A stretch of 64,000 bases of DNA from Pestalotiopsis fici W106-1. Taxonomy: Eukaryota > Ascomycota > Sordariomycetes > Amphisphaeriales > Sporocadaceae. The stretch spans positions 1,725,490-1,789,489 of the forward strand of contig NW_006917100.1 in the NCBI RefSeq assembly GCF_000516985.1. Reading direction: 5' to 3'. Of the stretch, positions 1 through 64,000 are shown piece after piece; the first letter of the stretch is position 1; each line of letters starts with the position of its first letter. The position numbers and the translations under genes are program-made. The notes under the pieces are model-generated. The model did not search any database, was not told the DNA's origin, and saw nothing but the letters and a program-made list of their open reading frames with translations.

Positions 1-838
1 GCCTTCCAAGCCTGTTCCAAGACAATAGGGCTCGCCCCAGTGCCATAGTCGTTGGCAATGGTGTGCCAAAACGACGACCGGTGGGCCGAGTAGATCGACT
101 GCAAGCGCGGCAGGTCGACATGGGCCGTGGGCGGCGGGAGGGTGCAGTCAAGACGCAACGGTGCGGTTCCCTGGGTGATTGGAGACGGCTGCGGGAATGC
201 AGAAGGTCCGAGGCACCGGGCTGCATCAGCAATGGTAGGCGTGGGGTAACCAAGACTTGGTGACATAGCCGTGGTTGTAAAGTTCATTGCTGCCGGCTTA
301 GGCAGAATCGCAGGCAACCGAGGTGAGGTGTTTGTGTTGGCCATGATGCTCGGGAGGTGGACGGGTCCCGGGGAACCAGGGCCATAGCCGCCCGCACTCT
401 GGGGAGGAGTACTGTCTCGAGAAGAGCACTCATTGATTGGAGACGGTACAATGGCTGGCAGGATAGGAGAGTGGCCCGACGAAGAGGCAGAGGACACTGA
501 AGTGGTCCGCTTACGACGGTTGCTTCCATGACTCAATTGATGGTAGTGCAAGCGACAAGCGAGCTCAGTCTTCTTCAAGTGAGCTGCAATGTGCTTGTAA
601 GGCATTTTCTGAAGACGAGTCTGGAGAAGATATACTTCCTATTCCTAGTTAGTCATGGTCCTCGTCATGATAGGCGGCGTAGTATAGGGCTCACCTCATC
701 CTCGCTCCAGGCTCTGCCGCCACCAGTGGAGACTAGCTTTCGATTCTTTGAGATGCCATAGTCATGGCGATCAAGAGCATCACTGGTGGGTGTGTATGGG
801 GTGTTGAGATGAGACGTCAACTGCATTGGAGGAGACAT
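1..838 (-). CDS. SANT/Myb-like DNA-binding regulator, 5' part (3' end beyond window)
   Basis: Two exons are visible: 695-838 and 1-638, with a 56 bp intron at 639-694 (GTGAGC donor, GACTAAC branch site, TAG acceptor). The start MSPPMQL is the first ATG of the open frame. Residues about 41-87 form one SANT/Myb-like helix-turn-helix, from GRAWSEDEE through LQKMPYKHIAAHLKKT to ACRLHYHQLSHG, followed by a basic patch (NRRKR) that may act in DNA binding or nuclear import. After it comes a long Ser/Pro-rich stretch that reaches the window edge at about residue 260. The domain order fits a fungal Myb-like transcription factor. I do not recognise a named orthologue and the targets are unknown. Confidence 0.85.
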
Positions 839-3800
839 ATTGCTTGGCAGGATCTCAAGTCGGTATATGAACTGAGGTGTTCTTTCTTTTTTTTTTGTGG
901 GGGTGGACGGTGCGGCCGAAGAATCGAAGTTTGAAAAAGGTTTGTTGGAAAAATGAAGCAGGACTCGCCGCTGAAGAATTGAATGTGAATCGAAGTGAAT
1001 AAAATCGTGTAGTTGCTGTGTAAAAGGCACCAAATAATATTGTAATTCCTTATAGTCCACGACGGGTATCTTTCCTATAGGCCCTAGGCAAGAATATGCT
1101 TTGATTTGTCGTCGTACAACAGAAGATACGAGAATACAAGAAGATATGGAAACCGAATCGAATGTATCGTCGTTCTTTGCGAGACCAGATAGCACCGAGG
1201 ATGAATGTAACTGTTACTTGTTGTTGTTGTCGTTGTCTCGTTGTAAAAAGAGTGTAAGCAGCCAAGCCAGTTGGGCAATGAAAAGAGCGTGGTCGCTAGC
1301 TGCGAAAGAAGAAAAGAAGAAAATAGGAGGCGCGCAACAACGTCGTGATTGATACAAAGGTATAACCTGTGGTGCAGAAGAAGGAGCAGGATAAAAGAGA
1401 ATCACGAGGGGGATGCGGCGGGTAATAATGCACCTTCGTGCTTCATCATGTTCGGACAGAAGCAGCATAAGATAGCAGCCAGGTACGAGACGTACCAGGC
1501 CGGGGCCCGGGGTCCAGGGTGGGCTGGGTGGGTGTGAGAGGGCAAGGCCATGCACACACCGCAAGATGGATGTGGCCTCTTGTTACAAGCCATACTCGCA
1601 ACCCTTGGAGGGGAGAAAGATGAGGTGACTGTGACAAGATGAGAACAGTTGGGGCTTGGCATGATCCGCTTGGCAGCCACCCACAGTGGAACTCAAAACA
1701 GTATACCTAGCCAGATCGAGTGTCTTGGGAGAACGTGCGCTCGCCAGGAATTCGGCTATACCGTACCTTGCCCAATCCGGGGCCCTTGTCCCCTCCAGTT
1801 TGCTGAGGCTCTTTCGAATGCGGCCAGGGCCGAGGACGGCATCCAGATCGATCCGAAATGAGCAAGAGCAGTCGCTTCGATTGTATAATGCTTCGGCGCC
1901 TGTGTGTACTCACTTTGCATGCAGGCGAGCCTAGTCACACCACCATCATCATCATTGGGGACTGAGAAAGTGTACGTATGGAGAAGCTATACAGCGGGAA
2001 GAGAGAAAAGCACTATAGGTGCAACCTATGACGCGCTACCTTGACATCAGAGTCAGTTTCGTCGACCCTTCGCAAACGCGGCGAAGCGCTTCATGAGCGT
2101 AAGCTTGATCACGGGTCTATACGTGGCATCAGAAACGCCTAGCCCCTCCCATGTTTGTTATTCTTGTCCTCGACGTCGTCGTCGTCTGTTCTTTTTGCAC
2201 ACAGGCCAAAACAAGGTTCCACGGGTAACATTTGGTTTCGTTCGGCGACCTGGCTCAAGGAGCGGTCACTGTACATTCCATTGGTTATTCCGGAGACTTG
2301 ATAACCCAGGCAAAGCATTTGCATCCACTGCGGATACTCGTATCGACTGCAGGTGGATTTTCGCGACAACAGGGTGCAGGGTCAGGATGTCGGCTCACTT
2401 GTTGTCTCCGACTGACAGGCGCTGAATCGAACAGACAAGCCGACGAGGAGCTTATTGACGACAGTCGAATCGGGCAAACAGAAGGTGACCGTCGGAACAC
2501 ATGCCAATGGACATAGGTAGGCAGAAAGAAAGTCCGCAGCAGTAACATGGGTCACTGCAGTCGGTCTCGCATCATAAGGCAGGTAGTGAGTGTACAGTGA
2601 AGTCGCTGGAAAGAGGGTCCGTGTTCGACGTTTTACAATGGGGGATTCTTGTTAGGACGTTGCTTCCAACGTGTTACAGAGCCGCGCTTAAACGATTGGC
2701 AGGGTTCATTATTGGTACATCAAACAAGGTTGACCCCACTGACCCCAGTTGTCCGGCTCAGCGGTACAGCGGCTCTGCGAAGAAGGTTGGAAGGCCCTGA
2801 AGCAGTCCATACCGAGACCCTTGTTCCCTGTATTTTGCTGCCGTAGTGGACTTTTAGTTACAATTATACCTGTAGCTTAATCGCATTCGTCCACCAATTC
2901 CCAGCTCAAGTTGGATGCTGTAGTTTGTCATCAGCATTTAATTATCGGCCTTTTTGGAAGCCTAATATCAGTGATATAGTTGGCGAAACTATACCTTGAC
3001 ATTATTTTGCAAAAGCAGCCCTTTTTTATCTGTTTGCAGAATCATCGAGACATCATATCCCGCCTCCGCGAAATCCCACGTCGTTATCGCCCGTGGGCTT
3101 CTTAGTAGGCCCAGTTTGCCAAGCTGATTATAGAGGGGAAGATGTTCACCCTGGCAGTTTGATGTGTCTACGGTCGAAACAAGCTCAACATGCTTGTTTC
3201 AACGTTTGAGCCTCATAGCCCGCAGCAATGGCCTCTCAACGGCCCCCTCAACTCTGGATCTCGTTTACATTTTCATGTTCTTGGATAGACAGATGATCTC
3301 TGCTGGTTTCGCTCATGTACCCCAGTTTCCAAGACCGCCAAATGAACCCGCTCTAAAACACCGAGGATGGTCGCCACTTGTAAACCATGCAAGGTGGTCT
3401 CTGGAAGTTGCCATGCTCATTTTCCCTTCAATCAGTGTCACTACAACCTGGGCCGGCGCGAGCTCATACATTCTTGAGTGTGGAGGTAGAACTAATCAAC
3501 AGCGATAACCAAGATAGGTTATCGCAACAGTTTTCTGTATTCATGCAGCGATGCCAATCACAAACTCCATTGAATAGTGGCCCCCTGTCGCGCCTGACAA
3601 GCACGAAACTCGCTTGTGCCGGGGTTCGACTTCAGCTCGGTATCACGCCTTACCCTAATTGAGACTGCGTATACACACGAGCCGATGTCTTTTTGGTGGC
3701 TTTGATGACTAAATACAGGGTTCAACGCTGAATAAAATTGTGAAGATCTTTTTGCGCGGCGCATGCCATGGCTAGTATGGAAATGATAGCTCGGACGCCA

Positions 3801-6800
3801 GCATCGTTGGGTTTTCCTTGTCTCTGTGACATAAGAATAGCCTCACCTTATCGGCCACGCCGTAGTTCATATGAAGAGCACGTTTTCGTTTTTGTTTACT
3901 AAAAGCCTTGTAAGCAACTGACGGCGAAGAACATTCGACATCATGAAACCACAAACTACACCAGCGGTGGTCTCTAACAGCTTACGACACTATATTTACA
4001 ATCAAGTGAGCAAAAACAGGTGACGCGGCGACCACGTTGACCAATGTTCGTAAAGTTATGGGTATGGCAAATTCTAATCATAGATATTGCTCAGAATGCC
4101 CGAGTCCGTTCGTTTTGCTAGTTGCCATATCAATATAGTGCTAGTCCTTGTGTTTATGCCTCAAGTGTTATCTGATAATCTCAACCTACACCGTTACCAA
4201 GTGCTTGCGTGGCACTGCCTAGGCGCGTTTGAATGACCGACATGTTCACTCATTGCATTGATTGTTTCTCCCCACAAGATCCATTTGGATGAATCGACTG
4301 TGGTTATGCATTGTGAGAACATCGGCTCCAGATCCCCTTTGGCCGTTCCGTCGCTCCTGTAAACTGGGGCATGGCCTGACTCTTGCAGCCCATCTAGTGT
4401 ATAACCAGGTTGACCTGCGGGTGACAGCAGATCATTGCTATTGATCACCGGATATTCCATGGGCCGGGACATCCTGACAACGAACCTCTGGGCATTCGAT
4501 GCAATTCTGGCCGCTGAAAGCTGGATGACACCCATTTCTCCAAATGAAGTTGGAGCAGCATGAATCCTATTAGATCTAAAAGTCAAGAGAAAAAACTGGC
4601 CAGTTATATGTGCCAATTGCTAGAATGACTTGGAATCGATTTGCACCCAGCATATACCGTTCATCCTATCTTCAGGGCACAATTTTTGAAGATCCTTTGG
4701 TCCTTTAATCAATAAAAACAGTAATGGATCGACCACTCGATACCTCGACAATAATGACATATTCGGATAGTAAATGCTCTGGTGCCAACATGCCTCTATG
4801 CAGCATGTCAAAGTTTGTCACCAGCTAGAGAAAGTAACAATTTGCTTGAGATTAGCCTTGCTTCCATCATATACACGGCTAGTTTCGAGTCCCTTGGTGA
4901 TTACCTAATTCTTCCAATATCTTCTGCCATATTTGAATATGTCATATATAACATTGATGCACTGATGTCGATAACTATATATCTTGGGCTTGCACAAAGG
5001 CCTCCTTGCGTGTGAAGATTTTGTTCCTTCATCTCGTTCTCACTCTCACGTGTATTTGCTTATTAACACAGTTTACCCAAAAATGTTTCGGTAGAGCATC
5101 AGCTGATCAGTTGGTCTCGGGACATTGGCGAAAAGGACCTTGAAAAGATGTTGTGCAGTATCAACATACGGCGGCTCGGTAACTACAGGAAACACGGGGT
5201 CAAGGATTGTGGTGGACGGGGGGGAAAAAACCACCCCGCCATACAAAACAGAATATATTCCCATAGTGGTGACCCCACACAACCCTCCTCCTAGATAATC
5301 CCTGTCCAGCCGCAGAGCCGCCATTCTCAAACCCCCTTCCGACAGTCTCAGACTTGCAGGGTTTCACTGGCAATGCAAAAAACATTGGCTTTATCCCCTA
5401 CAGGGTCCTTCTAGGCCTGCCGAGCTGGCTTGGGCATAAACCAAGTTTACTCCGATTCGAGACGATGAGATTCGTTGATGCTGGGCATGCAGAATTTCGA
5501 CCAATGTGTACCTTGTAAGAAACGCCTTATATTGTCTTTAGAGTGGTGGGCTCTTCCAAGCCGGGCGCTAGCACTCCCCAAAGCGGGCAGTCATCAGACG
5601 ACAGCAACTCCACCTCTCCTCGTCTTTTTGGAGTTGAAGGTGCTTGCTCATCGCATTGCTGTCGGCTCTGAAAACCAATAATACTATATATCCATGCATA
5701 TCCTTTTCCTGCCGGTACGTATTCGTATCTTTGCTGGGAAGAATCGCATGCTAAACATCAATCTAAGGTTGACCAAGTTTCGATGGTGCAGAATGAACCC
5801 AATGGTTCAAGTGCATAAAAAGAAGACCGGCCGGCTATCCTAACATTGCGAATATCTCTCTGCTGACTAGGTATATACCTATTTGTTGTTCCATCACCAT
5901 TTTATGGCTCGAAATTCTGAGATGCCCCTTGTTGCGTCTTTCACATGCAAAGTGAACCGTATCATCCAGGCATCGGCTTGTAAACATCCTTGGTCTGTGG
6001 TAGCGCCGAAGGTGCAGGCAATAAACAAGTATACAGAGAGAGAGAAATTGGAAGCACAACTGTTGCGATTGTTGCAAACAGCCAGGGGAGATAATAAAGG
6101 ACTGCATTCCAAGTGACAACTCAAAAGGGCGTACGCGCTTGATGTTTTTATCACTACTGCAGGGGAAAGCGGGCTCGGCTTGATTCCGAACTAAGTTGTT
6201 TCAACGGCTGCGGTGCGTCATCATTCGACATGGGGATTTACACTATGACCCGGGCCCTCGAGTGCTCTGTATTCAGTAATCGCGTCGGTTCTGTGTTCCG
6301 AAGTCATTCGACTGCTGTTAAAGCTGCTTTTGATGATACTCATTGGTTCTGCATCTATTGAATTCTTGGGTCATCTATTTCTGCCTGCCATACTAATGTT
6401 GTTTCTTTATTGAGCGTATGAGTAGGAGTATGTAGTATATACTGCAACATGGAAAACGGGATACAGGTGCAGCTGAAGTGCCAGGAAATACGAAAAATGA
6501 AGTTATCTTCAGCTGTAGAAAACGCGTGGACTAGACATTTCCCTGCAGTAGCTTGCCATGACGACTACGAGAGCCAAGATTTCATGTGTTGCAACAGCAC
6601 AGCTCAGGAATTGATTGATTGAAGCGGTCGTTCTCTAATGTTTTTGCCCCTACCTCCATGAGAGAAGAATCTCACCTGTATTCGCAAAGATCATGTATAT
6701 GGCAGACGTTATGCAATTCAAGGTCCGGCTTATACTTTCTTGTTGCCACGAACTTGGGACCATTCAGCTTCATTGTCAACGAAGGGAGCGTGCTAAATGT

Positions 6801-8999
6801 ATAAATCAAGGATTATCGTTGCATCCAGTGATCTTCTGGTCGTCCTATCTTTGTGAAAAGGAACTGTTGCCCAACTACACATAGCGATCATACGGCTTAC
6901 ATCGATCCAGCATCAAAAAAATATCCGTATTCTTTACTATCAAGTAATAAGTATACAAGCAAGATACATGTTGGAGAATTGCCAGAATAACATACTTCTA
7001 AGCATGTTGTAATAAACCTTTGACTAAACAGCAATTTATCATGAAATCTATAAGATCAACCAAGAAGAAATATCATCAAGATACTGTAAGTAATATTCGC
7101 CAGGTGTTGTCGATTAAATCACCCACTACGATGGAGTCGAAAGTTGTGAGTGTATGATCAATCATTCCTCGTTGCCATCCCATCCCACAACGTAGACATT
7201 GCCCAATGCAAAGGTGAGGTCGACGGCGCACGGAATCTGTTCAAGTGAGTATTGGTGTAGTATTCGGTACTGCGCGGAATCAAGTCATGGCCGTGACTTA
7301 TGTGAACATTGGCCAGTCAAGAGTACTTTGGGAACATCATGGCTCGACCATCTCAACGACGTCTGGGTGGCCTTCTTGACGCGTTGCAATACTTGCACAT
7401 GGTGCTTGCATATATTTATATAGAGATATGTGTATACCAACGTCATGGTGTTTGTTAGTACATACAATACGTTTATGCTGTGTGCGTGGCAGCCCAGGCA
7501 CAAGAGTAGATGGAAACTCATTACGACTGCATGCAAACACAGGTTGTTTCTGCACGCCATAGCTGCCCTGATTCAGTATTTGCATGCTAGCAGCCTAACC
7601 TGGCTCGTGTGGTCGCATCTTGCACGACCACCAAAGTCCGTGGGACGGGCAGTACAGTTTGCTGTACCTCGTACTGCGTACTGCAGTGATAAGTAGCGAG
7701 TACTTGACAGGGGCAACGGCTTCTTGGCGACAAGACCCATGCGGGCCTGGCAGCTTATGAACTATTCCATACCTAGTGATCTCCCATTTTAAGAATATGT
7801 ATATTCATATTCAATGTCAATGAAATAGACTCAAGGACAACCAGTTCATTAGAATATGCGCTCTGCCAGCTTGGCGGCTCTCGATCATCTTTCACAACCA
7901 ACATAGGCGGCCTTGGCGGTCCGGCCACTGCCGAGGGTACTTGAGTCGAGCCTTCCAAGACAAGGAGGACGACTGCCCCAGTTTTCTTTTTTCAACTCCG
8001 ACAAATTTCGAATTTTTATGATAGACTTTCTTGGCGAGCTTGTCGACACAAGATTATGTCGCTTGTGGAAACCAGTCTGACAATGATGACTCAGATTGCA
8101 AATGCCGAGTTCGTTACGTCAAGAAATTATTTAACCTAGATTATAGGAATAGTTGGATAAAAGTGAAGTCGGTATGTAGACATCTGCCACTTAATTACGG
8201 GATACTTGGCGTCCTTAATTTGTGGGACACTGCTTTGCAGGTATCGAGGGCATATGTATGTAACGCAGAGGATTTAGGTACCTACATTGTACGCTTCTAT
8301 TCGATGCTGGGCCCAAATCTCAAGCTACTGGGAACCTGCTTTTACCTAACACGGTACATTAGTCCACCTCCCAGCTGCCAGAGCAGCGCCTTTGACGCGC
8401 TGCGTCAGACTTCGAGTACCTACCTAGCGACTACATCTACCTTGCGCACGAGAGCTCCAGTGGTATGTCCCATTGACGAGCTGGCAGTTCAGTTCATAAG
8501 CGGACCTTTGAAAGAAGCAAGAAAATCGGGATCATGGAACGATACTTGAAGTGCTCAAATGTCCACTGTAAATACTGATGAATGCACGTGTAATTGATGG
8601 TTCGTAATCAATTCTTAATAAACCTGTCAGTCTCTCCCAGGTTGGTCTGGTGAGTGTTCTTGAATGTCGCACCCGTATCGAATGGACCAAAAGTCTCCTT
8701 TCATAGGGTACAAATCCCCTGCGCTGATCCTTTCGTACATCCCATGCTGGCGCTGAAGGCAGTCCATTTTGGGACACGGCGCCGACTGCTGGCTTTGATC
8801 TTGAATCGCGTTTATTTGTGGCTTGTGGCACCTGCGCAGCTTCCGAAGACACTTGCCATCCATGCTGCGGCCTGGTGCCAGTCCGTCAAATGCTAAAAAC
8901 TCAAGTTTTGGGGGGGAACAAGCTGAGGCCACGAGTTGCCCGTTGAATTGCCAATGTTAGCGCAAAACGACACCTTGGAACCAATCAGGTGACACGCAG
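839..8999. other. Long gene-free stretch, left part
   Basis: About 8.2 kb upstream of the minus-strand SANT regulator. Open frames here are short, overlap on both strands, often lack an ATG and match no family I know. It reads as AT-richer non-coding sequence. The part next to 838 is presumably promoter and leader of the regulator. One frame on the minus strand at 4194-4811 is open for about 205 codons apart from a single stop and is discussed separately. I see no terminal inverted repeats, long repeats or tRNA-like folds, but cannot exclude strongly decayed transposon remains. Confidence 0.5.
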
Positions 9000-11372
9000 G
9001 CTGAGGCAGGGACTGAGGTCGCTCCTACCTTCCCTAGCTCTTCCTGTTAGCTTGGGGCGGAGAGGGCCGGGCGCACAGGCAGAGACCGGGGAGAAAAAGG
9101 ACAGGTACCTCTTCGGGCCTCGACATTTTCTCTCTCCTCCCACACCAAAACCTGACCACCTCCACTCCCGATGAGGGTCTCCCTGAATTGAACCGAGCCA
9201 GTGCCAAAACCCTCGACCACGAAATACTTTCATCGCAAGGTACACTCCAGGGCCATCGACAGCATCCCAAATGCTAGCTCAATCGACTCATCCATCAAAC
9301 AGCTATTGATATCCACCAGATTTCAATCGCGGGTTGGTACCTGTGCTGCGAAATAATCAAAGTCGCGCGACGCCTTTTATTCGCCCCAAATCCCTCGAGT
9401 ACAGATAACGAGTACTTTTTTTTCACCTACTGGAAAATAAGGTCAGCTTGACACACGGAAGCCTACCTACTCAAAGCTTCCCCAATCACCAAGGTAGGTC
9501 TTTGCTTTGTTGGAAGCTTTCTTTTTTTTGCAGCCCATCGCCGCGCCACTAGGTTCCACTTGGACTTCCTGGTTTTTTTTTTTCCTTGCTCCCGCAGCTC
9601 CCAGCGTCGCACGGGGGCTGTTGGTAGCAGTTGTCGCCCACGCACCAACTTTTTTATGTCTCCCCCCAAACTGACTTTTTGGCAGATACATCAATTCCTG
9701 CCCACCTTTTCCCTTGAATACCTCGACATACATTAGGCAAGGTAGTCTCAAAAACTTCTGCAGTACACACATCGATACATCCTCCTGCACGGCAGAAGAT
9801 CATTGTCGCCCTGGACTGCTTCTTTTTAATAAACACATTTTAAAACATTCTGCCATCCCACCAAATATTGACAGGCAGGTACAGGTATGTGAGATTTTGA
9901 CAACATCCACCCCCATTCATTCATTCATCCACACTGGACACCCACATCAACACGCACCGCATTGCATCACAGAGTAGGCCTGGTTCCGCGACATTCTTCT
10001 ACATACTACCTCACCCTTCCATCATGGATCTTGATGTCGTTGCGCGTTACTTCACGTAGCACACTGATCCATCGCCCGCCAACAATCTGTGCAATCCGTC
10101 ATTCTCTTGTGTTTCTTTTCTTGTCTTGTGCCATCGTTCGCGAGGATCAGCCCAGAGCGCGGATTTCTCTTCTATTGAGCCGCCCGTTAGTATCCGCGCG
10201 GGCGATTCTCTAGAAGCACAAGCTACCCGTTGGCTACCAACTCATTTTGGTCCGGGGTCCATCCACGGGTGGTCTTGCGAAACACAGTTTTGACCCCCTC
10301 CCCTCTCCACCCGACAAGGAATACATCAGCACCAATTCCCTCACCGTGTACCTTCGTTGCGTTCATTCCCTGCGAACCCGAGGGATACATGCTCGAGTTA
10401 TTATCGACCTTTCTGGCACTCATCTCACCCTAGACCCCGTCTAGTACTCTCTACATCTGCTTCCTTTCACCTCGACTCGGGTCTCGCACACGCTTCGGCC
10501 CCAGTCTGTCCAGTCAATCGGAGAAGCGCAGTTGCAGTTTTCTAACAAGTTTTTCCCTTCAGCCTCGTCGCATCAGAGCGCGTCAAAATCTCGACAGCTA
10601 TTGTGTGTCAAGCCTTCGCACCTCGGTCGCGCACGCGTCCAAATCATCGAGCTTCAAGCATCGCTGCTGTTCCCACGCTTTATTGTGTTCCGGATTGATT
10701 TCAAAGGACTGTCCCATTCGCCAAAGATATAATCGTGAGTGGCCATTATTTCTTCATCAGTCATTGAGACTCACCCTAGGCTCTGATGAGCAAAAACGCC
10801 TCCCTCCCTCCCTTTCCTCCCATTTTTTTTTTTTTTGCACAGTGGCTATTCCCGCACAAAATTTTACCTTCGAGCCGCATGGCAAACCAAATGGTTTGCC
10901 GACACGTGTGCGCCTAATTGTATATCAAATTTGTCCTCATAAGCCTACTGGGAGACAGATTGCCAGAAATCACTCCCTGAGATTCGCGATGGCAGCAATT
11001 TAGCTGTGGCACATTGCATCTCTTCAACCGTGCTCTGTCTGGGGCCCGGGGTTGTCGGCGCTGCGACTCCTCGCTCAGCGCCTTGTGTCGCGTTTCTCCC
11101 AAACACCCCAACCAGGGTCCCAAATGTCGCCCCCATTTGCCAGCCATCTCATATCCTCGCCACTCCATTTATTTTAACAGACAAACACGAGACAAGTCTC
11201 TCTGCCTTTTTGCACTGCATATGGGATCCCAGATATTTTCTCTTGATCAAAGTCTACTTCGTCGTTCTTTTTTCGGTTCACTGGTGCTAAATCACTGGGA
11301 GATCAATTCCCTTGTGTTCCTATTCATCGCTGGATGATTTTATCAAGTCACGTACTGACACTAGTCCAGACA
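9000..11372. promoter_or_regulatory. Pyrimidine-rich promoter and long leader of the Myb regulator at 11373
   Basis: The plus strand becomes CT-rich with several T runs (near 9418, 9570 and 10823), which is typical of long fungal 5' leaders. A plausible 5'-UTR intron lies at 10735-10842: GTGAGT donor, a long polypyrimidine tract and a GCACAG acceptor. No coding frame is convincing. Transcript start and leader splicing are inferred only. Confidence 0.4.
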
Positions 11373-13186
11373 ATGCAGCAGTGGCAGGTCGGCCCAGTGC
11401 CGGAGTACATGTACCAGGCCAATACCAATGCCCCCCAACATGCAAATGACTTGCAGTAAGTACCAATCTCTCTTATGTTTGTCACTTCTCGCCCACCCAT
11501 TTCGTCCTCTACCCGATCTCCCCATCTCCACTTGGATCGGTGCCACGATTGTTTCCGAGCACATTCCCCAGACTACGTACTCAGAAGCAACTCGGTACAT
11601 GCACCATACGGTTGCAGTAGTCCTGTACCTACTTTGGTCTTCACATCGCGCCGCCAAGAATCACTATTACTTTGGATGCATATCTCCGTTGAGGTCTCTC
11701 GATTGCGGATGACATTTGCATGGTACAAAGCTGCCTTGATGTGACCAAGTTCTCCATCCGCCTGGCAACATCAGATAGAAAGATGTCTCTGCTTCTGATA
11801 TCCTGCCTGCTACCGAGCGCATGTTTGCTATCAGTAGCATCTATGCAGCCATGGCACACCCGATGCTCAAGGCGGAGGTCATACCCTGCGACGATTGTTG
11901 TGGTCAATGTTGCATACAATGTCGCCGTAGCATGTCTCCAGAAAGCGACTGACAACGATACTTCACAGTGCCGCTCACCCATATCAGCAGAACGATATGC
12001 AGCGTCGTCCTGACTTCACCAGCTATGCCCAACCCAACCCTGCTGCGCAGCATCCATCACACGGGTCTCACCAACAGCACCCTCAGCAGCATCAGCAGCA
12101 CCAGCAGCACCAGCAGCATCAGCATCCTCAGCAGCAACACACGCAGCATGCTCCTATCCATCATGCTTCCCACTCTCAGCATAGTCAACATGCGCAGCAC
12201 CACCCATCCCAGCCTCAGCAACACACGCCAGTGCAGGCGCCTATGACCATCCCCCAATCTAGCGCTGCTCCTGCACAGCAGCAGCCCACGCCCACGCCGG
12301 CGCCTGCTCAGGCGCCTCGCGGAGGTCGCAAGAGAACCCATCAACAGTCACAGCAACAACATCAGCAAGCCCAACAGCAGCACCAGCAAGTTTCGCAGCA
12401 GCACCAGCCGCAGCCGCACCAACCCCATCAGCAGCCTACGCCGCAGCAGCACCATCAACACTTGCATCAGCAGCAGGCTCATCCAGTCCAAGTCCAGCAG
12501 GGACACCAGCAATCGACACCGCAGCAGCCCCAGCACACTCACGTTCCTGCACCTGCCCCAGCATCTCAGGCGCAGCAGACGCCAGTTCCTGCAGCAGCAC
12601 CCGCCCCAAGTGCTCCGGTAGCCACTACTCCCGTACCACCTCCCGTACCGGCTGCTGCTCCGCCTGCACAGCAGGCATCTGCCGTTCCTGCTGCCCCTAC
12701 ACCGGCACAGGAGGCAAATGCCACCCCTGCTCCGCCACCTGCGAAGAAGAGCAGAACGAACACGCCATGGACCCCTGCAGAAGAACTGCGGCTCAAGCAG
12801 ATGCGTGATGCTGGCAACAGTTGGGCAGAAATCGCGAAGACGTTCCCATCAAGAACCGAAGGAAGTGTGAAGAAGCATTGGTACAAGGTCAGCACTTGGC
12901 TTCTTTTGATTGTGATTGCTTAGAAAATTGCCCAGACTGACACCTTCACAGGATATGCACTACGCCGAATTTGCTGAAGATGAGGTACGTGTTACTAGAC
13001 ATTGTCTACTGCTCAAAACGGACGCTAATGTAATGACAGAGTCAAGCTCTTCTCACTGCTATCAAGGACTATGAGAATAACAAGTGGAAGACCATCGGGC
13101 AGAAGGTCGGCAAACCTGCTAAGGCTTGCGAGCAGTACGCTAAGGAACACTTCCCCGATCTCTTCAACAGCACAAAGAGAGGTTAG
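11373..13186 (+). CDS. Two-repeat Myb/SANT transcription factor with Gln/His-rich N-terminus
   Basis: Four exons: 11373-11455, 11969-12887, 12952-12984 and 13040-13186, giving 393 aa. The first intron is long (513 bp); its donor is GTAAGT and its acceptor CACAG restores the frame exactly. An internal ATG at 11997 would give a shorter product. Residues about 40-245 are low complexity: Gln/His-rich, then Pro/Ala-rich with many QH and APAP runs. Two Myb-like repeats follow: TPWTPAEELRLKQMRDAG with WAEIAKTFPSRTEGSVKKHW, and a C-terminal one with LLTAIKDYENNKWKTIGQKVG. Two tryptophans and the recognition helices are recognisable in the first repeat. This fits a nuclear sequence-specific regulator. 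I cannot assign a named orthologue or targets. Confidence 0.88.
12057..12570. repeat. CAG/CAC/CAT low-complexity coding tract (Gln/His)
   Basis: Imperfect trinucleotide runs of CAG, CAC, CAT and CAA encode the Gln/His-rich region of the Myb regulator. Such tracts are prone to slippage and are often length-polymorphic between isolates. Confidence 0.85.
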
Positions 13187-13814
13187 GAGAGTGATTGCAG
13201 TATGGAGAAAAAATCGGTGAAGAAGTAATGGCCTTGGGGATTGATTTCCTTTCCAATGGTACCAGCTATGCTTCGCATGGTTGCATATCTCACTCGAGCA
13301 CCTTGCTGAAATTTCTTTTCTATGGCGCTTCCACTTGCCTATGCGCCATGCATTCATACCCCTAATTGCGTTCATTTCTAGCTGTATGTAGGAATATCTT
13401 GTGCCAGTCTGTCCGCCGGAAATGGGAAGGTTATGTTTTCGGCGTTGCTACTGCCCTCGAACTAGGCAGTGATAGACGGCCTTTGGTCACCCCATGTCGG
13501 GATGCAATTGAAACACTTGTTCAATGTAAAAGAATGGCCATGAATTTCTCCCCAAAAAGAGTATCGTGACGATGTATACTTCAGAGACAGTTCAAGTCTT
13601 CACTAAAGGGCTCGTCAAACCTACCAAGAGTATCCGTTTACTTGATTCATGCATATATAGTAGAGTCCAAGAGAGCTTCGCCAACACGGTTTGGATTATT
13701 TTGCCCGCTATCAGAGGTAAAGCAAATAGGGCTCACTACACTTCCGCCGACATGAAATGCAAATACTAAAGCAATACTGGGACAAGTCAGAATAATATCT
13801 CTTCGAACAGAATC
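13187..13814. other. Convergent intergenic region
   Basis: 628 bp between the 3' ends of the Myb regulator (plus) and the small membrane protein gene (minus). It should contain both 3' UTRs. I see no coding frame or other element. Confidence 0.5.
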
Positions 13815-14291
13815 TCAACTCGGTTTGACCCTCCCGATATTCTTACCCTCATTGTCAACGCGCATTAGGTCGGGTCGACCCCAAACAGCAAACGAATGCC
13901 ACGTTAGTGCTGGCAAGAGGAAGACAGAGCTGATAAACAGTCCGGAATGGCTGAACCCGCTCTTTGCTGCAGGCTTCATCGTGTTCCATAAAAGGATAGC
14001 GATCAGGGCGACCTCGCCCGCGGCAAGAGTCTTGAAGACAATATCCCGCCGCTCAAAGACAGCCCGACTTTGGCCGGGCGACTCACGAACGACGAGTAGT
14101 ATGGGTAGCGTCAAGGCCAGAACAAGGCCGCCGTACACTTGAAAGAGGACAGCGGCGCTGCTCGGTACAGGCTCATCCGGCAAGGCTAAAGCAAATGATA
14201 GGCACCAGGCTGGTCGCAGGACGAAGAGCAAAGCCCCCGAGATATTGAAGAAGGCTTCGGTCAAGAGACCGATTTGGAAAACGCGCGTCAT
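13815..14291 (-). CDS. Small four-helix membrane protein of unknown function
   Basis: A single-exon frame of 158 aa starting MTRVFQIGLL. Four hydrophobic segments lie at about residues 6-34, 44-68, 88-106 and 117-136, separated by short polar loops; the end (RPDLMRVDNEGKNIGRVKPS) is charged and probably cytosolic. There is no cleavable signal peptide. The frame has coding-like composition and an intact ATG and stop. I do not recognise a named family, and substrate and location are unknown. It is convergent with the Myb regulator and divergent from rrb1. Confidence 0.75.
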   Translation of the reverse strand: MTRVFQIGLLTEAFFNISGALLFVLRPAWCLSFALALPDEPVPSSAAVLFQVYGGLVLALTLPILLVVRESPGQSRAVFERRDIVFKTLAAGEVALIAILLWNTMKPAAKSGFSHSGLFISSVFLLPALTWHSFAVWGRPDLMRVDNEGKNIGRVKPS

Positions 14292-15631
14292 TTCGTGTTT
14301 TGAGCTTTGAATGAAGAGGGTTCTTAAATGTGATTACGTCGTTTACTCTGGCGGTTTTGAGGACGAAACTTGGAATGCTGGTGATGTTTTCATGAGTTCT
14401 GGGGCCAACAGCAATGTTATAGGCAGTAAGTCTGTTTTTGTGCCGGAATACTTGTTTCTTTCATCCGAGACTGGTGATCAAGTCGGCTGAGCTGCTAACG
14501 TGGATGGCAAGTTTGTCTTTCAACATGTCAGCATTGAGGTCACTATGCATGTATAGGGTTTTACGTCACGCGCGATGTCACTGGCGGCGCATTTCTTTTG
14601 TGCTACGGAAACCGTTTGAACCAAGACTGCATACAGAGTACATACATGCCCATCTTCATTGGGCCTAGACTAGGACTTGACACTAGAAGTTTTCGGATTC
14701 TTGTAATTTGATTGCATCCGACGAGATACGCATGCTTTGACCCAAGTTTGCGGCTTCGGTTTGGTTCGTTGTTGTGACATCCGGGTAGTAGAGATTACCT
14801 TCATCAGGTGACAAGAACGTTGCAAGCACCATCATATCGTGCATGGCATGAATATCAGGCTGTAAGCAGTCCAGTGCATAAAGCAACATCTTTTGATATG
14901 TGTTCAGCTTATGAATTCGGGGCATAATATCACCATGCCCCACTAATCCATATATGTTTTCCAAGACTCGTAACTCAATCATTAGTTGCCCAAATATCAT
15001 GCGTTGTTTCCGTGCCCAGCTCAACACTGCAGTCGAAGAAGCGCCTACATGGTGCAAGAAGACTGAATAAACTGTTGTACACATGCTAGATTTCCAGCTG
15101 TGTTATAAGAAGCACAACCGCTTCGGCGCACCATTTACTGCTGCCATACTTTCAGAAGATGAACCATTTTTGGTCGCATGATGCCAGTGACGATGCAGTA
15201 CCTTGGAAGAGGTACGTACTTGGACAACTCGCATGTGAGAACTGTGCGCAGGTACCTGTAACCTATATGCGTGGGGACAAGGATGGGAGTGCTTTGTACC
15301 TATGCTAAAGTTGTCAGCTACCTTAATGTAATGAGGGAACATTGTACCGTTGAAACCTCCCAATGTGGGTTGGTATCTACTGTGTAGATGTCACAGAACT
15401 TGCACTAAGAGAAGGGAGCAGGGGAAATGTCACCGCCTGCCCAAACGAGATGTAGCGGATCCGCATCCACTACATGCAACGGACCGCGGGGTTCGATGGG
15501 GCAGAAAAATAATTTTGAGAAAGTGCCCCTCGACCCTGGTCCGTTGATACAGGCCCGCCAATTGCGATCTTGAATGCGACAAAATTGTTTTCTTTCGCAA
15601 CAATAATTTTTCCTGCCACAGCATCACCACC
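14292..15631. other. Divergent intergenic region with a doubtful orphan ORF
   Basis: 1.34 kb between the membrane protein gene (minus) and rrb1 (plus). It holds one ATG-initiated 133-codon frame on the minus strand, 14683-15084 (MCTTVYSVFLHHVGAS to LQESENF). It has no recognisable domain and could be a young gene, a gene fragment or chance. The last 150 bp before 15632 are the rrb1 leader. Confidence 0.3.
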
Positions 15632-17191
15632 ATGTCGAAACGAACCGCGGAAATCGACGACGGCGATGTCCCCATGAAGGGCGGCGATCGTCCCGAACCC
15701 ATGGATGTCGACCAAGATAAGGACATGGGCGAGTTCGAGGATGAGTTCGAGGACGAATTCGAAAGCGAGGATGAAATCCTCGAAGCTGGCGTTGATGGCA
15801 GACCAGACGCCGAAAGGGAAGCTGAAGAGCGCGCAGGTTAGTCCCGCAAAAGATTGATATCTTTGTTGTTTTACTGGCCATGTATTAACATTGCGATGGC
15901 AGCTGGTGCGATGGACGTGGACAATGGCACATTTATTGTCGGTCGTAACACACTGGAAGCAGGCCAGCACCTTGCCCCCGACATGGGAACATACGAGATG
16001 CTGCATAGTCTGAGCACTCCGTGGCCATGTCTCTCCTTCGACATTATCCGCGACGGCCTTGGCGACAAGCGTGAAAAGGTCTACCCTGTCACCATGTACA
16101 GCGTTGCTGGCACTCAGGCCGAGACTGGCAAGGAGAAGGAGAACCAACTCATGGTCATGAAGTTTAGCGGCCTGAGCCGGACGCAGAACGTGGACGACGA
16201 CGAAGACTCAGATTCCGACGATGACGCCGAGGACGCAGACCCAATTTTGGAATCCAAGACGATACCTTTGGCATCCACAACCAACCGCATTCGCACGCAC
16301 CAGATTCCATCACAAGATGGATCAGCCCCCAAGACATTCACAGCTACCATGACAGAGTCGGCGGGAGTCTTGATCCACGACATCACACCCCACCTCGAGT
16401 CTTTCGACAACCCTGGCACAGTCATCACCCCACAGCAGAACAAGCCCCTTTCCACTATCCGCGCTCACAAGACAGAAGGCTATGCTGTCGATTGGTCTCC
16501 ATTGGTGCCTGGAGGTAAACTGCTGACGGGAGACAATGACGGCCTCATCTACGTCACGACCCGTACCGACGGTGGCGGCTGGGTCACAGATACCCGCGCT
16601 TTCCAGGGCCACACCAGCAGTGTGGAAGAGATCCAATGGAGTCCCCAAGAGGCGTCTGTGTTCGCATCAGCTTCCAGTGATGGTACTGTCAGAGTTTGGG
16701 ATGTACGAAGCAAGAGTAGGAAACCTGCCATCTCCATCACTGCTAGCAGGACCGATGTAAACGTCATGTCGTGGTCGCATCTGACTACTCACCTCCTGGC
16801 CACTGGAGATGACGACGGTGTTTGGGGCGTTTGGGATCTGCGCTCATGGAAGCAAGGCAACGACAAGCCTTCGCCTATTGCCAGTTTCAACTACCACAAG
16901 GAGCAGATTACCAGCGTGGAGTGGCACCCGACTGACGACAGTATGGTGGCAGTGGCTGCTGGAGACAACAAGGTTACTTTATGGGATCTGTCGGTCGAGC
17001 TGGATGATGAAGAGAGCAAAGATACTGCTGGAGTTCAGGATATGCCGCCTCAGCTTCTGTTCGAGCACATTGTGGAGCATGCCAAGGAAGTCCACTGGCA
17101 CCCCCAGATTCCTGGTACTCTGGTTACTACGGGATCCGAGTTCAGCGTTTTCAGACCTATTCCCGTCGTGTATGGTGTTCAGGTCAAATAG
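15632..17191 (+). CDS. rrb1: Ribosome biogenesis WD40 protein Rrb1 (GRWD1 family)
   Basis: Two exons, 15632-15836 and 15903-17191, 497 aa, with a 66 bp intron (GTTAGT donor, ATGGCAG acceptor). The N-terminus is very acidic (EFEDEFEDEFESEDE). Next comes the histone-binding-like segment with the motif PDMGTYEMLHSL followed by TPWPCLSFDI, then a second acidic loop near residue 170 and a WD40 propeller with clear GH-to-WD repeats, for example SASSDGTVRVWDVR, ATGDDDGVWGVWDLR and AAGDNKVTLWDL. This order and length match Rrb1/GRWD1, a nucleolar chaperone that binds newly made ribosomal protein uL3 (Rpl3) for 60S assembly. It differs from the related RbAp48/Msi1 group by its acidic N-terminus. Confidence 0.93.
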
Positions 17192-17655
17192 AGGCAGGTG
17201 TCAGATATTAGGCTTGAATATACGCTGTAATGATCTACAAGCATCTCTTGATCAAACAATTGCTGCACACACTGTCGACTTTTGATTTGCTATCGATGGC
17301 ATTCCTCTAAAAGGAATCACTCTGCCGATTCCATTTTCTGAACTCTTTAAGTTGGCAGTCTCATCTATGTTGCTTTCTCAGTATATCTTGCTAATCACAA
17401 TTCACTGAATGATTTAGTGAGCACAACATTGATCGAACACTGTCATATTTCCAATGATTATAGGTGTACTGCTTAATTACTACAGTCTTAAACAACTAAA
17501 ATTACAACACTAATCGATTTTGCTGTGTCGAGAGGCCCAAGCGAGACTCATGGAGGTTGCCAAGTATACTCAATCGACCAAAGTTGTCTGGGAATAACCA
17601 CTTCGTCCCAAATTGATCGCTGGCTACACAGCGGCTCGGCTGTTCAGCGAGAACT
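17192..17655. other. Convergent intergenic region
   Basis: 464 bp between rrb1 (plus) and the proline-rich precursor gene (minus). Both 3' UTRs are expected here. Nothing else is visible. Confidence 0.5.
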
Positions 17656-18135
17656 CTAGTTGGGGGGAGGGCCAGGTCGGCCGCCCTGAGGAGGAGCGTT
17701 TCCACCCTGCGGTGGAGGTGGCGCGTTATTATTGTTGTTGTTTGGCGGTGGTGGCTGAGGACGCTGGGGTGCACGAGCGACGAGGTCAATGACCTCGACG
17801 GGTTCTCGCTTGTTGGGCGGTGGACGGCGCCCTCCCTGCGGCTGGTTTCCTCCTTGGGGTGGGGGCAGTTGGTTGTTGTTTCCGCCGTTGGGCGCGGGCG
17901 GCGGCTGAGGTGGCGGGGGACCTTGGGGTCCGCGAGCGGCAATCTCGATATAGTCTTCCTCCCTCTTCTGGGGAGGAGGGGGCGGAGGCGGAGGGGCTGC
18001 TCCGTTGTTTGGCGGCGGCGGTGCCTGTTGTTGGGCGGGCGGCGCCCGGTTGCCTCCTCGACCCGGGCGCTGGGCCAAGGGAGAGGCGTAGGCTGAGCCG
18101 ATCATGAGAGCGGCGAAGATTATGGAGAACTTCAT
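17656..18135 (-). CDS. Secreted proline-rich protein with Kex2-type repeat units
   Basis: A single-exon frame of 159 aa. Residues 1-17 (MKFSIIFAALMIGSAYA) form a clear secretion signal with likely cleavage before SPLAQ. The mature part is extremely Pro/Gly/Asn-rich. Two imperfect units of about 50 residues each begin at a dibasic KR site: one with KREEDYIEIAARGPQ, the other with KREPVEVIDLVARAPQ. Each starts with an acidic-aliphatic stretch ending in AR, then runs of PPPP, NNN and QGGN. KR is the cleavage signal of the Golgi protease Kex2, so the protein may be cut into repeat peptides. It could also be an uncut cell-wall or surface protein. No modifying enzyme (for example a DUF3328 oxidase) lies nearby. 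Confidence 0.82.
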   Translation of the reverse strand: MKFSIIFAALMIGSAYASPLAQRPGRGGNRAPPAQQQAPPPPNNGAAPPPPPPPPQKREEDYIEIAARGPQGPPPPQPPPAPNGGNNNQLPPPQGGNQPQGGRRPPPNKREPVEVIDLVARAPQRPQPPPPNNNNNNAPPPPQGGNAPPQGGRPGPPPN

Positions 18136-20578
18136 GTTGGGTATATGAACGACTAGCGCTGTATGGGTATTGAAATTATTAACTTGAATTAGATAAGTGG
18201 AGGCAGGCCAGCCGCTGAAATCGAAAAGAGTAGGACGAAAAGAAAAGGTCGTTCTTTACAGACTTCCTGAGCTGCGATGAGGCGGTTGTTGGACAAGAAG
18301 AACTTTCTATTTTCCAGGTGACCTGGAGTCTTCATATACTCATTCTACGAGCCACCATACAAACTACTTGCTCTGTCACATCATCTGATATCTCCCCTGG
18401 ATCTACATGATAGAACAGATGTTTTTGCTGTACTCGTCATCATACGGTGGTCACTAGATCCATTATAGAAGCTGCAAACATGGCAGAACACTATTTTCGG
18501 ATGACTGAAACCTCATTGAAGAAGATCTTGAGCGACTTATGAATGAGGGGTCTTCTCAAAAATACATCATGACCCGCAATCAGTATTGTTATTCAGGCTT
18601 GGCATGAACGGGGAGTTCCCAAGAAAGAGAAGCTTATGTTTTAGCATCGTGAGATCCACCAAAGTTCTGGTCTCCTGTCAAAAGGTGCACGGGTGGTTTG
18701 ACAGGCTCCTCTTTCAAATAAGAACATGCTTAAACAAAAGCCAAGCCTGTCAAAAACCATAAACCCGATTGCACAAAGCGGACCATGAAGCTGGAATGGT
18801 CGATGCCAAACCGGAATTCCCGTATACCGGGATGCGATGCCGCCGCTTCGGGGCTGCAGGTCGTGCACCAACCCCAGTCGACGGCTTACGCGGCCTGGCC
18901 AACATGATCTCCCTTTTGGGTTTCATACAACCAAGAATGAATACCTGGAACTCTTATTGTTGCGCTTCCAAAATAAAACCTTCTCAACTGCCGGAAAGGA
19001 GTTATTCTTCCTTGGTGTTCTTTTCACGCCCTAGTTCCGCTTTGGCCTGGGTAATATTGAACCCAAACGTCGGTCCGTTGCTCTTAGTCCGCCCGACTGA
19101 TGCGCCTAGTGAACTCCACGACTATATTCCCATGATGAGATCAGCCTCATGTAAATGGATATATTTGTCTATAATTGAAAATACCTGCAGCCATTGCACG
19201 GAATTGTACTTGTTTGGACAAGCTCTTTTTGCGACTTCATCTCCCCGTTTGGGCCCGATCTAATGACAAATTATTCTCTGATGTCCGTAATTATACTGAC
19301 TGACTGGCATACAAGCCAAAGTATTCTGCTCACCAGCGTCCCTCAAGTCAACGCCATAGACATTCGTATTCTGGCCATACGTCTCAATGTAATCATGTAC
19401 GTATTTCGCGCAAACCGACCCACCGAGTGGACAATCATGTTTCACTTTCAATACCCAATGTCAGCTGAGCAAAGAAGCATGTCTTGATATTTGCATACAA
19501 GTTGAAGCTGCTGGAGAAAAGGACATGGATAGACTGCACAACTTCAGTGAGTGTTTGTTCCCGTGACAGCGGACTAGGCGAGCGGATGATATGTTGGTAA
19601 TGACCATTCTGATGCCAAGGGCCGGGTGACATATAGTGCATGCCAGAAATGAGGGAAATGAATAGTCCAAACAGTCTTTTTAAATAGCACAATTCGCAGT
19701 CCCATTTTCCAATTCTCCGAAGCTTAACATGGGTACGGTACAAACCACAAGGATGTGATACATCAACCGTCAGCACTGCATCATTTGGATTCGCCTGTTA
19801 GTGTTAATTGAATTTTGACTTGAAGACTGAGCATTGCAAAAAAAGGCGGTGATGTTCATGGTGTTATTATTCATGCAGTCAAGAAGGCACGAGATCTATT
19901 AATGAAAGCGCCGGAACGGGGACCAAGGGGACAGCGCGATTGAACTAGGCTCAAACAACGCTAGCGGCTTTGTGGACCGATCCGCGAGTTTAATTGGTAG
20001 ATCCTGGGGGCCACTAAGACGGTTCCAGACAGGCGCCTCTGTCGACCTGCACAACACGAGCTCCCAGCTTTTGTGTGGAGACCCGAGTGCACAGGCCACA
20101 GTGGACAAACAAATGGATCCATGGCCCGGACACGCCCAATGACAGTTGACAACTTGGACCGCCCCTAGCCAAGCGTCACCCTTTCCCATGGCAACGGGTC
20201 CTGATCTTGATCTTCAGCCCAGAGCGAGAGAGCAGGAATCCTGCCCACAACTTGACGCCTAGGGCGCATCGCAGCAGACTCATTACCAAACTCCACCGAG
20301 TCGTCATCTGCTTGCGCGAGCATCAGTCCCGTCGACGGCATTGTTCTCGATGCTCTCTCCAGTCATTCGCTGCTGAAACACAGAGAGAAGGAGACATTGT
20401 CAACTCACTGAATCCATACTTATCTAACCATAACTATCACGACATTCGTTCATTGCAAACATCAACACGCCCGCCGCTCCACAGACACGTCGAACCGAGA
20501 AACCGGCCCTTCACGTAGCGAAATACTCTGTACCGAACAACAACGTCGCGCGAGCCTGCTGGCCGCAACGCCGAAATC
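18136..20578. promoter_or_regulatory. Divergent promoter region between the proline-rich precursor and chs7
   Basis: 2.4 kb. The left part should carry the promoter of the secreted precursor gene and the right part (about 20200-20578, CA/CT-rich) the chs7 leader. Short frames such as 18769-19263 resemble no known protein. No repeat or RNA gene is evident. Confidence 0.4.
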
Positions 20579-21645
20579 ATGGGAGGCTTTGGGGATTTCA
20601 CCACCATTTGCGAGACGGCCCCTTTACCGCTCTGCGCAAATGTCGGGCCCATCACGTCCATTTCTAGCGGCGTGGGCATCGAGCCCGACTGCTATGCGCG
20701 AAACATTGAGGTTGCCAACACCATCATTTTCCAGGGCGCCTCCAGTTTCATGCACATCATTGCCCTCATCATGACCGTTGTCATGATTCTTCACATCCGC
20801 GGCAAGTTCACAGCCGTCGGCCGCAAGGAGATTCTCGCCTTCTTCTACTTCTATATGCTTCTCAGCTTCTTCTCGCTCTGTGTCGATGCCGGTGTCGTGC
20901 CGCCGGGATCGGGTCCCTACCCTTACTTTGTCGCCGTGCAGTCGGGTCTCATCTCGTCGCTCATCACATGTCTTCTGATCAATGGATTCGTGGGTTTCCA
21001 GCTATACGAGGACGGCACGCCACTGTCTGTATGGCTGCTCCGACTGACCTCTTTTGTCGCATTCATTATATCCTTCCTCGTTTCCCTAGCTACATTCAAG
21101 TCATGGGCTGGCCTTGGCCCAACCAACACGGTCGGCCTGTTTACTGTCCTGTATCTCTTGAACGCCATCCAACTAGTCATCTACTTTGCGATGCAAGTTG
21201 TCCTCGTTGTGCGTACACTCCAAGATCGATGGCCTCTGGGCGACATTGCCTTTGCCGTCATCTTCTTTGTCATTGGCCAGGTTGTCTTGTATGCCCTGAG
21301 CTCGACTATCTGCGAAGCCACGAGCCACTATGTTGACGGACTGTTTATTGCGACAACCTGCAATCTTTTGGCTGTCATGATGGTTTACAAGGTCAGTTTC
21401 CTTTGCATATCGATCCGCTGTTTCATGTGCTAACATTAGATACTTAGTATTGGGATTCGATTACGAAAGAAGATCTTGAGTTTTCTGTTGGCACGAGGCT
21501 CAACAACTGGGAAGTCAAGGAGCTATTGCCCGAGGATGAGCGACGCACTACCATCTATGCTGATGAGCCTAGCCCTTATGGCCAATCCAGTGCTTATGAC
21601 CGTGGATACTCGCCAAACAGCAACAACCGAATGTCTAGATATTAA
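20579..21645 (+). CDS. chs7: Chitin synthase export chaperone Chs7
   Basis: Two exons, 20579-21391 and 21448-21645, 336 aa, with a 56 bp intron (GTCAGT donor, CTAAC branch site, TTAG acceptor). The N-terminus [19 protein letters not shown] is characteristic of the Chs7 family. It is followed by seven hydrophobic segments between about residues 50 and 270, and a polar C-terminal tail with [12 protein letters not shown] and a Ser/Tyr/Asn-rich end. Chs7 sits in the ER membrane and is needed for export of class IV-type chitin synthase (Chs3). Length and topology match the family. Its neighbours are unrelated housekeeping genes. Confidence 0.95.
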
Positions 21646-22211
21646 GACGGTGGTGAGGTTTCCCCTCTACCTTGGAATAAACAAGGCAAAAATTACGGTA
21701 TGACATAACATCAGTGAGATGGGGATATTGCATTGGCATGGGGTTCAAGGCGTTTACTCCTATCATCTTGTGCTTGAATAAGTATTGGAAATAGCTTTAT
21801 TATAATCATAGAACAGTCCTCTTCCACTTAGCTCGGAGCCAGATTTCCAGAAAGTGCGATGCAAAGATGTCTAAAATTCACAATGAGGTCAAACACCATC
21901 TTTAGTAGGATGTCTAAGATCTATACGACGAGTTTTATGATTACGATTCATGGGAATCAAGACTGGCCGTACCAGTGTTCCGACTGCCGGACATAAAGAT
22001 CGCAGGTTCGGCCCCGACCCCACCTCGACCCCAGATTGACGATCGCAACCTACTCCACCTACAAAAGATCCCAGTATGAAAATCATTGGACAAACTCTTG
22101 AGTACCAATTTCCAAGAGCTCTCCGCTCCCAATTACACAGAGAGAACACGTCAATTCTCTCGTCTTTGCTGACCACAAAGCGCACCGTCAGCGGCATAGA
22201 ACGAAACGACC
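21646..22211. other. Intergenic region chs7 to DUF4604 gene
   Basis: 566 bp holding the chs7 3' UTR and the promoter and leader of the next gene. Nothing else is seen. Confidence 0.5.
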
Positions 22212-22790
22212 ATGCCTGACAAGATCACCTCCAAGAATCTTTCCTACGACCAATCCCTACCGCCGTTCCTCGCGCGGCTCCGCGGGCAGCAGACTTTGGA
22301 CGCGCAGTCCCCCGATCCCAACTTGGCCGCGCGTCGGAGAGCTGCCAAAGTGCGCAGTGCCAGCGAAGAAGCCGAAGATGCTCCCGTGGTGGTGGACGAG
22401 GACGGCAACGTTGTGGAGCTGAAAGCCGGGCAGCTAGACGAGGAGGACGGTGAGGACGGGGAGAACATCAAGGAAGCCGCTGAGAACAAGACAGCCAAGA
22501 ATGGCGATCTCCCTGCTCCCGAAAAGGAGAAGACGGCCGGTATAGGCGCGGCCAAGAAGCGCAAGGTCGGCAAGGTCATTGGCGGAGACGACAACGACGA
22601 GGAAGAAGACGGGGCCGGCGGCGGCGTTGATGCCGCCATTGCCAAAGCCGTCAAGGCCACCAGGAAGCTTGCCGACGAACCTACCAAGGAATCTGACAAG
22701 ACGATTGAGGCCAATAAAGCGACCGGCAAGAGCGACAAGAAGAAGAAGGCCAAGAAGATCAAGCTGAGTTTTGGTGATGACGACGGCTGA
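22212..22790 (+). CDS. DUF4604 family nuclear-type protein
   Basis: A single exon of 192 aa. It begins with the conserved block KITSKNLSYDQSLPPFLARL, which marks the DUF4604 family of small fungal proteins. The rest is charged and predicted disordered: an acidic part (EEDGEDGEN), a basic patch (AKKRKVGK) and a C-terminal KKKKAKKIKLSFGDDDG that closes the family domain. The basic clusters suggest nuclear localisation. The molecular role of the family is not known to me. It lies downstream of chs7 on the same strand and is convergent with the GT8 gene. Confidence 0.88.
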   Translation: MPDKITSKNLSYDQSLPPFLARLRGQQTLDAQSPDPNLAARRRAAKVRSASEEAEDAPVVVDEDGNVVELKAGQLDEEDGEDGENIKEAAENKTAKNGDLPAPEKEKTAGIGAAKKRKVGKVIGGDDNDEEEDGAGGGVDAAIAKAVKATRKLADEPTKESDKTIEANKATGKSDKKKKAKKIKLSFGDDDG

Positions 22791-23200
22791 AGCTCTGGTC
22801 CATGGCATCTTTCACATCCAAACGCATATCACTGGCGTTGCGCTACGAATACCACGTGTCTAAAAGAACTCCACCGCAATCATGTTGCAGTGGCGATTTC
22901 TTTTTCTTCTCGACCAGAACTTAGCACTGCAGAGGGATATTCGACGGCATTCTGCACTACCTGCATAGGTAGACAAAGGCATTCTTGGGACTTACAAGAC
23001 GATGGTCGTAAACCAAGCCTGCTTGGACTAAGGCCGATCTTCCGATGCCCTGTCCGGTGAGTTGGGCGTTCTCATGGCACACATACAACTAGATTCTCAT
23101 CAGACCACAGCCATATATCCGTGTAGTACCAATAAACAGCTCCAGGCGGGACTCGGCGCCAGACCAATTATGATCAGGACAACAGTCCCTTACACTCGAT
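22791..23200. other. Convergent intergenic region
   Basis: 410 bp between the DUF4604 gene and the GT8 gene, both ending here. I see no feature beyond likely 3' UTRs. Confidence 0.5.
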
Positions 23201-24274
23201 TTATTTATTGTTGGCAAATCCCTGAACATTACTCCCAATAGCCTTCATATCAGGGTCTTCGTCACCGCCGGTCCAATCGACATGATTTGTCCCATCAGGC
23301 GGTGCAACACCCTTCCTCACCAGGTCTATCACCCTAGGCGCGGTTACCGTTGACGCTTCCTTCCCCTTCTCCCACTGCTCATACGCGTCCCACCACCATT
23401 GATGCGTCACGCCGTCACGCCCCTTGTACCCTGCTGTGCCGTCCATGGCATTCCGTTTCGCCCATGGCTTGTCGACAATATAGTGCAAGCAAATCACTTC
23501 GTCGTCTCGCCAGATGTTCTCGTGCCAGTATCTCATCGTCTTCAAAGCATTGTACTGCCATCCAAGCGCCCGCCATTTGCCTCGAAAGTAGTGCGCCAGG
23601 AAATCCTGATCTGGAAACTTGAAGGAAGATAACAACGGCGTTGTGTGAAACTCGGCTAGCATATCAGTCCATAGTTCCGGCGTGGGGCGAAACAGGAACA
23701 TTCCGCCGTTGAGGAGAGTATGCGTCCTAGGCCCTTTCGCTGTGGGTTGTGTAGGTTGAGTGAGCGCCAGGGGATGACTGACGGGCGTATAAGCACAGTT
23801 CTCGCGACGCCAATCTTCTGGAGCCCAGGGATCGCCATCTCTGTTGCATACACAGGAGTGATTTGCTCCGATCCAGCCGTCTGGAAGTTCCACTGTCTTG
23901 TCAAACACCGAGTCCGCATTGCGGAAAACTGCCATATCGGCGTCTAAGTAGCAGACGACGTCATACTCGGCGAGTTCGAAAACACGCAGTTTCGTCCAAG
24001 TATCGGCAAAGCGTTCCGCTATGAGAGTGACCTTGGTGTTCTTGGGCGGGAGGAGAACATCACACGGCCGTAGTATAATATTGCTCTCATCAGCCTCGAG
24101 TCTCAAGGCTTCCAGGGCCAGGTCGGAAAGGGTGTGTGTATACAGCACAACTAGAGGATATTGGCTACCATGGTTCCTCAACGTGTGCGCCAAAACCACC
24201 ACGCCGGCGAGATAGCTGGCACGTGTAATCAATGTTGCATAGGCAAACTTCTTGGCCGCCACACCCTTTGTCAT
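23201..24274 (-). CDS. Family 8 glycosyltransferase (glycogenin/galactinol synthase-like)
   Basis: A single exon of 357 aa. The N-terminus (KKFAYATLITRASYLAGVVVLAHTL) is the GT8 nucleotide-binding start. The metal-binding DxD is at D111-A-D113 in CYLDADMAVF. Later family blocks include LLNGGMFLFRP, FPDQDFLAHYF and a C-terminal CLHYIVDKPW. No transmembrane segment or signal peptide is seen, so it is probably cytosolic. GT8 enzymes of this subgroup move glucose or galactose from a UDP-sugar; plant relatives use the cyclitol myo-inositol as acceptor. It lies 905 bp from, and on the same strand as, the cyclase gene, so it is a candidate sugar-adding enzyme of the mycosporine cluster. That role is inference; a general sugar metabolism role is equally possible. 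Confidence 0.9.
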   Translation of the reverse strand: MTKGVAAKKFAYATLITRASYLAGVVVLAHTLRNHGSQYPLVVLYTHTLSDLALEALRLEADESNIILRPCDVLLPPKNTKVTLIAERFADTWTKLRVFELAEYDVVCYLDADMAVFRNADSVFDKTVELPDGWIGANHSCVCNRDGDPWAPEDWRRENCAYTPVSHPLALTQPTQPTAKGPRTHTLLNGGMFLFRPTPELWTDMLAEFHTTPLLSSFKFPDQDFLAHYFRGKWRALGWQYNALKTMRYWHENIWRDDEVICLHYIVDKPWAKRNAMDGTAGYKGRDGVTHQWWWDAYEQWEKGKEASTVTAPRVIDLVRKGVAPPDGTNHVDWTGGDEDPDMKAIGSNVQGFANNK

Positions 24275-25179
24275 GGCTTCTGTTCGACCAAGGACCCTGC
24301 GTGCGTATCACAGTATGGATCTTCCTGGTTTGCCTGCATCAGTTTGTAACAAGTTGATGTTTAGTGACATTACGGCTTTGAAAAAAGTGGTGTATAGCAT
24401 CACTTCTCAATTACAAGTCGACTACGTCATGCACATGAATCCACAGCCGGCATTTCGTTGCTTCGCCTGCGGCACTTTTGTTGCCGGGTCACGCCATGAT
24501 TTCATGACTTCTCAACGAAGATGCTGACCGCACGATGTGACCAAAGTTCCGCCATTTCATGTTAGGTTAGTAGGCGTGTTACATGTAGATGGTGTTTGTT
24601 CCCATTTAGAGTTTCTCAATGACAAGCATTTCCGTCCAATCCCCTCAGTTTCTCACCGTTTACTGCGTGTCAAGCACCCAGTAACAAAACACGTGCCACT
24701 GGACCAGAGTCTATATCATCTATCGGGTCTAAGCCCAGGAGAGGACTTTGACACCCTTACAATCTAGCCTCTGCAGCGGATCCAGGAACGCACGAAAAGT
24801 CAATTCACGGCTACAGAATTATGAAGGCCACGGCATTTTCTTCTTGTTTTCCCTCCCGATCACATGTCACCCCACTAGGTAGGTAGTATCTAGCAACATT
24901 TGCCGACAATGTGCAACATCGTGACGTTTGCGAGAACATTATTTGCATGTAATATACCTCATTTATTGGTGATACTTTTCATGTAGAGATATGTGACTGG
25001 ATGCATCTCTTGGCATCAGAGAATTTTGCTCATGTTTTTCTGCTTTTCGTTTTTGGTATCACAAGGTTCGTCATGGCACTCCAATCCTGCGTTATGCAAA
25101 ACCCAAAAAATGATCAAAACTCCATTCCCACGGTGAGAGAAAGTTAGAGGAGCATGTAAATCACCTGATTTTGACGCTT
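24275..25179. other. Intergenic region between the cyclase 3' end and the GT8 start
   Basis: 905 bp holding the GT8 promoter and the 3' UTR of the cyclase gene. Only short frames and no recognisable element. Confidence 0.4.
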
Positions 25180-26872
25180 TTATGCTTGAACCTTGACTCC
25201 GTTTGTGTACGGCTTCTTGGCATGACCATTGCCGTTGGACAGCAGAGCCGCCTTGGCCTTTTCCAGCAGCGAAATATCGCCATTGCTATTCCCATTGGCG
25301 TGTCCGTATCCGTTTCCGTTGGTGGCGCTGCCATTGACAACCTTGCTGCCCGGCGGGATGTCGGCCTCTTCTGCGGCGTCGTCGACGCTCTCGCCGTTCT
25401 CCGTGTAGCCCGTGTCGCTGCTGTCGACATAGGCTTCGATACCGGCACCCTGGCGGGGGTAGGTCTGGCAAATCTCCTTGTGCTTGCGCAGGGCGTCGCG
25501 CAGCTCGTGCTCGGACACGTCGTTGATGAATTTGCAGCTGCCCAGGGGGTTGGGCACGGCCAGACGCAACAGGCCGTCCCGGGTCTTGAGGATGGCGGCC
25601 GTGCCTTTATCCAAGACCTCGTCGTCAAACTGGGGGTGGTCAATGCTGAGTCCGGCACGCGAGAACAGGGTCAGCAGCCTGCGGTGCTCATCGGCGGAAA
25701 GGAGACCGCGCTTCATGGCTAGGGTGGCCGAGTAGGCCATGTCGATGGAGATGGCATGACCGTGTCGGAGAGGTGTCTCGGGCACCAACTCATGCAAGGG
25801 CGACCAGCTGTGACTCGAGTCAGAACCAAAAGAGGAAAGAATTTAGAGTTTTGCTCAAGATGCACTCACGTGTGGCCATAGGCAATGACTCTGTCAAGTC
25901 CGATCTCGTGCAGGTTGGGCGACTCCAAGCGGAGCATCTCGTAGATGCCCTCGCGGTTAATCTGAGTAATAATTGTTAGTCGTGATATGGTTACCAGTAG
26001 GACTTTGGTGAGGACTTGCGATATCGGCCGCCTTGCGGACCTCATCAGGAGCACCGTCTGCTCTGCCGAACCGGCACTCAATCAACTGCTCGCAGTACTT
26101 GTCCAGCAAGTCAAAGACCTCGAGGTGAGAACAGGATGAAATCTTGATAAGCTCGGCGAACCCATTTCGCACTTGGGCAATCGGTAGTGTGCGCAAAAAG
26201 GTAAAATCCAGAAAGGTGTGCATGGGCGCATGGTATGCACCCAGACGGTTCTTGTATCGGCCATAGTTGACGGCCACCTTGATGCTTACGCTGGCGTCAA
26301 TGAGACCAATGACGGTTGTGGGAATGCGAATAAAGTTGGTGTTGCGTCTGTACGCGGCGCAAGCGAAACTGGAGCTTGTGTTAGGGAGTGTAGCTCGCAT
26401 AATGAGTAATGACTGTTTGGAAAACCACTCACCCAGCAACGTCTGTGACCAGACCTCCTCCAACGACGAGAACGGGCTCCTAATCTCTAGTGTCAGAAGA
26501 CATTGTAATGTGAAGTGGAATGGAGAAGCAGTGTTTCCGTACCTTTCGAATGATACCAAAGTCTGTCATGGAATCACAAATCTCGAGGAATGTGTCAATG
26601 GTCTTTGCCTTTTCGCCAATCGAGGTCTTGTGGATTTTCAAATCGAGGCCATAGTGTCGAAAGTACTTTTCCATCTTGTGTCCATAGACGTTGTACACAT
26701 TCTTATCCGTGACGGCCAGCACCCGGCCCCAACGCTTGTAGCAATCTGCCAGATTGGGGTTGGCGACATCGAATACTCCGTCAATAAAGGTGAAGTCATA
26801 CTCGATCTTTTCGTAGCCTTCGACATGAAAGCCGTTCTTCGTCTCCGAAACGCTTGCTTTGAGGTCAGACAT
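25180..26872 (-). CDS. mysA: Sugar-phosphate cyclase, desmethyl-4-deoxygadusol synthase type (MysA-like)
   Basis: Five exons: 26543-26872, 26433-26479, 26020-26368, 25870-25961 and 25180-25807, 481 aa. It belongs to the dehydroquinate synthase-like fold. Visible blocks are [11 protein letters not shown] (about 117-127), [40 protein letters not shown] and GHTWSPLHE (NAD and metal binding). These follow the desmethyl-4-deoxygadusol synthase pattern more than dehydroquinate synthase. The known reaction converts sedoheptulose 7-phosphate to desmethyl-4-deoxygadusol, the first committed step to mycosporines. 2-epi-5-epi-valiolone synthase is the close alternative. The C-terminus carries a Gly/Asn-rich extension ([15 protein letters not shown]) beyond the enzyme core. 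The third intron (25962-26019) uses a GC donor (GCAAGT). It is divergent from the methyltransferase gene. Confidence 0.92.
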
Positions 26873-27793
26873 CTTGGTGACTGGAGATCACTAAAGTACC
26901 TATAATTTTGAATGAGATGGGAGTAGTAGATTGAGATGAACACGATGAAAACAGGAATACCCTTCTCATCGGGAGTTTTTGAGGAAATATGGGAAACTTT
27001 AAGGCCACTACTTTTCTCCATGGCCAGCAAAGGAATTCTGCCCATTTCCCATGTCTAGGACGTTTTTCTTGGATCCGAATCCACGCGTCATCACTATTGG
27101 GGGAACCCGCCGTAAATCCCAAGTCCCATTGTCACCGTATCTTTCGAAAACGGATGTACTTAGTTGAGAGCATCATGAGGAAAGCTTGACCCAAGGCAGT
27201 TTTACCCTTCGTGAGACGCGACGATCCGCGGACGATCAACAGTGCTACGAATCATATAGTAGCGCGCCCGCCTAGTGTGGTCCCTGATCGGCAATAGCTG
27301 TCTATGCAGGGAGTCTTTCTACCTGGGTCATCCTTAATTCAGCTTGCCGAGATGGTGGACTCAAGAAGGGGCTAGTAGTCGTCTAGAAGAATTAGTCCCA
27401 GTATAGAGTTGGCATTTGATCTGGAACACCATCCACGTTTCTGCACGTAACATATAGTAGAGTACTCTCGATGCGAGGCAGCTGATTGGCGGAAATGTGC
27501 TCCGGGTCACAGAGACGTACCTCTGCGTCTTCGTGTCGTCACGATAAGTCAATGACTCCAAGACACGGAGTAGTGACACATCACATTGCTTCGAGCCGCA
27601 TGCACCAACAACCGAATACAAGCGCAGACCAAGGCCCTTTAGTATTCTGACAGGCAGAATGCAAAGTCCGTCGTTGCCTAGAGCACCTTGTCCGAAGAGA
27701 AAAATCAACAGAAACGCGTGAAGCTCGAGAGCAATTTCTCAAAGATCGCGTCTCACACACTAGAAACTTGTCGATTTACCACCTTGAGTAGCC
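26873..27793. promoter_or_regulatory. Shared divergent promoter of cyclase and O-methyltransferase genes
   Basis: 921 bp between the two start codons, which suggests co-regulation. It contains a direct repeat ACGATC at 27221-27226 and 27232-27237 (11 bp period) around CGCGG. Paired GATC/CGATC elements resemble binding sites of the White Collar light-response complex. The role is inferred from sequence only. Confidence 0.4.
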
Positions 27794-28763
27794 ATGGCAG
27801 GGGCAGTACACAAGGACTTTAAAGGCACAGCCTATCAACCACAAGAAGAGGTCTATGTATGTCTCCGTGATATTCTTTTCTTGATTCTCCTTTGATTGTA
27901 TGTTTTTCTCAAGTCTGATTCTTTTGCAGTTTAACGATGGACGAGAAATAGCTCTCTTACACTTCATCTACAGCCACCCAAACTTGGAACAACTGCGCGG
28001 CAATCCGCAGAAAGTCCTCGATGCCATTGACGAATATGGCAAAACCAAAAAGTACCTCATGAATATCGGCGAGTACAAGTCCAAGACCGTCGTGGACTTG
28101 ATTGCCGAAGTCAAACCCCAGGTCATGGTCGAGATTGGTGCTTATGTCGGGTACTCTGCCATTGCGTTCGCGGCCGCCATGAAAAGAGCCGGCGGCAAGC
28201 GGTACTACAGTCTAGAGCACAATCCCGAGTTCGGGGCCGTGACCTCGTCGCTGGTTGATCTCGCCGGCCTCGGCGATATCGTGACCGTGGTCATCGGCTC
28301 CAGCTCGGATGGGCTGCGGCGTTTACATCGAGACGGCGTGGTAGAGCACATTGATCTGCTCTTCCTGGACCACCAGAAACCGTTTTACACGCCGGATCTC
28401 AAACTGTGTGAAGAACTTGGTCTTGTGGGATACGGATCGGTTTATGCGGCGGACAATGGTATTACATGCCTGGACGCCTTGTCCTATGTCCAGTCTTTTA
28501 TACTAACCTCTCCACAGTGGTCAAACCGGGCAATCCTCCGTACCTCGAGTATGTTAGAAGCACCGTCGATCAGAAACGCCAGCGGTTTGCATCTGCCAGC
28601 AACGATGGGCCCAAGGGTAACCCCGATCTCGTATACAAGAGCGAATTTGTGGAAGGATGGGAGCCGAGTGGCGTGCCGGTAAGATGCGACACTCCTGACA
28701 AGAATCAATTGATGCTGACGTTGATAGGATGCTCTTGAAATCACAAGATGTGTAAAGGTTTAG
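27794..28763 (+). CDS. COMT-type O-methyltransferase, putative 4-deoxygadusol-forming step
   Basis: Four exons: 27794-27856, 27930-28458, 28518-28678 and 28728-28763, 262 aa. Each intron has GT-AG ends and the frame closes precisely. It is a class I SAM-dependent methyltransferase: motif I is VEIGAYVGYS (about 88-97). The catechol O-methyltransferase metal and lysine motif is LFLDHQKPFY (D168, K171), with D196-N197 in AADNV and the ending DALEITRCVKV. In the mycosporine pathway an O-methyltransferase converts desmethyl-4-deoxygadusol to 4-deoxygadusol. The divergent pairing with the cyclase supports that role. Its family differs from the CCoAOMT-like cyanobacterial MysB, so the assignment by context needs testing. 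A separate catechol methyltransferase is the alternative. Confidence 0.9.
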
Positions 28764-29565
28764 TCAAGTGGAGTTTTGAGCGCACGATTCACAATGGGTG
28801 TATCGTAAAGTTGTGAGAACCTTTGAGACGATTAAACGGCAGTAATTCCTAGATACTCCTTGAAAGATACAACTGCTCCCCATTATCGTATGATTTATGC
28901 CTAGATCAAAATGCTTACTGAGTGCGGCCGCATGGCTTGGATGAAAACAAAGATTGAACTGGTTTAGATTTAATTGCGCGATAATCGAATAAGTTGTAGT
29001 AGGCGAGACGCATCTAGCCCACTCATATTGATCTGATGCGTACAAGCGATGTCCGTTGAAGTCGGCTCATACTAGCTAGGCCTATGCACTTTGAATGCCT
29101 CGCCCGCAATCCGTCGCTCAGGAATGTAGATCGTGCTATTGTGCAAGCATTAGTTTACTTTTTCCATGGCTCGACAGCATGGTATTGATTGATGTGTTGT
29201 TCTTTTCTTGTGGGGTTGATGATTCATGAGTGGCAGGTTAAGACATTTGACTACTACTAGGACGATAGTTTTTGGAGGTGCTCATCATCTCAATGATATC
29301 CATGCATGTACAAACATAAATTCCTTCAAGCATCATTCAAACCAAGAGTTTATTCATTTATCAAACTTTGCACTAATCTCGCGTGCTTGATTTGCCGCGC
29401 TACGCGAAAACTCAATTGCTGTCAAACCACCTCCATGATCTAGCTCCGTTATATCCACCAAAATACCAGCGCAGTGCTTTGCATCAGCACACACGAAGCC
29501 GTTGTAGAGACAGCTCACTTTCTACGTGCGGCGCACTTGTGTTGTCTAAAAGACTGTAGCTAATC
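28764..29565. other. Intergenic region between methyltransferase and ATP-grasp gene
   Basis: 802 bp, presumably a 3' UTR and then the promoter of the ATP-grasp gene. No coding frame or repeat stands out. Confidence 0.45.
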
Positions 29566-31128
29566 ATGATTCGAATGGGTTTATACAGCGCCACTCGTTC
29601 TCTTGCGCTGGTCGCCGTCAGTGTGATACTGGCTCCTTGGTCGATTGCATTGGCGTTGCTGGTCATTTTCTTCCGACCATGGGCATCGATGCTGGGATCA
29701 TCAAGATATCCAAAGCCGAAATGCCTCAGTCCAGTCAGGAGCCGAACAGTTCTCGTCACTGGGGTTGGCATGGCCAAAGGCTTGACAATTGCGCGCGCCT
29801 TTTATCTCCAGGGTCATCGGGTTGTGGGTGCTGATTTCGAGAACCAAGCCATTCCTTGCTCCGGGCGGTACTCAAAGGGCCTCTCGAAATTCAGATCAAT
29901 GAAATCACCGTCTTCTTCCGTACAGTCCTCGCGAAGCTACGTTCAGCAGATGCTGCGGATAGTCAGGGAAGAAGATGTCGATCTCTGGGTATCTTGCTCC
30001 GGCGTCGCTAGTGCCCTCGAGGATGCCAAGGCCAAGGAGCTCATTGAGCGGGAAACAAGATGCAAGTGTATCCAATTCGGGGTCCAAGAAACGGAAACAT
30101 TGCATGAAAAGGACTTGTTCATGCGCGAGGCACATAGACTCGGTCTGCCCGTTCCAGAAACACACAACTTGACATGCCCAGACGATGCTCTAAACATATT
30201 ATTGAAATTCCATGGCATGTCTCCAGCCCGCAAGTTTATACTCAAAACCGTTGGAGTGGACGATGCCAATCGCGGGAACATGACGCTCCTCCCACTCGAC
30301 ACCAAAGAGGCAACAAAGAGGTACATATCCCGCCTCTCCATCAGCCCGCAACGTCCCTGGATCCTTCAAGAATTCATCACAGGAGGCGAAGAGTATTGTA
30401 CTCACGCCTTGATTGTCCGGGGAGAGGTCAAGTGCTTCGTAGCCTGCCCAAGCGCCGAGCTCCTCATGCACTACCGGGCCCTGGAACCCCAATCGGCGCT
30501 GTCGCGGGCCATGCTGGCCTTTACGCGCGAGTACATTTTTCGCTCGCCCAACTCGGAGCAGTTCACGGGCCACCTGAGCTTTGACTTCATGGTCCGGGAC
30601 AGCGCCGTGGATGAGCACACAATTGAGCGGTCCCTCTACGCCATTGAGTGCAATCCGCGCGCCCACACGGCCGTGACGCTCTTTGCCCAGCAGCAACACG
30701 GCAGCGGCGGTGACGGCGCTGCCACAACGTCAGCCATGGTCAAGGCGTACCTGTCGGCCCTCGAGGAGACGCCCGAGAGCTATGCTCATGTACTGAAGCA
30801 GAATGGACTGCGGGAGGAAATGATTGTGTTCCCTCCCAAGAGCACACTGCCAAGATTCTGGATCGCTCATGATCTTTTCACTCTTGTTCTCCAGCCCATA
30901 TTGAACTTTGTTGCCGGCCAAAAGTCTGTTCATCAGCTTTTCTGTTGTTTAACGGAGTTCCTGATTCATGTTTTGACTTGGAAGGAGGGCACTTTCGAGG
31001 TATGGGATCCGTGGCCAGCTGTAGTGTTGTACCATGTTTACTGGCCCCTCACCATACTATCGGCATGGTGGAGAGGAGATGATTGGAGTAGGGTCAATGT
31101 TAGTACGACAAAGATGTTTGCCTGCTGA
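29566..31128 (+). CDS. mysC: Membrane-associated ATP-grasp ligase (MysC-like)
   Basis: A single exon of 520 aa. The N-terminus has a hydrophobic segment (about 12-36, SLALVAVSVILAP to LLVIFF), followed by a Rossmann-like start VLVTGVGMAKGL. The ATP-grasp core includes FILKTVGVDDANRGNM (K227), PWILQEFITGGEEYCTH and the metal-binding YAIECNPRAHTAV (E361, N363). This combination and the N-terminal anchor match MysC, which ligates an amino acid (glycine in cyanobacteria) to 4-deoxygadusol through an acyl-phosphate-like activation of the ring. The C-terminal 90 residues contain more hydrophobic, possibly membrane-contacting helices. It lies downstream of the methyltransferase in the same direction. 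The amino acid used here cannot be read from sequence. Confidence 0.92.
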   Translation: MIRMGLYSATRSLALVAVSVILAPWSIALALLVIFFRPWASMLGSSRYPKPKCLSPVRSRTVLVTGVGMAKGLTIARAFYLQGHRVVGADFENQAIPCSGRYSKGLSKFRSMKSPSSSVQSSRSYVQQMLRIVREEDVDLWVSCSGVASALEDAKAKELIERETRCKCIQFGVQETETLHEKDLFMREAHRLGLPVPETHNLTCPDDALNILLKFHGMSPARKFILKTVGVDDANRGNMTLLPLDTKEATKRYISRLSISPQRPWILQEFITGGEEYCTHALIVRGEVKCFVACPSAELLMHYRALEPQSALSRAMLAFTREYIFRSPNSEQFTGHLSFDFMVRDSAVDEHTIERSLYAIECNPRAHTAVTLFAQQQHGSGGDGAATTSAMVKAYLSALEETPESYAHVLKQNGLREEMIVFPPKSTLPRFWIAHDLFTLVLQPILNFVAGQKSVHQLFCCLTEFLIHVLTWKEGTFEVWDPWPAVVLYHVYWPLTILSAWWRGDDWSRVNVSTTKMFAC

Positions 31129-31328
31129 AAAACAAAGGCCGGAGTGTTTATATAGCTTCCATGTATGGCTCATGTGCTACTCGTATTCGATCGTTATGAA
31201 ACGTGTATTAATGTAAGGACTGTTGCTGTATTTTCCAGAATATTTATAATTGGCGATGGGAAATGTAGAGTAGGGTATATAATACTATTTGCCCGAGAAT
31301 AAATGTTATATACATTCTATACTTGAGT

Positions 31329-32232
31329 CTATTCGTCCACTGCCTTCACGATAGCTCCATCTCGGCCTTGGTCAAGCTGGTTCAAAATGGCCATGTCATC
31401 ATCGTCCAGGTCGAATCTATAAACATCCGCATTCTCCTTGATGCGAGAAGGCGTGTCGCTCTTGGGAAGGGGTATATATCCTCTTTGAAGTGACCATCGA
31501 ATCAGTACCTGAGAAGCGGTGACTTTGTGCTTCTCGGAAATTTTCTTGAGGGCTGGGTCATCCGATTTCTTGTTCCTTACAATGGGACAGTATGCCTCCA
31601 CTGCAATGTTGTGCTGTCCACAGTATTTCACCGTCTTTGCTTGTTGGCACCACGGATGCAACTGTGTCAAACGTATTAGGGTACCGACTCATCGATTTGT
31701 TTGTTGGCTGCAAGTCACTCACCTCGATTTGGTTCACATGAGGCGGCCAGACCTCTGCATACTCCTTCATCTCTTCAATATGCTGAACGCCATAATTGCT
31801 GACTCCAATACTTTTGGCTCCTCCCTCCTTGTAAAGCCTCTCCAGAGCTTGCCACAGCTCCTTGCGCTTCTCCCTCCCACAGTTGGAGCTGTGAATCAAG
31901 AACAGATCAACGTAGCCCCCGGTGCGGTCGAGCTTCTCAACACTTTCCAGACACTGCCTGTAGCTCTTATCCACGGAACCGGCTGCATCAAGTATCTTGG
32001 TCGTCAGGTATACATTGTCACGCGATAGACCCGCCTTCTTCCATGCCTCTCCGACCTGGTTCTCGTTGCTGTAGAATTGCGCCGTGTCAATGTGTCTGTA
32101 GCCGTTGTCCAGCGCCGCCAAACACGACTGCACGCATACTTCTGGCGGTGATTTGTAAACGCCAAAGCCAAGCCGCGGGACCGTTTGAGAGTTTGACAGC
32201 TCAAGGATATCCGAGATTGCTTTGGGTATCAT
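31329..32232 (-). CDS. Aldo-keto reductase in the mycosporine cluster
   Basis: Two exons, 31723-32232 and 31329-31661, 280 aa; the intron at 31662-31722 has a GTGAGT donor and CACAG acceptor. The catalytic tetrad is complete: D49 and Y54 in GYRHIDTAQFY, K79 in YLTTKI and H114 in FLIHSS. The NADPH-site block IPLPKSDTPSRIKEN is present, and the start VPRLGFGVYKSP is typical. Family members reduce aldehydes and ketones with NADPH. It lies between the ATP-grasp and A-T-R genes and is divergent from the latter, so it may reduce an aldehyde released by the A-T-R enzyme to an alcohol. That pairing is inference. Confidence 0.92.
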
Positions 32233-32904
32233 GTTGGCGTGCGGTCAGGTTGAATACTTTGATTATCGCTGGCCGGGGGATGGGATGCCGTGAACACTGC
32301 TAATGGATGCAAACGCGCATACATGACTATCCGGATTGGAATATTCAATTATGCAAATTATTTCATCCCGCCTGGACGAGAAATATCCGGTATTGTTGAG
32401 GAAACGCCATGCATGAGCAACTGAACCTACTTGGTGCGTTTGTGCGGCTACATGCCAATTCTCCAAGTCGATGACCTCATGATGACCCATACCAAGCTCG
32501 TGAGTGAGTCTGGACTGATCCAACTGAATTGGTACGAGACCTCTCATATTTCATTACTTGAATGTATAATGTAATGAAAACAGAGGAGCAATACTGACCT
32601 AAATCAATTAACGCCGTGCAAGGGCTTTGAACTCCTGCCTGATACGTTTGTAGCGCTGGGATCTCACAAAATATGATCCCACAATGTTGCATTAGAGCGG
32701 AATGGCACACGAATCTCATGACAACAGAGTTACTAGGCTGGCCAGATATGCCAATCATTAAACATGAAAAGTTTTAGACCTTTTCCCGTTTCATACGTTT
32801 ATTGAAATATGTACCCGTCTTTGCCAGTGGAGAAAAGCTCAGATTGCTCTCGGTCTTGTCGAATAAAGCTCCGAGGGCCGAATAATGAACTATAATCAGA
32901 GTGC
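32233..32904. promoter_or_regulatory. Divergent promoter of aldo-keto reductase and A-T-R genes
   Basis: 672 bp between two divergent start codons. AT-rich, no coding frame; shared regulation of both genes is plausible. Confidence 0.4.
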
Positions 32905-35900
32905 ATGATTTCCTTTTTGAGGTTTGCATTCATCCATGTACAGTTGATGGCTACGTTTGTCGCAACTCAGCCATTGCTACGTACTATGAATATGGGTGAC
33001 ACGGATTTGAAAGCCTTGAATTACTTCACCTGCACGCTGGGCGAATCTGCAGAATGGAAAGGCCAACAGCCAAAAGGTGCCAAGACAGCTTATCATACTG
33101 TTCTCCAGCTCGTAGACAACAAGGCGCAGGAGACACCCGACGACCCTGCCATTGGGTTTGCAGATTTCACTGCTCATCAGCATGATGATGGTGAGTCGTC
33201 CCACTAGTAAATATAACCAGTCTCTCGTCTGACGATCGACAAGGCTTGCCCTTTCTTACATTCGGTGCCCTGAACAGCCGGTCCAGGGATGCCGCCAGAA
33301 TTCTGTCCAGAGAATTGCACGGAGCTATCAAAAACGAGTCACCTGCGATGATCGGGTTGCTATGCAGCAGCAGCCTCGACTTTGTACTGACATGGCTGGG
33401 CCTGATGCGCTTGGGTCATACAGCCTTGCTCCTTGCGTAGGTGACCTACATTCCTGTCAATACCGAATACATCGCTCATCTCCAATTTGCAGACCACAGC
33501 TTGAGGCTCCAGCAATTAAACATCTATGCGAGGGTGAAGCGGCAATGACAATACTCATAGACAAGACGCATGAAAAATGGACAACGCAACCCATTGAGGG
33601 CATCACCTTTCAGCACATCCCAGACTACCAGTGCGCAGATGCCAAAGCAACCATATCCCCAAATCAGCATGTTCCGAAAAGCTCAGACGTTGCGTATCTG
33701 AGACATACCTCGGGCACATCATCAGGTCTACCCAAGCCCATAGTTCAAACCCATTGGGGAGCCGTCGGCGTGCTGCCACGCTTGACGGGCCATGAGCACA
33801 GCGCCACCTTTACCACGACGCCCCTTTACCACGGCGGCCTGGCCGATTGTTTTCGTGCATGGACGGGCGGTGCCATGATATGGTTCTTCCCCGAGGGGAA
33901 AGTGCCCGTCACCGAAACTAATGTCAGAAAGGCAATTGAGTTCTCAAGGAAAAATAGCCCATCTAGCGTGTGCGTGGAGTATTTTACCAGCGTGCCGTAT
34001 GTCCTGCAGGGCCTCGCCAGCGATCGCGAGGGCCTGCGGCTACTCCAGGGAATGAGTCTGGTAGGCGTCGGAGGAGCTGCGCTCGCAGCCACCGTGGGCG
34101 ATGAACTCGTGCGGCAAGGTGTGAAGCTTGTCTCGCGGATGGGCAGCGCCGAATGCGGGTTCCTCATGTCGTCGCACCGCGACTACGATAGCGACAAGGA
34201 GTGGCAGTACCTGCGACCCGTGACGAACGATGAATTTATCTCTTTCGAGCCCCGAGACGGCGGCTTGTTTGAGCTCGTGGCCAAGCCTGGTTGGCCTTTG
34301 AGAACGAAGCAGAATCGTCAGGACGGGTCGTACGCAACTTCTGATTTATTCCAACCGCACGATGCTATATCGAATGCGTGGCGGTATCATAGCAGATCCG
34401 ATGCGCAAATCACTTTAGCCAACGGCAAAAAGTTCGACCCAGCTCCGCTCGAAGGAGACATTCTGGGTGGAGCTGATCTGCTCGAAGACATCTTCGTGTT
34501 TGGCACGGGACGAGAATTTCCAGGCGCACTCTTATTTCCCAGGTCGGAAAATCTGTCCAAAGCCAAAGTCATAGAGGGTGTGTGGCCTTCTATAGAGCGC
34601 ATCAACAGTGCTTCGCAAAGCCACTCTCGTCTCACCAAAACAGCCTTGGTGGTGGTGTCCAAGAAGGGCGGCCAAGAAAATCTAGAAAAGAGCAGCAAAG
34701 GAACCGTCATGAGACGTCAAGCGGAAGAAAAATATGCAGAGCTGATTGAGTCTGTCTACGGAGCTGGGAAGGATCAGCACTTTCACCATGAGACTCTGAA
34801 TACAGCACAGCTTCAGGAGATGATCGTGGGGAAGTTCTCACAAATTATCGACCGAGTCATTGATCCTGATGATGACATTTTCAGGCAAGGAGTCGACTCG
34901 ATTGCTTGTATTCAAATACGCAAGCTGGTGGAGACCAGTCTTGTACCGCCTGGATCGTGCCCATTGCCACTCAATGTCATCTATGAGCAGCAGACAGTCC
35001 GGAACTTGGCGTTATATATTCAGACTGTGCGGCAAGGTAACGAAAAGGGCAATTGCCTTGAGAATACAGCTATCGAGAGTTCCGAGATGAAGCAGATGGC
35101 CACATTGACTAAAGTGTACAGAGACTTTGATCCTGCAACAGTATCTCAGGTCAAATCAAGGGAAGGGAATCGTCGCGGCATCATTCTGACAGGCGCAACC
35201 GGGGCACTTGGGGCTCATCTCTTACACTGTTTGCGAGAATCTCCTGAGATGCGCAAAATATATTGTCTTGTTCGTGCGCAAACAGCGAACGCAGCCCATG
35301 AACGAGTGTCCCAAAGTCTACGAGCGCGTGGACTCTGTGAGCTGGAACAATTCGCATCGCACCCATCCCTCGAGCAAAAGGTAGTCTGTCTACCATGTGA
35401 CATTTTCAATGCACATCTAGGACTCTCGGAAGAGATGAGAGGCCGCATCAGCCAGGATTGTTCCATCTTTGTCCATGCGGCTTGGACAGTGAATTTCAGC
35501 CTTCGACTAGGCTCATTCGAGGACCACATCCGCGGACTGCATCATATGATTCGATTTGCAATTTCCATTGGATCGAATCTTGTCTTTGTGAGCTCCACGG
35601 CTTCAGTGAGCAGGTCGTCGGAGCAGCGCATACTCGAGTCGATCCCATCGAACCCATCCGACGCCGCTCCGTTGGGTTATTCTAGGTCAAAGTGGGTAGC
35701 GGAGCAGGTCTGTTCAGCAGCGAATCATCACTGCGTCAGCAAGGCGGCAGAAGAAGATTTTGTCCATGGACATCCTCAAGTGTCCGTTGTCCGTGTTGGT
35801 CAGCTGTGCGGAAATGCAGCTGGTGTTTGGAATGCCAGCGAAGCATACCCGCTAATGCTCTCGACGGCAAAGATCACCGGCTGCCTGCCCGACTTGCAGG

Positions 35901-36382
35901 ACGAGAGTTTGAACTGGCTGCCCGTTGACCAGGCGGCACAAGCTCTTTTGGAAATCATCATACATGACACTGATGGTCGTCGTCGTACTGCTCCGGAGCC
36001 CGGTGGTGCAAGTCCGGTGTACCATGTTTTGAACCCGCACCGGCAACCTGCATGGCGCGACATGCTGGAATGGGTTCAAGACGATAAAGGGAGCCGGTCC
36101 ACTTCTTTTGAAATAGTGTCACCCCGCGAGTGGATCAGCCGCCTGGAGAAGGCCCTGGATGTTGGCGGCGGCGACGGGCATCTGCACCCCGCGCAGAAAT
36201 TAGTGGGATTCTGGCAGCAGAAATATCGCGACGAACCAATCGTAAATGGCACCACCCACAAGCCTCGGGTTTTTGATACAAAAAATAGTTGTCGCGTGTC
36301 AAAGACCATGGCGCAAGTTCATCCGCTTTCACAAGCGCAGGTATTGAAAATGTGGGATTGGATATGCAGTCATGTTGCATGA
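32905..36382 (+). CDS. Adenylate-forming reductase (NRPS-like A-T-R)
   Basis: Three exons: 32905-33190, 33244-33436 and 33493-36382, 1122 aa; introns of 53 and 56 bp restore the frame. The start is uncertain, as later in-frame ATGs exist. The adenylation domain has the A3 loop HTSGTSSGLPKP (about 230-242), a YATSDLF block and a C-terminal lysine in SSKGTVMRR. A thiolation domain follows with DDIFRQGVDSIACIQ (phosphopantetheine serine S629). Then comes a thioester reductase domain with GATGALGAH (about 727) and catalytic Y889-x-x-x-K893 in GYSRSKWVAE. There is no condensation domain. Such enzymes activate a carboxylic acid, hold it as a thioester and release it by NADPH reduction to an aldehyde or alcohol. 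In this cluster it could make the amino-alcohol part of a fungal mycosporine. Confidence 0.92.
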
Positions 36383-37492
36383 GCTGGAAGAGAAGATCAA
36401 ACCAAACCCATCCCCCTTAGTCACCCTTCTTGTCCACGATGCAATTTACCATGACAGATGTTGACTTCCAAGGGGTTCAATGGGGTAGCAAAGATTAGTG
36501 TGTCCATCAATTGCGGATAGAGCCGCCGACGTTCTAGGTTCATTCTTGCTTTGTTCTTCAGGGACTACATAATGTACTATCCAACCTTGTAGCCCTCAAA
36601 TAGTGAGTGTATTAGTGAGTGATCCAGTAACTACGGGCTGGTGTTAAAACATCATTACGTACGGGGGCGACGTCATAGCTCCCCTCCTGACCAGGATGCT
36701 CTACCTACCCAATGGACTGCCTAGCAGGTAGATTGGAGGGATTTGAAAAGTCCACAGGCGAGGGGTCGCTTGGGTTACCTGGAAAGCAATTCACTTCACA
36801 ACATTGACGAGGTAGAAAAACACCCAAAGCAAATTTACAGTCCTACCTTATCTTCTCCTATAATTGTTCTTATTATTCGGGAAAAAAAGGATCTGCTCTA
36901 TCGATCTTCGGAGATATCACCATTCTTGTCTTGGAACATTCTCTAGAGGCCCTTCTAATAGACAATAGCTACGAGTATTCCGTAATTACCATACACCAAC
37001 CACTCTAGGATAGCCCCTTGAGCAACGCCCCGCCGAAGAAAAGACGGTCGGTCTACTATCCTCATCTCACGAAACCCCATCAAATAGAGTCGCTGGCTTG
37101 TCTGCTCGCATTTTTCGCATTCTTCGTATTCACCGCCTGCTGTTCACGGGCCACCTCAACGGTCTCTGTGCATCCAGACTTGCAACGGCCCCTGGCGCTA
37201 CCGATATATGCTACCTTAGCACTAATCGCAGACGACGACGCTTCTTCTTGTGGTACCTGCCCCGCGACCGCTACGGTGACATCCGAAAAAAAACCGACCT
37301 CTCGGGTCGCCGCCATGGAAATCTAGGCCAGAGGGAGAGAAAGAGACGAGCGAAAGGGAAAGACAGTGAGATCGCAGCTTTTTGCTGCTGTCATCTGTTC
37401 AGCTTACTGCGCATTGTCTTGCAGGCTCAGCTACGGCACAGGGCGACACAGCTTCGTCTTACGGAATATATGCCTCCCTCGCTCACAACAAC
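36383..37492. other. Intergenic region A-T-R to WD40 gene
   Basis: 1.1 kb. The second half is the likely leader of the WD40 gene; an intron acceptor-like TTGCAG near 37424 hints at leader splicing. The open frames here lack ATG starts or known domains. Confidence 0.4.
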
Positions 37493-40400
37493 ATGTCTAG
37501 CCTCACAGCAAAGAAGAGCGCGCCAAGTGGCATTCAAGCCGAGGAAACAAAATCTGCATCCGAGACGGGAGTCACGATAGCTGGAAACTCGGACTCGCAT
37601 ATCTCGGCTGCAAATGCAATCACACAGACACCGCCGGGGACGGCAGTCGTGGCCGCTACTTCCCAAGGTGAGCTTCCACTCGCACCCCGCCCGCCAGTCA
37701 CTCTGCCCCTGTGCCGCAGTGCCGCGATTGGGATCCCATTCCCAGCTCCGTGGCTGTTCTTGAGGCGCGGTCTGCTGACTATGCATATGCTGCATCCTTT
37801 TTTCCTATTTTTTCTCACCATGCCAAGGCGATCGCCAGGCATCCATTTTAGGGCAGATGCGCCCGTCATTATACTGGTGCCACTATGTATATTTCCCATA
37901 CTAACCAATAACCAGTCTTGCCTGGCGACAGTGCTCAGTCCACCCCCTTGAATGCGGGTCAGCCGAATAAGAAGGGACCCGCGAAGTTATCACGTAAGGA
38001 AACTGCTGGGAAAGATGTTAAAGATGCGAAACCTCGCCCCAACCCGGCGACGCCCTCGGAGCCGGCAATCGATCCTTTGTCCCATGTGCGTCTTTCACCC
38101 CGACTTGGTCAAATCTGCCCAAAGGAAGAAGGAAAAAACAAGAAGACTTGCTAAACAAGACTTGCTAGCATATCTTTGTGAGGACCAACACTGATCGAGC
38201 TATTCCGCCAAAACTCCGTGGACCTGGCAGGCCTGACAGTCCTGCCAATGAGTCTCTCCCACGACCTAGTTCCGACCTCGCTGCGAAACAAGCTCCGCTG
38301 CACCCTGAACATCTTCGAGACAGGAGAAAGCCCGCCTCATTCCTCAGCCGATTGAGCATGATTGGAAACAAGAAGAGAGGGGATGACATGGACGATGGCG
38401 CCTCCGAAATTAGCGATATGCGCACCGAGGGCGCTAATGCGGTCGCTTTCAGTTCGGATATTGACTTTAACGGCTACATTCCACGACACAAAGAACCGCC
38501 GCGCTACATTAGAGTGAGAACACATCACAAGAAGGAAAAGGAGTTTAATCGCATGTTCCTTGCGCAAGAGCTTGTTGGTACCGAGGTAAGTGGTGTAACT
38601 CTTGTTAACGTCCAAGTGCAAGGGCAAAGGCTGCTTGCGGGACGCATGGTATACTTGACCACATACATCTTTTACCTGTATACTTTCGATCTAAGCATAT
38701 ATACGGCTCTGCTAATATCTTTTACAGGCCCCCCAAGAAGATGATGGTGAAAATCCTGCTATTAATGGAGCACCCGTACAGCCGGTACGGGGCTTTGGAC
38801 GGAAAGATCTCAACCCGGGCGGTCCCATATGGGCCATGGAGTTCAGCAAAGATGGAAAGTATCTGGCAACTGCAGGGCGAGACAGGATTGTGAGAGTTTG
38901 GGCAGTGATCGCGACTCAGGAAGACCGCAAGGCGTACGAGGAAGAATCCGTGTCTGCAGATGTTGGCGCAGGTGAAAGGCTTAGCGCGCCCGTCTTCCGG
39001 CCACGGCCAATTCGTGAATTCTCAGGCCATACGGGCGAGATCCTCGATCTGAGCTGGAGCAAAAACAATTTTCTGCTGTCCTCGTCGATGGACAAGACTG
39101 TCCGTCTATGGCACTTGAGTAGGGACGAATGCCTTTGCACCTTCAAGCATAAAGACTTTGTTACCTCGATTGCTTTCCACCCTAGGGACGACCGGTTCTT
39201 CCTGGCCGGATCATTAGACTCCATTCTCAGACTGTGGAGCATCCCAGACAAGTCTGTGGCCTTTTCAAGTCAAATAGCCGACTTGGTTACTGCCGTTGCA
39301 TTTTCTCCCGACGGCAAGACATGCATAGCTGGGTGTCTAAACGGTCTCTGTACCTTTTACGAGACGGAGGGATTGAAGTTTGAGACACAGATGCATGTTC
39401 GCTCATCTCGAGGCAAGAATGCCAAAGGGAGCAAAATCACAGGCATCCAAACCATGACTTCCCCGCCAGATGTGCTGGATGGTGAGGTAAAAGTCTTGGT
39501 TACCTCCAATGATTCCCGTGTGCGCATCTACAACCTGCGTGACAAGGCGCTAGAGCTCAAGTTCAAGGGGCACGAAAACACGAGCAACCAAATCCGTGCC
39601 AGCTTCAGCGACGATGGCAACTATGTCATTTGTGGAAGCGAGGACAAGAGAGCATTCATTTGGTCGACAGGTCCTTCGCAGTCAGACAACAAAGAGAAGC
39701 GTCCGACTGAACATTTCGAGGCCAATTCTGCAATCATTACACAGGCCATTTTTGCACCAACCGCTACCCGACAACTTTTGCAGGCTTCGCAAGATCCCAT
39801 TTTCGCCTTGTGCAACCCGCCGCCCGTGACGCTGATGAGCAGGGAAGAGGCGAATATGAGCCAGACCACGCTCGGCCAGGAATCTGTCCCCGACAAAACA
39901 TTGGCGATTAAGAAACCCATGGAAACACCAGCTTTCATTGCCCGGTCAAAACACCATGATGGCAATGTCGTGGTAACGACAGATCATTCTGGCATCATCA
40001 AGGTCTTTCGTCAGGACTGCGCATTCGCCAAGCGACGCCACGATAGCTGGGAAGCCGGATCTACCTTCTCGCGCCGAGTTGGCAAGGATGGACTTTTGGG
40101 ACGGAGTGGAAGCGTCAAGACGAGTACCAGCACTGGCACCAAAGAACCGGCCTCACGACGTGGATCAATATCTCAAGCACCATCTGGCCTTGGACCTGGA
40201 ACCCCACAATTTAGCTCTGAAAGAATCATGTCCTGGCGACAAGGAGTCGAAGGTATCCCATCGCGGCCGAGCTCCATTGCGCTTGCTACCCCTGTTAGGA
40301 GTGAACGGTCCATGAGCCCTGCCAAAGCACGCACTCCGATTCCGTCAAACGCGCACAATGCCGCTTCGGAAGCCCGGCGGCAGCCATACGCTAGTTCTCT

Positions 40401-41025
40401 GGCATCACCACCACTTCAGCCCACAAGTCCATCATCGAGCGTCAAGACAAGCGATCAAGATCGGCTTGACAGACCTCCTCCTCCGAGTTTCACATTCAGA
40501 AGTGTGGATGAGGAAGATGAAGACAAGGAAGGCGGGCCCCATGTTGATCATTCCGGCCCTACCCTTTCATTCTGGAATCTGAATCGGTGGAAAGGCATAG
40601 GCAGTACGCTGAAGGGAAATGCTGGGGCCGGGACCTCTGATCGGAGGGACAGCAAGACAAGTGAATCGGGAGCGGCCATGCTGACTCCAGTACCGGAATC
40701 TGACGATAGAAGGCGCAAGAGTTTAGGGTCTCGTGTGATCCAACCACACTCGCACTCGAGTAGTCCCGATAAGACTGAACAATCCGGAAGGAGGAAGAGC
40801 ATGCCGTCCAAGGATCTGCTAGCCCCACCAGGGGGGCGTCCTCACCGTGATCGCCAGACGAGTGTTGTGAGTACCCTGACAAGCGAGGAAATCAGCGATC
40901 CCGAAACGAGTGATCAGGGAAACCCACAGTGCTCCAAATGCGGAAGTCGCGAGTTCAAGTCGAAAAAGGTTGCTGGTCAGCAGAAGCTTGTGTGCTCGTC
41001 ATGTGGCAGAATCCATGATAACTAG
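37493..41025 (+). CDS. WD40 protein with C-terminal zinc ribbon (WDR44/Laf1-like)
   Basis: Four exons: 37493-37667, 37916-38085, 38169-38585 and 38728-41025, 1019 aa. The start is uncertain because the frame stays open upstream to 37382. The N-terminal third is disordered and basic, with KKRGDDMDDGASEISDM and IPRHKEPPRYIRVR. A WD40 propeller covers about residues 280-580; repeats include LATAGRDRIVRVWAV, LLSSSMDKTVRLWHL, FLAGSLDSILRLWSI and VICGSEDKRAFIW. A long Ser/Pro-rich tail follows, and the last 40 residues hold a C4 zinc-ribbon-like motif (CSKCGSREFKSK then LVCSSCGRIHDN). The propeller order matches WDR44-like proteins; mammalian WDR44 binds Rab11 and yeast relatives act in sterol transport. 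The exact role here is not shown by sequence. Confidence 0.9.
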
Positions 41026-41158
41026 TAGTCCGAATACTCGTTGTTTGGAAAGCATTGGCGTTAATTGGCGTTTTTATTTATGATACCACCGTGTCTGTAG
41101 AAAGAATTTAAACACTTTTCACTTGAATTGCTTTTTTCCCCTTCTCTTCATACATCAA

Positions 41159-41669
41159 CTACCAATCGCTGTCCTCGATAGCCTTGGCCACCTCATTACC
41201 GTCATCCTTGGCACCACCTTTTCCCGCGGCCGTCACATTTCCCTTTGCGATCTGTTCAGCGGCCATTTCCTCGATCGCAGCCTGAAGCTTGGGCGGGTTG
41301 GCGGACCGGACCTCTTCATATGCCTCGCCGTTGCGGACAAAGAGAAACGTGGGAATGTGAGTGACGCGGTACCGCGCCGCTACGTCGGGCACCTCGTCGA
41401 TGTCGATCTTGGCAAAGGCGATTTGGCCAGGAGAAGCGTGCTTTGTGGCGTGTTGGGTAAAGAGGGGATTCATGGCTTTGCACTGGTGGCAAAAAGGGGG
41501 TTATAATATGATACTACGGGAAGGTTAATGATGGGCTTACGGGGCCACACCAGGTGGCGTGGAAATCAACCACGACATATTGGTGTGACGATAGCAGCTC
41601 GTTGTAGCTTTCCAACGTCTGGACGACGTGCACGGGATGCGTGGGCGCGGTAGGATCTTGCGAGGTCAT
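41159..41669 (-). CDS. Thioredoxin-like protein with C-terminal extension
   Basis: Two exons, 41541-41669 and 41159-41482, 150 aa; the intron at 41483-41540 falls inside the active site codons between WCGP and CKAM, and splicing restores W40-C41-G-P-C44. The fold follows the thioredoxin order: VVVDFHATWCGPC, AKIDIDEVPDVAARYRV, the cis-proline THIPTFLFVRNG. A charged Ala/Lys-rich tail of about 40 residues follows (AEEQIAKGN-like, ending EVAKAIEDSDW). It should reduce disulfides in the cytosol, with electrons from thioredoxin reductase. The start at MTSQDPT was chosen because the in-frame upstream extension is non-conserved in character. The 3' end faces the WD40 gene only 133 bp away. Confidence 0.92.
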
Positions 41670-44361
41670 TATGGATGTCACTGAGGCAATGATGGAATAT
41701 TGACTTGTATAGGAAATGTGTAAATGTTGCCATAACGCGATATGCCGTAGTCCAAAATATTTATATTTCGAGCTTACCCACAACAATAGACATGTAGGTA
41801 TGTTTATATCACGTCGACGCGTCCACCAAATAGGCAGCGATCGCGAGAAATGTACGAGGATTGGTAAGCCGCTAGCACGCCATGGATTGAGTTGTAGTGC
41901 GGATCAATAATGATAAGCTAAGCGAGTATAATCATTTTTAACGTCTTGGAAAGACTAACTAGAGATCTAGGGCCGTCTTGCCAAAAGAGCAGAGGAGTGC
42001 CAGCAAGGCGACTTTGAAATGACGAAGGAGCAGTCATGGGGCGAGGAGTATTGCTCGTCGCCAATTCGTATACTATACCCTCATGTAGGTGGTAGGTACT
42101 ATGTATATCGCGACACGCATTGATGTTGATAAAGGAAAGATGCCCGTGTCCATGTCGCTCAAGCGTGCTGTGCTATTCTGGGGGTATCACTACATCAGTC
42201 AATTTTGAAAAGTTAATGTACAAAACAAGCTTGTACACCCAATTTCTCGGATCCTTGGTTAGAAACGTTACACTGCATCATGCAGCGTACTGGACTGCCT
42301 GCATCTATGCACAATGATCAGATCGCAGGTGATCAGCGCAAAGACCGGGGTGCAGTAGCCGCGGGCGCGCCAGTTTGTTGGACTCTCGGCCGTGAGCGAA
42401 CGACTTGATAATTCAACCTTACCGCGAACGGCTTCATGTACTGAGCGTTACTTGGATTCATGATTACTTTTTGAGTGGCATAGGTGCTTATGATGCCTCA
42501 CTGAAATATATATCACGGAATTTCTGATAGACACAAGTATCTGGTTATCATTGATGTCCTAGCTCGTTAGTGCGAGCCTAGGTGCTGGCTACCTCTGGAC
42601 GATCCATGACGGCAAAAAAATCTTAATTCCGAACCCGGATAAGGTCACTCGAGCAAACACCATATTTTGATAGACACAACCTTGCCAGCGCTGTTCATTT
42701 TCGGATCAATATTTCTTGATGGAGGCGGCTGCTCCAGAGATCGAGAGCACCTGATAGGTCTGTTGAAAAGAGGGAAACCCCTTGCAGCCTTCAGACGGAT
42801 CTTCTATCATATGGCCAACTCGATCCAGAATAGAAACCCTATGCATGGTACCCATCTCAACCTCAGTCTCCTCCCCCCACCCACGAGCCGATATCACACC
42901 AACCCTTACCCTCCTAGCGTCTAACATACTACCAACGATGATGCCTGCCACCGGGCAGATGATAACTCAACCATGATGCAATGCTCCAACCCTCATGAGA
43001 TAAGTTTCACTGCTCTTTTCTCCTCCAAATCAGGAAAATTCACGAGATAGTGCGGCGCTTAAGAGTAAACTGAACCCTTGCCGGAACCCAGGTCCTTGCT
43101 GGTCTTGTTCGGTGTGGTTTTTTGGCCCCCACTAGACATAGCCATCTTGGCCAATGGAAAATGGCAAGTTTACCGAAAACGGGAGGCCTTTTTTTTTTTT
43201 TTTTTGGTCCCTCATGGTTTCCCTCATCCTGTTCATTGCTTTTCTTTTTCCCCAAAAGACATCTCGTTTGGAAGATCTACCATGACTAGGTACCTGATGA
43301 GCGCCCATCAGGAGTGTGTCGGCCGAGCAAACAGAGCGTGTGGAACCAAGACCTGGACACATGAGTGATATATGCTTATGGGTAAGAGAGGCGATTGGTC
43401 CGGCTATTCTATGAGAGTGACTGTCTAGATCAAAAACAAGCCTGTCTACTGCGGTGGAAATGTCTCCCCTTGCCGGCCAAATGCTGACAGATTTCTCTCA
43501 AGACCGCCCACCATTGTACAACTCTTCAAGATATTTGACTGGCCGTCCTGGAGACATTCACAAGTCCTCAGCCCTCAAGTCATGTTAATCAGTTCGACGG
43601 GAAAAGGCCGCCATGACGCATCAGTCGTATTCCGCCGCCACCACCTAATCGCCCACTGACCCAAAGCGAGGGCATTTGTGCGAATGAATGAGACGGGGGG
43701 TCCCTACACACAAACTAATTCTTGGTAAGGCCAGCCGCCTAGTCCCATGAACAAGAGCGCTTGGAATCATCATCAACCAGGGGGCCAGCTTAGCCTAGGG
43801 TTGTTATTCAACGGGATTTTTTGCGCCCCCAAAAAAACCCACAAGTTGCTCTACTAAGACTTCTCTCGACCTGGGATCTTGTTTCAGATATCGTTGGCTT
43901 TCAATGATTCCACAGGCTTGGAAAGAGTAATTTAGACTGATACAACTGGACGCTAGGTACGGCGTCTGGATGGACCGGCTCATTTGTGACAGTATCTCTC
44001 TCCCATCCACGGAACGCGCGCTTGAGTCCGACTTGGCTTGAGTGAATGGCCTGCTCGACTTCTTTGTCACGCTCTTCCCAGGGTCAGCTTCCAATGATAG
44101 ACGACGGCTTTGACGCTCAGGAATGTCATCACCTTTTGTTTGTGGTGAATGTGGAGTTGGCCATGTTTCATCTTGAGCAACATGGAGAGGGCCAAAGAAG
44201 ATGTCATTATTGGAAAGAATTACCAGATATCCACTGACAGCGAGCTATAAATACTCGTCGAGATGGCGGTTCCATGAAGGAGAAGACATCTGTGAAGGCA
44301 GGCTTCAAAGACTACACGTACCTTTACTTGCTGAAATCGTTAGCAACTTCTTTCACTCAAT
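41670..44361. other. Gene-free divergent stretch between thioredoxin and amidoligase genes
   Basis: 2.7 kb. Short frames only, none with a recognisable domain. A 19-20 bp T run lies at about 43190-43206. It should hold the promoters of both flanking genes. I see no repeats or RNA genes. Confidence 0.45.
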
Positions 44362-45377
44362 ATGGCAAACCAATTCTCCTTCTTCTTTGGTGTTGAGCTC
44401 GAGTTGCTCATTTCCAGTCGCTCAAAGAGTCACAAGTCTTGGATGTCATTGGCAACTGAGGTCAGCACCAAGCTCAAGAAAGCTGGCATACGCAATCACA
44501 TCAATGAGGGCTGTGATAAGAGCACAGCGAATTACACAGAATGGTCCATTGTCCAAGAAGTCACGGTACCGTCTCAGCCCGGAAAGAATCTATGTAAGGC
44601 TCCAAAATAGCATAAAAGCAAGTTTATAAATCTCACCGCTAGACTCTAGGGGGTATTGAACTCGTTTCTCCGATATTTGAGCTTTCCAGCCCATGGAGTG
44701 CTCACCTGTCGCTGATATACAAGACGCTCAAAAGTTCATTCACACTGTCCAGTTCTGCCAATACGTCGACTCATGTTCACATGTCCACATCTCCGCCGCT
44801 GCCCACGAGTTGTCTCGGCACTCTTGCCAAAGCAATCCTTTACTTTGAGCCCGGTCTAGACCTCTTGCTGCCATCATCCAGAGGCTCATCGTACTGGTGT
44901 CAGTCAAACCACGAAAACACTACGCTGAAAAATGTCCCACTCTTGGACTGTTTCACACATATGGACTATTGCCACAGTCCGACCGATATCGCTGCCGCAA
45001 TGTGCTCCTTTCCGGCCAAGTCTGCCTATGGTCAAGCCAACGGGTTTACCAGCAATTTTGTCCATGGCGTGTACAAATGGGATTTCTCCGGCCTGGTCGA
45101 TCCAGCCTTGTGTCTTACTTCTAACCATTGCCCCAGCGGTACGATCGAATACCGGCAGTGTCCTGGAAGCAAAAGTGCCGAGGAGGCCCATACTTGGCTC
45201 ATGCTAGCTCTCGGGTTCGTGGCGGGCGCTATGGAAAGAGGGGACACGATCGATCCCCAGGCTCCTGTGGCCATGGGCGACCTGTGGTGGACAGTCAGCT
45301 GCGGCCTTCAGGCCTTGCAGTTTGGTTCTGCAGATTTGAGAGCAATGGAGAAGCTTTTCTCGGGCAAGGGGAAATAA
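44362..45377 (+). CDS. Amidoligase-like protein (Amidoligase_2 family)
   Basis: Two exons, 44362-44593 and 44650-45377, 319 aa; the 56 bp intron (GTAAGG donor, CTCTAG acceptor) joins KNL to WGIELVSP. The start is MANQFSFFFGVELELLI, where FGxExE is the family's metal/ATP-site entry. Other blocks are EWSIVQEVTV, GIELVSPIFELSSPW and SANTSTHVHMS, all typical of the fungal amidoligase group related to glutamine synthetase/GCS enzymes. Bacterial members form amide or isopeptide bonds between amines and carboxylates; substrates of fungal ones are unknown. Its stop lies only 23 bp from the stop of the convergent duplicated-domain gene. Confidence 0.82.
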
Positions 45378-45400
45378 AGAGTTGGAACTTACATGGCTTA

Positions 45401-46027
45401 TTAACGTGGTCCCTCACGTTGGTAAGGCTGCAGCGCTGGCAACGGCGCTGGCTGTGCGACTTGAAAGTTGTATTGCGAATTTTCTGTCACAGTTCGGAAT
45501 GCAGCTTGGTCCCAGTGTGTTATCAGGTTCGAATTTTGTAGTACGGTACACACTTTTTGCCCATTTATGGTGCGGACTTGTCCTGCCATTTCAAATGCGA
45601 TACGGATCGACGCTCCTCCAGAAAGGCCGATTTCGACCCGGCGTGTAATAGTAAACTTCCTCCCGTCTGGCTGATACTTTAGATATGCTATTTGTCGAGG
45701 GAGTAGGTTATTTGGTCCCTCAAGTGGGTTAGGCTCCAGTATTGGCAAGGGCACTGGCTGTTGGACTCTGAGGTCGTATTCTGCAGCTTCTGTAATAAGT
45801 TGGTTTACCGCTTGGTGACACTGTATTACTAGGTTTGAATTTCCCACGATGCACACTTTTTGCTCATTTATGGTGCGGATTTGTCCTGCCATGTGAAATG
45901 CGACAGTGACCGACGCTACTCCAGAAAGGCCGAATCTGTGCTGGCGTGTAATGCGAAACGTCCTCCCGTCTGGCTGGTTCATCAGATATGCTATCTGTCC
46001 AGGGAGTAGGTTATTTGGCGAATTCAT
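45401..46027 (-). CDS. Orphan protein built of two 101-residue tandem repeats
   Basis: A single exon of 208 aa with an ATG (MNSPNNLL) and TAA stop. Nearly all of it is two copies of one unit of about 101 residues. Each copy begins PNNLLPxQIAYL, then QPDGRxFxITRR/Q, GLSGxASxxxAF, MAGQxRTIN, QKVC and ends in a PxPLPxLxP linker. DNA identity between copies is also high, so the duplication is fairly recent or under constraint. There is no signal peptide or transmembrane segment. I do not recognise the fold or family. It is convergent with the amidoligase-like gene. Confidence 0.7.
   Translation of the reverse strand: MNSPNNLLPGQIAYLMNQPDGRTFRITRQHRFGLSGVASVTVAFHMAGQIRTINEQKVCIVGNSNLVIQCHQAVNQLITEAAEYDLRVQQPVPLPILEPNPLEGPNNLLPRQIAYLKYQPDGRKFTITRRVEIGLSGGASIRIAFEMAGQVRTINGQKVCTVLQNSNLITHWDQAAFRTVTENSQYNFQVAQPAPLPALQPYQREGPR
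45411..46016. repeat. Direct tandem repeat, 303 bp period, two copies
   Basis: Copies cover about 45411-45713 and 45714-46016. For example GAGTAGGTTA occurs at 45701-45710 and again at 46004-46013, and GGTCCCTCA at 45411 and 45714, each exactly 303 bp apart. The period is a whole number of codons (101), so the repeat keeps the reading frame of the minus-strand gene. Confidence 0.88.
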
Positions 46028-46909
46028 GGTTGCTTATAAAAGTACCTCCGGGGTCGTTGGGCTATGTCTGGTAGCTAGGATAGCCGTCGGCTGCAGCAGA
46101 CAGCTTGGACGAGACAAGATGTCCCAGAAATCCCAGAAAAGGTGATAACTTCAACTGTGATAGAAGTGGGCGAATTGAAGGAATATTGGCAGTAATTGAT
46201 TAAAGCTCCGCCAGACTGTCTGTCTGTTGCGAATATATCGATGTATGGACTGATGAGTTGTTGAGTTATTGGTGTAAGCTAATTGGTTGATTAGGTAGGG
46301 AGGTAATCTGTAGGTTGGAACAATAAAGAGGGACCGACCGCCTTGACGGGCTTGAAGCGCGTCCACTGGCAAGCATAACCCAGCCTATCATTATCGTACC
46401 TGGAAACAGCAGCTGACATAAACCCCCACCATTAGTGTGTACTGGGTACCTTTGCGGTCGGGCACAAATTGCAGTGAGTGACGTTGTAGCGGGGTAATAG
46501 CGACTCACTGGGGAGAGAGTTCTTGAGCCGCTCGAAAATCCAAGACTCAAATTAAATCAACCGATGATTACTTCAAGAAACGAGCCAAACTAAACCACGA
46601 ATATACTCGACACGGCCCCAAAACCAAGATCCATCACGCACATAGATACACTTTTGACATTTCTGCATTCATTTGCGCCTCGACGACTCCTTGTCGCAAT
46701 CCTCAGCCACTGCGGCAGCGCAAAGCGCGCGACAGCAACAAATTAAAATCATCGAAAGGGCAGGCAGGCACCAACGACGAAAAGCTGCATACATAGCTGC
46801 TTCCATCACTTCCCACTGCTCGTCACGCGCTCGCTCCCCCGATCGCCTCCTTACAGAACACCCCAGAAACTGCAGCCTCTTGGGCTAACTGAGGCAAACA
46901 TCGACCAAG
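46028..46909. promoter_or_regulatory. Divergent promoter region before dom34
   Basis: 882 bp between the duplicated-domain gene and dom34. The right half is CA-rich and fits the dom34 leader. No coding frame. Confidence 0.4.
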
Positions 46910-48121
46910 ATGCAGTTGGTCAAGAACAAGTCAGCCCAGCGTCTTGATGCCACTGTCGGCGATGGCTCGCAGAGCGTGACGCTGGTGCCAATCGAACCCG
47001 AGGACATGTGGCACGCCAACAACCTCATCTCGCCCGAAGACATCATCAGAGCACATGCAGTACGCAAGGTCACGACCGAGTCCAAGACGGGCAGCACACA
47101 ATCCGAGCGCGTACACACTGACCTCGTCATCCGCGTCACCTCGACCTTTTTCGATGCAGCCGCTTCTCAACTACACGTCTCAGGCACTGTAATAGTCGAG
47201 AACAGCTTTGTGAACATTGGACAGTACCACACACTGGACCTCGAGCTCAACCGGCCATTCACTCTGTGGAAGTCCCATGGCTGGGATTCGGTGGCACAAG
47301 AGACCCTAGAGGAAGCGCTTAAGCAAGATAAAGAGGGAGCGGTCGCTGCTGTCGTCATGCAAGAGGGTATTGCGAACATATGCCTCATCACAGAGTATAG
47401 AACCATCCTAAAGCAGCGCGTGGAGAGCACGATACCAAAGAAGCGCTCCGCCAGCTCGGACCAGTCCAGCGGCATGAAGAGGTTCTTTGACAAGGTACTG
47501 GCTACTCTATTGAGAAGCATCGACTTTGGCACTCCGCGGCCGCTCTTGTTGGCGAGCCCCGGTTTTGTCGCAGGCGACTTCAAAAAGTTCATCCAGGAAG
47601 AGGGCACACGAAAAGGCGACAAGGCCATGATGTCCATAGCCAAAGAGGCCACTGTCGTCCACTCCAGCTCCGGTCACCTGCACAGTCTTAATGAAATCCT
47701 CAAGAGCCCCGAGGTACTAGCCACAATGAAGGAAATGAAGTTCTCCAAGGAAACACGGGCAATGGATGAGCTCTTTGAAAGGTTACGAAGGGACGACGGC
47801 CGAGCGTGGTATGGTATTTCTACTGTGGAAAAGGCAGTCAATGAGGGTGCTGTCGGACGAGGTGGCGGCGTTTTACTCGTCAACAACTCCCTCTTCCGCA
47901 GTCTGGATATTGCCACGAGAAAGAAATATGTTGCATTGGTGGACAAGGTGAGGGAGGACGGAGGTGATGCCCGGATTCTCAGCAGTGATCACGAAAGTGG
48001 GCAGAGACTTGATGCCTTGGGTGGCATTGCTGCGATATTAACGTATCCGATTCATGATCTAGACGAAGATGACGAGGATGATGAGCAAGGAGAAGATGCA
48101 CCCGAAGGAATGATTATATGA
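46910..48121 (+). CDS. dom34: Ribosome rescue factor Dom34 (Pelota)
   Basis: A single exon of 403 aa. The N-terminal domain begins MQLVKNK and contains EPEDMWHANNLI, a Pelota hallmark. The central eRF1-2-like domain follows with AAVVMQEGIANICLITEYRTIL, and the C-terminal eRF1-3-like domain with GRAWYGISTVEKAVNEGAV and VLLVNNSLFRS. It lacks the GGQ motif of eRF1, as expected for Pelota. The end is an acidic tail (DEDDEDDEQGED). With the GTPase Hbs1 it recognises stalled ribosomes and starts no-go and non-stop mRNA decay in the cytosol. The length fits the family (about 385-410 aa). It has no operonic relation to its neighbours. Confidence 0.95.
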   Translation: MQLVKNKSAQRLDATVGDGSQSVTLVPIEPEDMWHANNLISPEDIIRAHAVRKVTTESKTGSTQSERVHTDLVIRVTSTFFDAAASQLHVSGTVIVENSFVNIGQYHTLDLELNRPFTLWKSHGWDSVAQETLEEALKQDKEGAVAAVVMQEGIANICLITEYRTILKQRVESTIPKKRSASSDQSSGMKRFFDKVLATLLRSIDFGTPRPLLLASPGFVAGDFKKFIQEEGTRKGDKAMMSIAKEATVVHSSSGHLHSLNEILKSPEVLATMKEMKFSKETRAMDELFERLRRDDGRAWYGISTVEKAVNEGAVGRGGGVLLVNNSLFRSLDIATRKKYVALVDKVREDGGDARILSSDHESGQRLDALGGIAAILTYPIHDLDEDDEDDEQGEDAPEGMII

Positions 48122-49317
48122 GATGGATACGCCACTCACTTTCAGGTCTTGTGAGAAGCATTGCGAAACTGTTGAGATAGGAGCAGCCAAGAGCAAGCAA
48201 AAAAGAACATTGATACCCTGTAAAATTGAGCAACTGGCACATGACGAATGCTCCTTTTGTAATTTGATAGCAATATTTGAGTTTCACATCTTGAAGACGT
48301 AGTCGCACAAGACTGTTCCTGGCTGAGTGTCTCCGACAGCAGTACCGCTCAGGACATTCCCGGGTGCTTTTCAAGTTCGTATTACCCGATACCTTGGATG
48401 TATTGTCATGGGCATACAATGTGTCATTGTGGGCGAGTTGAGAGCTTTTTCAAGTAGTGTACCGCAAAACTTTGCACAGGCATCATTTCTCTACTACTTG
48501 TGGCGGACGAACATCAGACGTCCCAAGAGTAGGAGATGCTCTTCACACTTGGAAGAAATATTGAAGATTTCTCTGAAACTAAATTGTCTAATAATGGCGT
48601 TTTCTACTATTGCTTCAACGCCACACAAGCTGTAACATGGCTGCATCAATCTTGGTGTAGCAATGCCGCATAACGGCAGCATCTAAACAGCGCAGAACTC
48701 AAGTGTTTTAGAAGCAAGAATTTAGTCTGAATACCTAGCAATCGAAGGAACCTCGGTCGTTACCCGATGTGCCAATGGCGAATCGAGATGCTACAGCTTT
48801 GCGTCATTCCGTCTTCGTTGTTCAAGATGGAATAACAGAAGTGCTGGGGTTAAGAGAGGGCGGACCTTTAAACGCCGCCATAACGCCGAAATCGCATCGT
48901 CAATGGAGGGGTTCAAGACGCCAGGATAGATCACATCATTGTGACCATATATAAAGACGCAGGAAACAGTCTTTTCTTCTTTCAATCATCCATCATTATC
49001 AGTAAAACGCAGATATAAAATCATCACCAGTTTTTAATTCAAACAATAAACCAAGCATAGCCCAAGGTATGTGTTCTGAGCCCTTATACCTGCCTGTATA
49101 CCTATACTCTGTACCTGTTCCACCAACCGTGCTCCGGCTCCCCACTGGTACTGGAAACGAGGGGTTGGCCAAGCCAGACAAGACCCCAAAAGTTCCATAC
49201 TCTTTGCATTGCCTTGATGTTGCATAAATATCACTGATATTCAGACTCGGAGCGGCGTCAACAATCCGTCATCAATTCTTTTCTTCATCTCACATTGGAC
49301 ACAGTATTCTATTCAAA
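48122..49317. other. Intergenic region dom34 to second aldo-keto reductase
   Basis: 1.2 kb. Contains the dom34 3' UTR and the promoter of the next gene, with a TATAAAG-like box near 48949. Nothing else recognisable. Confidence 0.4.
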
Positions 49318-50322
49318 ATGGCTTCATCTTATACAATCAACTCGACTGCCAAGCTCAACAGTGGCTATGAGATACCCCGACTTGGCTTTGGCGTAAGTTC
49401 TCATGTTGGGACTATAAATGTGAGGTTCGGCTCGGCTAACAATGGTCAATCAGGTTTACCAAACGTAGGACAATGTCTCTTAACGGAACAAATGTCATGT
49501 GGATACTTATGCAGACTTTATAGCCCCCCTGATGAGACAGAGGTCGCAACTCTGGAAGCACTCAAGGCCGGTTACAGACACATTGACTCGGCCGTGCTTT
49601 ACCGCAATGAGGCCGGCGTAGGTTCCGCCATCAAGAAGAGCGGCATCCCTCGCTCGGAAATCTTCTTCACAACCAAGATCCCCCAGCTGCCCAGCAGCTT
49701 TCTCGACTACGACCAGGCCAAGGCCCAGATCGACAAGAGTCTGCAGACCGCGGGCTTGGAGTACATTGACCTGTACCTCATCCACGCGCCCTACGGCGGC
49801 TCGGCCAACCGCAAAGGTGTGTGGAAGGCGCTCGTCGAGGCCGTCGACGCCGGCAAGATTCGCAGCATTGGCATCAGCAACTACGGTGTGCATCACCTGG
49901 ACGAGCTGGAGCAGCACATCAAGGAGCTCGAGACGGAGCGCGGCGGCCAGGGCAAGGGCGGCGTCATCTCAGTCGCCCAGCATGAAGTCCACCCGTGGTG
50001 TGCTCGCAACGACATTGCTGAGTGGTGCGCCAAGCGCAACATTGTCTTTGAGGCGTACTGCCCCGTCGTCCGAGGCAAGCGATTCGACGAGCCGAGTGTC
50101 GTAAAGTTGGCTCAAAAGTACGGCAAGACGCCAGCACAGATTCTGATCCGCTGGAGCTTGCAAAAGGGCTACGTTCCTCTGCCCAAGAGTGTCACGCCCA
50201 GTCGCATCGTGGAGAATGCCGAGATTTATGACTTTGAACTCACTCAGGCCGAGGTAGATGAGCTCGAGTCGACTGAATATGCTCCTATCGCTTGGGATCC
50301 GACAAAGATTGGTTTGAACTAG
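49318..50322 (+). CDS. Aldo-keto reductase with an 11-nt micro-exon
   Basis: Proposed exons: 49318-49392, 49454-49464 and 49515-50322, 297 aa. The frame happens to stay open through both introns. The spliced form joins LGFG to VYQT and SPPDE, which restores the conserved family start, whereas the unspliced reading inserts a non-family stretch. The catalytic tetrad is D53 and Y58 (GYRHIDSAVLY), K83 (FFTTKI) and H119 (LYLIHAP). GYVPLPKSVTPSRIVEN marks the NADPH site. The protein is clearly related to the cluster reductase at 31329-32232 but lies 17 kb away. The substrate is unknown. Confidence 0.88.
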   Translation: MASSYTINSTAKLNSGYEIPRLGFGVSSHVGTINVRFGSANNGQSGLPNVGQCLLTEQMSCGYLCRLYSPPDETEVATLEALKAGYRHIDSAVLYRNEAGVGSAIKKSGIPRSEIFFTTKIPQLPSSFLDYDQAKAQIDKSLQTAGLEYIDLYLIHAPYGGSANRKGVWKALVEAVDAGKIRSIGISNYGVHHLDELEQHIKELETERGGQGKGGVISVAQHEVHPWCARNDIAEWCAKRNIVFEAYCPVVRGKRFDEPSVVKLAQKYGKTPAQILIRWSLQKGYVPLPKSVTPSRIVENAEIYDFELTQAEVDELESTEYAPIAWDPTKIGLN

Positions 50323-51065
50323 ACGTGGTTGCTTGTGGCTTTCACTATAGTCGGTATACCATGCATATAGAGTTGAGCCATGTTTGCGCACTGGCAAGGC
50401 AACGCAAGGAAACGAGACGCGGAAGGACATATGCAACTAGCATGACTATAGATAGACCAAGCAAATATAACGGCCACGCATGCTGTTAAATGCTTGCAGT
50501 AGGGACACGTAGGAGCGAGAATACTGGGTCAATGTGCGCAATCTTGTTCATTCCCGGCCTACCTACTTCTCCCGCATAATGGAGACGCCGACACCCTTCT
50601 TGTCTTCCTACCTAAACCTGTCCTACTTGCGTGTCCTGCCATAATGGATCAAATTCATCATGCACTTATGCACTCCACACTGCCTAAAAGCGACATTCAC
50701 GTCTTTAAGGTTCAGCGACTGGCTGTGCCCAAGAATCTAGGCCCTGGGGGTAAGCCAGCCACTAGCTGGTCAGCTTGGAGGTCAGGCGAGCGTTCGACTC
50801 GGTCAATATCATGACGGCTCCATCCTCGTCAACAGCGGACCAAAGTCTCTCGATTTTTGCTCAATGGAAAAGGGGGGTTTTGTTGAGGACAAAAGTATAG
50901 TCTGGACTCGCTGCTGTGCCACTGAGACGCATTGCATATTGGAATCAATTTTCAACAATACTGGGACTACAAGAATAAAAGCGAGGCAGACCATGTTTGC
51001 TTTTTCAGGAAATTTGCCCTGATTCCACGTCATCATTTCCAATACCGTCAGGCGAAGACACCAAG
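50323..51065. other. Intergenic region before the transporter gene
   Basis: 743 bp; 3' UTR of the reductase and promoter of the MFS gene. The in-frame stretch 50997-51065 could extend the transporter N-terminus but has a poorer start context. Confidence 0.4.
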
Positions 51066-52745
51066 ATGGCCGAGGGAGGAGACCATGATGCAGCCAATGC
51101 CAATCTTGTGCAATTGCCACAAGAATGTGCCCGGAAAATGTCGACAAACTTCAGTGCCATGGATACAGCCGCCGACGCCGCCAAGGCGACTGAAGTCGAG
51201 CACCAAATGGGACTTCTTCAGAGCCTCAAAGTATACCGAAAGGGGGCTCTCTGGTCATTGGCCTTGTCGACGGCCATCATCATGGAAGGCTTCGACCTGA
51301 TCCTGCTCAACAGCCTGTTTGGCTTCCCGTCGTTCAAGAGGAAATTCGGCAGGCCCTTGCCTGACGGGACCTATGAGCTGACGGCAGCGTGGCAGACTGG
51401 GCTGGCCAACGGGGTGCTGGTGGGCCAGATCCTCGGCCTCTTCATGAACGGCTTTCTCGCCGACAGGTTCGGGTACAGGAAAACCATGGCGGGGGCCTTG
51501 ACGTTGGTGGTGGCCTTTATATTCATCCCCTTCTTTGCCCACAACGTCGAGACCCTTTTGGCCGGCGAGATTCTGCTTGGTATTCCCTTTGGCATCTTTC
51601 AGACGCTGGCCTGTACCTATGCCTCCGAGGTCTGCCCTACTCAGCTCCGGAGCTATCTGACGGCGTATATCAATCTTTGCTGGTGCATTGGTCAGATCCT
51701 CGCCTCCGTCATCCTGCGGGCGCTCGTGAACCGGACAGACGACTGGGGCTATCGCATCCCCTTTGCGCTGCAGTGGTTCTGGCCTATTCCCATATGCCTC
51801 GCCGTCATCTTTGCGCCCGAGTCGCCGTGGTGGCTCGTCCGGCGCGGCCGCATAGACGACGCCAGGAGATCCGTCGCGCGTCTGACGTCGAAAAAGATGA
51901 ACCCAGACTTCAACGTTGACCACTCGGTCGCCATGATGGTGTATACCGACCACCTGGAAAAGACGGTCTCGGCAGGGACGAGCTATGCGGATTGCTTCAA
52001 GGGAATCGACTTGCGACGGACCGAGATTGTGTGTGGTGTCTGGGCCTGCCAAGTTCTGTGCGGCTCGGCCTATTCCGGATACTCTAGCTACTTTTTCCAA
52101 CAGGCCGGGCTCGATGCCAGCAACGCCTTTACCTTGACCCTTGCGCAGTACTGCATCGGAGCCTTTGGCGTTTTTGCGTCATGGTTTCTGATGGGATGGT
52201 TTGGGCGACGAGTGCTCTACCTGACCGGGCTGGGACTAATGGCTATCATCCTGGCGATCATCGGATTCATCGGACTTGCAGGGCGATCAAATGTTGGTGC
52301 ACAGTGGGCCATTGGCGCCATGATCCTCGTATACACACTCATCTATGACAGTACGGTCGGCCCAGTATGCTACGCGCTGGTTTCCGAGATTCCCTCCACG
52401 CGGCTCAAGACAAAGTCTGTGGTCCTGGCGAGGAATTCGTACAACATTACTGGCATTGTCAATAACATCATCACACCGCTGATGATCAATCCAACGGCGT
52501 GGAATTGGGGGGCCAAGTCAGGGTTCTTCTGGGCAGGATCATGTGCGCTGTGCTTTGTCTGGGCCTACTTTCGTATTCCGGAACCAAAGGGCCGTACCTA
52601 TGGTGAGCTCGACGTCCTCTTTGAGGCAAGAGTGCCAGCACGTAAATTCAAAAAGGCCACAGTAGAAGGATTTACACGCCACAGATCATCAGCTGGTACT
52701 GCGGAAATGAAGGTAGAAGAAACTGTGACTGAAAAGGTAGCTTGA
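51066..52745 (+). CDS. MFS sugar transporter (alpha-glucoside/oligosaccharide permease type)
   Basis: A single exon. From the ATG at 51066 (AAGATGGCC context) it codes for 559 aa; an in-frame ATG at 50997 adds 23 residues. It has the twelve hydrophobic segments of the sugar-porter family with a large central loop. Motifs are GFLADRFGYRKTM after helix 2, PESPWWLVRRGR before the central loop, GWFGRRVLYLTG in the second half and PEPKGRTYGELD after helix 12. The N-terminal segment EGFDLILLNSLFGFP resembles maltose and raffinose permeases. It probably carries glucosides by proton symport at the plasma membrane. The substrate cannot be read from sequence. Confidence 0.93.
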   Translation: MAEGGDHDAANANLVQLPQECARKMSTNFSAMDTAADAAKATEVEHQMGLLQSLKVYRKGALWSLALSTAIIMEGFDLILLNSLFGFPSFKRKFGRPLPDGTYELTAAWQTGLANGVLVGQILGLFMNGFLADRFGYRKTMAGALTLVVAFIFIPFFAHNVETLLAGEILLGIPFGIFQTLACTYASEVCPTQLRSYLTAYINLCWCIGQILASVILRALVNRTDDWGYRIPFALQWFWPIPICLAVIFAPESPWWLVRRGRIDDARRSVARLTSKKMNPDFNVDHSVAMMVYTDHLEKTVSAGTSYADCFKGIDLRRTEIVCGVWACQVLCGSAYSGYSSYFFQQAGLDASNAFTLTLAQYCIGAFGVFASWFLMGWFGRRVLYLTGLGLMAIILAIIGFIGLAGRSNVGAQWAIGAMILVYTLIYDSTVGPVCYALVSEIPSTRLKTKSVVLARNSYNITGIVNNIITPLMINPTAWNWGAKSGFFWAGSCALCFVWAYFRIPEPKGRTYGELDVLFEARVPARKFKKATVEGFTRHRSSAGTAEMKVEETVTEKVA

Positions 52746-53286
52746 TGGGTGTCTGAGGGCATAAGCAATGTACAAAAAGAATTTCACAAAAGACACTTTG
52801 CTAGAGAAGCATTTCACCATAATCAGAAAAGAAATGATGCTTGCAAAGTCTGGAATATGACTAATCTCTATGTATGATGGTGCAAGTGGCTCTGATTGAA
52901 GCAAAGAATTCTTCAATGAGTTCTTGTGCCAGAAAAACCCCGACACCGAGCAGCCTCCGAGTGCTACCAATCGCATCAATGACTATATACACAGGACGCA
53001 ACTCTCAGTAGACAGCCCGCAAAGAAGTGATTCATGCAATAGTTGATGTTGAGTCTCGCGGCGGGGGGAGGGTTCTTTGGTCTTGCTATAAGTCATGGGG
53101 GAATCTTTCAGACAGGTTCTTCACTCTATCTCATTATAATGGCCATAATGACGAATATCCAGACTTGTTGCTAGAAACGGGGGAAAGAAGAGATTAAACA
53201 TGTGTTCGCGTAACACTGTCGCATGTAGTCATTCTATTCTCGGGATATTTTGTGCGCGGTCGTGTTTGATGAAGAGAATCAAGTCC
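52746..53286. other. Convergent intergenic region
   Basis: 541 bp between the transporter (plus) and the membrane coiled-coil gene (minus). 3' UTRs expected; nothing else seen. Confidence 0.5.
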
Positions 53287-54018
53287 TCACAAACCCCTTA
53301 CAATTCGAACTCCCAGCACTCGATCCTCGATCACCCGCACCCGGTCTTCCACATCCATGACCCGCTCGTGACACTCTCGCATCAGGCCCATAGTATCGGT
53401 GATGAGCAGCCGGCCCCGCGTGGCCTCGATCGCGGCGCGGTGCGTCTGGATCTTTTCCAACCTCGTCGACACATCGGTGACGTGATGCCGATACTTGAGC
53501 CAGATGAGCCGCTGGGGCAAGTCGCACTGGTAGTTCTGCCGAAGCGCGCCGTAGCTCCACTCGAGCTCCTTTTCACCCTTTTCCGTGTCCGTGTGGCCGG
53601 GGATGACGAGAAAGGGCCGTTCGTACATTTTAAAGTCCTTGATGAGGTCCTTGACGGCGTCCCAGAGGACCCGGATCGGGCCTCCGTCGTGATAAATGTC
53701 CTTCTTGGGCCGGACACGCTCGTGGCCGCCGCCACCGCCCTTTTCGTCGCCGCTGCGGTATCTATCATCGCGGTACTTGTCCTCGCTGCGGTGTCTCTCC
53801 GACGACGGCCGTTCGCGCCGCCGCAGCATCCGCAGGTACTCGGCCTCCTCGTAGAGCCGCTGTCTCAAGAGGGACAGCTCGTCCTGGATCTGGCTCCGGG
53901 CGCCGAGGACCGTTTGGAAAGCGTTCCAGAACGAGTGAAGCCAAATAAGAATCGTCAGCCCAAAGGAAACGAAACCAATAATGGTAGACACGAGACTCAT
54001 GACCGAATACCCAGACAT
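53287..54018 (-). CDS. Membrane-anchored coiled-coil protein of unknown function
   Basis: A single exon of 243 aa starting MSGYSVMSLVST. One N-terminal membrane segment lies at about residues 5-29 (VMSLVSTIIGFVSFGLTILIW). A heptad-rich helix follows (about 38-70, QIQDELSLLRQRLYEEAEYLRMLRR region), then an Arg/Ser/Gly-rich linker, and a C-terminal helical half with further coiled-coil potential up to VIEDRVLGVRIVRGL. The composition is clearly coding. I do not recognise a named family. The layout suggests a scaffold or tether on an internal membrane. Confidence 0.75.
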   Translation of the reverse strand: MSGYSVMSLVSTIIGFVSFGLTILIWLHSFWNAFQTVLGARSQIQDELSLLRQRLYEEAEYLRMLRRRERPSSERHRSEDKYRDDRYRSGDEKGGGGGHERVRPKKDIYHDGGPIRVLWDAVKDLIKDFKMYERPFLVIPGHTDTEKGEKELEWSYGALRQNYQCDLPQRLIWLKYRHHVTDVSTRLEKIQTHRAAIEATRGRLLITDTMGLMRECHERVMDVEDRVRVIEDRVLGVRIVRGL

Positions 54019-55654
54019 TGTCGCAAACTGTAAAACTCTATTTCTAGAACGAAGATGGGATTAGGTATCGAGTCGGAATATTCTAGTCGGGACAGTCTAA
54101 CTGGCAACACGAGAGTAATACAAGACGGGTCACGGAATTAGAAGACGAAAGAGAAAAAAAGAAATTGATCAAACAAATCTTTCTTTTTCCCAAGTTGATC
54201 TCTCATGAGAACGATCGATTATCAAGAGCCCAGGGCGAGATTCCAGAGACGAGTCAAAAACGTACTCTTTGCCTTCTCGCTCAACCTTTGCGTGAAATGA
54301 CAGGCACCCGAAAGCTAAGCTTACCGCTAACGAGCGCTTATTCCAGTGCTGCCGGCGATATGCAAAGCATCTTGTTTTCAGCGTCTTGCCCTTTCGAGTC
54401 TAAAATCTTATGGCCAAAGCTTAACTCGAGCGACGGTTGCTTGGGAAGCTTGGGGTGGAGGAGGTGGGCGTCCAGCCGGCTGCTTTCTGCTTGCGTGCCA
54501 ACTGTTCTGCACATATATGTGAGTCCAGAAGCGCGGTATTGCGGGTGCATTTTCAGGGCACTTGCGTGGTATAGTGTATAGATGTCTCAAGGGCGTACCC
54601 GAGACAAACACCCACGGGACCTTTGGGATTCATGTCTGTCTTTTTTAAGATCTTCTACAACCCCATAATTCTGACTTTTGTATTTCATACTCAGATATGG
54701 TACGGTAGAGAGCGCGATTGAATAAGGTTCTATTGATCCTTTCAGCTCAAAAGTGAATCAACCTTGAATTTACCTCGATATCTCTATTTTCAAGAGGGCT
54801 TACGATAGAGCTCAAGATTCACGATCAGTCAGGATGGATCCTAAACAGATACATCAAACTCAAAACAAAATGCTCTTTAATTCCTTGCTGGAATGTGGTG
54901 CAAAGAACGGAGACTCTCTGGGTGGTAGACCACTTGAAAGCTTAGCTACAGACACCCCGACTCCACGCAAGCGAGCATATCTGAAATTGAGGAGAATGAC
55001 ATTGGTTTCTGCTTGATATCAAGATCCAGATGACTTTGAAATGCAGAGTTTCTGTGGATTTGCTTGTCAAACGTGCATGTAACCAAAAGTCCATTGTGAT
55101 AATGAGGGAAATCGCCGCTATTTCGCTTACAATCGCTCTGAGCCAAGCCAATGCACTGATCCTAGATGCCCCATTAGCTGCGGTCAGAACATTCAACACC
55201 TTTCCTGATGTCATGCGGCTGTAGTACATTTCACGAGACGTGCGGCAGCGGCTAAACAGGACATTGTGACGGATTTCTCTGCCAGTATGCCACATTAACA
55301 GCTCATCCAATATTTCGTCGATTCTGTGCACCGTTGGAGCCCATATACTGAGTGAGTTGCTGACAGTGCATTACTAGCTTTACCGGCCAATCTAGAAGAT
55401 GTCCTGCGCCTCGGCAGTTGTTGACCTGGTGGACGCACTGTGAACAAGCAATGATCACCAAAGGCATCATGATGGGGAGAATACTGCCAGAATCGTCCAA
55501 TAAATTCTGAAATGAAGATTATATGAAATCACACCGATTTTTAGAAGTTCCTGAGATCCTATCTCAATCATGAATACTTTAGACATGAGAAACTTGATTC
55601 AAAGTACAATAATTCGATCGCCGACCTGAAAAGTCTCCATGCTGCTCTGTCAAA
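54019..55654. other. Gene-free stretch
   Basis: 1.6 kb with the promoter of the coiled-coil gene and 3' UTR of the epimerase gene. A 129-codon minus-strand frame at 54942-55331 has no ATG at its start and no known domain. Nothing else seen. Confidence 0.45.
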
Positions 55655-56983
55655 TCAAAGATTGGCCAGGATCAAGCTGACTTCATCTCCAGCCGTCTCG
55701 AGAATATGCTCCGGTTTGTACTCGGGCTCCCAGCCGAGCTGATAGCCATGCTTGGCCGTAAAGGTGCATTTGCCGCCGACCTCAAAGTGGACCATTTCGG
55801 GCGGATTTCCAGTGCCCTGAGCCATCTTCTCAAGGGCCGCGCGGTCCGCCAGCTCCACACGGGCGTCGTCAATGACGCCGTGCTGGTGCAGCGCTGCCGC
55901 CATGGCGTCGTACAAGTCATCCCACGCCACGGACCCGGGCGAGGCGAGATAGTATCCGTGCTTGCCGTAGCCGGGGTTGGCACCGGACAGAATCGCTTTT
56001 AGGATAGTCGTGTAGAGGCTGGTGTTGTCGTTGATGTGGCAGACTGGCCAGGTCTATGGTTGAAAAAAAAAAAAAAAAAAGGGTTAAGCCACAACTTCAA
56101 GGCATAACGGTCCAAAAAAGTTGGAATCAGGTGTACAAACCGGTTTGCCCTCGTCTGTCCTGTAGACGCGCCGAGCTGCTTTTGCAGCCTTGACTATGGC
56201 TACTGTCTGAATAGAGATGGTGTTTCCAAACCCTTCTCCCTTTCCATCTAAGCACAGCTCAAGTTAATAAGTGGAGGACTTTTGGCTTGAAATCATGAGG
56301 CTGGAGTAGACATACAAACAATACAGGGGGCAAAAATGTACGAATGAACGCCAAGGGGTTCGGCTACATCAACAACGGTATTATTGGTATCTATGGCCTT
56401 GAATAATTGTGTTAACGTGGCGTATCAAATCGAAAACAGTATAGAAAGTACTTGCCTTTTGCGCCGGAGTGAATGTCGCCTTTTGAGACTTTTGAATCTC
56501 GTAAAGCTTCGGGTCCGTGTCCAACAAGGGATGGTCTGTTGGCGCTCCGGCATGCGAAGAGAAGAGCTTGGCTCCCGTCGTCTTTGCGACGCAGGTTACA
56601 TCAAATCAGCAGGGCGTCAACTTATCCAGACAAGATATGGTAATGCTTACATGGAGAAAGTGAACGTCTCCGCCCTTTCGCTTCTTGACCTCGGCGAGCC
56701 CCTTGATCATGGGCACCTGCATCGTCGGGTTTGCGGCATCAATGAGGAAGAAGACGACAGAGATGTCGTTGTCTTCGATACTCTTCTGCACTGCGGCTTC
56801 ATCATGCAAATCTACTTGGAGAGGGTGAGCGTCGTATAGCTCCTTGACTTTTTCGGCCTGTGCATCCGTTCGAACAAGTGCGAACAACTTATTGTACGGC
56901 GGCAGGCCGGCAGTAGGAAGACGGTGCAGGAGACTTCCGCCAAGATAGCCGGAGCCGCCAGTGATGAGAATGTTATGAGACAT
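55655..56983 (-). CDS. NAD(P)-dependent epimerase/dehydratase (extended SDR)
   Basis: Five exons: 56651-56983, 56456-56581, 56316-56397, 56141-56247 and 55655-56053, 348 aa, all in frame. The N-terminal Rossmann motif is ITGGSGYLGGSLL (about 6-18). Conserved downstream blocks are HFLHTTGAKLFSSHAG, APCIVYGKGEGFGN, ISIQTVAIVKAAKAARRVY and WPVCHINDNTSLY. The classic YxxxK is not obvious, so it is closer to atypical SDRs of the NmrA/epimerase type. The second intron (56398-56455) uses a GC donor (GCAAGT). The fourth intron carries 18 A on the plus strand, a perfect T18 pyrimidine tract just before its acceptor. Substrate unknown. Confidence 0.9.
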
Positions 56984-57916
56984 CGTGTTAAGCTTGTTGC
57001 ATTCAAGGAACAGTAGAATGTGTCTGTAGAACGGTATGTGACTGAATGATTATATTGCCGAGAACAAAGACGTTCGAATGATGCGAAATATCATATATGC
57101 TGCATGTATCGTATGTCACGATAGCAATTCACCTTGGCGGTGGTGATTACTTAATCCGGGTCATCTTTCTGCAAGTCCATGCCTCCGTGTAAGCCACAAC
57201 TATAACGGCGCAACTTTCACGATGACGGTGGAGGCGCATTAGAAATCGGCCCAGGGGTAATAATGCACCCGCCGGGAGCTATACCACTCCTAGTATCGAC
57301 GGATCAGCCAGAGCAGCCACCTCGGAGACTTTTTGCATGATAGTTGCAAACGTCCTTACAATCGACGCAGCGATGCCGATGCGTCTCCGTCGGCCCCAGG
57401 GCATTGGCCCGGGCTTGGAGACCGGCTGGATATTAACCCGATGAGGAAATACCCAAAGTCGACAAACGCAGGTGGCTTTTTACGTGATAAGATTGCGGCC
57501 GAGTCACAACAGGATGCGTGCAAGGTATATCGGTTCTAAGCACCAAACCTGTTGTCAGGTATACACTTTGAACTTGATCCTTTGTTTCCCGTGCCCGATT
57601 GCGCCTGCTGGCAGTGACCGGGGCAAAATTGCTGCGGCTGGGAACATACTTTTGAACTTTTTTGAAGGCGGTGTAATTGCATGCCGATTAAGGCCAAAAT
57701 TGATGTAAACAGATATCGTGAGAGCAGTCACCGTGCAAAAACTTCGGGACCGGACGGAGTGGAAATGCAAACTGGTATCTTTCGTATGATGCTTCTTCGC
57801 TCTGTATGGACTCTTTCCCAAGCCCTGAAGCAAAAACAAATTTGGACCTTTTTGAAACGCCATCCCAATGCAAGTGAAGCAAACGCTTCTTCTGCGGTAG
57901 GCTAGAGTGATGTAAA
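56984..57916. other. Intergenic region between epimerase and RPC31 genes
   Basis: 933 bp with the epimerase promoter and the RPC31 3' UTR. No coding frame or repeat recognised. Confidence 0.45.
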
Positions 57917-58756
57917 TCAGTACTCGTCACCACCTCCGCCACCGTCATCTTCCATATCGTCGTCTCCACCGTCAAAGTATTGCTCAGCATCGTAGTCTCC
58001 ACCGTCTTCGTCGTCCTCAAAGTCATCATCCGCCTGGCTCATGTTCTCCTCGTCGTCGTCGGGATCCTCCTCGGCGGCATCATCCTCGTTATCCCTGCCG
58101 GCCGCGGCCTCGGCAATGCGCCGCTTGCGTTCCTCCTCCGTCTCGGGTCGCTTGCGTGACGCGGCCTCCTCATCGTCATCTTCAAAGTGGTTGTCCGCAG
58201 CCATCGACTTGCGCTTCATGCCCTGGGAGATGGCGTCCTTTGCGGGACCACCATCTTTGCCATCCAGTGTATCCCAGAGCTCTTCCGGAAAGAGGTCGTG
58301 GTGAAATGTTCGGCCTCTTAGGAACGGCATCGTCCTCGTCTCGGACACAAACTGGTGCGTAAACATGGGCACAGCTGTGAATGGATCGATTGTGGCTCTG
58401 CTCTTGATTCCATAACGCTCATTAACTTGCTCCTGGCCATACTGTTTGAACACTGGATCCGCAATATTCGACGAGGTGCCCAGGGCCTCGGGGGCCAGAT
58501 GTTTGTGAGTGTAAAGTGGTGAGTTGTGAAAATCGCGTCGGACTTTGACAAAGTAGCGAACTGAGCGGCTTTCGGACGACGTCAGTGGGAAGCTGCTTGC
58601 CACTGGGGGCCGGTACGTCTTTGGATATGTGTCTTGCGGCTGGTCGGTGTTCAAAGTAGGATCGTATTCCCAAGGAAGACCATTTGCACCTCCTTTGCCG
58701 CCTCGAGCGCCGCCGCGTCCGCCTCTGCCACCTCCACGACCGCCGCGTGCTGCCAT
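57917..58756 (-). CDS. rpc31: RNA polymerase III subunit RPC31 (RPC7)
   Basis: A single exon of 279 aa. It starts with a Gly/Arg-rich stretch (MAARGGRGGGRGGRGG). The family core follows: TYPPTYRPP-like, PLTSSESRSVRYFVKVRRDFH and SPLYTHKHL, then RTFHHDLFPEELWDTL. The C-terminal third is very acidic (EDPDDDEEN, DDDMEDDGG), as in RPC31 of yeasts. The subunit belongs to the RPC82-RPC34-RPC31 subcomplex that helps RNA polymerase III open promoters at tRNA and 5S genes in the nucleus. The Gly/Arg-rich start suggests arginine methylation. It is divergent from the Hsm3-like gene. Confidence 0.88.
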   Translation of the reverse strand: MAARGGRGGGRGGRGGARGGKGGANGLPWEYDPTLNTDQPQDTYPKTYRPPVASSFPLTSSESRSVRYFVKVRRDFHNSPLYTHKHLAPEALGTSSNIADPVFKQYGQEQVNERYGIKSRATIDPFTAVPMFTHQFVSETRTMPFLRGRTFHHDLFPEELWDTLDGKDGGPAKDAISQGMKRKSMAADNHFEDDDEEAASRKRPETEEERKRRIAEAAAGRDNEDDAAEEDPDDDEENMSQADDDFEDDEDGGDYDAEQYFDGGDDDMEDDGGGGGDEY

Positions 58757-59498
58757 TGTGAATTATGACATACGACCTCGAAAAATCTTCCGGGGCGCGT
58801 AGATTTTGTGGTCGCCCGGTGGTGGAACGTGGGGTTTTAGCCGGTCAAGCTGGTGGCTGCAAAGATGAATCAGGAAAGATGAATCACAGGCCAGGCCAAA
58901 AAAAGAGCTGTCGCAAAGTTTCAATCTTTCACTCGACTTTTTAGTGGGGTCACCCACATTGGGGGTACCTGGAAGGACTAGCGCTTATAGCGGCGCAATT
59001 CCGAACCTCACAGATGTGCCTGGGCTTCAAGTGTGACGCTGATTTACCCCGCCACAGGTCAATCAGTTTATAAGAGAGCCGCCAGGAACTACTATGGTAA
59101 ATACAAGAGGCAAAGAGTCGAGATTTCAGATTTCATTTGATCTGTATCCTTAGTATTCTATTGCTTTGGGTTTTTGGAATTCGATATTCAATACAACTTC
59201 TTTGGAAGACTGATAATCGAACAATTCTACCAATTCATCAATGTAGCTGATGTTCGAAGCCTACAGGTCATAAAACTACTGCTTGGTTGGCAGAGGGGCA
59301 ACTCGTTACTACGAATACGTGCACTTGACGCCGCGACAGCTCCTGTTTGCCTAGCATTAATAAAACCTAACCCGTCCGCATATTCAACAGACAAGTTGCC
59401 GTACAATCTGATCAACTGGTGACAATATCTCAACACTGGCCATCTCTACGCCCACGTGACATATTTTCCAGAACCCCTCAAGCAGCGTAACTTTGTCC
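58757..59498. promoter_or_regulatory. Divergent promoter region of RPC31 and the Hsm3-like gene
   Basis: 742 bp between two start codons. No coding frame with support; no clear motif recognised. Confidence 0.4.
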
Positions 59499-60665
59499 AT
59501 GTCGCGAATTGCAGTCAAGATGGACGACACAGTGGTCCCTTTGACGGGTGTAGATGAACTGGACAAGCATCTCGACCAACTCATAGCCGATCCAACACTC
59601 GCGTCCAACATCAAGTTGTTTGATAACGTCACGCTACAATTAACAGGTATGTGCATGAACCGAGAGTCTGTTTGGAATCATTGCTGACTCTGCGCAATTT
59701 TAGAGGTCAATATCCCACCACTGATCCCGCGACTCCTGCCCAAGATCACCGAGATCCTCAAGCAGTACCAGCAGGACCCGGCCATCCTCTGTGAGCTGGC
59801 CATCAAGCTGCTGGGGCCCCTGACCTTTACCCAGGTCATGGCCCTGGCCTCCGAGGACGCCATCATCCAGGCCATGCGGTCGCCGGCCCCCTCGGCCAAC
59901 CTCCTCGCCATGGCCGTTCTCGAAAAGGCTGCCCAGTCGCCCGGCGAGGCCGCCATTCTCGCCACGCTCAAGAACATTGTCGCCAACTTTGTGGTGCAGT
60001 GGCTCAGCGCCCCGCAGGTCGAGGTTGGGGAGAAGGGATCCAAGGTCCTCGGTGATCTCCTCGACGTTGACTGCGCCGTGCGCCCCGCCCAGGGCGTTTC
60101 GCTCAACGGTCAGGAGATTGTCCTGCGCCGACCGCCCGGTCAGGGACTGGTGTGGCGGCGCATCTTTCACGATCGGGACATTTACGGCTCGATACTCTCC
60201 CTGTCCAGTTTTGGCGGCCATCATCACGATGCCGAGGGCGGGCTGAGCGACCATCAGATCACGCTGGCGCAGGGAAGGCTGTTACGGCTGCTACCCCGTC
60301 TGGCCGCTCTGGACCTAGCCGCAATCACCAAGACCGAGTTTCCGGATCTGCATGAGCGCTTCACCGGCGAGGTTGAGAAGAACAGCAATGATGAGGGTCT
60401 GCTCCAGTTTGCCGGCCTGCGCATGATCAACAACGAGGATCTACTCATGCACCTGAGTCTAATCGACTTTTTCGAGACCCTCGTCAGCATTCAGCGGATA
60501 ACGCCGTTTTCGACGTACAAGACAGAGACCCTTGGAGTGCTTCTACGCCAAGCGGTATCGCGGGATCCTGAACTCAAGAGCGCCATCATCAGTCTACCTG
60601 AACGCACAGTACCTGAAGAAGCGAACGATTTGAGAACATTCATTGGCACACTTATCCGCGGCTGA
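59499..60665 (+). CDS. Hsm3/PSMD5-like proteasome assembly chaperone
   Basis: Two exons, 59499-59646 and 59704-60665, 369 aa, with a 57 bp intron (GTATGT donor, TTTTAG acceptor). The whole protein is predicted alpha-helical with ARM/HEAT-like repeats: LIPRLLPKITEILKQY, PAILCELAIKLLGPL, LLAMAVLEKAAQSPG and SKVLGDLLDVDC. No catalytic motif is present. Composition and layout resemble fungal proteins annotated as Hsm3, the S. cerevisiae counterpart of PSMD5/S5b, which helps assemble the Rpt base of the 26S proteasome; Hsm3 was first linked to mismatch repair. The family call is tentative; an unrelated ARM-repeat protein is the alternative. Confidence 0.82.
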
Positions 60666-61429
60666 TCAAGGGACTTAATCCAAGTGTGTCGTTGATTAAA
60701 CTGCAACCTTGATACTCCGACGCCGAGATATCTCGTCGAGAGACCGTGTGAGCGATGAGGAGGCGGTCAGCCCGGGAACGCCGATTCAGGCTACAGCAAG
60801 CAACATAGACGTCAAATGTTTCACTGCACTTATGCCACAACTCTGACAAAAGCCCAGGACATGTAAGATAGTATGGCAGTGGGCGGATCAGAGTTGTATA
60901 TGGCTTGCAGATCTACCACAGCGCTCAGCTGGAAATAGTGCAGCCCAGTCCAGCAGATTGCGTCCGCGAGTGACAAAATAGCAGCAAGAATGCGCAGATT
61001 TGTTGATCGTCACATTAGACAATTTGAGTACATTGCATCTCGGTTTCTTGTTGATTACAAATTTTAGTGCGCTTGAAATTCCGTTTATTCTTAGAAAGTA
61101 ATCATGTATCTACACAATTCTGCGTGGCAGCCCTGACTCGCTGGGTTGATGATCGCTGTTCATATGAATACCTAGGTACCTAATGTTCGGCCCTGAAAAG
61201 TTTGAGGACCATCATACCGCGGTAATAGTCTCCACCTGCAATCAATACCGAAGTCAAATAGCCCTTCCGCAGCGAAGCAGGGACTTGCACAAGAAGTAAT
61301 GACTCAAATTCTGGTGTACAAACCCCCCAGTCCATCGACTAATAATGCATAGCGTTCTCGTCTGACCGCTGAATTTGGCGTCGTGATGGCTTCAACGGCG
61401 GCTCGGTGCGAAGAAAATATTGCTTACTC
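60666..61429. other. Convergent intergenic region
   Basis: 764 bp between the Hsm3-like gene (plus) and the AAA ATPase gene (minus). Presumed 3' UTRs, nothing else visible. Confidence 0.5.
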
Positions 61430-64000
61430 TCAGAAATAGCTTCTCATGGCATCCTGATATCCGGTGCCGCCCCGTAGGTCTTGTTGGAAACTCTGCAGTA
61501 CATCCAAGAACTGACTAATGTGCTTCATGCTTAGAGCTTCGCCTCGGTGAAGAGCCAATGCCTGGGCCGTGCGGACGGTGTTCTTGATCTGACGACCATT
61601 AAGACTTTGCCTCGCAAGCGTATTGTAATCTTCGTCAGTGAAATTGGTGATCGGAACCTCCTGAAGAGCCTTCACTCGCTCGATAAATATCTTGAAGATG
61701 GCCTTCTTTGCCTTAGTGTCGAGCTCATCGTATCGAAGACCAATGTGGATGCGGGATTGAAATGCGTCGTCAAAAGTCTATGAGATTCACATTAGTATCA
61801 CATAACGTTGATTGAGTGATTTAAAAGGTCATATGAAGGTGGATGGCAACCAGGGATTTGAAATACTCACCTCGACACGGTTGGTGGTCAAGAACATGAT
61901 GCCTTGGAAGTACTCTAGATGTCGGAGGAAGATGCTCACAAGGGCATTGCGATGAAGGTCAAGCATGTTTCGCTTCTCCAAGAAGACGTCCGCCTCATCG
62001 AGGAGCAGAATAGCACCCCAAGTATGACATATATCCAGAACTCTCTGTAGCTCTGCCTCCAATCCCCGAGAATCTGTGCCTAGATCGCCTGCCGATACAC
62101 TGTAGAGAGGACATTTGAGGAATTCACTGATTCCCTCCGCGGTGAGCGTCTTCCCCGTTCCTGGAGGCCCGTGGAGCACAAAAACTAGACCTTTTCCTTT
62201 TCCTTGGATGACATCGTCGATGTTCTCGGCAGCATGATACTTGTGAGACTCCACAAGAGCCTTGACGACGTCCTTTGTCTTGGGCTGAAGCACAAGCGAT
62301 TCGTACGCAGACTCATTCCAAGAGATTTCCTTGACACCGCTGACCGACAGCTCCACCCAAAGCTTCTCATTGAATGCAAAGCCAAGAACAACGGAAGAGG
62401 CAATGAGGTAGTCCTCGTCAGAAAATTCGCGGCCATGAGATGCCTTCTTAGTAGTATGGTGGTTTTCCATCTTGTTCTCCTTGGATGCTTTGTCCTTAGC
62501 GTCGTCGGCTCCTTGACCTGAAAAGAATCCATTTTCTAGAGCTGCATTCATGAGGTCAAGCTCATCCTTGGAAACACTGATCTCTTGGGTATTTCCGTCC
62601 TTGTCCTGGATAACTTTGGTCACATACTTGATCAGATCCTCATTGTCTTGTAGAGCCTTTGCTCCGTCGCCAGTGTCACCGTCGGAGTACTCTTCATCCT
62701 CGCTATCCTCGGGAGAGTCCAGAATATCATGATCCCTCGGACGAATGGGGGAGATCTGGAGAATCACATCATTAGACCGAGTCTGAAAGATTGGCATCGA
62801 AATAAAGCTCACCTGATAATTAGGGTTGTTTCGTCGGTACGTGCTCGGATCAATCATGACGCGGCCATTGATGTTCACCTTGACTACAGCCTTCTTCTTC
62901 TTGTAGAAGGCAATGCCTTTGTGACTCTTGTAATGAGCGCCTGCCAAGCTGACAAACTTCTGGCCGCGCTCGATGAGACTCCTCCGTATCTGCCCTTCAT
63001 CTTTGTGATACTGTAGCGGAAAGCAATCCAAGCTGCTGATCTTACGAGCGCCTCTAAAAGCAGCGATCTCTTCGCACATGGTGCCGTAGCCAAAGCTCTT
63101 GCCATCAAACTCAAGATACTAGATCTATATTAGCTCGAGGTTCTGCACATTGTTTCACTATGGTCATATCGCCAACCTTTCCTTCAACGTAGAAAAATTC
63201 TCCCTTCAGGACATTCCGTTGTTTCTCGGCAAACTCGATGTTGAAGACCCGAGGCTCATCGGTTGAGCCGTATGTAGTCGTATAAGCCTTGGTACCAGGT
63301 TTCCACAATGCCCAGCAGAGGTCGAATGTGATGAGACCGTGTTCGAGAAGGGGATACAAGCTGTGAGCAATTAGCTTTTACTATTGACACCGCCGGAGAG
63401 GAAGTTTCAGTCCACTCACGTTTTCTTGGTCTGAGCATAATCCTTGTCCAAGTACCTAATGAGAACACGGAGGTGTCGACGCTTCTCGTCGATCCACTTT
63501 TGCACCTTCTTACGGGCTTTTCTGGTCTTTCCGGCTGGCTCCAGATCCGTCAGGTTCACCATATGCTCCCGAAGATCATCCAGATATCTGACACATATCA
63601 GTCAAGAGTTTCTGAGTCAATCGACATGTTGGGTAACTTACAGAAACAATATATTTGGATCCAGTTTAGGGTTCTCCACCACCAAGTTCATACCTCGAAG
63701 ATTCCCCATAACATCACGGAGAGCCTCACGAAGCTGCTTGCTTTTGATGTCTACGACAGTGGCCTTGTACTTGCCTTCCCAGTCAAAGGTACGGCGCACA
63801 TGGAACAGATACTCGTCATAGCGTGAATTGTGCGCGTCGGTGGCAGTATCCTGCAACTTGTAGTTGTGAGTGGTCGAGTCCCATACTTGATCGACGCGCT
63901 TGAATTCTAGCACGTGTCGGCGCTGGCCGTTTTTGTCCTTGCTCTTAGTTCTTGACGGACTGCGAGATTGGAAAGGGTCCCAATTGTCATTTTCTTCATC
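61430..64000 (-). CDS. AAA-family ATPase with DUF7025-type N-terminal domain, 5' end beyond window
   Basis: Six exons are visible: 63642-64000 (partial), 63420-63587, 63177-63360, 62813-63118, 61871-62755 and 61430-61777. The first residues seen are an acidic/Ser-rich stretch, so the true start lies outside. The N-terminal domain, with LYPLLEHGLITFDLCWALWKPG and FYVEGKYLEFDGKSFGYG, matches the domain common to fungal AAA ATPases of unknown role. The ATPase core has Walker A GPPGTGKT, Walker B LLLDEADVF, a sensor FLTTNRVE and the C-terminal helical lid (FTDEDYNTLARQSLNGRQIKN). An acidic linker (PEDSEDEEYSDGDTGDG) separates the two parts. The intron at 63119-63176 has an unusual GTTGGC donor. 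A BCS1- or spastin-like remodelling activity is possible; the target is unknown. Confidence 0.9.

Follow-up and report, generated by a model that had tools for sequence, protein, structure and literature searches.

The window analysed here, a 64-kb stretch of the genome of the tea endophyte Pestalotiopsis fici, contains six neighbouring, intact genes whose introns we reconstructed. From left to right, the genes encode a GT8 glycosyltransferase (-), a predicted 2-desmethyl-4-deoxygadusol synthase (DDGS; -), an O-methyltransferase (OMT; +), an ATP-grasp ligase (+), an aldo-keto reductase (AKR; -) and a predicted carboxylate reductase with an adenylation-carrier-reductase (A-T-R) layout (+). A sequence-only reading of this DNA had proposed such a cluster, and the intron-containing gene models place all six genes, intact, at the positions it gave; its placing of the host in Hypocreales was wrong, P. 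fici belonging to Sporocadaceae of Amphisphaeriales. The features, numbered from the first base of the window, are as follows.

20519-21433: Chs7 gene, further left, before the DUF4604 gene (Pfam)
22212..22790, +: DUF4604 gene, left flank (Pfam)
23201-24274, -: GT8 glycosyltransferase, 357 aa, YLDAD motif (gene model and Pfam)
25180..26872, -: predicted DDGS (MysA-type), PFICI_12759, 481 aa, five exons
26543-26872, 26433-26479, 26020-26368, 25870-25961, 25180-25807, -: DDGS exons (gene model)
26873..27793: divergent intergenic region between DDGS and OMT, 921 bases
27794..28763, +: OMT, 262 aa, four exons, Methyltransf_24/Methyltransf_3 (Pfam)
27794-27856, 27930-28458, 28518-28678, 28728-28763, +: OMT exons (gene model)
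29566..31128, +: MysC-type ATP-grasp ligase, 520 aa, single exon, N-terminal hydrophobic helix
31329..32232, -: AKR, PFICI_12762, 280 aa, two exons (Pfam)
31723-32232, 31329-31661, -: AKR exons (gene model)
32233..32985: divergent intergenic region between AKR and A-T-R, 753 bases
32986..36382, +: predicted A-T-R carboxylate reductase, PFICI_12763, 1095 aa, three exons
32986-33190, 33244-33436, 33493-36382, +: A-T-R exons (gene model)
38716..41025, +: WD40 gene (main open frame), right flank (Pfam)

The six genes hold 10 introns of 49-73 bases, nine of them GT-AG and one GC-AG, and Pfam assigns five of the six products at a threshold of 1e-3, the ATP-grasp ligase being the exception. The GC-AG intron (25962-26019) lies in the DDGS gene and is mishandled in the GenBank model of PFICI_12759, which drops seven residues and otherwise equals the protein rebuilt here; homologues retain these seven residues, which supports the junction. 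The A-T-R gene starts at 32986, upstream of the open frame beginning at 33233, and its protein, counted from the second methionine, is letter-identical to PFICI_12763 of P. fici W106-1, as the AKR protein is to PFICI_12762 of the same strain. The AKR carries the tetrad motif, as D49, Y54, K79 and H114. A second AKR frame (49228-50322), 45% identical to the cluster AKR, is found about 17 kb rightward. The GT8 gene, flanked by the DUF4604 gene and DDGS, gives one of the four GT8 matches in the genome. In Pestalotiopsis sp. IQ-011 the DDGS is annotated as 'Chitin synthase, class 7', which may mirror the same Chs7 neighbourhood.

The core enzymes and their known counterparts

We compared the cyclase with characterised relatives by phmmer, a pairwise similarity check run in place of a tree. 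The protein scores 510 bits against 5tpr, which we take to be the Anabaena DDGS, 240 bits against 4p53, presumably a valiolone cyclase, and at most 116 bits against dehydroquinate (DHQ) synthase chains. On these scores we reject a DHQ synthase or valiolone synthase, the placing named beforehand as one that would refute the cluster, and by sequence the cyclase is a DDGS-type sedoheptulose 7-phosphate cyclase, not an EEVS or DHQS, as had been proposed. Consistent with this, 23 of the 30 residues of the DDGS signature defined for Phaffia rhodozyma in the accessible text of PMC10057719 are identical in the P. fici protein. The sole other DHQ_synthase match in the genome lies inside a 1584-residue open frame on another contig (C4), which we read as AROM.

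The OMT gene adjoins DDGS in the opposite orientation. A paralogue 65% identical to the OMT is found on contig C9, near 454.7-455.4 kb, where stops within the matched stretch point to introns or decay; a second mycosporine cluster at that site was considered and rejected, as no DDGS or ATP-grasp match lies beside it. For the ATP-grasp ligase, the P. fici genome yields no further match. It matches NCBIfam PRK06849, presumably an ATP-grasp model, at 176 bits, which is under the cut-off of 406, and its predicted structure (pLDDT 79) finds ATP-grasp folds in Foldseek, among them those of biotin carboxylase and an L-amino acid ligase.

Bacterial DDGS loci were then used for comparison, taking the best 80 of 195, which by title are cyanobacterial except for one from Rhodococcoides. 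The cyanobacterial DDGS proteins are 54-60% identical to that of P. fici. An ATP-grasp homologue is present in 76 of the 80 loci, and 74 of these 76 lie on the same strand within 5 kb downstream of DDGS. Against 36 bacterial MysC-type proteins the P. fici ligase shows 27-32% identity, and an ExN motif is invariant across all 37 sequences. The OMT has a weak homologue (23-28% identity) in 30 of the 80 loci, a weak A-T-R match occurs in one, and AKR and GT8 matches occur in none. In the cyanobacterial mys clusters (mysA-mysB-mysC plus an NRPS or MysD), the NRPS or MysD adds a second amino acid, whereas P. fici has the reductive A-T-R instead.

A close fungal counterpart is the proven MYC cluster of Phaffia, which according to the accessible part of PMC10057719 consists of three genes, DDGS-OMT-ATPG, with DDGS divergent. 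It shares with P. fici the same three families in the same order and the same divergence of DDGS from OMT and the ligase; it differs in having neither A-T-R nor AKR, and the glucose-adding gene lies outside the cluster (PMC10057719). The DDGS similarity, the Phaffia-like order and divergence, and the presence of the ATP-grasp gene in 76 of these 80 bacterial loci make it near certain that DDGS, OMT and the ligase are together a true mycosporine core of the fungal type, which upholds the earlier assignment.

The carboxylate reductase and its linkage to the core

PFICI_12763 is by its domains a carboxylate reductase, a single chain matching PF00501, PF23562, PF00550 and PF07993 (adenylation, carrier and thioester-reductase). 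The carrier serine lies within GVDS, and the reductase (R) domain bears GYSRSKW; among the best 120 of 900 homologues, the G.DS motif is kept in 115 and the YxxxK motif in all 120. By sequence as well as by fold, the R domain comes closest to NcCAR, the carboxylate reductase of Neurospora (8aep), and the adenylation (A) domain resembles NcCAR-like enzymes. The A-T-R layout is common to the fungal carboxylate reductases compared (NcCAR, PnlA and the 13 of P. fici). A predicted model (pLDDT 78, pTM 0.56) confirms the domains, not the substrate. The first exon (32986-33190) encodes a conserved NYFTCTLG stretch, and FTC[TS]LG is present in 83 of these 120 homologues.

Two features of the A domain stand out in the family. 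The A4 motif reads PLYHGG in 119 of the same 120 homologues, and an A3 loop of the SGTSSGLPK type, present in 109 of them, is one residue longer in P. fici than in the own-genome paralogues read. Among 16 own-genome loci taken around R domains, the nearest are L115, L113 and L117, with A4 motifs PLFHNHG, PLYHNHG and PLFHAHG, and the farthest four are L112, L111, L110 and L114. Among L110, L111 and L114, only L114 (FTFDVS) and L110 (AHDPIQ) have an A4 aspartate, and L111 has none in the stretch read. We assume the PheA rule, by which this aspartate holds the alpha-amino group in amino-acid-activating A domains. By this rule and a hand alignment, the A domain of PFICI_12763 appears to lack the A4 aspartate of amino-acid-reducing A-T-R enzymes (clade I of PMC9605436), with PLYHGG in its place. 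A pocket of this kind would suit a carboxylate with an amine that has already been joined, which is the case in a mycosporine-amino acid.

We next examined whether DDGS, A-T-R and AKR are linked in other fungi, scoring two genes of one organism as sharing a contig when they are recorded on contigs of equal size. The comparisons are drawn from the matches listed, namely the best 120 of 3209 for DDGS and the best 120 of 900 for A-T-R. Of the 33 organisms present in both lists, 29 have DDGS and A-T-R on one contig; the expectation is about 1.5 of 32, assuming 45-Mb genomes and independence, the organisms being related and not independent. The four organisms lacking a contig match among the matches listed are Xylariaceae FL1272, where the two genes are on separate contigs, two Apiospora species, for one and possibly both of which the two genes come from different assemblies, and Pyricularia oryzae, where the clusters comprise many contigs and are not comparable. 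Apiospora marii has DDGS at tag PG985_009726 and A-T-R at PG985_009729.

The contig with A-T-R also carries AKR in 19 of 26 organisms among the matches listed, and two of the seven others (Truncatella and Stachybotrys chartarum) are represented by different assemblies or strains. In all nine tagged same-contig pairs among these matches, P. fici included, the A-T-R and AKR tags are consecutive, and these pairs span Pestalotiopsis, Fusarium, Neonectria and Stylonectria. The reductive pair that had been noticed beside the core is thus kept side by side in further fungi. DDGS and AKR are on one contig in only 7 of 17 organisms among the matches listed, indicating that the scoring is able to return negatives. 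The best AKR of six Hypoxylon genomes is on a contig other than that of DDGS; in Cladonia the two genes share a contig with tags about 100 apart, and in Endocarpon they are six tags apart. An AKR tree of 47 chosen rows, 22 of them linked, needs 7 changes compared to 15.8 with shuffled labels, so the linked AKRs are clustered, and their descent as a single inherited clade is rejected. In Fusarium, no case of DDGS adjoining A-T-R occurs among the best 120 of 3209 DDGS matches, and the neighbours of Fusarium NRPS11, the A-T-R of F. poae, are not told in the accessible parts of PMC6480918, PMC3694855, PMC5404775 and PMC10455376. From the contig and tag counts, A-T-R is likely a conserved member of the cluster, with AKR as a conserved partner in several, not all, lineages.

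Partial precedents for the gene set exist. PFICI_12763 is among 13 uncharacterised P. fici carboxylate reductases in PMC9605436, the accessible part of which gives no substrate, clade or cluster for it. NRPS-like biosynthetic gene clusters for mycosporine-like compounds are reported from most Hypoxylaceae, a family of the same fungal subclass as P. fici, in the accessible text of PMC8403587, which cites the bacterial model of Miyamoto et al. 2014; there an NRPS-like gene is tied to such compounds, and gene order, an AKR and the function of the NRPS-like enzyme are not given. The earlier reading knew of no characterised cluster with this exact gene set. Titles and abstract openings of the open-licence literature yielded no paper that ties a carboxylate reductase to the making of fungal mycosporines.

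A putative reductive branch and its alternatives

Mycosporines with an amino-alcohol end are a known feature of fungi. Our preferred reading, to which we give a probability of roughly 0.55, is that the locus is a mycosporine cluster of the fungal type that has its own branch from carboxylate to alcohol, reduction following the joining of the amino acid. DDGS would cyclise sedoheptulose 7-phosphate, OMT would lead to 4-deoxygadusol, and the ATP-grasp ligase would attach an amino acid to it; these steps are established for the homologous Phaffia and cyanobacterial genes and are assigned to P. fici by homology. For the branch we infer substrates, step order and product. A-T-R, with the phosphopantetheine arm it requires, would activate a carboxylate, most probably the one on the attached amino acid, and reductively release it as an aldehyde. 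AKR would then reduce this aldehyde further, and the product would be an amino-alcohol mycosporine, for instance of the glutaminol or serinol type. The odds that A-T-R and AKR are the amino-alcohol branch are a little better than even. GT8, at most a candidate member of the cluster, might attach a sugar, a weak inference.

Several observations count against such a branch. Where named, the best 120 of 900 A-T-R homologues presumably belong to Sordariomycetes, yet Phaffia and Ascochyta are also reported to make mycosporine-glutaminol glucoside. The Hypoxylon AKRs lie off the DDGS contig, the DDGS/AKR linkage is limited to the minority of organisms given above, and the linked AKRs are not one clade. 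Expression of Phaffia DDGS, OMT and ATPG in S. cerevisiae is reported to yield mycosporine-glutaminol, judged by HPLC co-migration, in the accessible text of PMC10057719; if this is right, A-T-R is unneeded there or yeast supplies the reduction. Counted in favour, besides the core identity, gene order, linkage counts, R-domain nearness and A4 motif given above, are the Endocarpon genes six tags apart, Endocarpon belonging to Verrucariaceae, also the family of Dermatocarpon, for which the accessible part of a mycosporine paper (PMC6471344) uses 'glutaminol' 21 times.

The order of steps could also be reversed, with A-T-R reducing a free amino acid (Gln or Ser), AKR giving the amino-alcohol and the ligase joining the ready amino-alcohol to 4-deoxygadusol. 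The Phaffia authors hold, in the accessible text, that the ATP-grasp enzyme incorporates glutaminol (PMC10057719), and clade I fungal A-T-R enzymes that reduce Ala, Val, Ser and other amino acids are described in the available part of PMC9605436. Against these stand the PLYH/PLFH-type A4 motifs of the nearest own paralogues and the apparent loss of the A4 aspartate, and we consider this order rather unlikely. It is improbable that A-T-R and AKR, while linked to the core, act on a different acid, such as an acyl or hydroxy acid, for mycosporine decoration or a separate small molecule. The nearness of the R domain to NcCAR agrees with this, since characterised enzymes of the NcCAR clade take aryl-aliphatic and aliphatic acids (PMC9605436, accessible part), as does the A-T-R/AKR pair of Hypocreales, for which no DDGS link is evident among the matches listed; the co-occurrence of A-T-R with DDGS on one contig in most organisms listed argues against it, and no other biosynthetic core gene is seen among nearby frames of at least 120 residues, Pfam having been run on the named genes only. 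That A-T-R, AKR and GT8 are chance neighbours of three functional partners fits the report that Phaffia needs three genes only (PMC10057719, accessible text), and is very improbable given that A-T-R stays linked to DDGS, and AKR to A-T-R, across the fungi compared above.

Returning to reduction after the amino acid is joined, we tentatively suggest, at less than even odds, that PFICI_12763 represents a distinct carboxylate reductase subfamily, marked by the long A3 loop, PLYHGG and the FTCTLG N-terminus, which may reduce finished mycosporine-amino acids on its carrier arm together with the partner AKR. It may then be the missing, phosphopantetheinyl transferase (PPTase)-dependent amino-alcohol step of Sordariomycetes. 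No enzyme forming the mycosporine alcohol in fungi is named in the accessible parts of the open-licence literature searched, and the locus supplies two candidate genes, PFICI_12763 and PFICI_12762, together with the fungi in which they are linked. A CRISPR/Cas9 system exists for P. fici, according to the accessible text of PMC8539907. In Fusarium fujikuroi, the accessible part of a study of Ppt1 raises, as speculation, a mycosporine-like product of an NRPS in connection with sporulation (PMC3360786). If true, a carrier-bound route would give a concrete reason for a PPTase role in sporulation-linked mycosporine formation, as has been speculated for F. fujikuroi Ppt1.
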